DNA of 64,000 nucleotides from Megaustenia siamemsis (taxonomy: Eukaryota; Mollusca; Gastropoda; Stylommatophora; Ariophantidae). Under the pieces are notes generated by a model. It did not search any database. It was given only the letters and a program-made list of their open reading frames with translations, and had not been told where the DNA came from. Shown piece by piece: positions 1-64,000 of this stretch. The stretch's first letter is position 1. Every line of letters begins with the position of its first letter. The position numbers and the translations under genes are program-made. The stretch is taken from assembly GCA_032433765.1 (NCBI GenBank), contig JAVIAB010000051.1, positions 47,043,986 through 47,107,985 of the forward strand, written 5' to 3'.

Positions 1-354
1 TGTCTTACATCATGAATGATGTCATGTGAAACTAAAATGTTGCATTTACATAAACTAAAACGTGTGTCACTTTCTAACGCCCTGTCATCTTTTCCAGCTC
101 TCAACACATTATTCTTTATTATCGCCTGTTATGTCCAGTATTTGTTTTCACAATCACGTGCCTACATTTTATTTGTCATTATAATTATTGTTTCAGTCTG
201 TATTTGTCTTTATAATTATTGTTTGAGTCTGTATTTCTCCTTACAATTATTGTTTTGGCCTGGATTTGTAGCTGCTTTTTATCCTGATTCTGCATTTGTC
301 CTAACAATCATTGTTTTGGCTTGTCTTCGTTGGCACAATCATGTCTCAGTGCTT

Positions 355-720
355 ATCGGGGGGCTGGATAGTCTAGAGGTACGTCGACCTCAGGACAGAA
401 AGGACATGGGTTCAAATCCCACTAAAAGCGGTAATGATTTTTTTTTTTTAAATAGGAACAATTAAGCCGTAGTTTCTTGTTGACATTACCTTACCCTAAT
501 CTCTTTGGTAGTGAGATCCTATATCTAGCCCTCTCAGATAACCCCAATACATAGGTGATCCCGTGTGCACTCGCACATGTTAAAGAACCCTTGGCCATAA
601 AAATCGAAAAAGAGTAGGCCACAAAAACGACCGCTGCTAGAGCAAAGCTGTTAGCAGAAACCCATCCACACCGTAGATCCCAGGCCGTGGTACGGAGTTC
701 ATTCACATGGGGCAGAATTC
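355..720 (+). repeat. tRNA-headed SINE-like repeat
   Basis: Around 361-430 there is a tRNA-like head with an A-box-like stretch (TAGTCTAGAGG) and a clear B box (GGTTCAAATCC), followed by a T-rich linker. Positions 485-720 contain a body with cacatgttaaagaaccc, a motif common in dispersed repeats of marine invertebrates. No clear target duplication was seen, and whether head and body are one element is inference. Confidence 0.5.
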
Positions 721-2544
721 TCCTCGGATTTTCTTGAAATTCTCGAGGGATGGGGATATCGGAGCACCTATGGATTTGTTCGATATGCAGTGATGATGAT
801 ACTAACAACATCAATAACCAAACAAATGTCTCTATGGCCGTCACTCTCGAAGTGAATACTTTAAAGTGTACAGTCATGTGGCTTGACAGATCACACCTTT
901 CATTTTCAGAAACGTGATCAAGCACTATCTCTCTCTTTCGCTTATATTATTTTATTCATTTCTTTTAATTATGATTAAAGAGAAAACACTTTGTGATCTA
1001 AGTGCGCTCGCCCACAACACTTGCTAAAGGGAGTTGATAAAAGTTAAAAAGTTCTATATAAAAAGCTCATGATAAACATTTTTTTAGGTTTTAAAACATG
1101 TCAACGTGTTAAAATGCTTAATAATTCAACACACAGTACTTTTTTTACACACACATTCTTGGGACTGATATATAGTTATATATTTAATTGTAAACTTAAG
1201 ATAAACCAGTTCGGTGACAGCTTATCGACAGCGAGGGCCCAAGCAGATACGCCCTTCACCAAGATTGCATATATCATATCGCACAAGCAGAGCAATAAAT
1301 GGCAGTAATAATATCGCTATGGTCTTGGAAACAACCTCCATTTTATGTTGATGTATGTGTCACAATCAAGATTTAGCTTATTCAAATTTCATTTGCAAAA
1401 ACCTTGACCTTTCATAGTCAGTCACGAGACCGTTTAAATTGAAAGGGATTGGGGGGGGGAGAAGAAGAAAAGTCGGAATAACTGCCCGTTCCGCAATCAG
1501 CAACTCCTCTGTGACTATTTAGATTTTGGTATTCCCGTAGTTGTGATGGTAGTAGGACGGGTTCAGGCACTAGTCGGTACAATAATACACAACAACAACG
1601 TCCACTTAAATTGTGAATGCGAAGAAAGTGTAATCAAGAATACTAGTTACAATTATTTTCTGTTGATTTTATTTTTACCAGGAATCAACTTTGGAGTAGT
1701 GGGTAGAGGAACTAATTAATGAAGACATGAGATCGGGGTTTGATGTTTACCTAGCCTTAAATGGGTATTAAATATGACATTGGTTAGAAAAGTGTATGGA
1801 CTTTAACAGGACTTCTGTTGTAAAGATGGTGGATCAAGGTCACGTTCTCTCGATCGCTGCAGAAAGTGCATTCGGGATCTGATTAATTTCAGTTCTCCAT
1901 TACACTTTTCTGTGTTAAAGTAAAAATGATGATCTACTTTTACATTTGCGCGCTAAAGCGAAGTCGTACGCCGGCAACAGTCCCTTTTTTGACAAATCAA
2001 GTGTTGTGAATGAGACCTTCCGCCGTCTAGACTTGGCTAAACGTCACATTACTGATGTTCATGACCGTTGTTGGAATACCTTGACGCAAGTTATTTCCAT
2101 GTTACTCATTAATGTAAACTACTTCGTCAGCCGTAGTTTTATCTCTTTAGGGAATTTGCACCGTGTTTGTTCGTCGCAGGCTGCTTTCACTAGAGTAATC
2201 AGGAATCTAAAGGGAGCGAAATTGTGTGTACGACATTGTTGTGGGCTACGTCATCGTAATGGCTCATCGTACATTCCTAGATCGGCCGTACGCTAATCTT
2301 AAGGTCTGTTGTTTGATGTGCGACGGGGATAATCTGACGACTAACTGTGTGTCTATATGTTCGGAATTGGAGTCAACAACGGTGGCCTAACATCATCAAG
2401 CGCTATACATTTTTAAAAAAATACAACGATCATCATTTTCAAGAGGAAGTGAACTTCCGGTATATGGCGGATAGGCGGCGGGAGCCATTGAAGGCTATGC
2501 ATGAAAAGTGTTCCTTGTTGCAGTTTCCTCATATTCCAATCCTG
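721..2544. other. Non-coding stretch, mostly unclassified
   Basis: No gene is supported. At about 1675-1790 the sequence weakly resembles the SINE at 3529-3776 (B-box-like gggtttgatg followed by a stretch like cctaaaatgggtac), so a decayed copy is likely. Open frames at 1946-2296 and 2347-2565 show no recognised protein and no splice context. Confidence 0.5.
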
Positions 2545-2832
2545 GCTTGTTGCAAGAGCTACTGAGTTAAGTGCTCTGTGCAAACCGTGAGCTGTGTGTC
2601 TCGTCCGTTTTGATCATGTTTCGATATTCCATTTGTTTACGATGAATGATGATATCGTATGACAGGGTATGTCTTTTGGCGTGTGCTGGGACTGTTACGA
2701 TGGGGGCTACAGTTACCTTTCTTTGTTTGGGAGATGAGATATTAATTCGGATTATTACGCTGGCACGGGCGGTTGAGCAATTCTGGATTTTAATTCGTTT
2801 GCAGTGATACCGGGTCCTTCCATAACCAAATA
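2545..2832 (+). repeat. Dispersed repeat R2, copy 1
   Basis: Shares long matches with 24764-25045 and 33143-33340 and, inverted, with 43395-43690. Shared blocks include tatgtcttttggcgtg and tggcacgggcggttgagcaa. This copy lacks a stretch that copy 2 has before tatgtcttttggcg. No coding potential or terminal repeats seen; the class is unknown. Confidence 0.7.
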
Positions 2833-3528
2833 ACCAAATGGACTTTAACAGTCTCTATACTCCATGGGGCATGTTGGGGTTCTTTCTTTCTTCTTATTTT
2901 GAAGTATTAGTTTATTTATTGCATCGAAAAAGTAACATGAATAATTTTGAAGCTATTATTTATTATTCTCATTTCATATGTCCATGGTTTTCTTTGAACA
3001 GCAGCATAGTCAACAGGTTAACGACAAGCCGAGATTGCAGGGGAGAACTCGATCGATGATATACCAAGGAGTGTAGTTTGATCGGAGTCTTGCCTTTAAC
3101 AAACATGTAATCAGATGGTATTGGAAACTAGAAAGGGCATGTCTGTTATGAGGGTTCTGGCAGCATGACAAACTGAGCAGCGTCAACTTGTTCTCTTATA
3201 CAAGGGGCTAGTACTGTCTGTGATTGAGTATGCATTGGCAATCCTGACTCTCAGCAATACACAAATAGAACGATTGGAAAGGATATAGAATGTGACAAAT
3301 GTGTCATCCTTGGATGCACAAAAGATACTGAGTGTAGGACATTGCGTTACCTCCTCGATTTTCCCACCATGGCAGCCAGAATAAGACCTTGCCGAGCACG
3401 TACCTACCTTCGAATCAATGCAGACCCACATCATCCGCTTTACTGTGAATTTATCGGTCTATAAGGCAGCAAGTTAAAATGTGGAAAATTAAGGATGGCT
3501 ATGGATATTGTTCAGTAAATGTGGTCAA

Positions 3529-3776
3529 AGGAGCCGCGATAGCTCAGTGGTTAGTGAACTGGACTACAAAGGACAAGGGGTAGGGTTCGATCCCAATCGA
3601 CGGCTTCCGGGTTCACCCAGCCTAAAATGGGTACCGGATTTTTTCTGGGAAAGTAAAGCAGCACGGGCGTAATACCGACCAAAAATCATGTACTGAAGGT
3701 CTGTAAAATATAGGGTTACTAACACCATATTTCCCTATACGCCACTTGGCGTAACGGGGGTACTTTACTTACTTTT
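3529..3776 (+). mobile_element. tRNA-derived SINE inserted in LINE G
   Basis: The head has an A box (tagctcagtggtta) and a B box (gggttcgatccc); the body ends cacttggcgtaacgggggta. It is flanked by imperfect duplications AAATGTGGTCAA (3517-3528) and AAGTGTGTTCAA (3777-3788), 10 of 12 identical. A near-identical inverted copy is at 21846-22104 and a 3' fragment at 5545-5632. Confidence 0.85.
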
Positions 3777-4296
3777 AAGTGTGTTCAATCGAGGACATAG
3801 AACCCGGGGAAGAATGGGAACGAGTGCTGTCAGACTGCAGTACGTAATTTCTCGTCGTCATCACACTAGATAGAGAATATAGGCAACAAAACCCATTGGT
3901 CTTTGAGACAGAAGTGCAGGCCTTGATTTTCGAGAACTCTTCTGACAGTGACGCAGTTATTTACACAGATGGGTATGTTGATTGGCACATACGGTGCTAG
4001 TGGCCTTTCACGGCTCGTGTTGATGGCAGAACTGTGAAGGAAGACAGTGGTGCTTTGGCATTAACTACAAGCAATTTGACCATGGAAATTATGACTGTTT
4101 AGCATCACTAAACGACTGTTCAAGCATTAACATGGCTTGAGACCCAGACCTATACACATGTTTCCTCGGTGACTAAATGAGCATGTTCAGAAAGATCGCA
4201 AGATCGTGATTGTGCTCGACGCCAGTGGTTAGAGTCTCTGGGGAGGTCTATTCTAAAAAGTGTCAGGTTTTTGTGCCAAGGCTTGCCAGTTACGCG

Positions 4297-4795
4297 GAAG
4301 TTAAGTTCGGAAAGACAATGGGCCGCTTTAACATAATGAATGAAGTTAAGTTCGGAAAGACAATGGGCATCTCTAACATAATGAAAGAAGTTAAGTCCGG
4401 AAAGACAATGGGCAGCTCTAACATAATGAATGAAGTTAAGTCCGGAAAGACAATGGGCAGCTCTAACATAATGAAAGAAGTTAAGTTCGGAAAGACAATG
4501 GGCAGCTCTAACATAATGAATGAAGTTAAGTTCGGAAAGACAATGGGCAGCTCTAACATAATGAATGAAGTTAAGTTCGGAAAGACAATGGGCAGCTCTA
4601 ACATAATGAATGAAGTTAAGTTCGGAAAGACAATGGGCAGCTCTAACATAATGAATGAAGTTAAGTTCGGAAAGACAATGGGCAGCTCTAACATAATGAA
4701 AGAAGTTAAGTTCGGAAAGACAATGGGCCGCTCTAACATAATGAATGAAGTTAAGTTCGGAAAGACAATGGGCCGCTCTAACATAATGAATGGCC
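4297..4795 (+). repeat. 45-bp minisatellite, 11 copies, inside LINE G coding sequence
   Basis: Units begin at 4301 and recur every 45 bases up to 4751 with few substitutions. Since 45 is a multiple of three, the frame stays open and reads VKFGKTMGRSNIMNE per unit. The unit aligns with VVEEGQPMDRADIINTL of the LINE G copy at 57483-57785, so it appears to be an amplified piece of the element's own coding region. It is not a host protein. Confidence 0.88.
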
Positions 4796-5544
4796 TCATG
4801 GGCGCTGGATGAAAATAAAACGACTCAAAAAAATGATCCTGATTCCTGAGCCATGAACAGACTTCACGAATATCATGTCAAGGTTGGAGATGCCAAACGA
4901 GCGCGTTACACAAGGATCCAAAGAAGACTCGTCAGCCAACTGAACGCCGGTATTGTTAGTCGCAACACGTTGATGGATATTCTTCAGGGGAGATCTAAAC
5001 TCTTATGGGCTCGTTCGATGTGCAATGAGGGTAACCTGTCGACTAAATATAAAATTAATTGTTTCACGTTACTAGTCCACTTAACTGGAAGTTTGCCTCA
5101 AGAGTTTACTCTCGCTGTTTACTTTACACTATTGACGCTTCTCATTCAGATGAATAATAAAAAGGTTTGTTTAACAATGAAACGATAAAGAATACATGGC
5201 AACTTTCTGTCTTTATCCCACTAATATGATATTTTTTACAAAAATATTAGTATGAAGTGAGGTTTAGGTAGCTTTATTAGTAAATGAAAGGGCGCAACTA
5301 TTGTTAAAATATGTGTTCTAGAACTATTATTACTTTACAAATATCGTCATTGTAGATATATAATTATAGATTATAGATGTGACCTCTTTTAAAAAGAAAT
5401 AGAAAAAACTTGTCCTTATCTATAACGAGGCATTTAAAGATAGCAGTATTTGCATTTAAATGTGTAAAAGCTGTTATGTTCCATACATTAACTCACATTC
5501 TTAGTTTCCTTATCTTTATATGATAATTTATATTGAAAGTACGT

Positions 5545-5632
5545 TGGTTAAAAATCATGTGCTGAAGGTCTGTAAAATAAAGGGTCACTAACACCATATT
5601 TCCCTATACGCCACTTGGCGTGACGGGGGTAC
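5545..5632 (+). repeat. 3' fragment of the 3529-type SINE
   Basis: From aaaaatcatgtgctgaagg to cttggcgtgacgggggtac it matches the 3' end of the SINE at 3529-3776. The head is missing. A 33-bp minisatellite begins directly after it. Confidence 0.8.
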
Positions 5633-5637
5633 TAAAC

Positions 5638-5937
5638 AAAATTCCCTCAATAATGCTGCAAAATTTTGAAAACATTCCCTCAATAATGCTGCAAAATTTT
5701 GAAAACATTCCCTCAATAATGCTGCAAAATTTCTAAAACATTCCCTTGATAATGCTGCAAAATTTCGAAAACATTCCCTCAATAATGCTGCAAAATTTTG
5801 AAAACATTCCCTCAATAATGCTGCAAAATTTTGAAAACATTCCCTCAATAATGCCTCAAAATTTCTAAAACATTCCCTCGATAATGCTGTAAAATTTCGA
5901 AAACATTTCCTCGATAATGCTGCAAAATTTCCAAGAT
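5638..5937. repeat. 33-bp minisatellite, about nine copies
   Basis: Tandem units of 33 bases containing attccctcaataatgctgc and an A/T-rich half (caaaattttgaaaa). Being a multiple of three it gives an open frame on the minus strand with ECFQNFAALLR repeats, an artefact of the period. It begins immediately after the SINE tail fragment. Confidence 0.9.
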
Positions 5938-6239
5938 ATTTCCAACAGCGGTACTTTAGGATGAAAACAACATTGATAACTGACAACAATAATATTAGTT
6001 CGCGCTGTTGTCATATTTTCTTTTCTTTTGTCAACATTCATCTCTCACTCATTCAATATCTCCCCACCTTTTCTCTCTCCTTTTGCATGCGATGCAAATT
6101 TGTTTTTCTGCTATATCGCATTCACTTTTATTGAGATGAAAGTGGAAACTTGAACTATTTAATTTATGTGAAAACGTTAAACTCATGTTCCTATTTAGTT
6201 GCCTCATTTCACCATAGAAATAGACTTATGTAGTATATG

Positions 6240-6500
6240 TAAGTAAAGTAACAAGTAAATGTTCCCTCTACGCCTTGATAAGCGTTTGGGAAATATGGAG
6301 TTAGCGACCATACTTTTCCATGACCACAGAATATTATTTGGTGTGGTTGGTATCACACCAGGACGATTTTATTTCTCAGAAAATCTCTAGTACCCGTTTT
6401 AAGAAACTAGGCGAAAGTTTTGTCGGTCCGGAAAAAAGGATAAATCTTCCACTTCTAGAATTTGAACCCGGCCCATTCTGACCAAGAAGCGAGCGTTATG
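6240..6500 (-). repeat. Decayed SINE related to the 3529 family
   Basis: On the minus strand there is a B-box-like stretch (complement of gaatttgaacccgg, about 6459) and downstream remnants of the family tail (gggaaatatggagttagcgacc at 6289-6310 matches gggaaatatggtcttagtgacc of the copy at 21846). It is heavily diverged. Confidence 0.55.
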
Positions 6501-6533
6501 GTTGTCCTTTAATTGAAGCCATTATCAGTTTAT

Positions 6534-7165
6534 GTAGGCAACTAAAACAAGTAGAGGAATTCAAATACCTAGGAAGTCTAGTGACAAACGATAATTGACA
6601 AACAGCAGAGATAGACTCAAGTAGCAACAAAGAATGTCAAATCATTGGACAGCTATCACCACTATTGTCCAACAAGGATATAACTCTAGAAGCAAAATGG
6701 GCACTCCACAATACAATCTTCATACTAAAGTTGTGCTACCAACGTCAGTCCTCGACCCTTGATGTAAGAACAAGAAGAAAAATAACCTCTACAGAGATGA
6801 AATGTGTTAGACGAATGACAGGAAACAGCCTGAGAGACAAGATAAGAAATGAAGAACTGAGAAAAAGGCTAGGAATAGCCCCCGCCATAGAATATATAAA
6901 GAAACAACAGATAAAATGGTTTGGCCAGGTGACAAGGCAGAATTATCAAAACATAACACAATGAGCCCTCAATAAACGTTGCGAGAACACCAGGGCCAAG
7001 GGACAAACACGAAAAAGATGGATCGATGGAATATTAGAAGCACAAGCTAACATAACAGCAGCAGAAGCAAATAGAAAAGCAAAAGACCGCAAATTATATG
7101 TCCCCTCGACGCTGAAACGCAAATGAGGAAAGAAAAAAGAAGAGGAAGAAGAGGAATATCAGCTT
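6534..7165 (+). mobile_element. RTE-like LINE family A, 3' end (copy 1)
   Basis: Encodes the region after the reverse transcriptase: QVEEFKYLGSLVTND, then [20 protein letters not shown] and [18 protein letters not shown], ending PSTLKRK near 7125. It then runs into an A/G-rich tail of GAA-like triplets. There are stops at about 6597 and 6961. It is a 5'-truncated dead copy; the full-length relative is at 44996-48003. Confidence 0.85.
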
Positions 7166-8098
7166 ATTGTTCGTTCCCTGCTAATGTATTCCAAATTAAA
7201 CCCAAACAAATGATATTCATAGCCTTCAATCGTAAAAATATATATCACCTTGCGGTTTCTTCTTATGTCAGCTACAACAAACGTGTACACTAAATGTCAA
7301 TAAAGGTAACACAGGAGGTGTGATTATAAATAATGTTGAACGCCGTCTCGATTGTTTGAAAAAAAATGTTAAAAGAGTTAGCTAAATAATGTAAACGTTT
7401 ACTGTTTTAAAAATGGCACACGTAATGATAAATGTGAAGATAACCTTCTAGAAAATAGTGTTGTGGAGATATGTAGTGTCAAAACCTCACAGTACCTCCA
7501 TTATCATGTGATATTTGGAGGTGTTATTGTTTTCATTATTAAAAAAGTTAATTGTTTTTTTTTTTTACATATTTTTTTACAGCTATCTTTCTTCTTTACG
7601 ACACAAATTACCATTGCTGGTGTATGTCGGTTCGCTCACAACAGGACTAGAGGGATAAAGGCCGCTTGGTTAAATCAGTCGCCGCCATGTGTGAGACTCG
7701 GGGTTTTTATTTCTGCCTACAACAGTGAAGACAATAAAGAAGCGATCCGCGAGCAGAAACTCTTTGTGTGGCGACATCAACGTGGAAACACTTTTGATAC
7801 TTTCCCACTGAATGTACAAAACACTCCAACAACAAACGCCAGCCAATTAGAAATCAACACATTCGTTTTAATATACATTACATATGACTACTAGACCTAA
7901 TCGAATTGTGTTTCAGAATAGCAAATCTTTATCTATAACTCTTGTATTCTTTTAAAAGTAAGACTGAAATGTATCTGGGCTTCTCTGTTCAAAAAACGGA
8001 TAACTTTACCCCCCCCCCCCCCCCCATGCGTTACGGCTGGGAGTACATAAGTTAGTTTTAAACTTTTAATAAATCACTCCTTTATTATTATCTTTCAG
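7166..8098. other. Region just upstream of the first CA exon found
   Basis: I looked here for the signal-peptide exon and found no convincing ATG plus hydrophobic stretch plus donor in the required phase. It contains T-rich tracts and a run of about 17 C at 8009-8025. The open frame at 7463-7894 is not recognisable. Confidence 0.4.
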
Positions 8099-8146
8099 TG
8101 ATCAGTTCAAGTGATGCAGCCAAATGGAGCTATACCGGAGAAACAG
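8099..8146 (+). CDS. CA exon (first one found), KWSYTGET block
   Basis: Acceptor tctttcag, donor gttagt. It enters with two bases of a split codon and leaves with one. It encodes [15 protein letters not shown], the conserved N-terminal Trp-Ser-Tyr strand of alpha-carbonic anhydrases. The entering phase requires at least one more coding exon upstream, presumably with the signal peptide. Confidence 0.88.
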
Positions 8147-11100
8147 GTTAGTGAAATAACCACCCATCAATTTCACATGCATTTATGTTTTCATTCGTTG
8201 CATTCATTCACATCTCTTATTTATCAAAGCTATCCCATAATATATTTTATTTCTTTATTTCCTTACTTCTGTACATATCTCATCATTTATTTAAAAAAAA
8301 ATAAACCTGCCGTTCAATCTGTATATTAAATGATTCACTCCGCTCATACATCAAGATGATAACTTCAACAACGTAATAAAGATTCCATTTTATAAACACA
8401 CCAAACTACTCCACCCGAGTGGCCACATATATAACTAGTCACTTAAACAACATTTTTACAAACATTGACTCCCCCAACATATTGAACCAAACCTACTGTC
8501 CAATTACTCTATTTAACTACCTACTAACTAATATACTAACTATATATACTATTAACTATTTAACGAATACCTTTTTAGTGTTCTTTTCCCCAACTTTTAC
8601 AAGGATAAAATTAAACATCTAAAGTGTCGGCTCTGCGGGTTTGTTGTTCTTATATAGGTTCTTCCTTTGAATATTTTTTTTCAGTGTGAATCCTCTCGTT
8701 CTTTGAGCCACCGTTCCATTTCAGTGAGATACTTGTTTTAACTGTCTATAACGGGCAGCAAAATCCCACTGCCCATACAATCTTATCTACACATATGTGC
8801 ATACATTATTCCTCACACTTGTATGATTACCTACCCCGTATTCACATAAAAACACCTGACTGAAGCCATAATTTGTTTACGTCACTTCCTGTTTGTTCCA
8901 AACAGGCGCCTCCCACTGGGATAAACTTTTCCCAAAAGCATGTTCAGGAAAGCACCAGTCCCCGATAGACATCCGACATGAAGAGACGAACTACAATCCA
9001 CACCTCAAGGACTTTGCCATCTGGTACGATCCTCCCAAGAAAGACTCAAAGATGTATATTAAGAACAACGGACACACAGGTATGTCACGCACTACAGCCC
9101 ATTAGTTTATATAACCGTACAAGCAGGGCGATTAAAAAAAAATTACGGAGTTGAAGATATCGAGAAGAAAGAGCAAAATTGTAAGCGGGGAGTGGGGGGG
9201 GGGGGGGTTATAGAAATAGAGATATTACAGTTGTGAAGCGATTGAAATTTATTGAAAGAATAATTGAACACAACCTGAGAAAAATGCTTTCATAAGTTAC
9301 TTTGAACATATAAAAAGATAATAGCTAAATACTGAACTGGAAACCATCTTAGAAGGGAAAAAGAATAGAGAGCAAAAAGAAGAAAAAGAAGACCAGCTAG
9401 GATTAAAATGGACTGACTATATCCAGGAATGTACGGGGAAAACAGTCAAGAGTGTATGCACCATCAAGGCAAAGAGACGAAGATTTGCATTTCAAGAAAG
9501 TCTGTTGTTTAATGCAGGGAGTATCACTCGCTACCATACTCAGCATTTCCATTACTTCTAACATGAATGAAGATTATTAGATATCCCAAAGAAATTTGAG
9601 CAGGAGTGCATTCATTATGTGAGAAATTAAAATAAAATGTGTCTGTAGTTTATGAGTGTGTATGTTTGTGTTGTTTTGATACGCTTGCCCGACGCCCCTC
9701 CTTCACTGCTGATACTTGTCATTTTGTTGAGCGTGACTACACAATACAGTTGTTGTTCGTGAGCATTTGTGTACAGTGCCTATAAGTTCACACAGGATAG
9801 CTGGCAAATGTGTTGATGTACTCTGGAAAAGTGTGTGTTAAGTGGTAAAAGCCATTAAATAAATGTCGGGTTCAGTAGCAGGCTATCAAATCTCATATTT
9901 CATTTCTGATTACCTTGAGATACACAATTTTATGACAAAATCCGCTCTTTAATTTAACCACAACTCTATGTATGTATAAATGTAATAGAAATGGTACTGA
10001 AGTGGCATGTTTTATGTATTGATCGGGGGCTAGTCATTAAAAACCTCTTTTCCAACTTCGTTAGCTGCATTCAACTGTGCTACTAAAGGAATAACATAGA
10101 CAGTCCATTAAACAGAACATTTACCACCAAATAAAAGCAAATGTAACAGATGCCCGAATCACCCAAACACCCAGCAACATTGACCAACCATATTTACCAA
10201 TTTAAATACAGCATGAAACAGATAATGTAAAAATATATTGACTCATAAATATTACAGAGGCTTATTGCAAATCCATCGTTTGAGATCGTGTCAAAATTAT
10301 TAGGTAAGGATAGTAACAATTGCAGGGCAAAAAGTGAGTGCTTTAAACTTAAAATCACAATCCTAGCAATTACGACTACAAAATGTTTGACAATGAGGTT
10401 AGATTTATCTCATAATTAAATAGTAATATTTTGGAATAACACTGCGAAAGTTAACAAAATATAAAAAAAACCAGTGCGTGATTTTTAATTTAAAAAAAAT
10501 TACAGCATAGCGAAGTGAAAAAAAAAGTGAAGTAAAATTACTTTCCAGAATTTATCAACCTGGCACATGTTTAAGTGATAGCTACAAAATGGTACACAAC
10601 ACAAGGACCAGAAATTACCAGAACGTTAAATTAAGAGATTAAAATGTTGTAAATGCTCACATTACAGATCCATCTGTAGGCATAAGTAGATTAATAAGCA
10701 AAGAAAAAAATCAAGCGGAGATGCAGTAATCAAATGGCTACGTAGAATATGTAATATATAAATAACTTATAACAGCATTGGGAGAAAGAAGAGTTCATAA
10801 GCGCTTTTAACAGTCCAGCAATAAGGAGTAGTGTAAAAAATATAAAATAGAGGAGGACCTGATCGCCTCATCCCAACCTATCCGGAAATGTTTTAGTCTA
10901 TTAACTTGTTGACAATCTAAGGGAATGAGACCACCATCCATGGTCATGACTCCCAGATAACATGTTCCTATCACATTTTGAGACTGAAGTTTGCAAGACA
11001 TTTTACTTGATTTTACTCTTGTATAGACAGCTAAGCATAGATAACTAATGGGAGACCCAAAGAAGAAAGAATTGACCGTCCTATCAACATATGTTCATGG

Positions 11101-13421
11101 TTTATCAATATTGTGAACATTTGTTGACAAGAAGTGTTCTATCACATAGCACCTTACATGTAGCTACATTAACAGCAGAAGCTGGGATTGTGTTATTTGA
11201 GAGCGGCAACGCATGTTGCTGTTATTAAGGGACTCTGTTACTGCACGTATTTGGTGTTCGCTACAAAATCTTCCACTACTACCTCTAGGCAGAATGCACC
11301 TCCTCTGAGAGATGTTATATTGCGCTAGTTCTACATCCTCTTTGAAAACCCAATAGCTTTAGCACGATCGTTGACAAATGTAGCTATCACTATTACAAAA
11401 CCCAATAGCTTTAGCACGATCGTTGACAAATGTAGCTATCACGATTACAAAACCCACTTCCTTAGAAAAATAATTTCTCGTGGAAGACCTTCTGCTGTAA
11501 CTTGACAAACCATATTTGGCCGTCAATTATAAAGTATATTGTTCCCTGTCATAAACTGGGCAGTAGCGACGCCTAATACTGTGCTGCTCGAGATTGGTGA
11601 GGCACTATTTGGTTGTATATGAGACCCCTTAATGCCCTCAAGAGAGTTACCTAATTCCGAATGTCCAAGGTCATCCCTCAGTCACTGGCAAAACCAAAGA
11701 TTGTGGTAGTACAACTTGACCTGCTAATAAAAATGAAATGTTGGTTGCGGTTGGTCGTGTCTTACTGTTTGCCTGCAGCGAGACCCGTTTGGATTGGATG
11801 TTAATACATGAAACAGCCTTGTGCACTGGCACGTGTGGCGTCCTTGGCCTTAGAAATGTTTTGTATAAGACAGAGAGGGCATGCTTCATTTTGTAGACAT
11901 ATAGGGCACGAGACGTCGTCTACCTTATCTCACTTTACTTTAAGTTTGTAGCTATTGACTTTAGATATAGAATTACCCGACTATAGCTGAGGCGCAAATG
12001 TGTCTTACTGTAAATGTCGTTCCATGTCAATGATCGCAGCAACGATCCCACAATTGTGGTTGGACTGTCATTATTTTGTAAAAGTTCCTTCTTCTCTTCA
12101 GTTTCATGTCCACATAAACCAACATGTGCCACGACAATTGGGAGGCCTTGACCGTCATCTATGTCACCGTGGCCAATCCAAAGTCTGCATGATTGCTTAT
12201 CACTTCCCGCAGCTTGAGATCTTTCCCTACCTTTTACACTGCGGCAAAGAGCCCGCGACTTCCACTCACTACTTATGTTTAAAAATAGAAATATAAACAA
12301 AGATATCTTCTCAACCTCGTTTTCTCCTGACGGGGATTATAAACGTTGCCAGTTTCACCAAACTACTTCACAGTTTGTCCCCCAGAGAACTGAAGATCTT
12401 ATCCCTAGAACCATCTCAGAAGACGAGTTCTGCATTCTCTGGATGCCAAACGCTGAGACTGAAACAGAAATGGAAATGACCTTGTACACAACAATTAATT
12501 AAATATACAACACAAAATGAACTATTTTAGTGTAGCAGCATTTAATCCTCAAATCTCTAGTCATATATTTATTTTATTTTATTTTTAAAGACGCAAATGT
12601 AGCACAACACTTGTTCGTTGATGGGAAATGAAGGGTTAACTGAAACTGATTTATGTATGGCGATTATGTAGCATTTTGTTTGTATAGTTTTCATAGACAA
12701 GAAAATTACTGGAACTGTAGAAATGTGGTTTTACAGAAGAATGTCGAGAATACTATGGGCAGCTAAGAAGAGTAATGAAAACGTTATGAGAGAGGCTAAA
12801 GCAAAGAGAGAGCTAATTTCCAATATTAGGAAAAAAACAATGATTATTTTTTGGCCATGTGATGAGAAGAGAACAGCTGGAATATATTGTGACAACTGGG
12901 AAAGTTGATGGATGAAAAGACAGAGGTAAGCAAAGATAAAAGATACCAGACAGCTTAAGAGAATGGCTTGGCAGAAGGTCAATAACAGAAATGATAAATA
13001 ACTGTCGAGATCGACAGTTATGGAGAGACATGATCACCTACGGTAGTTGATGATAATGATGATAATTTTCTTATCACTGTTGGGACGCTGGCTGTTTTTA
13101 TTTTTTGAAAGTTTCCCAATTACTGTTAGATGTTAGCCTTTTTTTTTTTGTATTTTGCTATTTCAGTTCAAGTTGATCTCGAGGGTGACTTTTATGTGAC
13201 AAATGGAGGTCTTTCACATGTATACAAGGCATTTCAGTTCCACTATCACTGGGGCAAGGAAAATAATGAGCATCATGGATCAGAGCATCTTATAGATGGG
13301 AAAGCTAGTCCTCTAGAGGTAGGCGTGTGCAATATATGTGTAGAGATCATAAATACACACAGACACACGAGCACACAACACGCAAACTCATATATATATG
13401 AGTATACAGAGTATATAATAC

Positions 13422-13471
<50 letters not shown>

Positions 13472-16400
13472 TGAGAAAGAGAGCGAGCGAGAGAAAAAAA
13501 GGAGGGGAGTGTTATTAATGTTACGTGTTACAAGTGCTCTTTTTTTAACAGATGCATCTGGTTACATACAACTCGGAAGAGTATTCTGAAGTTGGTGAGG
13601 CTGTCATATCGCCAGGAGGGCTTGCCGTACTGGGAACAATGCTTGAGGTAAGAAACGGTTCCTTCCCTTCATCGAATTAGATAAAATCAGCCTTTATTTC
13701 TGTCTATCATTTTATTTTTTACGCAGGTAGTATTAGTTATAAGTTGTATCGTTTATTGTTTGTGTTTGTTTTATATTGTCCTAGAATGACTTCATTCACC
13801 GTTGAAAACTAATGATATGGGAAAATCTATTAAATATTGCTCATTTTACAGCTTCATTTGTCCATATAGCGCCATATTGAGAGGTAATTTTTAGATGATT
13901 TGGGGGGGGGGGGGGGGGTGTGAGGATTGTAGTCGTAAATGAAGGAACCTGAAAATAATTGAAAGGAGATCATAATATTAAGACGTCACGACATAGATTA
14001 CGGGACAATTATAACAGAGTAATTTGTTAGCTTAATCAGTGTTTATTCGCAAAATAACTAGGCCTCATGACGAACACAATTGCATGATTCTTGATTGAAG
14101 ATGGCTGATGATAATTAATTAATCAAATGTTCAACCTACTCTATGAACTCGTTCCTCTCAATTCGTCGATTTAATAATAACATCTATTTATTTTTCCATG
14201 TTGGGAAGTGAACTAAACTATCGTTGTGTAGGACTGTCACACCCCTAATCGCATAGTGCTATTCTACCTATTATTTACCACTGTCTATGTACCACTTATA
14301 GACTGACTGTTTCAAATAATTCATATATTAACATTTAATTATCTGGTCTAGATTAATTCTGCAATACTCTTCACTAGGAATTTATCTACTATTCCACTAG
14401 ATTGTCTTTTGATTAGTGACTAGATTTTGGAAGTAATTATAATCAGAATATCATCGCAATCAAAGAATAAATCATAAAAAAATTGTTGAAATTATCTTGC
14501 TCCCTCTGTGCTCAACAGTTTAAAGTCTATGTCCTCTGTCCCAGTCAACCAACCAATGAAAAGAGATATTTGTGAGGTTCTGATGTACGTGTGCCTTCCT
14601 GTTGAACCTTGGAAAGTTGTCTGTCTTTCTGGTTGACATGATCATTCCCTGGTCTTTTGACTAGAATCGTCTCTAAATTTCCTTATTACTAACCTAGATA
14701 TCACCTGTTCATGAAGTGACCCTTAACGGTCAGTGGCCTCTCTAAATTAAGATGTACATATCTTGTTATCGTCTTCTTTTGCCAGTGACTTTTACCTTTA
14801 AGTGAACTCTTAACTTAACCCTTCACCTCTAAGTGAACTCTTAACTTAACCCTTCACCTCTAAGTGAACTCTTAACTTAACCCTTCACCTCTAAGTGAAC
14901 TCTGAACTTAATCTGTCAATATAATTTGGGGACATAATTTTAATTATCTGGTTGCTGACGAGTTCCTCTATTTATCATCTCATCTCTTTTTTTCTATCTA
15001 TCAACTTATCTCTCATTCTATGTTTCTGTACTTTTAGTCATGTTAGTTATATGAATACTATTATATGATATAATGTTATCAAATATCTGCTTTTTGTATT
15101 AAATGGGTTAATTTAAAACAAACAAAAAATTTACAAAATGATGAAACTCCTTAAATGTTAGTAATTTTAACAGAAAATAAAAGAAAGAAAAATTAGGTAT
15201 TAGTAGTTGAACAAAGATTCCTAGAAATTTTAGCAGATCAAGCGTGTCAATGGAAAGAAAATACATTAAAAAATGACCAAAAAAAAGACATTCCTGTGCG
15301 TATTAAAGAAAACTATATTTATTTGATTGCTCATTGATTTATATTCAAGTGTATGTAAGTATATAATGTATTTAACTGTGCAGATAATAACTTCTTCTTC
15401 TTCTTCTTCTTTCCTTCCTCATCTGCCTTTCAGCGTCGAGGGGAGATATAATTTGCGGTCTTTTGCTCTTCTGTTCGCCTCTGCTGCTGTTATGTTTCCT
15501 AGTGCTTCTAATATTCCATCGATCCATCTTTTTCGTGGTCGACCCTTGGGTCTGTTGTTCTCACAACGTTTGTTGAAGGCTCGTTGTGTTGTGTTTTGTT
15601 CTTTCTGCCTTGTCACGTGGCCGAACCATTTTATCTGTTGTTTCCTTATATATTCTATGGCTGGGGCTATTCCTAGCTTTTTTCTCAGTTCTACATTTCT
15701 GATCTTATCTCTCAGACTGTTTCCTGTCATTCGTCTAACACATTTCATCTCTGTAGAGGTTATTTTTCTTATTGTTCTTGCATCTAGAGTCCAGGTCTGG
15801 CATTGGTAGCACAACGTTGGAATGAAGATTGTATTGTATAGTGCTCGTTTTGCCTCCAGAGTTATTTCCTTGTTGGACAATAGTGGTGATAACTGTCCGA
15901 TGATTTGACAAGCTTTGTTGCATCTTGATTCTATCTCTGCTGTTTGGGAATTGTCGTTTGTCATTAGACTGCAGATAATAACAAATGTAATAAACACTAG
16001 TTTACATACTTTAACGCGTGTGTCTTTTGTTGGCAGCTTACTTTCTTTCAAAAAAGTTGCCAGTAATTTAAAATAAGAGACAGACCTGTACGTGACAATT
16101 CATATAATTAATTTTTAAATTAATGTCTGTTTTGTTTTCAGATTTCCGATGAAGACAATCCGCACTTGGAATTAATCGTGAAGGCTTTGAAACACATCAG
16201 AGATCCAGGTGAGTTATATTGGTATTATTGTTTGAGCAAATCTTAGCTACTTAGAAACACCACGTTATCTCTCTGTCATGACAAAAAATTGTTTCCACCA
16301 AAAGTCAGCAAATATAACATAATCATTTACAGCCAGTTTGACTGATCAGACTTCAGAGAAAATTAGCAATTGAGCATTGTCGAATTCAGAGGTCAGTTTG

Positions 16401-19400
16401 ATTATTAATCCAAAATAGAGGTGGGCATGGTCGCTGTACATAGCTATTCAAAGGATGTAGATTTTTTTTTTATTGTACTGTAAACGGGGTTATTAAATGT
16501 AAAAGTGTTGTTTAAATGTAGACAGGGTTGCATACACGCCGTTATAAACTGGAGCCTTGTAAACTGGAGAGAGATTTAAACTAGTGGAAGCGCTTGTGTT
16601 GCTTCCTCATAAAGGCGTGTGGTCGTGAACCTCTGACTCACCCAACCGTAACAACCTCAGCTTCGTGTATCGCGACGGCGTATATGCTTAGTCTTAGTGA
16701 AACCTGATAATTACTTGTCTTGGCCGTTCTTTCTTTCCTCCCGTGACTCTGCTCATTCGTTGGTATGGTTGTCGATAACCGTACTTCGCGTTGGTTTAGA
16801 TCAATCGTTAAGTTGGACTACAGTACCACTGTCTACTTGAAAGTTACTGCACATGAGAGTCTCTCATAAAACGAACATCACGATTTTATTGGCACAGTTC
16901 AATAAAATAATAATACATCAATTATCACAAACCAGCGGTCTAACATCACCGCTCGGTTATTCACTGTAAATGCTAGGATTTATACATTATCAACTAACTC
17001 TGGAAATCAATCTCCTCGCCTCTCTCTCGTCCTTCACTAAATCACTCCTAACTACAATGAGCGGTTACTCGATCTACTACATCTTCCTAGTTACACAGTT
17101 GTTTGGAAATCCCGTCTTATCAAAATAATCACTAATACTAACAATAAGCTTTGGCTCATGTGCGGCTATAAGGCTGCACTCCTAGCGGCGTGGCAGCTTC
17201 TGTTTCCTAGCATGTGAATCTCTCTTGGAATCTCTTTTCGAACCCTCTGCGGGCCCTTAAATCTCTCGCCCCTCAGCCAATCAACAACAATCTCCTTATT
17301 TTCCCATCCAATGAATTCTCTTAACGTCATCACTTCCATTTCACCTTCACCTTTCTCCAACCTACTCACTTCCCAGTGTTGTCACATATCTCCACAATCA
17401 CGAGATTCTCCTCTCTCACCCAAACAACAGTACCACATTGAATTCTCGGGAATGTCACCTCCCCACACACACTGTGTTTCTCAGCTCTCTCCATACCATC
17501 TCTACTCTCCTTCTTTCCTTTACACCTAATAGTACAAACTACTTCTATGTGAATTATCTCTTAGTTAATTCTTCCTTACAGTTGTAGCACATGACTAAAG
17601 AGATAAAGGACTTAATTTTAGCGTGTATTTAATTTCATTTAAAGTATTTCATTTTCTTCTCAACATTATCGATATGTTCTGCCATAAATTCACCAGGCTA
17701 TCTTTCACAGTTGATATGTTTAACTTCTTCAATACTTCCTGTATTTTGTTCTCCAAGCTACTTTGTTATTCAATTTTTTTACGTCCTTGTCTGGTTTCTC
17801 TTTCGATCATTCGAATCCTACTTTCGAACTTTCCTCATTAACAGGCTGACGTGTTATTAATCCATTTCAATTAAAGTGCCGCTATGTATTCATGCGTTGT
17901 GGGTGTGGTATTATGCTGAACGCAGAAGTAGAGCATGAACAGGCTGACTGCTAACGTCAGAGTTAGCGAAATAGGTCGATACAAAAATGTCATACTCTTA
18001 TCTTCATAACCAGAAAATGAGCCTCGCTAATTTTTTTTTTTAATATATATAAACAAAATCGTGAGGCAATTAGATGTGGGAGTAATGTGTTGGAGGGAGT
18101 GATTCGAAATGGTCAATTCTAGATGCACAGAGAGCAGTGTAACACAACAAACGATCTCATCCTGCGTAATGACAACTAAGTATAACAAGATCCTCCATGA
18201 AATCGTTGTATTTACAGTTTTACAAGCTTGTGGATCTCATTTCAGATGTTCATGAAAAGGTGAGCTTATCCCCGATGTCCCTCAGAGATTTCCTCCCCAA
18301 TGACATATCCCGCTACTACAGGTACAACGGCTCACTGACCACACCTGGGTGTTTTGAGAGCGTTATTTGGACAGTTTTTGAAGACAAGCAGTCAATTTCT
18401 AGAGCTCAGGTAAGTCAACCAATTTCTGTCAGCAGCTGGGTCCACAGCAGTTTTTTTTTTTTTTTAACTAACAACGAGTACAATTGACAATGCTTCCAGT
18501 GGGAATCAACACATTACTGGATAGGCGGTCGAGCACTTATGGGTAAAAGCCCGCATGCTAAAATGCCGATTCAAGTCTTGTAACTTTACTTACAGGTAAA
18601 TCAACATATTCTTGACCTCAGAGCTCATCATCACCATCAAGTACCGGGCCTGTTGGCGTAGGTGATCATGTCTCTCCACAACTTTCGATCTTGACAGTTC
18701 TTTATTATTTATGTTGTTGACCTTCTGCCAAGCCATTCTCTAAAGCTGTCTGGTATCTTTTCTCTTTGCTTCCCTCTTTCTCTTAATCCATTAACTTTCC
18801 CAGTTGTCACAATATATTCCAGCTGTTCCCTTCTTATTACATGACCAAAAAAATATTGATTGTTTCTTCCTAATATTGGAAATTAGCTCTCTTCTTGCTC
18901 TGGCCTCTTTCAGAACGTTTTCATTACTCTTCTTAGCTGCACATGGAATACTCAAAATTTTTATGTAAAACCACATTTCTACAGCCTCCGGTCATTTTCT
19001 TATCTATAATGTTATTGTTCATGATTCACATCCATATGTTAAGGCTGACCCTACTTTATATTGAAGAACTCGTTTTCTTGTTTCTGTTGTCAAAAATGGA
19101 TTGCACAGTAGTGTCCTCATTTTTTAAAAGCTGCTTTTCCCTGGGCTATTCTGCATCTCATCTCTGTTTTTCATCTACCATCTGAGGTCAACATTGTTCC
19201 CAGATATTTAAATTCATTTACCAGTTTTAATATTGTTTCACTTGTCTTTATCGTGCATTGCGGTCATGTTTTTTTCTTTGTGTCTATCATTTTTACTATT
19301 GAGGTCCTTTATTTCTGCTTTCCTTCACTATAATGTCTAACATTTCTTGTAACTCACTCTCATTCATTAAAATATCAGAGCTAGCAACTCACAAAATAAT

Positions 19401-22400
19401 AGACAACAATTGTATTTTAGACCATAATTTTTATTGCATCAAATTGTCCTTGTAAATACCGCTGGTATGTCTATTTATTAGACATGAACAAATTACATAT
19501 ATGACAAAAACATGACTAACAACTACCTCACAACAACATTTTCATCGCACTATTTCTAATCCCAACTTACTAGAGCGGGACGTTGTTTTACTTTATTCTT
19601 TCCCTGTTGTATTTCAAGACAGAGAAAAATTGAGTGTTGAGTTCACTGATGTGTATTGTCTCCTAAATGGTGATCATCGTGATTTCTGCTACCTCCCCCG
19701 CCTTCCACACTTGTCCGTTCCTTCTGACTGTTAAAGCTCTTTGGGTGATGCTGTCTTGCGATCGATCGTATTACATCGAAAAAAAAGAAGATAGAAAGAG
19801 CAAAATTTGAGAAACAAAATCATTCAGATTAGATACATTTGGAGAATATTAGAAGAAAAAGCAAAAGGTATAAAGGATTAACCAGCTGTTGATGTTTCCC
19901 TACTGGAGTGTTAAAAAGTGTAGGGATCTACCAGGCCTTAAATATTGGGAGCGTTCGCTCCGACTGGAAAAAAATGTGTAGGTTTAATTTTACATTGAAA
20001 AGCTGTCAAATGAAATAAAAAAAACTTCTAGTGGAACCCTCGTGTTCCCAGTAACCCATGTTGAGAAAGGCTGTTCCAGACAGTTATTTTGTATTATTAT
20101 AACAGAGCTGGGTTACAACTGTTTAAGTAAAATGAAGAAAATAGTAGGCAAATCTGCATAATACACACAACGAAAGTGGGAAATTAGTGTAGATGCCTGC
20201 TGTTGTTAATAATTGTAATACATAACAATCAAGAACAACCGTATTGGAAATTAACAGAAAAGTGTATTTTTTTTAGCAATATCTTTTGCACATATTTTTT
20301 GTGCCGCTTGTTTTTCATAGAGGAAAGTTGGAATACTTGGTTACAACTGGCAAAATAAAAGGATAGAAAGATCGTGGACGACAAAAAGAGAAAATACTGG
20401 ATAGCTTGGTGTCATGGAAAACAATCAACAGAACTGATACGATGCACTGTGGAAAGAAGATTGTGGAAGGACATGATCGCCTACGCCAACAGGTATGGTT
20501 CATGATGATGATGTTTTTCATACATTCTATTAATGGCAGATATCTGTTGCGCTGGACACAGAGGTATTCGTCAGAACTTTCTCATCTGACGAGGTCTATA
20601 CAGAGGTGCTGTAGTTAACAATTTGAGGATATATCTGTAGCTTTCATCTCATCAGTGCTTTATATGATCATAAGTCCTTTCGTTCTTCGATCTTAAAATG
20701 CACCTTTGATGAACGGTTATCCACCAAACTTTCCATATGGCAAGTCTATCCTCAAACGAAAGCTCAGTACTTACGTCAGTTGATATTTAAAATCTATATA
20801 TCTACAGCTTTCTCATTAAAAACAAATCAGAAACGTCAGTTACTCATCGACGGAAAAAAACATGAGTACCTCCGAAGTCGGAGTTATCTGCCTGTGCGGC
20901 GAGGGACCCTTGTGCACGCGGCTACAAGGGAAAAATGGATTAACACGCAAAACTCAGTTCCTATTTTCTAGGGACTTCGTCAAAGTTGAAAGCTGGCGAA
21001 CGCAACAACAAGAACAAACGAAACCTGTGATTTAGATAACATGGTAAATGTTTGATCGCTTTCAATCACTACTTTAACGGCATTTAATACTGTCTCTACT
21101 TATGATGTTTTGTACTTAATTATAGATTATATATAAATTTACAGAGCAGAAAGAAAGTCTAGTACTTGGATGGTTGTTTGTATGAACTATTTGTGTTCAT
21201 GTTGTTTTTACAATCTTGCCATAGTTGAGAGAATTCAAGAAGCTGCTACAACATAAACGATTGGTACAAAAGGGCAAGAGTAAAGACAGTTATGAGATCA
21301 GCAGACATCGTCGTTCTCTAAGAAGTGCTGATCGAAGAATTAAGATGACAGTCCATGCTGTCTTGGATGAACTGGGCATCAGGGTAATGACATTTTTGTT
21401 TTAATTAGGAAAAAAAGGAAGTTTAGTGGCACTGTGTTTAAAGGCACGCATACAAAAACATACACCAAACATACATGCATTAAGCCAATAAGCCCTTGCA
21501 ATTCACTTTATCTGGTACTAGTTCAAATTATCACGACATTGTCTCGCCAGTGACTTCTATTGTTCAGGCCCAAGACTGATTTTATCGATAGGCAGAAGCT
21601 TCTCTTTCCCTGAATTTGGAGCAAGCTACAGTCTTTCAAAATGAATCTCAAATAGTTATCATTACTTGCAGTGAACGACTATTTCAATATTACACTATTT
21701 ATTTTCTAACATTTTTTGTAACATGCCATACTTATAGCACAATGTTTTCTATAGCGTCGTATGGAACCATAACGTACTGTATTTGTCATATTTTATTATA
21801 TAATGCTATGTCGTACTCTATTCTGTCATGTTGTTTGTTATAGTAAAAAGTAAAGTACCCCCGTCACGCCAAGTGGCGTATAGGGAAATATGGTCTTAGT
21901 GACCCTATATTTTACAAACCTACAGCACATGATTTTTGGGGTAATGTGGTCGGTATTACGCCCGTGCTGCTTTACTTTCCCAGAAAAAAAATCAGGTACG
22001 CATTTAAAGCTGGGTGAACCCGGAAGCCGACGGTTGGGATCGAACCGTACCCCTTGTCCTTTGTAGCCCAGTTCACTAACCACTGAGCTATCGCGGTTCG
22101 CTTATTTGTTATAGTAGTAGTAGTCAGCTATTCTCATTAAAAAACGATTCCTACATAGTAACAAGTGTTTCATTCTCTACAAAGTAAAGTTAATCTGTCA
22201 TTGCTTTCATGTCCTGTCGAGCTGTGTGGCAGGGTTTCTCTGCGGCCTTTCATTAACAAAGTGTTTTTTCCTATGACTTTGTACTTGTGAATTAATGGAC
22301 GCGACCAATCCACCTTCATCTTCTCTGTGTTTACACTTTGATCACCTCATCATGGTTTGGTTGTACCTGTTGTGTTACTCATTTTGATTGGTCAAGATAT

Positions 22401-25400
22401 TCACAGAATTCTTCTTAAACAGGTTTTACGAAAATAGACAACCTTCATGATTCTGAACAAATGTTATTCAAAATTCAAATATTAAAGATTTTGCTTTCCT
22501 GTGGAGGCCTTATGGGGAGAATAAAAAAACATCCTAACTGATTAGGAACCAAAATAGGGAGAAACATCCTGTACTAAAAAAAAAAATTAATTTGTCAGAT
22601 CACATTTATTTTGTGTCATTATTGTTTATGTGCTACAGTAATACTCTCGACATTTCTGAACATGCCTGTCTTCTATTTGTTTCTTATATAAAAGGACTTA
22701 AATCATTTAGCTGCAAATAAAATGTGGAAACGGTTGCGTTACAAAATGCTAATCTTGTTCAGCTCTTAGCTCTGTCTTGGTTCTGTTTTGTATTCTTTAT
22801 ATTACAATAGTTATTTTTTTTTTTAACAATTTCAGGGAAATAAATTTCAAGAAGCCGTTTTTCGATCTGAACTTGAGTACGCCAAGATGAAGGTGGGCAC
22901 AGCACATCATGATGACGCTGAATATGTCTTGTAAGTTTGCAATGAACTGCAACCATGTTTAGTGATATTACTCTTTCCTCTCCATTGATTTAGAGACGGC
23001 GATTAAACTCAAAGTTTCTCTGCGCCTCATCAACAGACATTTTGTTATATATAAGATGATAGTTTGTAGTCGTGTGCTGCTCTTTTTGTGCTATGGACTA
23101 GAGATGTTCAGCTATGAGTGCACACTTGTTTTGGTTAAATTTAAGATTTGAATTTAAGCAACAAGAAGAGGAACAGCACATAATGTTGTTTGAAGAACGT
23201 TTAAATCTAAGTCATTATAAAGCTTTAAAGGCACCCATAATGTCACTTTTGTGTTTGGCTTTGAAGGTAAAATATAGTTTTTAAAATAAGCTAGTCTTGT
23301 GCACTGCCAGACAATTAATCATAAGTTGTTTTGATGGGTTTTTTTTAAACACAAGCTCATTGGGTATGGATAATCAGTATTGATTAAATATGATACAATG
23401 TAGAAATCATTTTGAAGACAAATGTCTCAGAAATAAGAGAAGTGGCCAATGAACCAGAGATCTCAACTACAATTAAGGAAAGAAAATGGTCTTATGTTGG
23501 ACATGTGCTGAGAAGAGACAAAAAGAGAATTCCAAAACGGGCTCTTCAATGGGAAACATCAAGATACATAAAAAGTGGAAGACCTAATGAGACACTAAAT
23601 AGAACACTTATAAGAGAAGCAAAGTTGGCAGGTATAGACTCATTTGATAAGATCGAACATCTCGCCCAGAATAGAGATGGGTGGCGGATGGACTACAAGC
23701 TCTAGGCATCGCCTAAAGGCACGGGAATGATCGAGAATCAAGAAGGAAATCAATTTAGCATAACAGTGTTATCGTCTTCCAAAGAATTTATCTTCTTTTT
23801 TTTATGAACACAGTCAGTAATATAGAAGAAGAAAAGAAAACAAATATCACCCTCTAATTCCACACCAAGTGTATGTGTTAAAGGAAGTATGGTATTAGTG
23901 ATAATCTTTCTCGACCACATACATTTTTTTGGATGATGTGACACTAGGTTAGATCTGTCTTTCTTTCCGAGGGGGAAAAAACATGCTACACATTTCAGGC
24001 TGTGTTAACCACGAAGTCATTATTCGAATCTGATTTCTTGTCTGCAACAGACCAATTTATTATCTACGGCTACAGAAGAAAATATTAATTAGAATTTTTT
24101 CATGATATTTTTATATCGTCGGTTAGTAGCGTCATACATGATTAGCCTTTCATGGAAGCCCTGCGTCTCAAACAATTAGCCAAGTCACCTTGGTTGAAAT
24201 AAAATCGTAATGAGTCTGATTTCCAAGTGTTGGAGACTAGGGGACTTGTCTTTTTGAACCATACAAAATAATAATTAATAAACATGCCTTTTAGAAATCT
24301 GACCTAACATGTTCTAATTGTACCCTCTCCTTCCCCCCCCCCCCAAAAAAAAAAAAAAAAAAAAAACTACCATTAGACCAACAAAGAAATTCTTTATTTA
24401 GCAAAGTCCGTGGCGATTCCTTAAATAGTTCGCTTATTCTGCTGTATAATTTTCATCTGTAATGCCACAGTTCTACACCAGGATTGCTTGTGTCTGTCTT
24501 TCTTTCGCAATCCTTTCGGAGCCCATTGCACGACGATAGCTCTTGTGATTTTTTTTTTCTCGATCTCTTCTTATCACACGTCATATTCAGATCGTCTAGC
24601 TGCAAGCACTTTTCGGCTGCACTTCTGAAACAGCTAACTCTTAAAGTTGCTTTCATGAAAATTCTCTTCAGGTACCTTCTATGAAGTGTTATCACATTAA
24701 TGTTTCCTTCACCGTTGATCTCAATCCTTATGCTCCATATTAATAAAAGATAATGTCTTTGTCCGGCTTGTTGCAGGAGCTACTGAGTTAAGTGCTCTGT
24801 GCACACCGTGAGCTGTGTGTCTCATCCGTTTTTATCATGTTTCGATATTCCAATTGCTTACGATGAGTGACGACAAGGAACAGTTGGCTGTGTTCACTTT
24901 CTGCGCGGTTTCACCTTATGTCTTTTGGCGTGGGCTGAGACTGCTACGATGGGGAGTTACCTTTCTTTGTTTGGGAAATGAGATATTAATTTGGATGATT
25001 ACGCTGGCACGGGCGGTTGAGCAACCAATTAATAAAATAACAACGAAAATGAGTGACTCTCAGATAGTCATTTTTCAGTTTTGAATTTAGTTTCTCTGTT
25101 TCACAAGGGATTTTGAACATACGCACACTTCCAGTTCACGCAGATGAAAAATAAATTATGTACCTTACTTTTGGTCAGAGAACGAGTCGTAGTGTCTTAC
25201 TGCCTCAAATTGTGTGACCAAGAGAACTAAATGACTACTATTCACCTCCTTCCTAAAAAGCAGCAATGCTATGGAGCTAACTTCTTTTCTTTCCTCTTTC
25301 TCACTGGTACCTGAAAGGTGTCGTGGTTATATCATTTGTCGTTCTTGCACTGCTCGGACTGTCTGAATTAGTGATTTTCCTTTGATATTGCATGTCTCTG

Positions 25401-28400
25401 TCACTGCATCTATCCATCTTCTTCTGGGTCTTCCTATTGGTCTTTTTCCATGCATTCTTGAGAACTATACCCTGACAAACGCTCTGGGTTGATCACCAAC
25501 TGTTTTTGTCAAAACTTCTTCTAGTCTTATTATCCTTCAATTGATCTGAAATGTAATGATTATCAAGTAAATCTGATGTGTGAACATTTATTACTTTTTT
25601 GGTAATGTTGTCTTTCAATTTTCAATCAGGCGAAAAAAGAGAGACACGGGCAAATATGATTCAGAGGACGATGGTGCCAGTCATGAAGGGAATGACGATG
25701 AACATCATGATAATGATGATGCCAATGATGGAAATGAAAAGGATGATGATGATGCCAATGATGAAATTAAAAAAGAAGATGATGCCAATGATGAAAAGAA
25801 AAATGATGGCGACAATGACCATGAGGAGCCAAATGTTGAACATGACACAGTCAAAGAGGTAACAACATGTTGTGAAGAACAAAATCTTTGTTATCCACTT
25901 AGACCATGTTTCTAATTAAATCCATGCAACTCATTATACGATCGTATCCACTAACCGAATGATATTTTTTGCACCACGTTATTTAATCAATATTTGGAGT
26001 GAATATAATTTACATTATGTAATCAACTACACTAAGTTTTCCATTAAAAAATCAACATATCATTAAAACTGACTAGTCTCTTTTAAACGAAAGAAAAAAA
26101 ATATAACTCCTTCTCTCTTACTTGCTGACTGGTGTAAGTTCAGACATTCTCATATCTGCCACGCCACACGCTTAAACAATAAAAACTTGTTTCTTGGTTG
26201 AAAAATCCGTCAAGTTTGTTCCTGTTCTTGGTTGAAAAATTCGTCAAGTTTGTTCCTGTTCTTGGTTGAAAAAATCGTCATGTTTGTTCTTGTTTTTGGT
26301 TGAAAAAATCGCCATGTTTGTTCCTGTTCTTGGTTGAAAAAATCGTCATGTTTGTTCCTGTTCTTGGTTGAAAAATTCGTCAAGTTTGTTTCTGTTCTTG
26401 GTTGAAAAAATCGTCATGTTTGTTCCTGTTCTTGGTTGAAAAAATCGTCATGTTTGTTCCTGTTCTTGGTTGAAAAAATCGTCATGTTTGTTCCTGTTCT
26501 AGATTGAAAAAATCGTCATGTTTGTTCCTGTTCTTGGTTGAAAAAATCGTCATGTTTGTTCCTGTTCTTGGTTGAAAAAATCGTCATGTTTGTTCCTGTT
26601 CTTGGTTGAAAAAATCGTCATGTTAGTTCCTGTTCTAGGTTGAAAAATTCGTCATGTTTCTTCCTGTTCTTGGTTGAAAAAATCGTCATGTTAGTTCCTG
26701 TTCTTGGTTGAAAAAATCGTCATGTTTGTTCCTTTTCTTGGTTGAAAAATTCGTCAAGTTTGTTCCTGTTCTTGGTTGAAAAATGCGTCAAGTTTGTTCC
26801 TGTTCTTGGTTGAAAAATTCGTCATGTTTGTTTCTGTTCTTGGTTGAAAAATTCGTCATGTTTCTTCCTGTTCTTGATTGAAAAATTCGTCATGTTTGTT
26901 CCTTTTCTTGGTTAAAAAATTCCTCATGTTTGTTCCTGTTCTTGGTTGAAAAATGTGTCATGTTTGTTCCTGTTCTTGGTTGAATGTGCTGTGTTTTAAA
27001 TAATTAATTGCGCAGCTTATGGGGAACACTTCCGGGCCGCTAAAAGTCATCGTCTGCGACAAGTTCTCCAGCACTGGCGCTAAATCCGCATGGACTCCGT
27101 GGTCGGTAAGTGTGACCCCAAAACAAATGTCTCCAAAATCGAAATTAGGTCACCGCTTATGTGACATGCTCGATGTAGCTGCAGTGTAGATGGTATCTGG
27201 CATGACGAAAACAGGTTACGCATACAGGCCCAGGAGATTACTAGGGCTGGTCACATGTTCACTTAAGAATCAATCACTTCACTAGAATCCTAACATGCTT
27301 GACATGCATAAAGGTATAGATGTAATTCTTCTAGTTGATGCTGGTCTAGTGCCCTTTTACTCAATGATAAGGCGGGTCGTAATGGCTTTTTTGACATTCC
27401 CAGCTCTTACTGGTGAAGATGGAATTCGTCTATCGCAGACTATAATGATAAATTACTAGTCCAGCCTAGAAGTACTGCAATACTAGGTTTTCAATATCAG
27501 TACAGCCACCACTACAGGGAACACGATAATCCTAGCTTCTGTTAGCCAGATAACTAAAAAATTAGCTCCGTAGGCAATGTCTTTCGCGCAGGTGTTCTCA
27601 TGACTATAGCATAAGGCTGCGATCACAGCTCGGAGATACATAGTGTATCTGTATTTTTTTCCTGCTAAGACAAGTATCTGCCGGATAGGGTAGGGCTGAA
27701 TACTTGCGTTGCAGACAAACATTTAGGACGAAACAGCACGAATAGTAGTTTCCAGTGGTTTAGGCTGGAGACAAATAATAATAAATGAATATTATTATAG
27801 AGGGAAACTTCCGAGGCGAGAATCAGCGAATCAATTCAGAGGAAGAGGTGTGTTTTACAGCACTCGGAAAAATTGACAAAAATAATCAACAACAGAAAAA
27901 AATATGGACCAAAGCAGGATCGAACCGGTACTCAGTGGCACAGCGCCTTGCCACGGAAAACCAAATGCTAGGGAACACTTGACAAATAATCAACAACAGT
28001 AAAATATGGACGCAAGTATTCAGCCCTACCCTATCCTGGAGATACTTGTCTTAACAGGACAAAATACAGATACACTATGTATTTCCAAGCTGTGATCGCA
28101 AACTTATGCTATGGTCATGAGAACACCTGCGCGAAAGACATTGCCTACGAAGCTAATTTTTTACTTAGCTGAGTGGCAGTGTTCCCTAGCGTTTGGCTTT
28201 TCGTGGCAAGGCGCTGTGCTACTGAGTACGGGTTCGATCCTGCTTTGGTCCATATTTTTTTCTGTTGTTGATAATTTGTCAATTTTTCCGAGTGCTGTAA
28301 ACATACCTCTTCCTCTGAATTGATTCGCTTCTGTTAGCTAGCCTGTTTTGGCGCAGACTGTTGCCAGGGGAAGACCACCAGGAGGTAGAACTGCTAGGTC

Positions 28401-31400
28401 TTGGTCAACTGATTGTGCTCCGACCTTGCTATTGTGACCGCAGGTAGCAGACGCTTATGCTCCACAAGGATAATAAAGATGGAAATCCAAAACATAATAA
28501 CGCGTACTTAAAACTTACTGAAGCAAAAAGTTACTAAGCCTGAGTACAATTTGAGTAAGCGACCATCTCGGCTTGCCCAAAAAAAAGTTCATAGATAAAA
28601 TAGACATCGTCTTATTCTTAGTTTGCCTGTTCATCCTTTTAAAAAAGCTTTTCATTTAAAAAAATGCCGCTGAACAACGATGCACTATCATGTAGTTATC
28701 AGTATAGTTACATAAGAATATTTTTCACTTTAACAGCTTGAGGATAGTTCTCATGTTAACAGCTTGAAATATAAGAATTATCATAATGCTGTCAAAAAAA
28801 TAAACAACGTAATTTGCTAGCAGATCTCTTCCTCTGTCTCTCTCTTATTTTATTTCTGAAATATTTCATGCTTGGTTTATTCAACATAATACATCACTCT
28901 AGGACTAGTGGAAATGTTTTATTGTGTCCAAGCGTGTGCGCACGCGAGAATCTCTTATAAGGTGTCTTTATCGCTATTAAAGAACACAATGTATGCCAAT
29001 ACTTGACAATAACATTTATATCCTGCAGATATCTTCTTCTTCTTTCTTTTACCTTTTAGCTCCTGGTGGAGCATAGGTCTTCAACAAACATTTTCCAAGT
29101 CGTTCTGTTTTTTGCCATTCTTTTAAGATCATTCCATGTCTTCCCCATCATCTTCATCTCTGCTTCTATCTGTCTTCTCCAAGAATTCCTTGGCCTTCCT
29201 CTTTGTCTTTTCCCCTGGGGATTCCAAAAAAAGGGCCTGTTGTGTAATACTCTCAGTTGGTTTCCGTAGTGTGTGTCCTATCCATCGCCATCGTCTTCGC
29301 TGTATCTCTCTATCCACTGGTATTTGACCGGTACATTTCCATAATTCCACGTTAGTGACTTTGTCCTGCCATTTCCATCCCTTTATTCTGCGCAAGCATC
29401 CATTAATGAAAGTCTGTACTTTCGTGATTGTCAATTTTGTCATTCTCCATGTTTCACAGCCATATAATAGGACCGACTTAACATTTGAGTTGAAAATTTT
29501 TATTTTTGTATTTAGCCTGATTTCTTTGGATTTCCATATGTTTCCCAGTGCAATGAAAGCTCCTCTTGCTTTTGATATCCTTATTTTGGTATCATTTTCT
29601 GTTCCTCCCTCTTTATCTATATTACTGCCCAGATATATATAAGATTGTACGTCTAGTAGAGGTATTTCTCCTAGTTTTATATGGTTATTGCCAACTGCAT
29701 TAATTCTCATAATATTGGTCTTATCTCTATTAATCTTTAGTCCTAGCTGTTGTGATCTCTCATCTAATATACTCATTTTATCCTGCATCTGTTGATGGCT
29801 GTGTGATAGGAGAGCTATGTCATCAGCAAAGTCTAAATCATCAAGTTGTTTGGTCAGTGACCACTGGATCCCATTTCTGTTGTTTTGAGTTATTTTCATA
29901 ATCCAATCTATGGCCAGTAGAAAGAGAAATGGAGACAGGAGGCATCCTTGCCTTACTCCTGTTCTTATTTCAAATGCTTCTGTAAGCTGTCCTTCATGCA
30001 CCACACTACATTTTGTTCCTTCATACATTGTTTTTATCAGGTTAATAAACTTTATGGGGATTCCGTAATGACTCAGCAACTTCCAAAGCATTCTTCTGTC
30101 TAAACTATCAAATGCCTTTTCGTAATCTATGAATCCAATATATAGTGGGGATTTTAGTTCTAAACTTTGTTCAACTATTATACGTAGGGTAGTTATTTGA
30201 TCAGCACATGATCTGTTCTTCCTAAAACCTGCTTGTTCATCTCTCAAGTGTTTCTCTATAGCCTCTTTTAGTCTCTCCAGAATGATTCTGCCTAATATTT
30301 TTCCTGGCACTGATAGTAGCATAATTCCCCTATAATTTGTGCACTCCTGTAAACTTCCTTTCTTTGGTAGTTTGATCATATAACCTTCTCTCCAGTCTTT
30401 AGGTATTTCTTCCCTCTCCCAAATTTTATCCAATAGATCCTGTAACATCTTGGTAGAGGTGTTAATATCTGCTTTGATGGCTTCCGAAGGAATTTCATCT
30501 GGTCCTGTGGCTTTACCATCTTTTAATAATTTGATGGCTTTCATTATTTCTTCTTTGCTTGGTTTTCCGCAGTTAACGTGTAACTCTTCTTCTGCTGGTA
30601 GTATATCTGGAGGATTATTTGAGCCGGGTCTGTTCAAAAGTTCTTCAAAGTGTTCTTTCCATCTCTCCATTTGTTCCCTTATATTACTAAGCAGATTTCC
30701 TTTCTTGTCTTTGATAAAGGCGTTGATCTGTTTGTATTTTCCACCTAATTTCTTTGTGCTGTTGTACAGTTCTTTCATATTCCCTTTATTTGCTGCTTCT
30801 TCTGCCTCTTTAGCTAGTTCATCTATATATTTCCTCTTATCCCTTTTAATGCATCTTCTCACTTCTTTGTTCACCTCTGTGTAAGCTTCCTGTGTCTTGG
30901 CTTTATTACTTCTTGTTTTGCTTTTATTTATGTCTGCTTTCTTGTTCTTTCTTTCTTTAATTTTATCCAGGGTCTCTGCTGTCATCCATGCCTTATTCTG
31001 GCGTTCTCTTTTCCCCAGTGTTTCTTCGCATGTCTCTTTCCATATATTTTTTACCTGTTTCCAATGATCTTCTATATTTATTGTATTTTCTAGTTGTTGG
31101 AGGACTTGGTATTTGTTTGATATTGTGACTGCGAATTTATCTTTAATTCCTTGTTCTTTAAGAAACCCTACATTGAAATACTTTCTACCCTTATTCGTTG
31201 TATTATACCTTTTTAATTTAATTTTAAGTTTGGCTAACAGAAGATGATGATCAGAAGCTATATCTGCCCCTCTATATACTTTTACATCCTGTAAGGATGA
31301 CTTAAACTTATTATTAATACATATGTGATCAATTTGATTGATATCTAGCATCCACCAAAGTTGCAAATGTTATAGTTATTTAACTGACTGTCCGGTCTTG

Positions 31401-31761
31401 TCTAATGTCAGTTTGGGCAATTTTGTTAAAATATAACTATTTTACTGATACATTATACATTTATATATTCTTGTCTTATCCTTAAATTCAGGTCACGGAA
31501 ACAGAGTTTGAAGAGGATGTTTACACACAAGATAGTATGATAGATAACTTTAGGCCAGTTCAGCCACTCAACGACCGAGTTGTTTACAGAAGCTTCGAAC
31601 GTAAAGTCTACAGGACAGCGGCAGTAGTTCAGCTGGATGAGAAGCTCAGGGCAGGGCAAGCCAGTTACCGTGATGGAGACAACGACAACGGGGCAATCTA
31701 TCACAGACTGTCTTTTTCAGCAGTTTTAACTGTTCTAATACTCACTGTGATGTTTATGTAG
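8099..31761 (+). CDS. Extracellular alpha-carbonic anhydrase with a large charged insert (nacrein-like layout), 11 exons, 5' end missing
   Basis: Interconverts CO2 and bicarbonate, at the cell surface or outside the cell. Eleven exons join without a frame break into 513 residues; numbering starts at the first complete codon of exon 8099. Visible landmarks: WSYTGE near residue 9; C28 and QSPIDI at 33-38; NNGH with shuttle His72; QFHYHWG with zinc ligands His99 and His101; SEH with the Glu106 equivalent (E113); MHLVTYN with the third zinc ligand His126; GSLTTPGC with the Thr199 equivalent T210 and C214, which would pair with C28. NFRPVQPLN comes only at 443-451. Residues 242-440 are an insert where ordinary family members have about 15. 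The last 17 residues (497-513) are hydrophobic with no tail after them and follow DNDNGA, which fits a GPI-anchor signal. Expected signal peptide not found; it should be in an upstream exon. Nacreins also have a CA domain split by a low-complexity acidic domain, but here the repeat is DDAND-type, not Gly-X-Asn. Orthology is inference. Confidence 0.93.
8906..9079 (+). CDS. CA exon with QSPIDI and shuttle histidine
   Basis: Acceptor ccaaacag, donor gtatgt. 174 bases; begins with two bases and ends with one base of split codons. Encodes [17 protein letters not shown] followed by SPIDI and ends in NNGHT. The Cys is the first partner of the disulfide typical of secreted CAs. The His in NNGH corresponds to the His64 proton shuttle of human CA II. 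Confidence 0.93.
9310..9520 (+). mobile_element. Degenerate LINE tail
   Basis: Translation shows a decayed LINE C-terminus: an ILEGKK-like start, an A-rich basic stretch, [12 protein letters not shown] and a [12 protein letters not shown] segment. These correspond to the glycine/arginine-rich and Trp-containing tail of families C/H. It lies within the intron 9080-13166. Confidence 0.5.
9521..12659. other. Intron sequence, largely featureless
   Basis: Part of the CA intron 9080-13166. A 52-base unit beginning cccaatagctttagcacg occurs twice in tandem at about 11349-11452. Open frames at 11671-11889 (minus) and 11935-12300 (both strands) match nothing I recognise. Otherwise AT-rich and without visible structure. 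Confidence 0.5.
12660..13070 (+). mobile_element. LINE family B, 3' end (copy 1)
   Basis: Encodes [20 protein letters not shown], then [10 protein letters not shown], and ends in a TGATGATAATGATGAT-like microsatellite tail typical of this family. It is frameshifted after about 12905. It lies about 100 bases before the CA exon at 13167. Copies at 18615 (minus), 55840 (minus) and 59345 (plus) match. Confidence 0.8.
13167..13318 (+). CDS. CA exon with first two zinc ligands
   Basis: Acceptor tatttcag, donor gtaggc. 152 bases, ending in phase 0. Encodes [19 protein letters not shown]: both zinc histidines of the HxHW motif and the Glu that orients the active-site Thr. The loop between ligands two and three is two residues longer than in human CA II. 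Confidence 0.94.
13360..13500. repeat. Compound microsatellite (CA, AT, GA)
   Basis: Consecutive CA-like, TATA-like and (GA)n tracts in the 233-base intron between CA exons 13167-13318 and 13552-13647. Confidence 0.9.
13552..13647 (+). CDS. CA exon with third zinc ligand
   Basis: Acceptor tttaacag, donor gtaaga. Exactly 32 codons in phase 0. Starts with [11 protein letters not shown], so the previous exon's final Glu plus Met-His gives the E-x-H third ligand motif. Ends with [11 protein letters not shown], a conserved CA core strand. Confidence 0.93.
13648..15382. other. Intron sequence with 31-bp tandem repeat
   Basis: No gene. At about 14797-14912 a 31-base unit containing taagtgaactcttaactt repeats about 3.7 times. 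There is a run of G at 13904-13917. The rest is AT-rich intron. Confidence 0.6.
15383..15967 (-). mobile_element. LINE family A, 3' end (copy 2)
   Basis: On the minus strand an almost clean frame encodes [60 protein letters not shown] and the basic tail [13 protein letters not shown]. The (GAA)n tail is seen as cttcttcttcttc at 15391. It is 5'-truncated and sits antisense in the CA intron 13648-16141. Confidence 0.88.
16142..16208 (+). CDS. CA exon, short helix segment
   Basis: Acceptor gttttcag, donor gtgagt. 67 bases, leaving one base of a split codon. Encodes [19 protein letters not shown] then RDP, matching the amphipathic helix (xNPxLxxIxxxL) of alpha-CAs. The phase fits both neighbours. 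Confidence 0.88.
16620..17386 (-). mobile_element. Possible solo LTR
   Basis: Read on the minus strand the block starts TGTGACAACA (complement of 17377-17386), has an AATAAA signal about two-thirds of the way in, and is richer in GC than its surroundings. No target duplication, primer-binding site or internal region was seen, so the 3' end is a guess. It lies in the CA intron 16209-18245. Confidence 0.3.
18246..18409 (+). CDS. CA exon with LTTPGC block
   Basis: Acceptor atttcag, donor gtaagt. 164 bases, starting with two bases of a split codon and ending in phase 0. Encodes [20 protein letters not shown] followed by [10 protein letters not shown]. It carries the active-site Thr, the second disulfide Cys and an N-glycosylation sequon (NGS). 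A nearer upstream AG (about 18217) would break the frame. Confidence 0.94.
18615..19385 (-). mobile_element. LINE family B, 3' end (copy 2)
   Basis: The minus-strand frame shows [20 protein letters not shown] and [16 protein letters not shown], with a GATGATGATGAG-like tail at about 18620-18640. Further upstream are decayed reverse transcriptase residues (complement of about 19170-19230 reads like [12 protein letters not shown] with errors). It lies in the CA intron 18410-21224. Confidence 0.8.
19386..20314. other. Intron sequence without recognised features
   Basis: AT-rich CA intron; no coding or repeat structure recognised on either strand. Confidence 0.5.
20315..20518 (+). mobile_element. 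LINE family F, 3' end (copy 1)
   Basis: Begins [14 protein letters not shown] (frame with a stop) and continues to ggacatgatcgcctacgcc and an ATGATGATG tail. It matches 35290-35735 and, inverted, 32585-32870 and 62345-62795. Confidence 0.75.
20836..20995 (+). repeat. Dispersed repeat, copy shared with 34125-34270
   Basis: About 150 bases, from tactcatcgacgg through ggagttatctgcctgtgcgg to gggacttcgtc, are highly similar to 34125-34270. In that second copy the block forms the 3' part of a tRNA-headed SINE, so this is probably a 5'-truncated SINE. Confidence 0.75.
21225..21383 (+). CDS. CA exon, start of insert (basic segment)
   Basis: Acceptor gccatag, donor gtaatg. 53 codons in phase 0. The first eight residues, LREFKKLL, are the normal CA helix before the C-terminal block. 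The rest is unlike CAs and rich in Lys/Arg, for example [13 protein letters not shown], which holds possible proprotein-convertase sites. Open frame and phase continuity support it as an exon; its function is unknown. Confidence 0.8.
21846..22104 (-). mobile_element. tRNA-derived SINE with perfect target duplication
   Basis: It is the same family as 3529-3776, inverted. On the minus strand it has the A box (tagctcagtggtta), a B-box-like stretch and the 3' end cacttggcgtgacggggg. It is bracketed by identical 12-base duplications TTTGTTATAGTA at 21834-21845 and 22105-22116, so both ends are exact. It is a fairly young insertion in the CA intron between the exons at 21225 and 22836. Confidence 0.92.
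22836..22930 (+). CDS. CA exon, insert segment 2
   Basis: Acceptor aatttcag after a long T tract, donor gtaagt. 95 bases, phase 0 in, two bases of a split codon out. Encodes [20 protein letters not shown] then [11 protein letters not shown]. No family is recognised. The phase matches the following acidic exon exactly, which is the main support. Confidence 0.75.
23400..23730 (+). mobile_element. LINE tail (family H)
   Basis: One open frame encodes [20 protein letters not shown] then RIPKRALQW and [15 protein letters not shown], ending [13 protein letters not shown]. This is the C-terminal GHVLR segment of an RTE-type LINE protein. It is 5'-truncated and lies in the CA intron 22931-25629. Confidence 0.75.
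23820..24060 (-). repeat. Decayed SINE related to the 3529 family
   Basis: ggaagtatggtattagtgat at 23884-23903 resembles the family's ggaaatatggtcttagtgac, with similar spacing to the head side. Diverged, tentative. Confidence 0.4.
24764..25045 (+). repeat. Dispersed repeat R2, copy 2
   Basis: The most complete copy: from ttgttgcaggagctactgag through tttctgcgcggtttcacc and tatgtcttttggcgtg to gcacgggcggttgagcaa. It is truncated relative to copies 1 and 3, which continue into aattcgtttgcagtgatacc. Class unknown. Confidence 0.7.
25280..25545 (-). mobile_element. Degenerate LINE tail
   Basis: The minus strand contains the Gly/Arg-rich stretch followed by Trp-Ile/Met-Asp (complement of catctatccatcttcttctgg at 25406-25426), the usual end of RTE-type LINEs, with several stops. 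It ends about 85 bases before the acidic CA exon. Confidence 0.5.
25630..25858 (+). CDS. CA exon, Asp/Glu/Asn-rich insert segment
   Basis: Acceptor tcaatcag, donor gtaaca. One base completes the previous codon, then 76 codons. It opens with RKKR, a furin-type site, followed by low-complexity sequence with three DDAND motifs. It has 22 Asp and 11 Glu among 76 residues, plus many Asn and His. Such chains bind divalent cations; in biomineral proteins they bind calcium. The role here is inferred from composition only. Confidence 0.82.
26191..26990. repeat. 34-bp minisatellite, 24 copies
   Basis: Units of exactly 34 bases with the core ttcttggttgaaaaa then tcgtcatgtttgttcctg. The ttggttg word starts at 26194 and again at 26976, 23 periods later, without a phase change. 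It fills most of the CA intron 25859-27015 and stops about 26 bases before exon 27016-27105. No spacers are present, so it is not a CRISPR array. Confidence 0.97.
27016..27105 (+). CDS. CA exon, insert segment with NTS sequon and WTPW
   Basis: Acceptor tgcgcag, donor gtaagt. 30 codons in phase 0: begins [19 protein letters not shown] and ends with SAWTPWS. It contains an N-glycosylation sequon, one cysteine (C408) with no obvious partner, and a WxxW C-mannosylation-type motif. It lies 26 bases after a 24-copy minisatellite. Confidence 0.75.
27530..28330. repeat. Imperfect inverted repeat carrying two opposed SINE heads
   Basis: About 27560-27710 is the reverse complement of about 28007-28150 (shared ctaccctatcc, gatacactatgta, acctgcgcgaaagac). 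About 27815-27965 is the reverse complement of about 28190-28325. The second pair carries a tRNA-like B box (gggttcgatcc, 28229-28239 on the plus strand). The order is A-C-A'-C' rather than a simple hairpin, which suggests two insertions or a rearranged foldback element. It lies in the CA intron 27106-31491. Confidence 0.75.
29030..31370 (-). mobile_element. RTE-like LINE (family D) with a long intact frame, 5'-truncated
   Basis: A single open frame of 745 codons (29129-31366, minus). In order: the end of an apurinic-type endonuclease ([12 protein letters not shown] and SDHHLL), reverse transcriptase motifs ([36 protein letters not shown] and the catalytic [10 protein letters not shown]), then the C-terminal GCETWRMT and [10 protein letters not shown] segment. 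It ends in a (GAA)n tail, seen as cttcttcttc at 29033. The first Met lies inside the endonuclease domain, so the N-terminal part is lost and autonomous activity is unlikely. The intact frame implies recent arrival. It is antisense to the CA gene, in its last intron. Confidence 0.92.
31492..31761 (+). CDS. CA terminal exon, NFRPVQPLN block and hydrophobic tail
   Basis: Acceptor ttaaattcag, phase 0, stop TAG at 31759-31761. After a short acidic start comes [20 protein letters not shown], the conserved C-terminal CA strand. Then about 45 polar residues and the final 17 residues [17 protein letters not shown]. The absence of any residue after the hydrophobic stretch favours GPI anchoring over a transmembrane helix. 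Confidence 0.92.
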   Translation, partial: VTETEFEEDVYTQDSMIDNFRPVQPLNDRVVYRSFERKVYRTAAVVQLDEKLRAGQASYRDGDNDNGAIYHRLSFSAVLTVLILTVMFM

Positions 31762-32584
31762 TGTCTCCTACTCAGCTTCTACTTGATGGGCAGTAAGAGA
31801 TGAAGATTCTCTTGTATATGTAAACATTTACTGTACAACTAATTTGGCAACATTTTGCAACATTGTTATTAAGTGCGCACATGATTAGAGCCACAGAGTT
31901 CAAAACAAAAATCTCTAATTATATATACAAATATGATTTGTTCATTTCTTTTTAAAAAAAGTTTGTTGGAATTCTAAATCATTTCATCCCAGAAACTAGA
32001 AGTGGTAAAATACCATGCCTTCGAAGTTATGGGTTACTTAGCGTGAAACTTATCGTTGTAACGACAATAACATGAGATCGTAAAAGGGCGCTGATGACTT
32101 TTCTATTTTTTTTTTTTTTTTGTTACTCATTTTAAAATGTTTCTCAGGACCAATAAAATCCTAACAGTTTACCAGAGGTCCTTCCAAATCGTTCCATCAC
32201 GAAAACCTTGTGTTGTTATAACACATTTTACATTGTTTTCCTCATTAAATATACAATTTACTTTACAGAAATCGTGCACTAAAATGCTACGCTTGTTCTT
32301 GTAACCTTTATTTAAATATTAATGAAACAATACATGATATGGTTGGTAACTTATACATTCTTCTGATGCCAGCGTTTGATTGATTATTTTGATTACAAGT
32401 ACAGAGTACGAAAAAGAATGTACCTTTATAAATGCATTATTATCGACACCCGATGTGATATGTGGATCTTAGGTATAGGGAATGTATTATTTGATCAACG
32501 ACCTTGGGAAATGATAGAAAGTATTCTGATATAGTTCAAAGAAATGTTTTGTGGGTTGAAAAATATTAGCAACTTTCATCATTA
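31762..32584. other. 3' flank of the CA gene
   Basis: Presumed 3' UTR and downstream DNA. AT-rich, no further gene or repeat recognised. Confidence 0.5.
32152..32157 (+). promoter_or_regulatory. Candidate polyadenylation signal of the CA gene
   Basis: AATAAA about 390 bases after the CA stop codon, in the same strand. It is the first exact hexamer I noticed after the stop in this AT-rich region, so the assignment is tentative. Confidence 0.3.
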
Positions 32585-32870
32585 TCATGTGCCATACCAA
32601 TTGGCGTAGGCAATCATGTCCTTCCCAAATCATCTATCTACAGTGCATCATATCAGTTATGTTGTTGACTGTTTTCCATGCCATGACACCAAGCTATACA
32701 GTATTTTCTCTCTGTGTCGTCCGCGATCTCTTTCCTTTTATTTTGCCAGTTGTAACCAAGTATTCCAACTTTCCTCTTCTCATGATGTGCCCGAAAAATG
32801 TTGCTCGTTTCTTTTTGATGTTTTTTAGGAGCTGCCTTTTTAGCAACTTTAGAAAAAGAAATAGGAGGAA
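32585..32870 (-). mobile_element. LINE family F, 3' end (copy 2)
   Basis: The minus strand reads [20 protein letters not shown] then GKIKGKRSR, preceded by a decayed upstream part. The 3' end includes the complement of ggcgtaggcaatcatgtcc. Same family as 20315, 35290 and 62345. Confidence 0.8.
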
Positions 32871-33142
32871 CACAATGATAGATATAAAGAGATGGAGAGA
32901 CTGATTATAATCAAATGAGGAGTCGGGAAATATAAAGGTATTCAAAAATGTCTACAGACACACATAGAACAGTCATGATATGACGAGAGAGAGAGAGAGA
33001 GAGAGAGAAAAGGAATACCAATAAATGGCATCAAATTGTCGTTAACAAGTAATATTTTGAAATACATCAAAGTCTTAGCGCGATTTTCTTTTGCGAAATA
33101 CTGTAGACTTCATTGTATGTAGTAACTAGTCCACTTCTGACA

Positions 33143-33340
33143 GGGTTGTGTTCACTTTCTGTGCGGTTTCGCCTTATGTCTTTTGGCGTGTGCTGAGATT
33201 GCTATGATGGGGACTATAGCTACCTTTCTTTCTTTGGGAGATGAGATAGTAATTCGGACGATTCCACTGGCACGGGCGGTTGGGCAATTAAGGATTTCAA
33301 TTCGTTTGCAGTGATACCGGGACTTTCTATAACCATAGTC
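33143..33340 (+). repeat. Dispersed repeat R2, copy 3
   Basis: Matches copies 1 and 2 from gtgttcactttctg through tggcacgggcggttg to gtttgcagtgataccggga. Confidence 0.7.
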
Positions 33341-33984
33341 CACTTCAATGCATTATACATCTAATGATTTCTTTCTCAAATAATGTGAACAATGTCAAGT
33401 TTCTGAAAAATATATATATATTTTTTTTTTTTTGTTAATTAAACATTGCCCCATCATTTGGTGGATACAGTTTGATGTTTGGTGATGTACCTTTCAGTTC
33501 GACACAGAAGTCTGATGTGTAAGATAAGATATTCAGGCATATTTTGTTACTGTTTCATAAAATAGAAGCTATTCTTGAATCTGAATTGATGATTTCATTT
33601 AATTATATACCTTCTTCTTTTTTGTTTCATCTGTAGAAAAAAAGATAATACAATCGAAAACATTTGTATTGTTAGATTTAAGGGTTATTTTATTTTTTTC
33701 AAATTTCTTGAACACACTAACAGTAATTTACAGTCTGTGCTTAATGATAAAGACAAAAATAATGTAGAGATTGTGATATGTTTTAATAACAATATGTTTA
33801 GGTTCGTTCAATAGCTGACACAATCACTTCGACATTAATGTGTTTGGTTGATCTCCTTCTGTGATCACCTTTGGCATGACTAATTAACCTGATTCTAGGC
33901 CCACCTAGATGAACCAGACCCACCGGGATGGTTGGGTAGGGCTCTGGTTCACCAAATCGGACGTCAGTGTTCATCTGTGAATAA

Positions 33985-34270
33985 GGGGACTGGTTGGTCT
34001 CGAGGCACTGGCCTCGAGACAGAGAGGTTGTGGGTTCAAATCTCGGTTGGTTGGGGTTTTTATTTATGATTTCTCCCTGCGGCAACCACCCCTGGTCTCA
34101 GCAGCGAGGCCCGGCTTGAAACGTTAATTACTCATCGACGGAAAAAAGTATGAGTACCTCCAAAGTCGGAGTTATCTGCCTGTGCGGCGAGGGACCCCTG
34201 TGCACACGGCTGCCAGGGAAAAATTGATTAACACGCAAATTTCAGTTCCTAGTCTCAAGGGACTTCGTCA
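33985..34270 (+). repeat. tRNA-headed SINE-like repeat
   Basis: The head at about 33985-34065 has a tRNA-like fold candidate and a B box (GGGTTCAAATCTC). The body runs through ggtctcagcagcgagg and tactcatcgacgg to gggacttcgtc. The body's second half recurs alone at 20836-20995. Confidence 0.65.
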
Positions 34271-35289
34271 GAGGCGAACACACAAAAATCTCTGAATAAA
34301 GTGATCCATCTGTGTGTAGTGCACATTGGACCGTTATGTAATTCTAACTGTCATGAGGATGATAAGATGGCTGCTCACGGTTTACTGATGGCTCTTAGTA
34401 CTGTTATGTTCTATCTGTTATAATTCTTCTATTCTGTTCTATATTCTGGTCTATCATGTTCATTTCTATTATCTTATCCACTCTAGAGAGTCAAGGAAAA
34501 ATAATTCACGAGAAAGCTCAGCAATTGCGTTCTGCAAACAATCTTCCGTGCCTCCTTATCTCTCTATCACTTTTTACAGTAATGTGTGAATAAAGACTAC
34601 AATTAGCAATTATATTATGAATATGAAAATGAACCAGCTGACCTGAGCTCGCTAGCCAATGTCATAAAATTCTAGAACAATTTACAAAAACATACAATAA
34701 ATTGTATAGTGACTATCGTTTCTTCAATTTAAACTTTTTTATCCATTTTTATTTTTGTGAAGTGAATTTATCTTGGGCTTCTTTTTTTTTTTTTTACAAC
34801 AGTGTTGAACATATCCCTCGTGATGAATCTAGTCTAATATTTATGTTATAAAGAGTTTGTAAAGAGATCCTTCACACACTCTCTCTCTCTCTCATGCTCT
34901 GTAATCACTCTCTATCTCTCTCTCTTCTCTCTCTCCATAGCTTGATATCTGGATTATCTCTGACCAATTTTCGCTTTAAATTTTTTTACTTTACAAATAT
35001 ATGCATAACTTTTTTTTTTAAGATTTATTGCTGAATATTCATTTTTTTTTAATTCACTTAGCTTTTTATTCAATTTAATGAAATAAATCAACAAAACTAT
35101 TTATACTATATCCACCAAATGGTATTCTTATATACTCTCTATTTCACAGAGTCTCAACTGTAATAACAATAAATTATTTCATTGGTCAGTGCTCAGTATG
35201 TTATAATTATATTCATCTTTCGAGTATTAGATTAAGCGTTTGTAACACAAACGCAGTTTTCACTACAATTTTTTAATGGACACTACGTT
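34271..35289. other. Non-coding stretch
   Basis: AT-rich, with CT-rich microsatellites around 34875-34940. No gene or mobile element recognised. Confidence 0.5.
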
Positions 35290-35735
35290 CTAATAGAACG
35301 ATCCATGACCGTTCTGATCCATGGAAGCGAATCATGGACAGTAGACAAATAAATGAAAAGACGATTAGAGGCCACAGAGATGGGATTTCTCAGAAGAATG
35401 TTGAAAGTTCCCTGGACAGCTGAAAAGACAAATGAGGAAATTCTCACTCAAAGAGGCCAACACTAAAAGGGAGCTCCGAAAAAACATCAGAAAGAAACAA
35501 TCAACATTTTTCGGACACATCATGAGAAGAGGAAAGTTGAAATACTTGGTTACAACTGGCAAAATAAAAGGAAAGAGAGATCGCGTCGACAAAGAGAGAA
35601 AATACTGGATAGCTTGGTGTCATGGCATGGAAAACGGTCAACAACAGAATTGATACGATGCGCTGTAGATATAAGATTGTGAAAGGACATGATCGCCTAC
35701 GCCAACCAGTATGGCACATGATGATGACGTCCTAT
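35290..35735 (+). mobile_element. LINE family F, 3' end (copy 3)
   Basis: Starts in TVLIHGSESWTVDK-like residues, then MGFLRRMLKVPWTAEKTNEE, a frameshift near 35430, then REL-KNIRKKQSTFFGHIMR and [17 protein letters not shown]. Ends ggacatgatcgcctacgcc and an ATGATGATG tail. Confidence 0.85.
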
Positions 35736-36984
35736 GGTGTCTAGCAAACATAGCTACATGTTGAGTGGATCGTGCATTGTCAAGAAGTCGACATAGAGCG
35801 CTTAAATAAGCAACTGGTGTTAGATTGTAAGTGTTAGATATTGAATACGAGTCCTCTAGGTCCGTGGCTAGCAAACTGGCTTCACCAGACAGGGAGTAAA
35901 GGCACAACGATGCATCAAGATACATAGAAATGCGAAGCTGCTATAAAGCTGATGATAATTATGATAATTTAAAAAAGGGAAAAAGTGGCATGATAACAGA
36001 TTTACGTCAGTGATAAACTTTTGTTTTGTTTCCACACCACTTTTTTTCCATTTAAAAAAAAATGTTCATTATCTTCACCAGAAAACGAATGTTGAATCCT
36101 AGCCCAATGCTTCAGTTAACCGGATGAAAAAAAAAATGCTCACGGAATCTGAGAAGATAATAACAAAGAAGAGCACTGACCTTATGTCCAGATGACATGA
36201 GCTAGAAAAGTGTTTTTCTATTGTTAAAAAAAAAAGATGAATACCTGCACCCTACCGCTCCCGCACATTCCAGTAATGTATACTTCTCCACATTCACTTA
36301 TTATGCTTACAGGTACCTTATTTTAAAACTTCCAGTTGTCGCTATTTCTTACCATTTTAAATTAAAATATATATTAAACTGGTAACCACTTTCAGGGTAC
36401 GTAATATTATTATTCTTTGTGGCGCAATGAGCCATAGTTTGCGTCTACACATCACTTGTGTGAGAAATGTGGCTCTATGATTCAGGTGTTTTAACAGATT
36501 ACTTTATCTTTAATGTGTAAAGAATATATTCAGTAAATTATTGTACAATCGTTGTGTATGGCTGAGCATATTTTAAAGACTATTATTGAATGAGGCTTAC
36601 GTAAAACTTATAACTGATAACCAGGATGCATATGAATTTGTAAATTATTGTGGTAATATTTATAAAAATGGCAAATTAATAATAAAGATGTATGTATACG
36701 TTAGTTGGTCTTTTTTTTATTCTATGTCTGCGGTTACGTTTCGCCAAACTAATAGTAATATGAAGTATTCACACACACACAAAGAAAACAATAATAATCA
36801 AAAGAAAAAAATGTGGAAAAACATAGTTATCAGCTTCACAGAAGAAATTGTATCTATAAATATATATATAAGTTTGTACGAGTCGGGTCTCAAAAGCGAG
36901 CGATTGTGACTGTTTCGATTATCATTTTCTTGATGGCACTCTGAAGAGATCAACGCTGATTAAAATTGCCTCCATTTTATGTCT
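35736..36984. other. Non-coding stretch
   Basis: AT-rich; no feature I can classify. The open frames at 35638-35925 and 36586-36909 are unrecognised. Confidence 0.45.
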
Positions 36985-37330
36985 GAATCTTCGGGTGTGA
37001 GAGGGACAAAACAAGCAGACAGACTTGCTGGGTTAGCTGTTGTTGTGAATAGACTGAATAGAATGGTAATGGACCGGACAGACAGTACTGAGACAGGACG
37101 ATTCGTGCAATTAATGCGAAACTACAACCTGGAATGGGCTGTAAGATTATCACGTCAAGAGGGAAGATTCAAGAAGGCAAGAGCGCTAGGATTGGAGCTG
37201 AAGAAGATGGGTAAATCAACACAGGGCTGGGGTTGTCAGTCGCTACATGTTCAGGGATATACTGAAGAGAGGATCCGACCGATTATGAAGTTGTCCGAAT
37301 TGCAGTGAAGGTGACCTGTCGCAAGTAGAC
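36985..37330 (+). mobile_element. RNase H-bearing LINE fragment (family G, copy 2)
   Basis: Encodes SGVRGTKQADRLAGLAVVV, the last RNase H motif with the usual Asp and Leu-Ala, then MDRTDSTETGRFVQLMRNYN and a basic C-terminal segment ending at 37308. No N-terminal part remains. Confidence 0.7.
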
Positions 37331-37664
37331 ACGAGACGTGGTGTCCTAAAGTTAAATTGTTGAGACGATCAAAGGGCACATAACACACTCAATACATGTT
37401 TATAATGTGGCTCCAAACGTCTCTAAAATACTGAACCTTGCAGTACCGAATATCCTTCCATGAACAAAATGCGTAGAAATGTCCTCCTTTCTATCTGATG
37501 AGGGCCTTGAAAACTGATATCAAAATAAAGACGTAAATTACGCAGAGACATGTCTTTCTTTTTTTTTTTTAACAGCACTCTGGAAAATGCTGCTATGATA
37601 AATGTGTATTTTTGTGTTGTCTAATGAGGAGAGCATCGGTTGCAATCAATGCGTCCTTCTCCAA

Positions 37665-37910
37665 GAGATCCTCATCGTCGTCATCGAGTGCCGTCTCCGC
37701 AAAGAAGGTTGGCTACCATGGATCGCCATTCCACTCTGTTTCTTGCTTTGATGGTGCAGGTTGTCATAGATTGACTTGCCCATTTTTTATGTTAATCGTC
37801 CATTTTAGTCTTGGTCTGCCTCTGCCTCTTTTACCTCGTATTTTCCCTTCCAATATTACTTTTAGTAGGCTGTTGTGTCTTTTAACGTGTCCCAAAAATT
37901 TCATTTCATC
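37665..37910 (-). mobile_element. LINE family C, 3' end only
   Basis: The minus-strand tail (complement of gagtgccgtctccgcaa, ggttggctaccatgga and cctctgcctcttttacctcg) is the same as in the next copy, but stops after about 240 bases at atcatcatcatcatcat. It is a truncated insertion directly beside copy 37911. Confidence 0.85.
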
Positions 37911-39000
37911 ATCATCATCATCATTGAGTGCCGTCTCCGCAACGAAGGTTGGCTACCATGGAGCGCCATTTTGCTCTATCTCTTGCTTTGATGGTGCAGG
38001 TTGTCATCGGTTGGTTTGTCCATCTTTTGATGTTACTCGTCCATGTTAATCTTGGTCTGCCTCTGCCTCTTTTACCTTGTATTTTCCCCTCCAGGATCAC
38101 TTTCAGTAGGCTGTTGTGTCTTTTAACATGGCCTAAGAATCGCATTTGTCTTGTTCTAATTGTGTTCAGAAGTTCTCTTTTCATTTTTAGTTGTTTTAAG
38201 ACTTTGTCGTTTGTTTTCTTTTCCTTCCATCCAATTCTACCTATTCTTCTATATATCCACATTTCAAAGGCTTCAATTCTCTGTTCTGTTTTCTTGTCTA
38301 ATGTCCATGTTTCAGCACCATATAGGAATATTGAGAAGATGTAACATTTTGCTATTCTTAGCTTCAGCCCTACTGTTATTTGTTTTGTTGTTAGAATATT
38401 TTTCATGGCCTTAAAATTACTTTTTGCCATACCTATTCTTTTGTTTATTTCAATTTTCCATTTTCCATCATTGGTTATAGTATGTCCAATGTAGTTGTAG
38501 CCCTGAACTGTCTCCAGAGTATTCCTTCAACTGTGATATTTACTTGTAGGCCTTGAGAATTTTCTTAGTTTATAATCATAGTTTTAGTCCTTTTGATATT
38601 CATATCTAGTCATATTTTTTGCTTGTAATGTTTATCACATTAAGCAATTGTTGTAGGTCTTTAGGATTTTCTGCTAATAGAACAGTATCATCAGCACATC
38701 TTAAGTTATTGACTATCTTTCCATTAATGTTTAGGCCTGGCAGCTCTGAGATGTTTTTAAAGATTTGCTCAGTATTTCTCTCCATGGCTTTCTTTGCAGT
38801 GTTACGTGATGTGGCTCCAATCTCTTTCATGGTGGTCTGCAATATTCGTCTTTCGTGTTCTGAATATGCTTCATGTTTACCACACACTTTGCTGTTTTCG
38901 CTTTCTGGGCCGTTAATTATTTTTGATTCTTGCGCTCCATCCACCGTCACAGACTTTTCACATTCGGGTTGAACACACCCGGCTGCGAGCGCCATTTTTG
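37911..39000 (-). mobile_element. LINE family C (copy 2)
   Basis: The frame at 38430-37921 encodes MAKSNFKAMKNILTTKQIT, FLYGAETWTLDKKTEQRIEA, EMWIYRRIGRIGWKEKK and RFLGHVKRHNSLLKV, ending NLRCGDGTQ. Upstream (38606-38720) is LRCADDTVLLAENPKDLQQL, the reverse transcriptase catalytic motif with the usual Tyr replaced by Cys. Sequence beyond about 38780 departs from other copies. The GAT-rich tail is seen as atcatcatcatc at 37908. Confidence 0.88.
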
Positions 39001-39344
39001 CCGAGCCATGTGCTTGCCTATCGAACCACGAACACACGACACAAAGAAGAATAAATCATATTCCACTTAAATATCGGTAATCACAGTTTATCCACACGTC
39101 AGAAGTAAAACATACACCAAACGTGGAATAGCAACACATAATTTCACAACTAGACTGTCGCGTAAATCATTTAAATATATCAGCAAGTGCCGAATTATAA
39201 AAAACGACTACACGAAGCCGCCATGACACCGGAACACTTCTTATGTGATAACATATGGGACGTAATTCAGATATAAATACGAAGACAATACTTGTAACGT
39301 TTATCTCCCGCATACTAAAGTACATGCCCAGTTTACGTATGTGA

Positions 39345-40350
39345 AGAATACCACAATCCACTTATAGACTGCCTAAAAGATATAAATCTAGATGACACAG
39401 GCATATGACTAATATGTAATTTATACTGGGAGTAAACAGCAATAATAAAATATAACAAATAGAACTCTACACCCACTGATATAGAAAGAGGAGTAAGACA
39501 GGGATGCATCCAATCACAACGCTTGTTCAATCTATTCAATGAGAAAATCTTTAAAAACATCACAGAGATGTCAGGCTTAAACATTAATGGAAAGATAATC
39601 GATAACCTAAGATATGCTGATGATACTGTACTACTAGCAGAAAATCCTAAATATCTACAACAATTACTTAATTAAATAAACATGACAAGCAAAAAATGTC
39701 GATACATATAGATATGAATATCAAAAAGACTCTAAAACTATTATCATAAGGAAAGAACATTCTCAAGAACTACAAATAAAAATCAAAGTTAAAGGGATAC
39801 ACCTGGAAACAGTTCAGAGTTACAACTATCTTGGACATAATATAACTAGTGATGGAAAATGTAAAACTGAAATAAACAAAAGAATAGGAATGGCAAAAAG
39901 TAATTTTAATGTCTTGAAAAATATAATAACATCAAAACAAATAACAGTAGGGCTAAAATTAAGAATAGCAAAATCTTTGAACAGAAAATTGAAGCCTTTC
40001 AAATGTGGACTTAATAGAAGAATAGGTAGAATTGGATGGAAAGAAAAGGAAACAAACGATGAAGTTTTAAAACAACTAAGAATGAAAAGAGAACTACCAA
40101 ACACAATTAGAACAAGACAAATGCAATTTTTGGGGCATGTTAAACGACACAACAGCCTACTAAATGTAATATTGGAAGGGAAAATACAAGATAATACAGG
40201 CAGAGGCAGACCAAGACTAACATGGACGAGTAACATCAAAAGATGGACAAATCAGCCTATGACAATCTGCATCATCAAAGCAAGAGACAGAGCAGAATGG
40301 CGCTTCTCAGTAGCCAACCTTCGATGTGGAGACGGCACTCAATGTCAAGT
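39345..40350 (+). mobile_element. LINE family C (copy 3)
   Basis: Starts within the reverse transcriptase (GVRQGCIQSQRLFNLFNE), has LRYADDTVLLAENPKYLQQL near 39605, and ends RGRPRLTWTSNIKRWTNQP and NLRCGDGTQ. There are several frameshifts. Confidence 0.88.
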
Positions 40351-40959
40351 CTCTTGACCATTAAAAACGCATAATTTGCATTGATGTTAGTAAGTAGCAT
40401 ACGCGTAATGTAAAAATGATCCACATGTGCCTTCAGTTCATATGTTAATATTTTTCATGTTTGACGCCGGGTATACTTTTCATTTCATTGTAATTGTAGG
40501 ATTTATGTGGTTTCTTTTTGAATCACAAGAAAATCCAAAATAAAAATTTACAAAGCGTTACAAAAGACACCTGCCTTGGTAAACTTGGCTTTCCAGGCAA
40601 TGTTGATGTAAACTTAGTGCACAAGGAAAATTAAACATTACAGTAGATGTTGCTACATGTGACATTTTAGTCAACCACACTAAAGACACGGATTAACATA
40701 TTAACCAGCTCTCTTTACATCTCTCAGTTCCAATCCAAAACCGGCGGTTTTCAAAGAATTGATGCGTCAATGTTTTATTTAATAATAACAGTTTCGAGCA
40801 ATTAACCTAGAAGACAAAGTAACTGGTTGTACAGGTCCTGCTTCATCCAGAAGCAGTCAAAGCCCCAGTCAACAATAAAAGAGACATTTGACAAGAGAGA
40901 CTATGCCATGCTGCTATGTTGTACTTATAAAGTAATCGTCACAAGTTAGTAATTAATTT
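40351..40959. other. Non-coding stretch
   Basis: No feature recognised on either strand. Confidence 0.45.
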
Positions 40960-41350
40960 AGTTTTCTCGACTGGTCATTCTCATTGCACATCGAACAGGC
41001 CCATAAGTGCTCAGATCTGCTCTAAAGTATATACCTCAGCGTGTAGTGACTAAAAACATCGGTATTTTATTGGTTGACAAATTCTTATTTTTAGATTCCT
41101 GAGAAGAGCTTTCGTCTGGCATATGTCACTTCGACTTCACCTTTAGGCAGTCTGTTCAAGGTTGCGGACTAAATCATTTCTTTTGATGGTATTCGTCCTG
41201 CGTATCTGAAGACATTCAGAATGTCATGGAGGTCCATTGAGACTTTGAGCACTCAACATCGACCAAAGTGACAACCCTGTCAGCGCACTCCTTACCTCTG
41301 ACATCTGTGTGCCCTGGCACGAAAATGAAGCAGACTTTTGTCAGACTATA
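40960..41350 (-). mobile_element. RNase H-bearing LINE fragment (family G, copy 3)
   Basis: The minus-strand translation gives FVPGHTDVRGKECADRVVTL, the end of an RNase H domain, near 41330-41270. Decayed C-terminal sequence follows to the complement of aggcccataagtgctcagatc, which also occurs in copy 4. Many stops. Confidence 0.65.
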
Positions 41351-41551
41351 CTTCCCCACAGGCTCTGATTACTACCATTGAGCCCAGTCAGCTGCCATGG
41401 TTGTGGGCATACTCAGGTGGTAATTATATTTCGAAAGTACAAAACGCTGCTGGTAAGTTGAGATACATTCGTGTTTTGTGTCTGTTTTATTTCTTGGGAA
41501 CGTGTCTACAGTTATTATCTGATACCTTTGGGGAAAAACTACAGGACAAAA

Positions 41552-41654
<103 letters not shown>

Positions 41655-41884
41655 ACGATAAATAAACAAACACTAGCTGATGTGAAATAAAACACCACAG
41701 TGAATTCACACAACACTCTCTAGTATGGGGATGGCAACTTACCAAGCAAGTGTTGTTGATTTAAAGTAGATTTCTGATACGAAATTAGAGTATGCAATGA
41801 TTAGATTGAAGGCCATGACTTGGAGAATTCAAAATAGATGACTGAGAAATGATAACGATGATGACAATTATAATGCTACGTAGT

Positions 41885-42015
41885 CTGCGCGAGGGTAAGA
41901 CGCTGTGCCGAGGAGTACGGTTTTGATCCTGCTTCGGACCATCTATTGATTTTTTTTCTGTTGATTGTTTGTGAGTGTATTTCTAATACTGTAAACATAT
42001 CTCTTCCCGTGAAAT
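41885..42015 (+). repeat. SINE-like copy of the 28190 family
   Basis: ggtaagacgctgtgcc, the B-box-like ggttttgatcc, gcttcggaccat, a T-rich stretch and actgtaaacatatctcttcc line up with 28190-28325. A second tRNA-like T-arm (gggtttcgaaccc) lies downstream at 42328-42340. Confidence 0.6.
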
Positions 42016-42736
42016 GATTGGCTGGTGTGTAGACAGTAATGACGTCATGTTTCTTGCTGGTGACGCTTGAGCTTGTCCAGACTAGAATATTTAAAACACC
42101 GGAAGCTTTTCTCTGTCAACTGATGACATCACTGCTGGCCTTTGGTGGCGGGATTAAAAATGTTTTAAAAAAAGCTGTCTTTACGGCATTTTCCCATTAC
42201 TTGGGTCTGCCGGGGGACGTATAGTACCGGAGAATAAAGGCCGTTTGTCCAGTGCAGTTGCAACGATGTGTTCGGGTCTGAGTTTTAATTCCACACCCGA
42301 TAGAAAAAAAACTTTTGACAGAATCGGGTTTCGAACCCGCAGTCTCCTGGTGACTGGATTGAAAATCTAAAATCCTCAAGTCTTCAAAGACTCGTGTAAA
42401 CGAAATGTCAGGGTGCGAAGAAGCCCATTAGACGAGTGAGCTGACACATCTGATTGTACCTCATTAATTAAAGACAAGGGAAATAAGATTAGGTTACATA
42501 GCGATCCTCAATTGCATGAGGACACGATGAGTGATGAAACTCAGATTTAGTCACTTAAATAATATGGAATTACGCATAACAAAATTAGCATAAGTCAATC
42601 GAGAAGATAGATAGGGGGCTGGCAAATAGCTGCAGTGCTGCAGTAAAGGTAGAAAGAGAGCAAGTGGTGGGATGTAGAGTGCACTCCTACAGAGTATGGT
42701 GACAGCTTTACAAAAAAAAGGACAAAACAAAATATT

Positions 42737-42766
42737 GACATTTCGGCCTACACGCAGCTTTCTTCA
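42737..42766 (-). ncRNA. Hammerhead-ribozyme-like motif
   Basis: The minus strand reads CTGAAGAAAGC, a loop, then TAGGCCGAAATGTC. This resembles the CUGANGA and GAAA core strands around a short stem II, with GUC at the 3' side, as in the minimal hammerheads of Penelope-like elements. The two halves of stem II pair imperfectly. Tentative. Confidence 0.35.
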
Positions 42767-43394
42767 GAAAACAAGGAGAACACAAACAACGGTGAAATGA
42801 AGATGAACTCTACCAAATGTTCTAAATTAACTAGAACAAGTAGGTCAAAGAGAAATAAAATTGAAATAGGAAAAAAAGGTAGATTCGATGTTTATTTAAA
42901 CTGCAAGAAACTGAATCCATCAGCAAATATACATCTCTCTATCTGCTGAAAAAGAATATTTAGAAATGTTTTTATATTAAATTATCAGTAACAGATTCAT
43001 AGAAAGATTTATAGCTTCGAATTTGACTGTCCCTGTTTTATTCCCTTTCTCTCTTCTTATCTGGTAATGGTGACCTTCAATGTCGTTGGTACTAAGATGT
43101 ATGTAATCAGCTTACTCCACTTCTATCTGCGCATGATCGCTGTGAACAAAGTCAGTGTCTATCACTGATGTTAATTTTTCAACTATTCACTTGTCATCCC
43201 CAATTTCTTCACTCATTCATCACTGCTTGCAAGGTGGTTCTTGCATGACATAGCAGAGGAATATCTAGCCTTACAACATGATTTGCATGTTGATAAATGA
43301 TAATTTGATGTTATTCGTTTTGATGTAGTTCTGCCTGGATACGTTTTTAATTTCTTCATTTGTAACACGAGCAGGTAGTTGTAGATGTTGTAAG
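42767..43394. other. Non-coding stretch
   Basis: No feature recognised apart from possible remnants of the element that carries the ribozyme-like motif. Confidence 0.4.
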
Positions 43395-43690
43395 TCGAAG
43401 GCCCTAGTATCACTGCCAACGAATTAAAATCCATATTTGCTCAACCGCCTGTGCCAGTAGAATCATCCGAATTAACATCTCATCCAATTGAAGGATCCAA
43501 ACAAAGAAAAGCAGCTGTTGAATCATAACAGCCACACCACACGCCAAAAGAGATAAGACGCTGCCACACTGAAAATGAACGTAGCTGAACTGTCCTAAGA
43601 AGCAATCAGAATATCGAAACCCGATCCGGATGAAAAATACAGTTTTAGTGTGCTCAGAGCACTACGCTCGGTAGTCTCGTCAGCAAGTCG
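43395..43690 (-). repeat. Dispersed repeat R2, copy 4 (inverted)
   Basis: The complement of gctcaaccgcctgtgccag and cacgccaaaagagataag matches the R2 core. It is more diverged than the other copies. Confidence 0.65.
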
Positions 43691-43864
43691 CACGGGCAGG
43701 TATGAGATGCTCAGTATTTGTCTGTAGCATTCAATCCTCATAATTTATTATTTCCCTCTTTGATTCCGCTGTTGAGGTCTAGGTCTAGGAAGTAAGTAGG
43801 AACAAGTGCACAGGTCTAATTTTACCCAACTCCCACAACTTTTACTGCCAGTGGAAAGGCAACC

Positions 43865-44095
43865 TGGGGCATGTTAAAAGACACAACGGCATACTAAAAG
43901 TAATATTGGAAGGAAAAATACAAGGTAAAAGAGGCAGACGCAGACCAAGACTAACATGGACGAGTAACATCAAAAGATGGACAAGTCAATCTATGACAGC
44001 CTGCACGATCAAAGCAAGAAACAGAGTAGAATGGCGATCCATGGTAGCCAACCTTCGTTGCGGAGAAGGCACTCGATGATGATGATGATTGCACA
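43865..44095 (+). mobile_element. LINE family C, 3' end (copy 4)
   Basis: From LGHVKRHNGILKVILEGKIQ through RPRLTWTSNIKRWTSQS to NLRCGEGTR, with a GATGATGATGATTG tail at 44080-44093. 5'-truncated. Confidence 0.85.
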
Positions 44096-44684
44096 TAAAA
44101 TAATTAACGTTACATAAAAATAAATTGTCAACGATTTAGTCGTTTGCTGAAAATGTTCAATGAGTGCCCTCATACTCATCAGTGTGGTAGTCGCCACAGA
44201 CGTAGCAAGCACTTTAGCATTGATGATCGCCAGCTGTAAATGCTTTCTTTCTGGTTTCACATAATGTTTGCCAAAGAAATAGGTAGTTCTCTTTTTCATC
44301 CAAACTTAACTCTTAAGGTGCTAACGACGAGTTTATACGACTTTACTCGCAATGCTGGATATGCATAGTTGTTTATACGCCGTCGTATACTATCACAGTT
44401 TTAAGTCCTTTATACGCCGTATGCTATTGCAATGACGTGACACCTACGCCATGATCACCTACGCCAGCAGGCTTAGTACTTGCTGATGATGATGATGCTG
44501 CTATCGCCGTGTTAAGTGGTTTCATTTGAACTTTTCTTTCAGTTCAACATGGTAAGAAAGCTGTTAGATTTTCAGATTTGTTGACCTCTGTGCATTCATT
44601 AGGGATTGGTTAAGCCACAGTCATGCATAGTATAAATACTTCATGTCTGTGAGTATCTCCTTTTTCTTTGACAGAAAACAACAT

Positions 44685-44995
44685 AAACAACTTATAGACT
44701 GCATAAAATATATACATCTAGATGTCGCAGACATGTGACTAATATGCAAATTATACTGGAATAAATTAGCAATAATAACATACAACAAAGAGACCTTTAC
44801 ACCTATTGATATAAAGAATGGAGTAAGACAAGGATGCATCCTCTAACCAAGTTAGTTCAATCTATACACTTATAAAATCTGTAAAGACATCACAGAGATG
44901 CCGGACTTAAACATTAATGGACAGATAATCAATAACCAAAGATAAGCTGATGATACTGTACTACTAGCAGAAAATAAAGAAGATCTACAACAATT
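44685..44995 (+). mobile_element. LINE family C (copy 5), part before the nested insertion
   Basis: Reverse transcriptase region with many stops: gtaagacaaggatgcatcc (GVRQGCI-like block) and LADDTVLLAENKEDLQQ-like residues up to ctacaacaatt (44985-44995). The same element continues at 48004 after the family A insertion. Confidence 0.85.
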
Positions 44996-47900
44996 CTTCG
45001 TCTTCTTCTTTCCCTCCTCATCTGACGTTCAGCGTCGAAAGGAGATATAATTTGCGGTCTTTTGCTCTTCTGTTCGCCTCTGCTGCTGTTATGTTTCCTA
45101 GTGCTTCTAATATTCCATCGACCCATCTTTTTCGTGGTCGACCCTTGGGTCTGGTGTTCTCACAACGTTTGTTGAAGGCTCGTTGTGTTGTGTTTTGTTC
45201 TTTCTGCCATGTCCCATGGCCAAACCATTTTATCTATTGTTTCCTTATATATTCTATGGCGGGGGCTATTCCTAGCTTTTTTTTCACTTCTTCATTTCTG
45301 ATCTTATCTCTCAGACTGTTTCCTGTCATTCGTCTAACACATTTCATCTCTGTAGAGGTTATTTTCTTATTATTCTTGCATATAGGGTCCAGGTCTGGCA
45401 TTGTAGTACAATGTTGGGAGGAAGATTGTATTGTATAGTGCTCGTTTTGCATCCAGAGTTATTTCCTTGTTGGACAATAGTGGCGATAACTGTCCAATGA
45501 TTTGACAAGCCTTGTTGCATCTTGATTCTATCTCTGCAGTTTGAGAATTATCGTTTGCCATTAGACTTCCTATGTATTTGAATTCCTCTACTTGTTTTAG
45601 TTGTCTGCCTTCTATCGTTATGTTGATATTCTGTTTATTTTTGGCGACATTCATGACTTCTGTTTTGTTGATGTTGATTTTCATATTGTATTTTGTGCCT
45701 GAGATGTTGAGTTTGATTAAGTGTTCTTGTAGGTCTTCTATTGTTTCATGTATTAGTGCCTGATCATCTGCAAATAAAAGCTCGTTGATCTCCTCTGTCT
45801 CTGATGGGTTGGCTAGCTTGCATATATGGTCTGTGTATGTAATAAACAGTAGGGGGGATAGTACGCACCCCTGTCTTACACCTGATCTAACTTCAAAGTG
45901 GTCTGTGTAGCCTGCTGCTGTTCTGACCCTGCTGCTGCTGTTGATGTAGAGACTTTTAATAAGGTTGGTTAGATGTTGGCTTACTCCGTATGTTGTTAGT
46001 ATCTCCCACAGTTGTTCTCTGTTTACTCTTTCCAATGATTTTTCCTGGTCAATGAAGGCTATGTATAAGTTTTGATTGTGTTCTGTCGTTTTTTCCGCAA
46101 GCTGTTTTAATGTGAATAGTGCGTCAGTACATCCTCTGTTTTTTTCGGAACCCCATTTGAGAATCGCTTAACTGTAGTTCTATTATTGGTCTCAGCCTTT
46201 TTTCCAAGATTTTGGCGTATAGCTTTCCTACATGGCTGAGAAGAGATATACCTCTATATTGATTGCAGTCTCTTTTGCTACCTTTCTTTTTCCATATTGG
46301 TATGATGATTGCGTGTTGCCAGTCTTCTGGGGCTTGTTGTTGGTGCCATGCTGCCTTAAATATTCGGTGCAGCCATTGCACTTCTGTTCCTCCTGCGGCT
46401 GTTATTATTTCTATTGGTATGTTATCTTTCCCCGGTGCTTTATTTCTTGGTGCATATTTGATTACTTCTTCGATTTCCTCTTTCATGATGCTGGGTTCAG
46501 TATTTGTGAGTTCCAGCGTGGTTGTTGTTGTCTTATTGGTAGTTGGTATGTTTTACAGGTCTTCAAAATATTCTTCCCATCTCTGTTGCATACATTGGTT
46601 ATTTGATATTGGCTGTCCGTCTTTGTCATTTATCAGCTCAGTAGGATCATGGTTTTCTATTCTCGCTCTTGTAGCTTTTACTGCTTTGTTGAAATATCTT
46701 GTGGCTGTCTTGAAGTCCCTGCTCATGTTTTGTCCGAATTCTGTCCAATTCTTTTGCTTAGCTTCTTTGATAAAAATTGTAACTCTTTTTCGAACTAAGG
46801 CATATTTTTCTTGGTTCTTGTTCTCCCTCCAATTTTTAAACAGCTTCTTCTTTTCTTAATTGCTTCTCTGATTGTTTCGTTCCACCACGGGGTGCTTTTT
46901 TTCTCTTCTCTTGTTCTTAGCTTCGTTCCAGAAACTGTTTTAGAAATGTTGGTTACTGTTTCCTTAAATTGTTTCCACTCTTCTTCTACTGTGCATACTT
47001 CGTTAGGGAGTTTCTTGAATTCCTCTGTTAGTTTTTCTTCTAGGGTTTTCCTTGTTTCTTGATCTTTTAATTGTTTTATTTTTATTGTCTGTTCTTTTCG
47101 CTTCTTTTGTTTGTTTTCGTATATTCTCTTTATTTTTGGCTGTCTTAGTGTGATCATAACCATCTTGTGACCCGTGTCATCTGTAATATTAGGGATTGCT
47201 CTACTGTCGGTTACTCTTACTTGTTCTGTTGTCTTGTTAATATAAAATATATCTGGATTCTGCATGTTGTGTCATTCCATTTGTACCAGGTGTATACTTG
47301 CGACTCTCTGTGTTTGAAGAATGTGTTGCTGATAAATAAATCATTTTGATTGCATAGTTCCAGCAGTCTGCTTCCATTTTCGTTTATTTCAGCTGTTTTA
47401 TCGCCAAAGGGTCTTAAGATATCACTGTTCCCACTGTTGCGTTTCTCAAGCCTTCCATTAAAATCTCCCATCACTAACATGTCGCTTTCGTCAATCTTGT
47501 TAATGATTTCATTCAATGTGTCATAGAATTCTTCGCTGTCTCATTCATTGTTGTTGCATGGTGCATAGATTTTAATGTAATTTGTTTTTCGATCGTCACT
47601 AGTAGTTTAATTGTGATAATTCTTTCTGAATTATATTTTATTTCTAGAATGTGCTTTGCGTGTTCTGGGTCGATGATAAAACCTACTCCGTGTGTTGCTC
47701 CTTCTGTGTTGTCGACTCCTGCGAATATTTTCGTGTAGTTCATGTGTGTTTTCTTTATCTGTTGTCCTTTTACTCTGGTGTCCGCTAATCCTAGTATTTT
47801 AATTTTCCTTGCTGTCATTTCTTCTATAAGTTCGACTTCTTTATTTTTTATCCCGCATATATTTATCGTTGCTACTTTATCTATCTCCATCTTATGTGTA

Positions 47901-48003
47901 TTTCTCTAAGCATAAAACATTTATCCCTTACCGACCTGCTGAGTCAGTCGTAAGTTAAGGGCTTAACTTAAGAAAAACACCTGTTGGGGGTTTAGATATT
48001 TTT
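44996..48003 (-). mobile_element. Full-length RTE-like LINE family A, nested in LINE C
   Basis: It is flanked by an identical 11-base duplication CTACAACAATT (44985-44995 and 48004-48014), so both ends are defined: 3.0 kb. On the minus strand, in order: 5' leader; endonuclease start MEIDKVATINICGIKNKE with LGLADTRVKG (47890); LVMGDFNGRLE (about 47450); reverse transcriptase RNKAPGKDNIPIEI, GISLLSH (about 46240), GVRQGCVLSPLLF and catalytic LLFADDQAL (about 45780); C-terminal [20 protein letters not shown] and the basic RPRKRWVDG; tail of GAA-like triplets. At least four frameshifts or stops split the frame, so it is dead. No RNase H domain. Confidence 0.93.
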
Positions 48004-48600
48004 CTACAACAATTACTTAATGAAATAAACATGACAAGTAAAAAAATGGATTAGATATGAATATCAAAAAGACTAAAACTATGATCATAAACAAAGATAT
48101 ACTAAGAACCTACAAGTGGATATCAAAGTGGAAGGAATAGACCCGGAGACAGTTCAGAGCTACAAACACTTTGGACATGCTATAACCAGTGATGGAAAAT
48201 GTAAAACTGAAATAAACAAAAAAAAATAGATATTGAAAAAAAGCAATTTTAATGCCATGAAAAATATACCATCATCGAAACAAATAATACTAGGGCTAAA
48301 ACTAAGAATAGCAAAATGTTATACCTCCTTAACATTCCCGTTTGGTTCCAAAACATGGAAATTAGACAAGAGAAAAGAACAGAAAACTGAAGCCTTTAAA
48401 ATGCGGATTTTTAGAAGAATAGGAATAAAAGAAAGCATTGGATAGAAAGAAAAGAAAGGAAATTATGAAGCCTTAAAACAACTAAAAATGACAAGAGGAC
48501 TATTAAAGACTATTCAAACAAGACAAATGAAATTTGGGGGACATGCTAAAAGACACTGCCAACCTTCGATGCGGAGACAGCTCTCAGTGGTGATGATGAA
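48004..48600 (+). mobile_element. LINE family C (copy 5), part after the nested insertion
   Basis: Resumes at ctacaacaattacttaatg exactly where 44995 stopped. Continues with KKSNFNAMKNIPSSKQIILG and decayed downstream residues to cttcgatgcggagacagc and a GATGATGA tail. Confidence 0.88.
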
Positions 48601-49274
48601 AAAAAACACAGCGGCCTACTAAAATAGCCTTAGAAGAATAAGGAATCAAGAATTCATCGCTTGAGACTGACGGCTTCTTCCTCTTTTGTTGGCCTAAGTA
48701 TTTAATGTTCGGTTGCTATTGTTATTATTTAATTATTATTTGTTTACTTAATTATATTGATATCGCTCTGTCCAATGGTTGTAAATAGAAAAATCTGTTT
48801 AATAATTATGTATATAAATTATTTCCTGAATCGTGGTTGTGTCTACCGCCCAAGTCAATTATACGCAACACAGTAATTGCGTGCATGTAAATGACACCTG
48901 AACCACAAGCATTAGATCCATTATGCTTTTCATTTATTCATTTTCTTGTCCTTTCTCTCGCGTATGCTTATGATTGTTATTTGAGATGTCTTTTTTCATG
49001 TCTCATTATTAATCTCCACTAATGCTATGTGACAGTACACTATTCATCCAAGTTTATTGCACGTTAAAGTTTTAGTCTTTTCTTGCTCTGTTACGATTGG
49101 ACAATATAAGTGAAATGAAATGTGTTATTGTATATGTATGAAGGGCCATAATCATTGTAACATGAACAGTATACAAGAGGATATCGAACTGTTTCTTGAC
49201 TACCCTAATTCGGTAGTACAAAATCGGAGTTTCTGTGTATATCCTTATATATTTTGTGTTGTTATTTATTGTTC
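48601..49274. other. Non-coding stretch
   Basis: No gene. The part next to the ribozyme-like motif may belong to a Penelope-like element, but no GIY-YIG or reverse transcriptase sequence was found. Confidence 0.4.
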
Positions 49275-49303
49275 CTGCTGAAGGCCTCCTTGGCCGAAGC
49301 GTC
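49275..49303 (+). ncRNA. Hammerhead-ribozyme-like motif (Penelope-type)
   Basis: Reads CTGCTGA, AGGCC, loop TCCTT, GGCC, GAAGC, GTC. The order and spacing equal the minimal hammerhead core CUGAUGA - stem II - GAAAC - GUC. Stem II pairs fully; two core bases differ (A to C in the first strand, A to G in GAAA), so this copy should not cleave. Confidence 0.5.
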
Positions 49304-49457
49304 GTTCTACTCTCATTTTGTTTCTCACCTACGTAAGCTGTTACCATACCACTTTTTACATTTTAAAAATATTTTCACTATTATCATCAGTTTTACAGCA
49401 GCTTCGCATTTGTATCAGTTTTGATGCATCTGTATGACTTTACCCTTTTTGCAACCA

Positions 49458-50165
49458 AAATACGTGTTTTAATGTACAAGAAGGAGAATAGCAGTGTGAG
49501 CACTTGGTATTTCAATGGAAGTTAGGAATTACCGAGTAATCACAAGATGTTTTAATGTACAAGTAAATAAGGGAATGGCAGTGTAAACACTTGATGTTTC
49601 AATGGAAGTTAGGAATTACTGAGTAATCACAAGATGTTTTAATGTACAAGTAAATAAGGGAATGGCAGTGTAAACACTTGATGTTTCAATGGAAGTTAGG
49701 AATTACCGAGTAATCACAAGATGTTTTAATGTACAAGTAAATAAGGGAATAACAGTGTAAACACTTGATGTTTCAATGGAAGTTAGGAATTACCGAGTAA
49801 TCACAAGATGTTTTAATGTACAAGTAAATAAGGGAATGACAGTGTAAACACTTGATGTTTCAATGGAAGTTAGGAATTACTGAGTAATCACAAGATGTTT
49901 TAATGTACAAGTAAATAAGGGAATGGCAGTGTAAACACTTGATGTTTCAATGGAAGTTAGGAATTACTGAGTAATCACAAGATGTTTTAATGTACAAGTA
50001 AATAAGGGAATGGCAGTGTAAACACTTGATGTTTCAATGGAAGTTAGGAATTACCGAGTAATCACAAGATGTTTTAATGTACAAGTAAATAAGGGAATGA
50101 CAGTGTAAACACTTGATGTTTCAATGGAAGTGAGGAATTACCGAGTAATCACAAGATGTTTTAAT
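49458..50165. repeat. 87-bp minisatellite, about eight copies
   Basis: acaagatgttttaatgtac recurs at 49541 and then every 87 bases to 50150, with one diverged unit before it. Units also share aagttaggaattac and agtgtaaacacttg. Differences between units are single substitutions. No coding frame. Confidence 0.95.
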
Positions 50166-51043
50166 GGAAATAGGGATGTGGGGGAGGGGGAAGGTGATAG
50201 TATAACCATGAGCTATTTTAATGGTATTTTTGGATGACAATGTCTAATCAATTTACTCTTTTAATTAAAAGGAAGATGATAGTGCAATGATGAGATGTTT
50301 TAAAGTAATGGAAGTTGGGAGGAAGGGGGGGGGGTGATGGTAATTGCAAGATGTTTACTTTATTTAAAGTTGACAATGATTGTAGATGTATACTTTAATT
50401 GAGATAACAGAAGATCGTATTATCACAAGATTAAAAAACTGTAATGGAAGTAAGAGAAAGCTCTGATTTTAAAATTTAGATTATAATTGCTATTTTTAAA
50501 AATTCGTTAACAATAGTTTTTTTTTTTTTTTAACAAAATAAATAACAATGCAGAGATGTGCTTATGTAACAATACATTTTGAATTAAACACTTGTGTGTT
50601 TCCTTATTGCAGGACACACATTCTTAACACGGAAAACAACTTACCATTAAGAAAGAAGCATAAGAAAGGTCACAGCAACCTGATATATAAACAGAACAAA
50701 AAGAGAATGCTAAATTAGGCAAACACGTGCTCTTATGTAAATAATATCCTGTCAAATGGGTCCGGTTATGATGGGAAGCTTACAGTATGAGAGAGGGAAA
50801 AAATGATCGTTTGAGCGGATCCGTGGTGAAGATATTTCGTGCTTGCGTGGAGTGTGAGCGATTCTATTAAAGGATCTATATTTTCTTGTGCACCTTTTTA
50901 ACATTGCCGTTGAATGTCGCAATAGTTGGGCCAGGTTGGAACAGAAACAGTGTATTTGAAATGTGCTGTTGTTGAGTTTAATTCTGGAAGTTGTTTTCAG
51001 CAACATTATATAAGGAGGCTAAGGTCAGGCAAGGAGATGTGAC
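50166..51043. other. Non-coding stretch
   Basis: Starts with a few degenerate pieces of the 87-bp repeat (agatgtttt words to about 50360). Nothing else recognised. Confidence 0.45.
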
Positions 51044-51051
51044 ATGAAGAT

Positions 51052-52074
51052 CAGTGGTGTATACTGGTTTTGGGGTCTGGGCTACCGCTGACGTAATAAA
51101 TAAACACATACATTATATTCAGTAGGCTAACATGAAGTAATATTTGCCAATGACATCACTACATTTTAAATTACTTACTTTTTTATATGTCAATTCTATC
51201 CGTCTTGTTAGAGACGAAAATGTCTCGATGACTTTGTCATTGAAAATACTGTTGAGTTGGTTTCTAAGTTTATCAATAGAGTTTATTGAGATCTCTGTGT
51301 TATGTGTGATGCTTGCTCTGCCATCATATCGTCGGCAGTAATGAACAAGAAATAATAAAAGTTCGTTATGTAGTTATAAATGAGTAAGCTATATATATTT
51401 AAATCAACGTAATTGAAAACTTGAAGTTCAACAAAATTATATATGCCCAAATTAATTTAATATAATACTATTTGCTTATATAATACACTACATTCGCGTA
51501 CAGCAAAAATAGAAACTTCTCAATCGTTGTTTATAAACTGATAGCTCGTAGTGCTGCTGTTTCTTGACAGTTGAGATGCCTATGTGCCTACATTTTTTTT
51601 AAATGCCGCATAACGCAGTTATAAATAGTTAAGGAAGTTCCACTATTCAGACATAGTGTCACTTTCACTTTGTAACGCTTCTAATTGGCAAGACCTAAAA
51701 ATAACCCTTGAAATCGCATTAATGTAGTGGTAGCTTAGCCGTATAATTTTCGCTTCCTGTTTTGAATGTAAAGGTCGTGAATTTTCTCGTTCCGATCGGC
51801 GAGAAATGTACCGTAGTTACTAGAGGTTTCAATCTATCGTAGAACGGTTTCGGTTTCATTCACAAACGTTATAGTGGCCACAGGAAAACCTTTCTTTAAT
51901 AAATGCAAATAAAAGCAAATAAATCATATTTGCTTACAAAATGTATAATAGAATATTCGAAAATTTGTAATATAAATATAAAAAAATAAAATAAATTATC
52001 ATTTCCTTTTGTAATTTGTTAATATGTTCAATGCTACCGGCGGTAGCTGCGGCAACATAGAGAATACGCCACTG
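51052..52074. mobile_element. hAT-like non-autonomous DNA transposon
   Basis: Terminal inverted repeats begin CAGTGGTGTAT (51052) and, from the other end, CAGTGGCGTAT (complement of 52064-52074). Further similarity continues to the GCTACCGC word inside each end. It is flanked by 8-base duplications ATGAAGAT (51044-51051) and ATGACGAT (52075-52082), 7 of 8 identical. CAGTGGCGTA termini and 8-base duplications are hAT hallmarks. No transposase frame in the 1023 bases. Confidence 0.8.
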
Positions 52075-52082
52075 ATGACGAT

Positions 52083-53305
52083 TAATTTATGTAGAAAGGG
52101 CGAATGGGGATACAACTTGGAGATAGAGACGAAGACAGAATAATGAATACAAGAACAGAGAAAGTGATTGAAGAATCATATAAGTAAAACGTCGGAGGTG
52201 AGAAGGTGGAGATGAGAAAGAATGGATATATTTTGAAAGAATATTAGCAGAAACAGATAAATTTGGACAAAGGGGAAAAAAGAAAGCTGATGTCCTTTAT
52301 ACACATGGAGAGTTGTCACTTTCTGCAAGATGTGAAGAAACGTAGGTCTTGCTCTACAAGACGCCACAAGGCTAACATGTTGCTTTTCCGGTCAGTCCCC
52401 ACAGAGATAAGAAGGTAGTAAGTAGTCCTTTCTCGCAGGATATGGACAGATAATATAGAATGACTGCGGAGAAGCGCTGATTCGAAATTCCACAACATGA
52501 ACCGGAAAGTTAGAACAAGCCGTTACAAGCCGTCATGTCAAAATATGATCCAGAAACACAATGAAAACCTGTATCGCAAAACACAGCTCCAATATTGCAA
52601 TAGATAAAAAAAGACATATATTACATGAATACAGAGGTATATATTTATGGAGTGAAAAAGAGGTAAATTTATTATATTAATAAAAGTGTAGAGCGGAGTG
52701 ATGAAATAACAGAGGGTGAAAGATCAAAGAATAAAACATAACCTCTATATAACACATTCAAATAATAATGTTTCAATAGTTTTTTTTTTTTTGTGACGTC
52801 AATATTGGATCGAGGAAGTGATAAGATAGAGATGATTTTTATCATGGATGAAATAAACCTCCATCTTGTACACATCACAGTGAAGGAGTTCAAAATTCAA
52901 TTTTTATAAACAGCCACTCAGTAAGCGCTACAGATGAAACTATCAAAAAGGATAATTTCATGATAGAATTATCTTCAATATCAAATTTTGCTTAAAAAAT
53001 AATTATAATAAATTTGGTGCTATAGAAGCAGCTTTTTCCGTAGGCAAACATGCAAATGCACAAATAATGTAAATAAAAATGGCACGGCTCAAAATGATGA
53101 TAAAAAACCGATGAGATAACATTTAATGTTTTACAGGACGGATGAAAAAAACGAATGAGAGAGAATTACTTTATTTGCAAGTCGATAAAGAGCAAGCGAA
53201 AGAAATTTCCTTGGGTAAATGCAAATGGGAGGGTATATATACACAATATATTTAAATATATATAAACAGGTATAAGAAAATCAGCAGTTGAAAAGATATT
53301 ACATC
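52083..53305. other. Non-coding stretch
   Basis: AT-rich; no gene or repeat recognised. Confidence 0.45.
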
Positions 53306-53309
53306 AGTC

Positions 53310-53680
53310 AATCAATTAATCAATCAGTCAAAGTCCTTCACGTCTCTTTAGGGAGCATAGACCACAGGCAATGTCTCTTATTTCATCCCTATTCTTAGTT
53401 ATTTTCTCTGTTTCATTCCAGTAACAGCAAATATTTTGAAGTTTTTTCTGTTATTATAAATTCTCTTCTGCGTTATTCTTGGATCATTCCTGTTTTCCCT
53501 TTCCCTATGGGCTCCATAACCTTACATATCTTGCCTTCACGATGCAATCTGACGTTTTTAGCGCGTGTCTAATCATTCACCACATGTCTTTCCCAAATAT
53601 CTTCATTCCTGATTTTATCATTCTGTCTGATAAGGTTTTTCTCGAACCGGTGTTTGTAAAATGTCCTTGTCTATGAGCCA
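53310..53680 (-). mobile_element. LINE tail (family E, copy 1)
   Basis: The minus strand near 53410-53310 reads like RDEIRDIACGLCSLKRREG, then a stop and an ATTGATTGATT-type tail (seen as caatcaattaatcaatcag). This Trp/Cys-rich ending is typical of a LINE C-terminus; upstream is decayed. Confidence 0.6.
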
Positions 53681-54386
53681 TATAACATAACAATTTTCTT
53701 AAAGTTTGCATTAAATAATAATCTTAGAGCGTATTTTTACTTTTTTTTTTTTTTTGCAACCTGCATTTTGTTAAGCCGGATAAAATCTATCTCTCCCTTA
53801 TTTATCCTCTGCTTAACATATCTTTCTGGTCCTTCTTCCTATCAATAATGCTACATGAGCATATAAAGTGATCAACTTCTTCGATCGTCTCTCCTTCAAT
53901 TTGCACTGAGTTGCAACATACGTTTTTGTATTTCATTATCTCTGTTTTGTTTTATTAACCTCTGGCAGAAATTATTTTTCCTCCATGTAGCATGTTTCTC
54001 AATTGGGTATAACTATATATTATTATTGTGGCGATTCATGATTGTACCAAGAAATTACGACGGTGGTTGTCTGTTGCCTTCCGTCGGTTTGTTTACGGTT
54101 GGCTCCGCTAGCCTTTGACTAAGAATTCTCACCCAAAGGCAGTGGGGTTGTTTTAATTCGGGGTACCCTCCCTTAGCCTTTTACCCTCCCGAGTATACAT
54201 GCAAAGCAGCAGGCAGGTTGTACTATTTACTGTATACAGTAGCAGGTAAAATTACCCGACCTGACACAAACTATTTGATGATGGTGGCGATGATGATATG
54301 CGATGAGTTATCGGTGCAATTCAGATTTTCCAGTTTATCGATAGGCTGCCCAAATGAACGAGGCTGTACCTTTATTTATATACTGA

Positions 54387-55719
54387 AGGGAGGTCAAAAA
54401 GTAATGCACACCAATTTTTTTCTCGGAAACTATTCGGGCAAAATGTGTGAAATTTTCACAGATTGTAAATGAACATCCCCTTTACACTACCTATTTTTCA
54501 ACATAATCTCCGTCCAAGCGAAATGCCTTACGCCAACGCGAAACTAGGTCATGAATGCCTCGTTTGTACCAAGTTTTGTACTGCTCGCGTAGCCATTTTT
54601 TAACTGCACGGATCACATCCTCATCATTGTCAAAGTGTTTCCCACGCAGGAATTTTTTGAGTGGTCCAAACAGATGGAAATCTGAGGGAGCCAGATCAGG
54701 GCTGTAAGGAGGATGGGGCAGTACAGTCCAACCAAATTTGTTGATTGCTTCCCGTGTTACCAGACTTGTGTGAGGGCGTGCATTGTCATGTTGAAGCAAC
54801 AAATCTGCAGATGGCTTATTAGGCCGAACTCTGTGGAACCGATTTTTGAGTTTTGTCAGTGTATTGATGTAAGCTGTCGAGTTGATTGTCTCACCTCTTG
54901 TCATTACATCAACAAGAATCACACCATCAATGTCCCAGAAGACAGTGATCATCACCTTTCCGGCTGATGGAGATGTTTTGAATTTTTTTCTTTTTGGTGA
55001 CTGCGGATGATGCCATTCCATTGACTGCATTTTTGATTCAGGCTCATAATAATGTGCCCACGTTTCGTCACCGGTAACAATTTTTGGACAAAAAAATTTC
55101 TCATTCAACACCGAAACGCTCCAACAATTCAGAACAGAATGTTTTCCTTTGAACTCTGTAATCATTTGTTAGGCACCGAGGAACCCATCGAGCGCAAATC
55201 TTTGAATATCCGAGAGTTTTAAAAATTGCGATTGCACTTCCCTTGCTGACTGTAAGCTGCAATGACAATTGCTGACTAGTGATACGCCTATCCTTACGAA
55301 TAATGGCATCAGCCCGGTTTAACATGTCTGTGCTGGTAGCCGAGGCAACACGTCCAGAACGCGGTAAATCATGCAGCTCCACTCGTACACTTTCTGCAGC
55401 TTTAATTCTCTGAACCCAGCGACTAACTGTGCTCCTATCGACAGCAGAACATTTGTACACTGCACACAGTCGTTTATGAATGTTTGCCACAGTTTCTTTT
55501 TCCGCAACCAGAAATTCTATGACAATTCGCTGTTTGTAACGGACATTGTTGGCAAGCTCCATTTTAACGGTTCATAGATTGCGTAATATTTTTCAGAATG
55601 CTGTGCAATTTGGTGCACATAATTGGAACATGTCATATTCCAAGTGTGCAAAATTTCATATTCCTATCTTTATTATTAGCCGAGAAAAAAATTGGTGTGC
55701 ATTACTTTTTGACCTCCCT
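54387..55719 (-). mobile_element. mariner transposon (DD34D) with perfect 40-bp terminal inverted repeats
   Basis: 54387-54426 and 55680-55719 are exact reverse complements starting AGGGAGGTCAAAAAGTAATG, giving a 1333-bp element of usual mariner length. The single transposase gene is on the minus strand. TATACT occurs outside both ends, so the exact TA duplication is unclear. Identical ends suggest recent transposition. Confidence 0.95.
54491..55562 (-). pseudogene. mariner transposase, frameshifted
   Basis: Starts at ATG 55562. The N-terminal half has paired helix-turn-helix sequence (VDRSTVSRWVQRIKAAES). The catalytic part contains VTGDETW (first Asp), LQHDNARPHTS (second Asp) and PPYSPDLAPSDFHLF (third Asp). 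Exactly 34 residues separate the second and third Asp, the mariner DD34D signature, and it ends GDYVEK. The two halves are in different frames: the first stops at about 55101, just before a run of seven T, and the second is open from 55165 to 54491. One indel explains this, so the copy is probably inactive although all three Asp remain. Confidence 0.93.
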
Positions 55720-55839
55720 ACGTAGTATATTGTTGTAGCGACATTTTAATAAAAGTGACAACTTTGCCACGGTTGCAGCAACAAATTATTGTTTGCCTTG
55801 TGTTTAAATTTTCGTTTTTTAATGTAGGTTAACATTCAT

Positions 55840-56130
55840 CATCATCAAGTACCGGGCCTAGTGGCGTAGGTGATCATATCTCTCCACAACTTTCGATCTC
55901 GGCAGCTATTTATCATTTCTGTTGTTGACCTTCTGCCAAGCCATTCTCTTAAGCTGTCTGCTATTTTTTCTCTTTGCTTCCCTCTATCTCTTCGTCCCTC
56001 AATTTTTTCCAGTTGTTACAATATATTCAAGTTGTTCTCTTCTCATTACATGGCCAAAAAATGATGATTGTCTCTTCCTAACATTGGAAATTAGCTCTCT
56101 TTTTGCTTTCTCAGAACCTCTTCATTAGGT
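55840..56130 (-). mobile_element. LINE family B, 3' end (copy 3)
   Basis: Minus-strand remnants of KRELISNVRKRQSSFFGHVM-like residues and the 3' end (complement of gtaccgggcctagtggcg), ending with a GATGATGA-type tail at 55838-55850. Frameshifted. Confidence 0.75.
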
Positions 56131-56939
56131 TAACATCAGTCATCCATATATTATAACCTATAAAAGCATATCAATATCATGGATACCAATATTATTTATA
56201 CTTGTTCTCCTCAAGCTGCCCAGATCCCCCTTAAACATGCGAGCTTAATATGATGTAATCTATGACGCGATTAGCGGCACCCCTTCAGCTTTAGTTCCAG
56301 TTCATGAAACAACGCATGGGAAGTTGCTCCTAGGTCCGGTGAAAACGGAGAGTGCCGAGCCCCTGTCAAGTTGTTTTCCACATTTTAAAAATGACACGAT
56401 CTGAGCGAGGTGCAAACTGGCGAGTTATCATGGTGCATAACATAGTTATAACAGCTATTTGCCTTCACGTCACAGTTACTGTATTTTTCGTCACACATCG
56501 AATCTACACTCAGGAGGCTACAAATGCTGCAGTAAAATTAACAATTAACCGCAGCGACAGAAAGAACACAATTCTAGGTGAACGATGTCATTTATGTCAT
56601 GCAGTCTTGTTCTCCGAATTTGCCACTATTTCTTTGGTCTTGGTGACTGCGGACTCTTCATATGAAACAAATCTAGTTGTCACTCCTGTATCGTAGCTTA
56701 AAAATCCAATGTTCATGGGCCTATAGATAAATGTTTTGTTGTTGTTGTTTCACGCAACTCAAAGTACATGTCAAGGTACCTCTGATATTGATGGAGTGTC
56801 AAATACCCGGGAACGTATTTTCCATTAGAATCTCATGACGGACTCATAACTGATTCCAACTTATGTGAGATGTGAGAGAGCTGACGGATTGTTCGTCGAC
56901 GGTTCACAGTTCACGCATTTTTTTCTACATTTTCTAACC
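56131..56939. other. Non-coding stretch
   Basis: The open frame at 56352-56696 has no recognisable domain. No other structure seen, except that mariner remnants may extend in from the downstream side. Confidence 0.4.
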
Positions 56940-57190
56940 TATTGCTGGTGACAGGACGCCATGAGAGCTCGTTCATCTTGGACAGACACTCGACGGAGCT
57001 TAAAAAACGCGTACTGATCAATGACGTTTGTTCAAACGAAAGTGTTCACAACCCGACGAAACACTTCGAAAGTCTTGGTAGATTTGCCAAGCTTCACGCA
57101 AAATTTGATGCGAACACGTTCCTGGAATTTGTCAATCAGCGAACCGATCACATAGTGGCCTATACGCAAGAAGTTAACCACGCGTAGGCA
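56940..57190 (-). pseudogene. N-terminal relic of a second mariner-type transposase
   Basis: The minus-strand translation contains QERVRIKFCVKLGKSTKTFE then VFRRVVNTFV, a stop, and a segment ending RRVSVQDERALMAS. This follows the KFCxKLGKSxxETF...FKEGRxSVxDDER pattern of mariner N-terminal helix-turn-helix domains. It is unlike the mariner at 54387-55719, so it is a separate, older insertion. No terminal repeats found. Confidence 0.65.
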
Positions 57191-57482
57191 ACATCATGTG
57201 ACGCGACACGCAAACTCATATTTGCCAGTCTTGACGTTCTTGCACAAAGATTGTACATTCCAACATATTATTAATATCGCTTTACGACATTACGATTGAT
57301 TGCGATATTGCGGGGTGTAATTTGTATAATTAATTTAGCAGCAAAATATTATAAATTTCCATTAGTCAACCCGTAAATGACAGTGTCACTTATTTCTAAA
57401 CCTAATTCCTAATCTGAAGCCTTAACCCAAAGCTATACTCTACCGCTAAACTCTTAAACACAACCTTAACATATTGAGTTAT

Positions 57483-57830
57483 TTACGGGTCGTCATCATT
57501 GTACTCCGAACATGTCCATAGGTGCTCAGATCCTCTCCTCAGCAATTCCCGCAGTGTCCAGCGACTGACGACTCCAGTTCTATGTTGGTTGATAAGTCTT
57601 CTTACACAGCCAATAAGTTTCTCATTTCTGGCTGTGCCCATCTTAACTCCTATTTCCACCATCCAAAGAAGTGACGTGGATCTGTGTTTGTCGAAGTCCT
57701 GTGCTCTTCCCACATCTCGGAGGGTATTGATGATGTCTGCCCGATCCATTGGTTGCCCTTCCTCAACGACAGCGCAGCTAGCCAACCTGTCTGCTTTTTC
57801 ATTTCCCCGTACTCATTTTTCTTAACATAT
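57483..57830 (-). mobile_element. RNase H-bearing LINE fragment (family G, copy 4)
   Basis: The minus strand reads RGNEKADRLASCAVVEEGQP then MDRADIINTLRDVGRAQDFD, and later RTGVVSRWTLRELLRRGSEH and LWTCSEY. It is the end of RNase H plus the C-terminal segment, in one open frame. It supplies the reference for the minisatellite unit at 4297-4795. Confidence 0.75.
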
Positions 57831-59014
57831 GTTGTATTAAAATAGAAAAGTTGCAGCTTTTTAACAAAATAAATTATCTTTTTCATCATACATTCGTTAG
57901 ACAGCAATATTTCCCTTACTCAAAATGTGTAAAGAAAGAGATATATATTTACGTGCAGATAAATGAGAAAAGAAACATTGAGAAAAATTATGAATGTGAT
58001 GCAAGCACAAAAAATACAGGATTAATAAATCACCGTAAAAATCACTTAATCAACACGTGACGCTTGCCATCGTAGAAAATTACGCTTTTTATTACTTATC
58101 GTCATTTATTTGAGCTATTAATTTCCCCATAATTAAACCGAAACAAAATTCCCCTTTTGAATCAGAGATAAATAGTTGGTCCAACACCAGCATTGAACAA
58201 TAAAGAAACAAATTATTTGCGCTTTCTATTTAGGTTTAAATAAGGATACTGGGGTGTTTTTTTTTCTAAACAATGTATTCATACAGATTGTAAATTTTCA
58301 CCCTAGAGATCAAAATTGTACAGAGACATTTTGAATAAAAATCGGAAATGCCAAAATAATAAATGGCAAATGTACGTGATAATTATTTTTTTAAATTGTT
58401 TATTAACTGTAAAATCGCATATTAAATGTTCTCTTCCAATTTATATTTTTGCATAATAAATAATATTTTTTCCTATACAATATCAGTAGAATTATACAAT
58501 ATCAAACATACTTGACTTCGCATACGTTATTCGACATTTATTATTTGCGTGCTTACAACAACCTCCCTGACGCATTACCTGCCGTTGGGCTAAAACATGT
58601 AAACACTGCCTTCATGAGCTATGATTGAAATGGTGTAACATAAAAGTTCACATAATAATAGCTTTAGCTAAATTTTATGAGAATAAATTCTGAAACATAA
58701 ACTATGAAACAGAATGAGTTATAAACTACTGTATACATTAAGATATATTTTTAATTATAAGAAAAGTAATTAAAGACAACGAAAGTTGTATAGTTTAACG
58801 TCGTCATGAGAAACAATATTTGCAAAGACAGTGTTTTTTTTTTTTTAATGGACTAGAAATTGGAAGATGCGTATTTTATCTATTATGATTTATAAATGCT
58901 GTGCCCAGTGATCATGAAATCTAGTGCCAGGACAACGCACAAGCAGCAAAAATGAACCCAAGATGCAATGCAGTTTGTAAAAAAAAAAAAAAAACTGCTA
59001 GATTTCACCACTAC
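57831..59014. other. Non-coding stretch
   Basis: Very AT-rich. No gene or mobile element recognised on either strand. Confidence 0.45.
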
Positions 59015-59108
59015 TGTTCAATAAGGAAATAATCCAGGAGACAAAACGAGCGCTCTACAACATAATCTTCATTTCAACGTTGTGCTATAAATGCCAGACC
59101 TGGACGCT
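59015..59108 (+). mobile_element. LINE family A fragment (copy 4, upstream piece)
   Basis: aacataatcttcatttcaac and tgctataaatgccagacctg match the [20 protein letters not shown] segment of family A. It breaks off at 59108; another piece of the family's 3' end is at 59766-60015, with about 150 bases of the element missing between. Confidence 0.65.
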
Positions 59109-59111
59109 ATC

Positions 59112-59345
59112 AATTCAATCAATCAATCAAAGCTCTTTTGACCCCTTTTTGGAGTAGAAGCCACGAACAAGGTCTGTCTTTAAATCCATTCCTATTCTGG
59201 ACATCTTCTATGCTACTTTCATGTCTAGACCAATGTTCTTGAGGGTTTCCATGATTGCACTTCTCCATTTTCTATTCACAATTTGTTGACGATTAGCTCT
59301 TGTTTTATTCTTTTCCAGTTACCTTCATTTCTAATTTTGTCTTAC
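59112..59345 (-). mobile_element. LINE tail (family E, copy 2)
   Basis: The minus strand reads GFKDRPCSWLLLQKGVKRAL then ID-stop, followed by GATTGATTGATTG. Same type of ending as 53310-53680. Confidence 0.55.
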
Positions 59346-59765
59346 CATCTGTTGTTCAGAATTGTCCTCAAAACAGTTGTTTATAAATCCCGTTTTGACG
59401 TATGAGTGTGAATCATGAACAATAGAATCGTTGGAGGTCACGTAAATGTGATTTTACAGAAGAATATTGAGAATACTTAAGAGAGATAAACAAAACAGTG
59501 TGAATGTTTCAAGAGGCTATAGCATAGAGAGAGTTAATTTCAGTTATTAGAAGGGAGCAACCATTTTTTCTAATGGGAAAGGAACAACTAGAGCACATAA
59601 TGTCAACTGTTAAAACTGAAGGAGACAGAAACAGGGGAAAACAGATAAGATTCCAGACAGTTTAAGAGAATCAACAATACGAAATCAACAATATAACTGA
59701 TAAACAATGGCTTAGGGGTAGAAAATTGTGGAAAGACATCAACCCGCGCCAGCAGGCAAGATTTT
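59346..59765 (+). mobile_element. LINE family B, 3' end (copy 4)
   Basis: Residues like NPVLTYECES, then FYRRILRILKR, and a decayed version of the family tail ending ccgcgccagcaggcaag. Frameshifted many times. Confidence 0.65.
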
Positions 59766-60015
59766 GATTATTATGGTACAATACATAAAGAAACAACAAA
59801 TATAGTAGTCACATGATAAGACAGAAAGAACAAAATATAACACAAAGAGTCAACAATAAAAGATAAAACGTCAGATCCAGGGCCGGCCATGAAAAAATGG
59901 ATTGATAGGGTTTCTAGGAACACTAGGAGACAACAACAGGAGATATCAACTGAATAGCAAAAGACAGCAAACTATATCTCCCCTTTATCCTGAAAAACAA
60001 ATGAGGAAGGGAATA
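59766..60015 (+). mobile_element. LINE family A fragment (copy 4, 3' piece)
   Basis: atacataaagaaacaacaa, agacagaaagaacaaaatat and ctgaaaaacaaatgaggaag follow the family A 3' end, with stops. AG-rich tail to about 60030. Confidence 0.65.
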
Positions 60016-60030
60016 ATAAGAGGAAGAAGA

Positions 60031-60879
60031 TACCAAATGATGAAACTATGTTACATAATTCATACAAACATGTAAAATAGCAACTCAAAATGATTTTTGT
60101 TTCTTATTTGGAAATAGAGCTTCAATTGTCAGGAGAGTAGCCCAGACCACGTTAAATAGTTGAAGAGGGTAAATAACAAGAAACCGACATGACCTGTGCT
60201 GACATTTGATGACATAAAGTAACGAGTACATAAAAAGATACCAGAACAGAGTTTGATATTTAAAATATATCGGTACAGAAGTGACGACAGTCTAATTACT
60301 CTGTTTATGTTGGTTTAGAAAACAACGTTATAACTGGACTATAAAAAGAGGTTGCATACAGGACACACACGACAAGAATAATGAAGGGAAGTGTATTCAC
60401 GTCAATGAAATAGTTCGTTGTTATAGTACCAAGAATGATAGCTCATAAAAGTTGACCACACAAGCAACCATAATCCAGTTAGAAAAATAAGATAAATTTC
60501 TGCCCCTATTATTTATCTTGAATGCAGGGACCTATTTCATAAATATATATAAAAGGATGTTGATGATACTGCAGAAAGATGGAGATCAGAGTACAGATAG
60601 CAAACACTATCAGCTACCAACTAGTTCCGCCTTTGAAACATCACAATATCTCATGAATAGTTACGAAATCAATGTTAAATAACATTTTCATACCAACCTA
60701 ATGTTAGGAATTCAAACACGACCGTCGAGCAAAACCCAGACATAGATAATTATAACTTGTGAAATTGAGTGCTTGAGAAAAATAACAAACAACAAAAGGA
60801 TAGAAAGAATATCTAATGTAAACATCGAAGAACAGATAATTCTTTTTCACTAAATCGCGCCTGGAATATTTATCTGTTT
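60031..60879. other. Non-coding stretch
   Basis: No gene or repeat recognised. Confidence 0.45.
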
Positions 60880-61600
60880 CTTCTTTCCTTCCTCTTTTGC
60901 CTTTCAGCGTCGAGGGGAGGTATAGTTTGCAGTCTTTTGCTCTTCTGTTCGCCTCAGCTGCTGTTGTATTTTCTAGTATTTCTAATACTTAATTAACACA
61001 TCTTTTTCGTGGTCGGCCCTTGGGTCTGGTGTTCTCGCAACATTTATTGAAGGCTCATTGTGTTGTGATTTGATCATTTTGCCTTATTACGTGACCAAAC
61101 CGTTCAGTCTGTTGTTTTTTATGTGCTCTATATCGGGAATTATTCCTAGCTTTTTTTCTCAGTTCTTCACTTATGATCTTATCTTTCAGGCTGTTTCCTG
61201 TCATTCGTCTAACACATTTCATGTCAGTAGTGGTTATTTTTCTTATTGTTCTTGCATTTAGGGTATAGATCTGGCATTGGTAGCACAACGTTGGGATAAA
61301 GATTGTATTGTAGAATGTCTCTCTTGCCCCTAGAGTTATTTCAGTGTTCGACAATAGTAGTAATAGCAGCCCGATGATTTTACAAGCTTTGTTGCATCCT
61401 TAGTTTATTTCTCTTGCTTGTGAATGGGTTTTGTCACTAGACTTCCAAGGTATTTAAATTCCTCCACTTCTTTTAATTGTTTGCCTCTATTGTTATCCGG
61501 ATGTTCTGTTTCTCATTTGCAATATTCATGACTTCTGTTTTGCTGATGATGATTTTCTTGTTGTGTTGAGTGCTTGTGCTGCTAATTCTACTGAAATGTT
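60880..61600 (-). mobile_element. LINE family A, 3' end (copy 5)
   Basis: The minus-strand frame 61354-61055 encodes [20 protein letters not shown] then [20 protein letters not shown]. Decayed upstream residues reach about 61600 and the usual 3' end lies near 60885. Several stops. Confidence 0.8.
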
Positions 61601-61649
61601 CTTGCTCTTGGAGTTTGTATACAAACAACAAATTATATTGTTCGGACAT

Positions 61650-62130
61650 TGGTAAGAAAAATGTTATATCTTCTCAACATTCCTGTATGGTGCAGAAACA
61701 GGGACATTAGACAAGAAAACAGAACAGAAAATGTAAGTCTTTGAAATGTGGATATATAGAAGAATAGGAAAAGTTGGATGGAAAGAAAAGAAAAGAAATG
61801 ATGAAGTCTTAAAGAACTCATGTTGAAAAGAGAATTACCAAATACAATTCAAACAAGACAAATAAGATTGTTGGGACATGTTAAAAGACAAAGCACTTAT
61901 TAAAAGTTGTATCTTGAAAGAGAAAATACAAGGTAAAAGAGAGAGAGGCAGACCAAGACTAACATGGATGAGTAACATCAAAAGAAGTACAAGTCAACCT
62001 ATGACAATCTGCACCATCAAAGGAAGAGACAGAGTGGAGTGACGCTCCATAGTAGCCAACCTTCGATGCGGAGACGGCCCTATATGATGAAGATAATGAT
62101 GATGATGATGATGATGAGGATGATGATGAT
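61650..62130 (+). mobile_element. LINE family C, 3' end (copy 6)
   Basis: Residues like CYIFSTFLYGAETGTLDKKT with frame errors, then LTWMSNIKRSTSQPMTICTI and NLRCGDGP, and a long GATGATGAT tail at 62093-62130. Confidence 0.82.
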
Positions 62131-62344
62131 GAATTGGTACGAATGAAGCCAGACCAAACATTAAATGTTTTCTGTCCTCAAAAGATCAGGAGAGAGCAAC
62201 AGGTAGACCAGGTAAAACGGTGGACAGACGAAAAAAAAGACACGCTAAAACCAAAGCATTTCTATCCTAACAACATTAGATACGCACATACACGACAATA
62301 CGTCTAAAAGGGAAGTGACTAATTAAAAAAACATTTCATGTAAC

Positions 62345-62795
62345 ATCTTCGTTATCATCATGTGCCATACCGGTTGGCGTAGGCGATCACGTCCTACCAC
62401 AATCTTCTATCTTTAGTTCATCGTATCAGTTCAGTTGTTGACTGTTTTCCATGCCATTGCCACCAAGCTATCCAATATTTTCTCTCTATGTCGTCCACTA
62501 TCTCTCTTTCCTTTTATTTTGCCAGTTGTAACCAAGTACTGCAACTTTCCTCTTCTCACGATGTGCCCCAAAAATGTTGATTGTTTTTTTCCAATATTTT
62601 TTGGGAACTGCCTTTTTGTGTTGGCCTCTTTGAGAATTTCATCAATGGTCTTTTTAGCTGTCCGGGGAACTTTCAACATTCTTCTGAGAAATCCCATTTC
62701 TGTGGCCTCTAATTGTCTTTACATTTGTTTGTCTACTGTCCATGATTCGTTTACATAGGTCAGAATTGGTTCTATCTAGCACCGACGAACTCTCT
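62345..62795 (-). mobile_element. LINE family F, 3' end (copy 4)
   Basis: The minus-strand frame 62697-62431 encodes MGFLRRMLKVPRTAKKTIDE, ILKEANTKRQFPKNIGKKQS and [20 protein letters not shown]. The 3' end contains the complement of ggttggcgtaggcgatcac. Confidence 0.85.
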
Positions 62796-62805
62796 TTCTC
62801 ACCTC

Positions 62806-64000
62806 TCATCATCGAGTGCCTTCTCCACAACGAAGGTTGGCTACCATGGAGCGCTATTCTGCTCTGTCTCTTGCTTTGATGGTGCAGGTTGTTTGATGGG
62901 CTGATTTGTCCATCTTTTGATGTTACTCGTCCATGTTAGTCTTGGTCTGCCTCTGCTTCTTTTACCTTGTATGTTCCCCTCCAAGATTACTTTTAGTAGG
63001 CTGTTGTGGCTTTTAACATGGCCCAAAAAAATCGCACTGTCTTGTTTGAATTGTGCTTAGTAGTTCTCTTTTCATTTTTAGTTGTTTTAAGACTTCATCG
63101 TTTGTTTTCTTTTCCTTCCATCCAATTCTACCTATTCTTCTATATATCTACATTTCAAATGCTTCAATTCTCTGTTCTGTTTTCTTGTCTAATGTCCATG
63201 TTTCTGCACCATATAGAAATATTGAGAAGATGTAACATTTTGTTATTCTTACTTTTAGCCCTGGTGTTATTTGTTTTGGTGTTAGTATGTTCTTCATGAC
63301 ATTAAAATTACTTTTTGCCATTCCTATTCTTTTGTTTATTTCAGTTGTACATTTTCCATCACTGGTTATAGTATGTCCAAGATAGTTATAGTTCTGAACT
63401 GACACCAGGTCTATTCCTTCTATTTTGATATCCACTTGTGGGTTTTGAGTATCTTCTTTGTTTATGATCATAGTTTTAGTCTTTTGTGATATTCATATCT
63501 AGTCCATATTTTTTGCTTGTCATGTTTATTTCATTAAGTAATTGTTGTAGATCTTTAGGATTTTCTGCTAGTAGTACAGTATCATCAGCATATCTTAGGT
63601 TATTGATTATCTTTCCATTAATTTGTAGGCCTTGCATCTCTATGATGTTTTTAATAATTTGCTCAGTGTATGGATTGAACAAGCTTAGTGATAGGATGCA
63701 TGCCTGTCTTACTCCTCTTTTTTTATATCAATGGGCGTAGAATATTCTCTTTATTATATTTTATTATTGCTGTTTGCTCCCAGTATAGATTACATATTAG
63801 TCGTATGTCCATGTCATCTAGATGTATCTTTTTCAGGCATTCTATAAGTTGCTTGTGGTGTACTCTATCAAAAGCTTTGGTGTAGTCTATGAAGCAGGCA
63901 TATATTGGTTTGTTTACTTCTGCGTATTTTTCGATTAATGTTCTCATGCAGAATATGGCTTCTTTTGTCCCGCTATTTTTCCTAAATCCAAATTGCTCAC
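62806..64000 (-). mobile_element. LINE family C (copy 7), runs off the window
   Basis: On the minus strand, from the window edge inwards: AIFCMRTLIEKYAEVNKPIY and CFIDYTKAFDRVHHKQLIE (reverse transcriptase, 63947-63723), LRYADDTVLLAENPKDLQQL (catalytic, about 63600), GIDLVSVQNYNYLGHTITSD (63471-63148), and the Gly/Arg tail RSRGRPRLTWTSNIKRWTNQ. Frameshifts separate the parts. It continues beyond 64000, so its 5' end is unknown. Confidence 0.9.

Follow-up and report, generated by a model that had tools for sequence, protein, structure and literature searches.

A conserved loop insert with a furin-like site, apart from that of nacrein, in a predicted membrane-anchored α-carbonic anhydrase of Megaustenia siamemsis

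The gene described here encodes, as judged from its sequence, an α-carbonic anhydrase (CA) with intact catalytic motifs, the domain of which is interrupted in a surface loop by a long, charged insert. Sequence comparison identified this insert as a shared molluscan feature that is found in dozens of gastropod and bivalve proteins, and it therefore does not represent a peculiarity of a single gene or a product of chance. The insert apparently constitutes an old and previously undescribed molluscan design. The initial annotation had recognized the interruption, yet overlooked a conserved multibasic site, a conserved helical part and a GPI-like C-terminal tail.

The DNA under study is a 64,000-nt window of a Megaustenia siamemsis contig, and all coordinates refer to positions in this window. 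Based on splice borders and reading frame, 11 plus-strand exons spanning positions 8099-31761 were joined into one continuous 513-residue coding frame, closed by a TAG stop codon (31759-31761; Table 1). Support for the exons was derived by comparing 61 homologous proteins (P0001-P0061) with the window by tblastn. The exon borders and phases between 18246 and 31761, described as compatible in the initial annotation, were confirmed (AG/GT borders, compatible phases and a frame open to the TAG). The residue numbering of the spliced frame likewise agrees with the earlier numbering, LREFKKLL being located at residues 234-241 and NFRPVQPLN starting at residue 443. The sole piece absent from the gene model is a signal-peptide exon, for which a scan of window positions 1-8080 yielded no candidates; this exon probably lies upstream of the window or was missed.

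Several mobile and repetitive elements were also observed in the window. The intron preceding the last CA exon harbours a LINE-type retrotransposon (29132-31369, minus strand) with a 746-codon open frame encoding a reverse transcriptase domain (PF00078, E 2e-35), while further reverse transcriptase fragments (PF00078) are located at 45373-46167 and 63726-63998, also on the minus strand. A Mos1-type transposase HTH fragment (PF17906; 55104-55571, minus strand) represents a mariner-like element. At 4210-4809, a plus-strand open frame consists of tandemly repeated units of ~15 residues (EVKFGKTMGSSNIMN) and is probably a minisatellite.

Table 1. Exons and protein features of the α-CA gene, with window positions and the basis of each assignment
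Feature	Positions	Strand	Basis
Exon 2, mature protein start	8099..8146	+	Splice borders and frame; weak match from 10/61 homologs
Exon 3, CA core: Cys28, His72 in NNGH	8906..9079	+	Matched by 58/61 homologs
Exon 4, CA core: His99, His101	13167..13318	+	Matched by 60/61 homologs
Exon 5, CA core: His126	13552..13647	+	Matched by 55/61 homologs
Exon 6, CA core	16142..16208	+	Matched by 47/61 homologs
Exon 7, CA core: Cys214	18246..18409	+	Matched by 61/61 homologs
Exon 8: LREFKKLL (234-241), then insert start, multibasic site and first predicted helix	21225..21383	+	Matched by 13/61 homologs, best E 2e-8
Furin-like site RHRR, residues 260-263, then S264	21303..21314	+	Matching Arg nearly invariant (>=90%) in homolog alignment
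Predicted hairpin, first helix (residues 267-283, ending HAVLDELGI)	21324..21374	+	Alignment to AlphaFold2 model of P0004; same order in P0043
Exon 9: second predicted helix, residues ~289-305	22836..22930	+	Weak match from 1/61 homologs (E 0.08); homolog models
Exon 10: acidic tract, DDAND repeat unit	25630..25858	+	Weak match from 2/61 homologs (best E 0.005), largely compositional
Second furin-like site RKKR, residues 319-322, then D323	25631..25642	+	Spliced sequence
Exon 11 (doubtful), encoding 30 residues with one NTS sequon and one Cys	27016..27105	+	Matched by 0/61 homologs
Exon 12: insert end, NFRPVQPLN from 443, GPI-like hydrophobic tail, stop	31492..31761	+	Matched by 61/61 homologs

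A Pfam search of the deduced protein revealed a single α-carbonic anhydrase domain (PF00194) at residues 16-248, with a score of 273 bits against a cut-off of 27 (E 3e-81), and the HxH, SEH and NNGH motifs are present. His99 and His101 are taken here as zinc ligands, with His126, which was identified by reading the spliced sequence of the window, presumably being the third; His72 of NNGH is assumed to be the proton-shuttle-type residue. The zinc-site motifs were retained in 47 of 47 rows and NxGH in 46 of these. In a phmmer comparison with solved structures, CA XIV represented the top match. The C-terminal block (approximately residues 431-461) aligned to CA XIV and CA VII as a separate stretch at 5-9 bits, which is not significant by itself; nonetheless, this block was matched by all 61 homologs compared by tblastn. 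The Pfam result and the splice frame thus agree with the earlier reading of a real α-CA that is interrupted between the CA helix and NFRPVQPLN.

LREFKKLL and NFRPVQPLN are 201 residues apart if exon 27016-27105 is included, so that the previously proposed insert of ~199 residues is reproduced by the frame. However, since this exon was judged doubtful or optional (no homolog match, a poor pyrimidine tract and the outcome of a deletion test), the insert is taken to comprise 171 residues, of which 51 are D/E and 28 are K/R. The earlier description of four dedicated insert exons stands as regards the separate exons and their basic-then-acidic order, though not as regards exon 27016 being part of the mRNA. 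Exon 25630-25858 was shown to encode 33 D/E in 76 residues, a count identical to the one given before, and the DDAND unit of its acidic tract results from a 30-bp tandem repeat (25709-25808, 3.2 copies) located inside this exon. The RHRR sequence at residues 260-263 fits the R-X-K/R-R motif of proprotein convertases. For the downstream RKKR site, comparison by eye with P0003, P0004 and P0007 revealed no counterpart at the corresponding position. Searching a 161-residue piece of the insert against Pfam returned no families at E up to 1; domain hits beside the CA domain in two homologs (E 0.11 and 0.15) were below the cut-off and were taken as chance.

Exon 27016-27105 is probably not part of the main mRNA, being either skipped or not real. 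Its pyrimidine tract is the poorest among the 11 exons (8/17, compared with 11-14/17 in the other ten); its donor site is good (5/6). The exon is 90 nt long in phase 0-0 and could thus be skipped, and a 34-bp tandem array (26191-26984, 23.4 copies, 93 % matches) lies just upstream. A plain comparison with and without the exon favoured removal in nine of nine homologs, yet such a comparison is biased by gap cost, and a sliding-deletion control was therefore used, in which 30 residues at a time were removed, the start of the deletion being moved stepwise from residue 242 to residue 413 (172 deletions, nine homologs). Removal of the residues encoded by 27016-27105 produced the largest mean alignment gain over the nine homologs (rank 1 of 172), the ranks for single homologs being 1 (P0003, P0007), 2 (P0262), 3 (P0004, P0017), 4 (P0018), 7 (P0270), 29 (P0008) and 81 (P0012). 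Splicing of 25630-25858 straight to 31492 generates a junction sequence close to that of Aplysia (DTVQPTAEVEIEFTQDILVNNYRP). The glycosylatable part that had been assigned to the insert is encoded by this exon and is consequently not upheld. A repeat-derived origin of the exon was considered and set aside, as its flank (26986-27300) has no second copy within the window.

To place the insert among related proteins, residues 200-460 were used as a query, which returned 217 proteins with E values of 0.001 or lower; among the best 120 of these 217, the top-ranked matches were molluscan, many being named carbonic anhydrase 14-like. Insert statistics were obtained for 44 molluscan rows (the window protein and 43 of the first 61 homologs, gene predictions among them). 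Insert length ranged from 75 to 199 residues (median 120), the shortest being that of a Candidula model (P0006, 75 residues), and the D/E fraction varied from 0.13 to 0.34. A multibasic site within the first 60 insert residues was observed in 41 of the 44 rows, compared with 17.2 expected from within-sequence shuffles, an expectation that overstates independence as family members share descent. A net basic first third was observed in 39 of 44 rows; beyond it, the insert was net acidic in 39 of 44 and showed no acidic excess in the other five.

In a 46-row alignment containing 43 insert-bearing rows, two cephalopods and Lingula, near-invariance (at least 90 %) was recorded for the Arg preceding the presumed cleavage point and for the Glu in the ELGI helix. 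In another set of 46 rows (the 43 insert-bearing rows together with Patella and two Elysia species), the strict R-X-K/R-R pattern was detected in 38, the match in some rows representing a second, downstream site, and a looser pattern in 43; the exceptions to the latter (Haliotis P0017 and P0027, and Mytilus P0029) retain a dibasic KR or RR in the stretch tested. Two proteins (P0001 and the Crassostrea virginica protein P0002) possess two tandem CA domains, each with its own insert and multibasic site.

Loop length was also assessed as the distance from TTPxC to the C-terminal block, which is 233 residues in the window protein, 211 in Patella P0262 (178-residue insert), and 159 and 156 in the two Elysia species (inserts of ~125 residues). 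This distance is 41-55 residues in the ten measurable non-nacrein tree rows that belong neither to the insert group nor to the cephalopods; these ten represent vertebrate, echinoderm, hemichordate, brachiopod, leech and two-domain molluscan CAs, a Haliotis CA7-like protein and a partial Lottia model. Two cephalopod rows showed distances of 67 and 89 residues, without a multibasic site. A pattern-based table of loop lengths was set aside for the short-loop counts, as its pattern failed to find the C-terminal block in 32 rows, ended too soon in some rows that bear the insert (e.g. P0003, absent from its long list) and contained a doubtful value of 299 for the low-quality model P0019.

AlphaFold2 models of two homologs, Bradybaena P0004 and Mercenaria P0043, were based on shallow alignments (46 and 40 rows) with shared members. 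Both models display the same order of elements: the CA helix (246-256) is followed by a stretch that contains the multibasic site and is not helical, two helices, a long stretch with pLDDT below 50, the C-terminal block and a terminal helix. The two helices span residues 279-295 and 301-317 in P0004 and 268-280 and 287-306 in P0043, and were predicted with moderate confidence (block pLDDT 63-78 in P0004, mostly 61-87 in P0043). Confidence was lower for the multibasic stretch (block pLDDT 63 and 49, respectively), and the C-terminal block contains a few strand or bridge residues. The insert is thus predicted from these models to form a helical hairpin followed by a disordered, usually acidic stretch. 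A Foldseek search with the P0004 model returned CA XIV as the first match. By reference numbering, the insertion point corresponds to region 230-240 of human CA II, an extended loop at the protein surface that has been removed in an engineered variant (PMC4519908).

By a simple hydropathy rule, a GPI-like tail, i.e. a hydrophobic C-terminus without a cytoplasmic part, was recognized in 42 of 47 rows, with some of the remaining five being truncated models. The C-terminus of the window protein fits the same rule, and the enzyme is accordingly regarded as a putative GPI-anchored, extracellular protein.

The loop placement, zinc-site motifs and hydrophobic tail lead us to infer a GPI-anchored, convertase-cut extracellular enzyme, and with moderate confidence we propose a membrane-anchored, catalytically intact CA that is cut in a loop to a two-chain form, its acidic tract binding ions locally. 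The window protein would be an extracellular GPI-anchored member of the molluscan CA14-like clade, in which the loop matching human CA II 230-240 would be extended by a furin-type site, a short hairpin of helices and a disordered, mostly acidic tract that evolves rapidly. In the secretory route, the precursor would be cleaved by a proprotein convertase at RHRR|S, generating a two-chain enzyme whose anchored chain bears the hairpin and the acidic tract. As the two core cysteines (Cys28 and Cys214) would both be part of the first chain, the chains would presumably be held together by the CA sheet alone. The acidic tract may gather Ca2+ or buffer protons near the site where CO2 is converted to bicarbonate, Ca2+ binding being plausible from its composition only. 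Cleavage could also offer a route for freeing the catalytic chain from the membrane, and a second cut at RKKR|D (319-322) would release the hairpin as a 59-residue piece. Cleavage, the two-chain form, the role in Ca2+ or proton handling and the tissue in which these would take place are all putative.

The insert may instead be an unprocessed, flexible linker that drifts in a permissive loop, with the multibasic stretch being merely basic near the membrane and having no role in cleavage or ion binding. The highly variable length and composition of the insert, the 30-bp repeat in the acidic tract of the window protein and the published removal of the homologous loop from human CA II are consistent with this explanation, which is nevertheless considered unlikely: drift of this kind does not fit the near-invariance of the site Arg and the ELGI Glu, or the recurrence of the multibasic site above shuffled expectation and of the charge order in the 44 rows. 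Use of the insert exons as optional parts, with a short CA as the main product and the acidic exon being used in one tissue only, is less probable still. The exon phases would permit skipping of 27016, of 22836 and 25630 jointly, or of all four insert exons, and the Candidula model carries only the minimal insert noted above; against this, every one of the 43 counted homologs, gene predictions included, possesses at least 75 insert residues (median 120). The convertase-cut, anchored enzyme remains the favoured reading.

Nacrein is the best known interrupted molluscan CA, and the initial annotation had interpreted the insert as an independent or strongly diverged version of the nacrein-type low-complexity domain. 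Insert placement was compared in an alignment using a 260-residue fish cytosolic CA as reference. In four of four family rows (window, Bradybaena, Patella and Mercenaria), the insert starts after reference residue 233, although the aligner divided that of the window protein into two parts, one of 136 residues following 233 and another of 52 following 239. In contrast, the inserts of nacrein and nacrein-like proteins follow reference residue 165 in five of five rows, i.e. two pearl-oyster CAs (P0121 and P0123), a Glu-rich Crassostrea virginica protein (P0157), the Glu-rich P0130 and Mytilus edulis P0126. The two kinds of interrupted CA thus use different loops. Whereas a nacrein insert is located upstream of the SLTTPPC motif, that of the window protein is not, and Gly-X-Asn repeats are absent from its sequence.

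A maximum-likelihood tree of 46 CA cores was consistent with this separation. The window protein paired with Bradybaena (support 99/92), which would indicate a gastropod near the stylommatophoran land snails, and both fell into a 31-row molluscan clade (100/99) comprising all 28 insert-bearing rows used, two cephalopods and Lottia. The window protein thus belongs to this clade both by its position in the tree and by an insert that follows the LxxF helix and carries a multibasic site and an ELGI-type helix. The five nacrein-type rows formed a fork of their own, supported at 98/94 in the drawn tree and at 100/99 when ungrouped rows were disregarded; this fork was adjoined by a long-branched Haliotis CA7-like row and did not include the window protein. 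The absence of an insert in Lottia P0053 is likely an annotation gap, as this partial model also lacks the CA helix. Two insert-label changes are required on the tree as drawn and one in only 8 % of bootstrap trees, while the starred branches force no more than one change; a single origin of the insert with shortening in cephalopods is possible. Taken together, the data suggest that acidic inserts entered α-CA loops at least twice in molluscs.

Although an α-CA is interrupted in both cases and nacrein-like proteins of Crassostrea gigas contain D/E repeats in place of Gly-X-Asn, such that acidic CA inserts have already been published (PMC4066178), homology to the nacrein insert was rejected as highly improbable in view of the different loop (165 compared with 233), the separate fork of the nacreins and the GPI-like tail of the window family.

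The closest known relatives are the molluscan CA14-like proteins (Bradybaena P0004, Aplysia 'CA6' P0007, Patella P0262 and Mercenaria P0043), which share the loop insert, multibasic site, ELGI-type helix and GPI-like tail, the CA core of Bradybaena P0004 being 71 % identical to that of the window protein over 241 residues. Compared with these, the RKKR|D second site, the DDAND repeat and possibly the extra 30-residue exon are features of the window protein. Vertebrate CA XIV, CA IV and CA XV, which are of the membrane-anchored type, have the fold, zinc site and two core cysteines in common with it but do not possess such an insert (TTPxC-to-block distances of 41 in several fish CA4 and 46 in Polyodon CA15, compared with 233). 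Nacrein, N66 and nacrein-like proteins are likewise interrupted by low-complexity sequence, with D/E-rich versions existing in oysters, yet differ in the loop used, in their separate fork and in the Gly-X-Asn repeats of pearl oysters.

In N66, the NG region (245-437) separates two CA parts, 69-221 and 490-554 (PMC6599672). The land-snail α-CA Cnem25891 of Cepaea nemoralis resembles the window protein in belonging to the secreted/membrane-bound group and in carrying low-complexity sequence; unlike in the latter, its low-complexity part is C-terminal and Gln-rich, leaving the CA domain uninterrupted (PMC4023409). Molluscan enzymes of this sort have been grouped as membrane-associated/secreted or membrane-bound (PMC6639325, PMC6359903). 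Mantle transcripts of Perna and Mytilus with a CA14-like best match are also reported, which does not imply placement in the same clade. In the excerpts of the literature searched, neither this insert nor a convertase site in any molluscan CA was found to be described; coverage in an earlier review is possible.

Tentatively, gastropods and bivalves may possess a family of anchored CAs that are nicked within the catalytic domain; at epithelia engaged in ion transport or calcification, such nicking may control enzyme activity or set the catalytic chain free. The findings point to a widespread, predicted membrane-anchored class that carries a conserved loop insert of its own and is separate from nacrein in both place and ancestry. 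In molluscs, such a class would represent a second case in which CO2 hydration is linked to proteolytic processing and to acidic sequence that may bind calcium.
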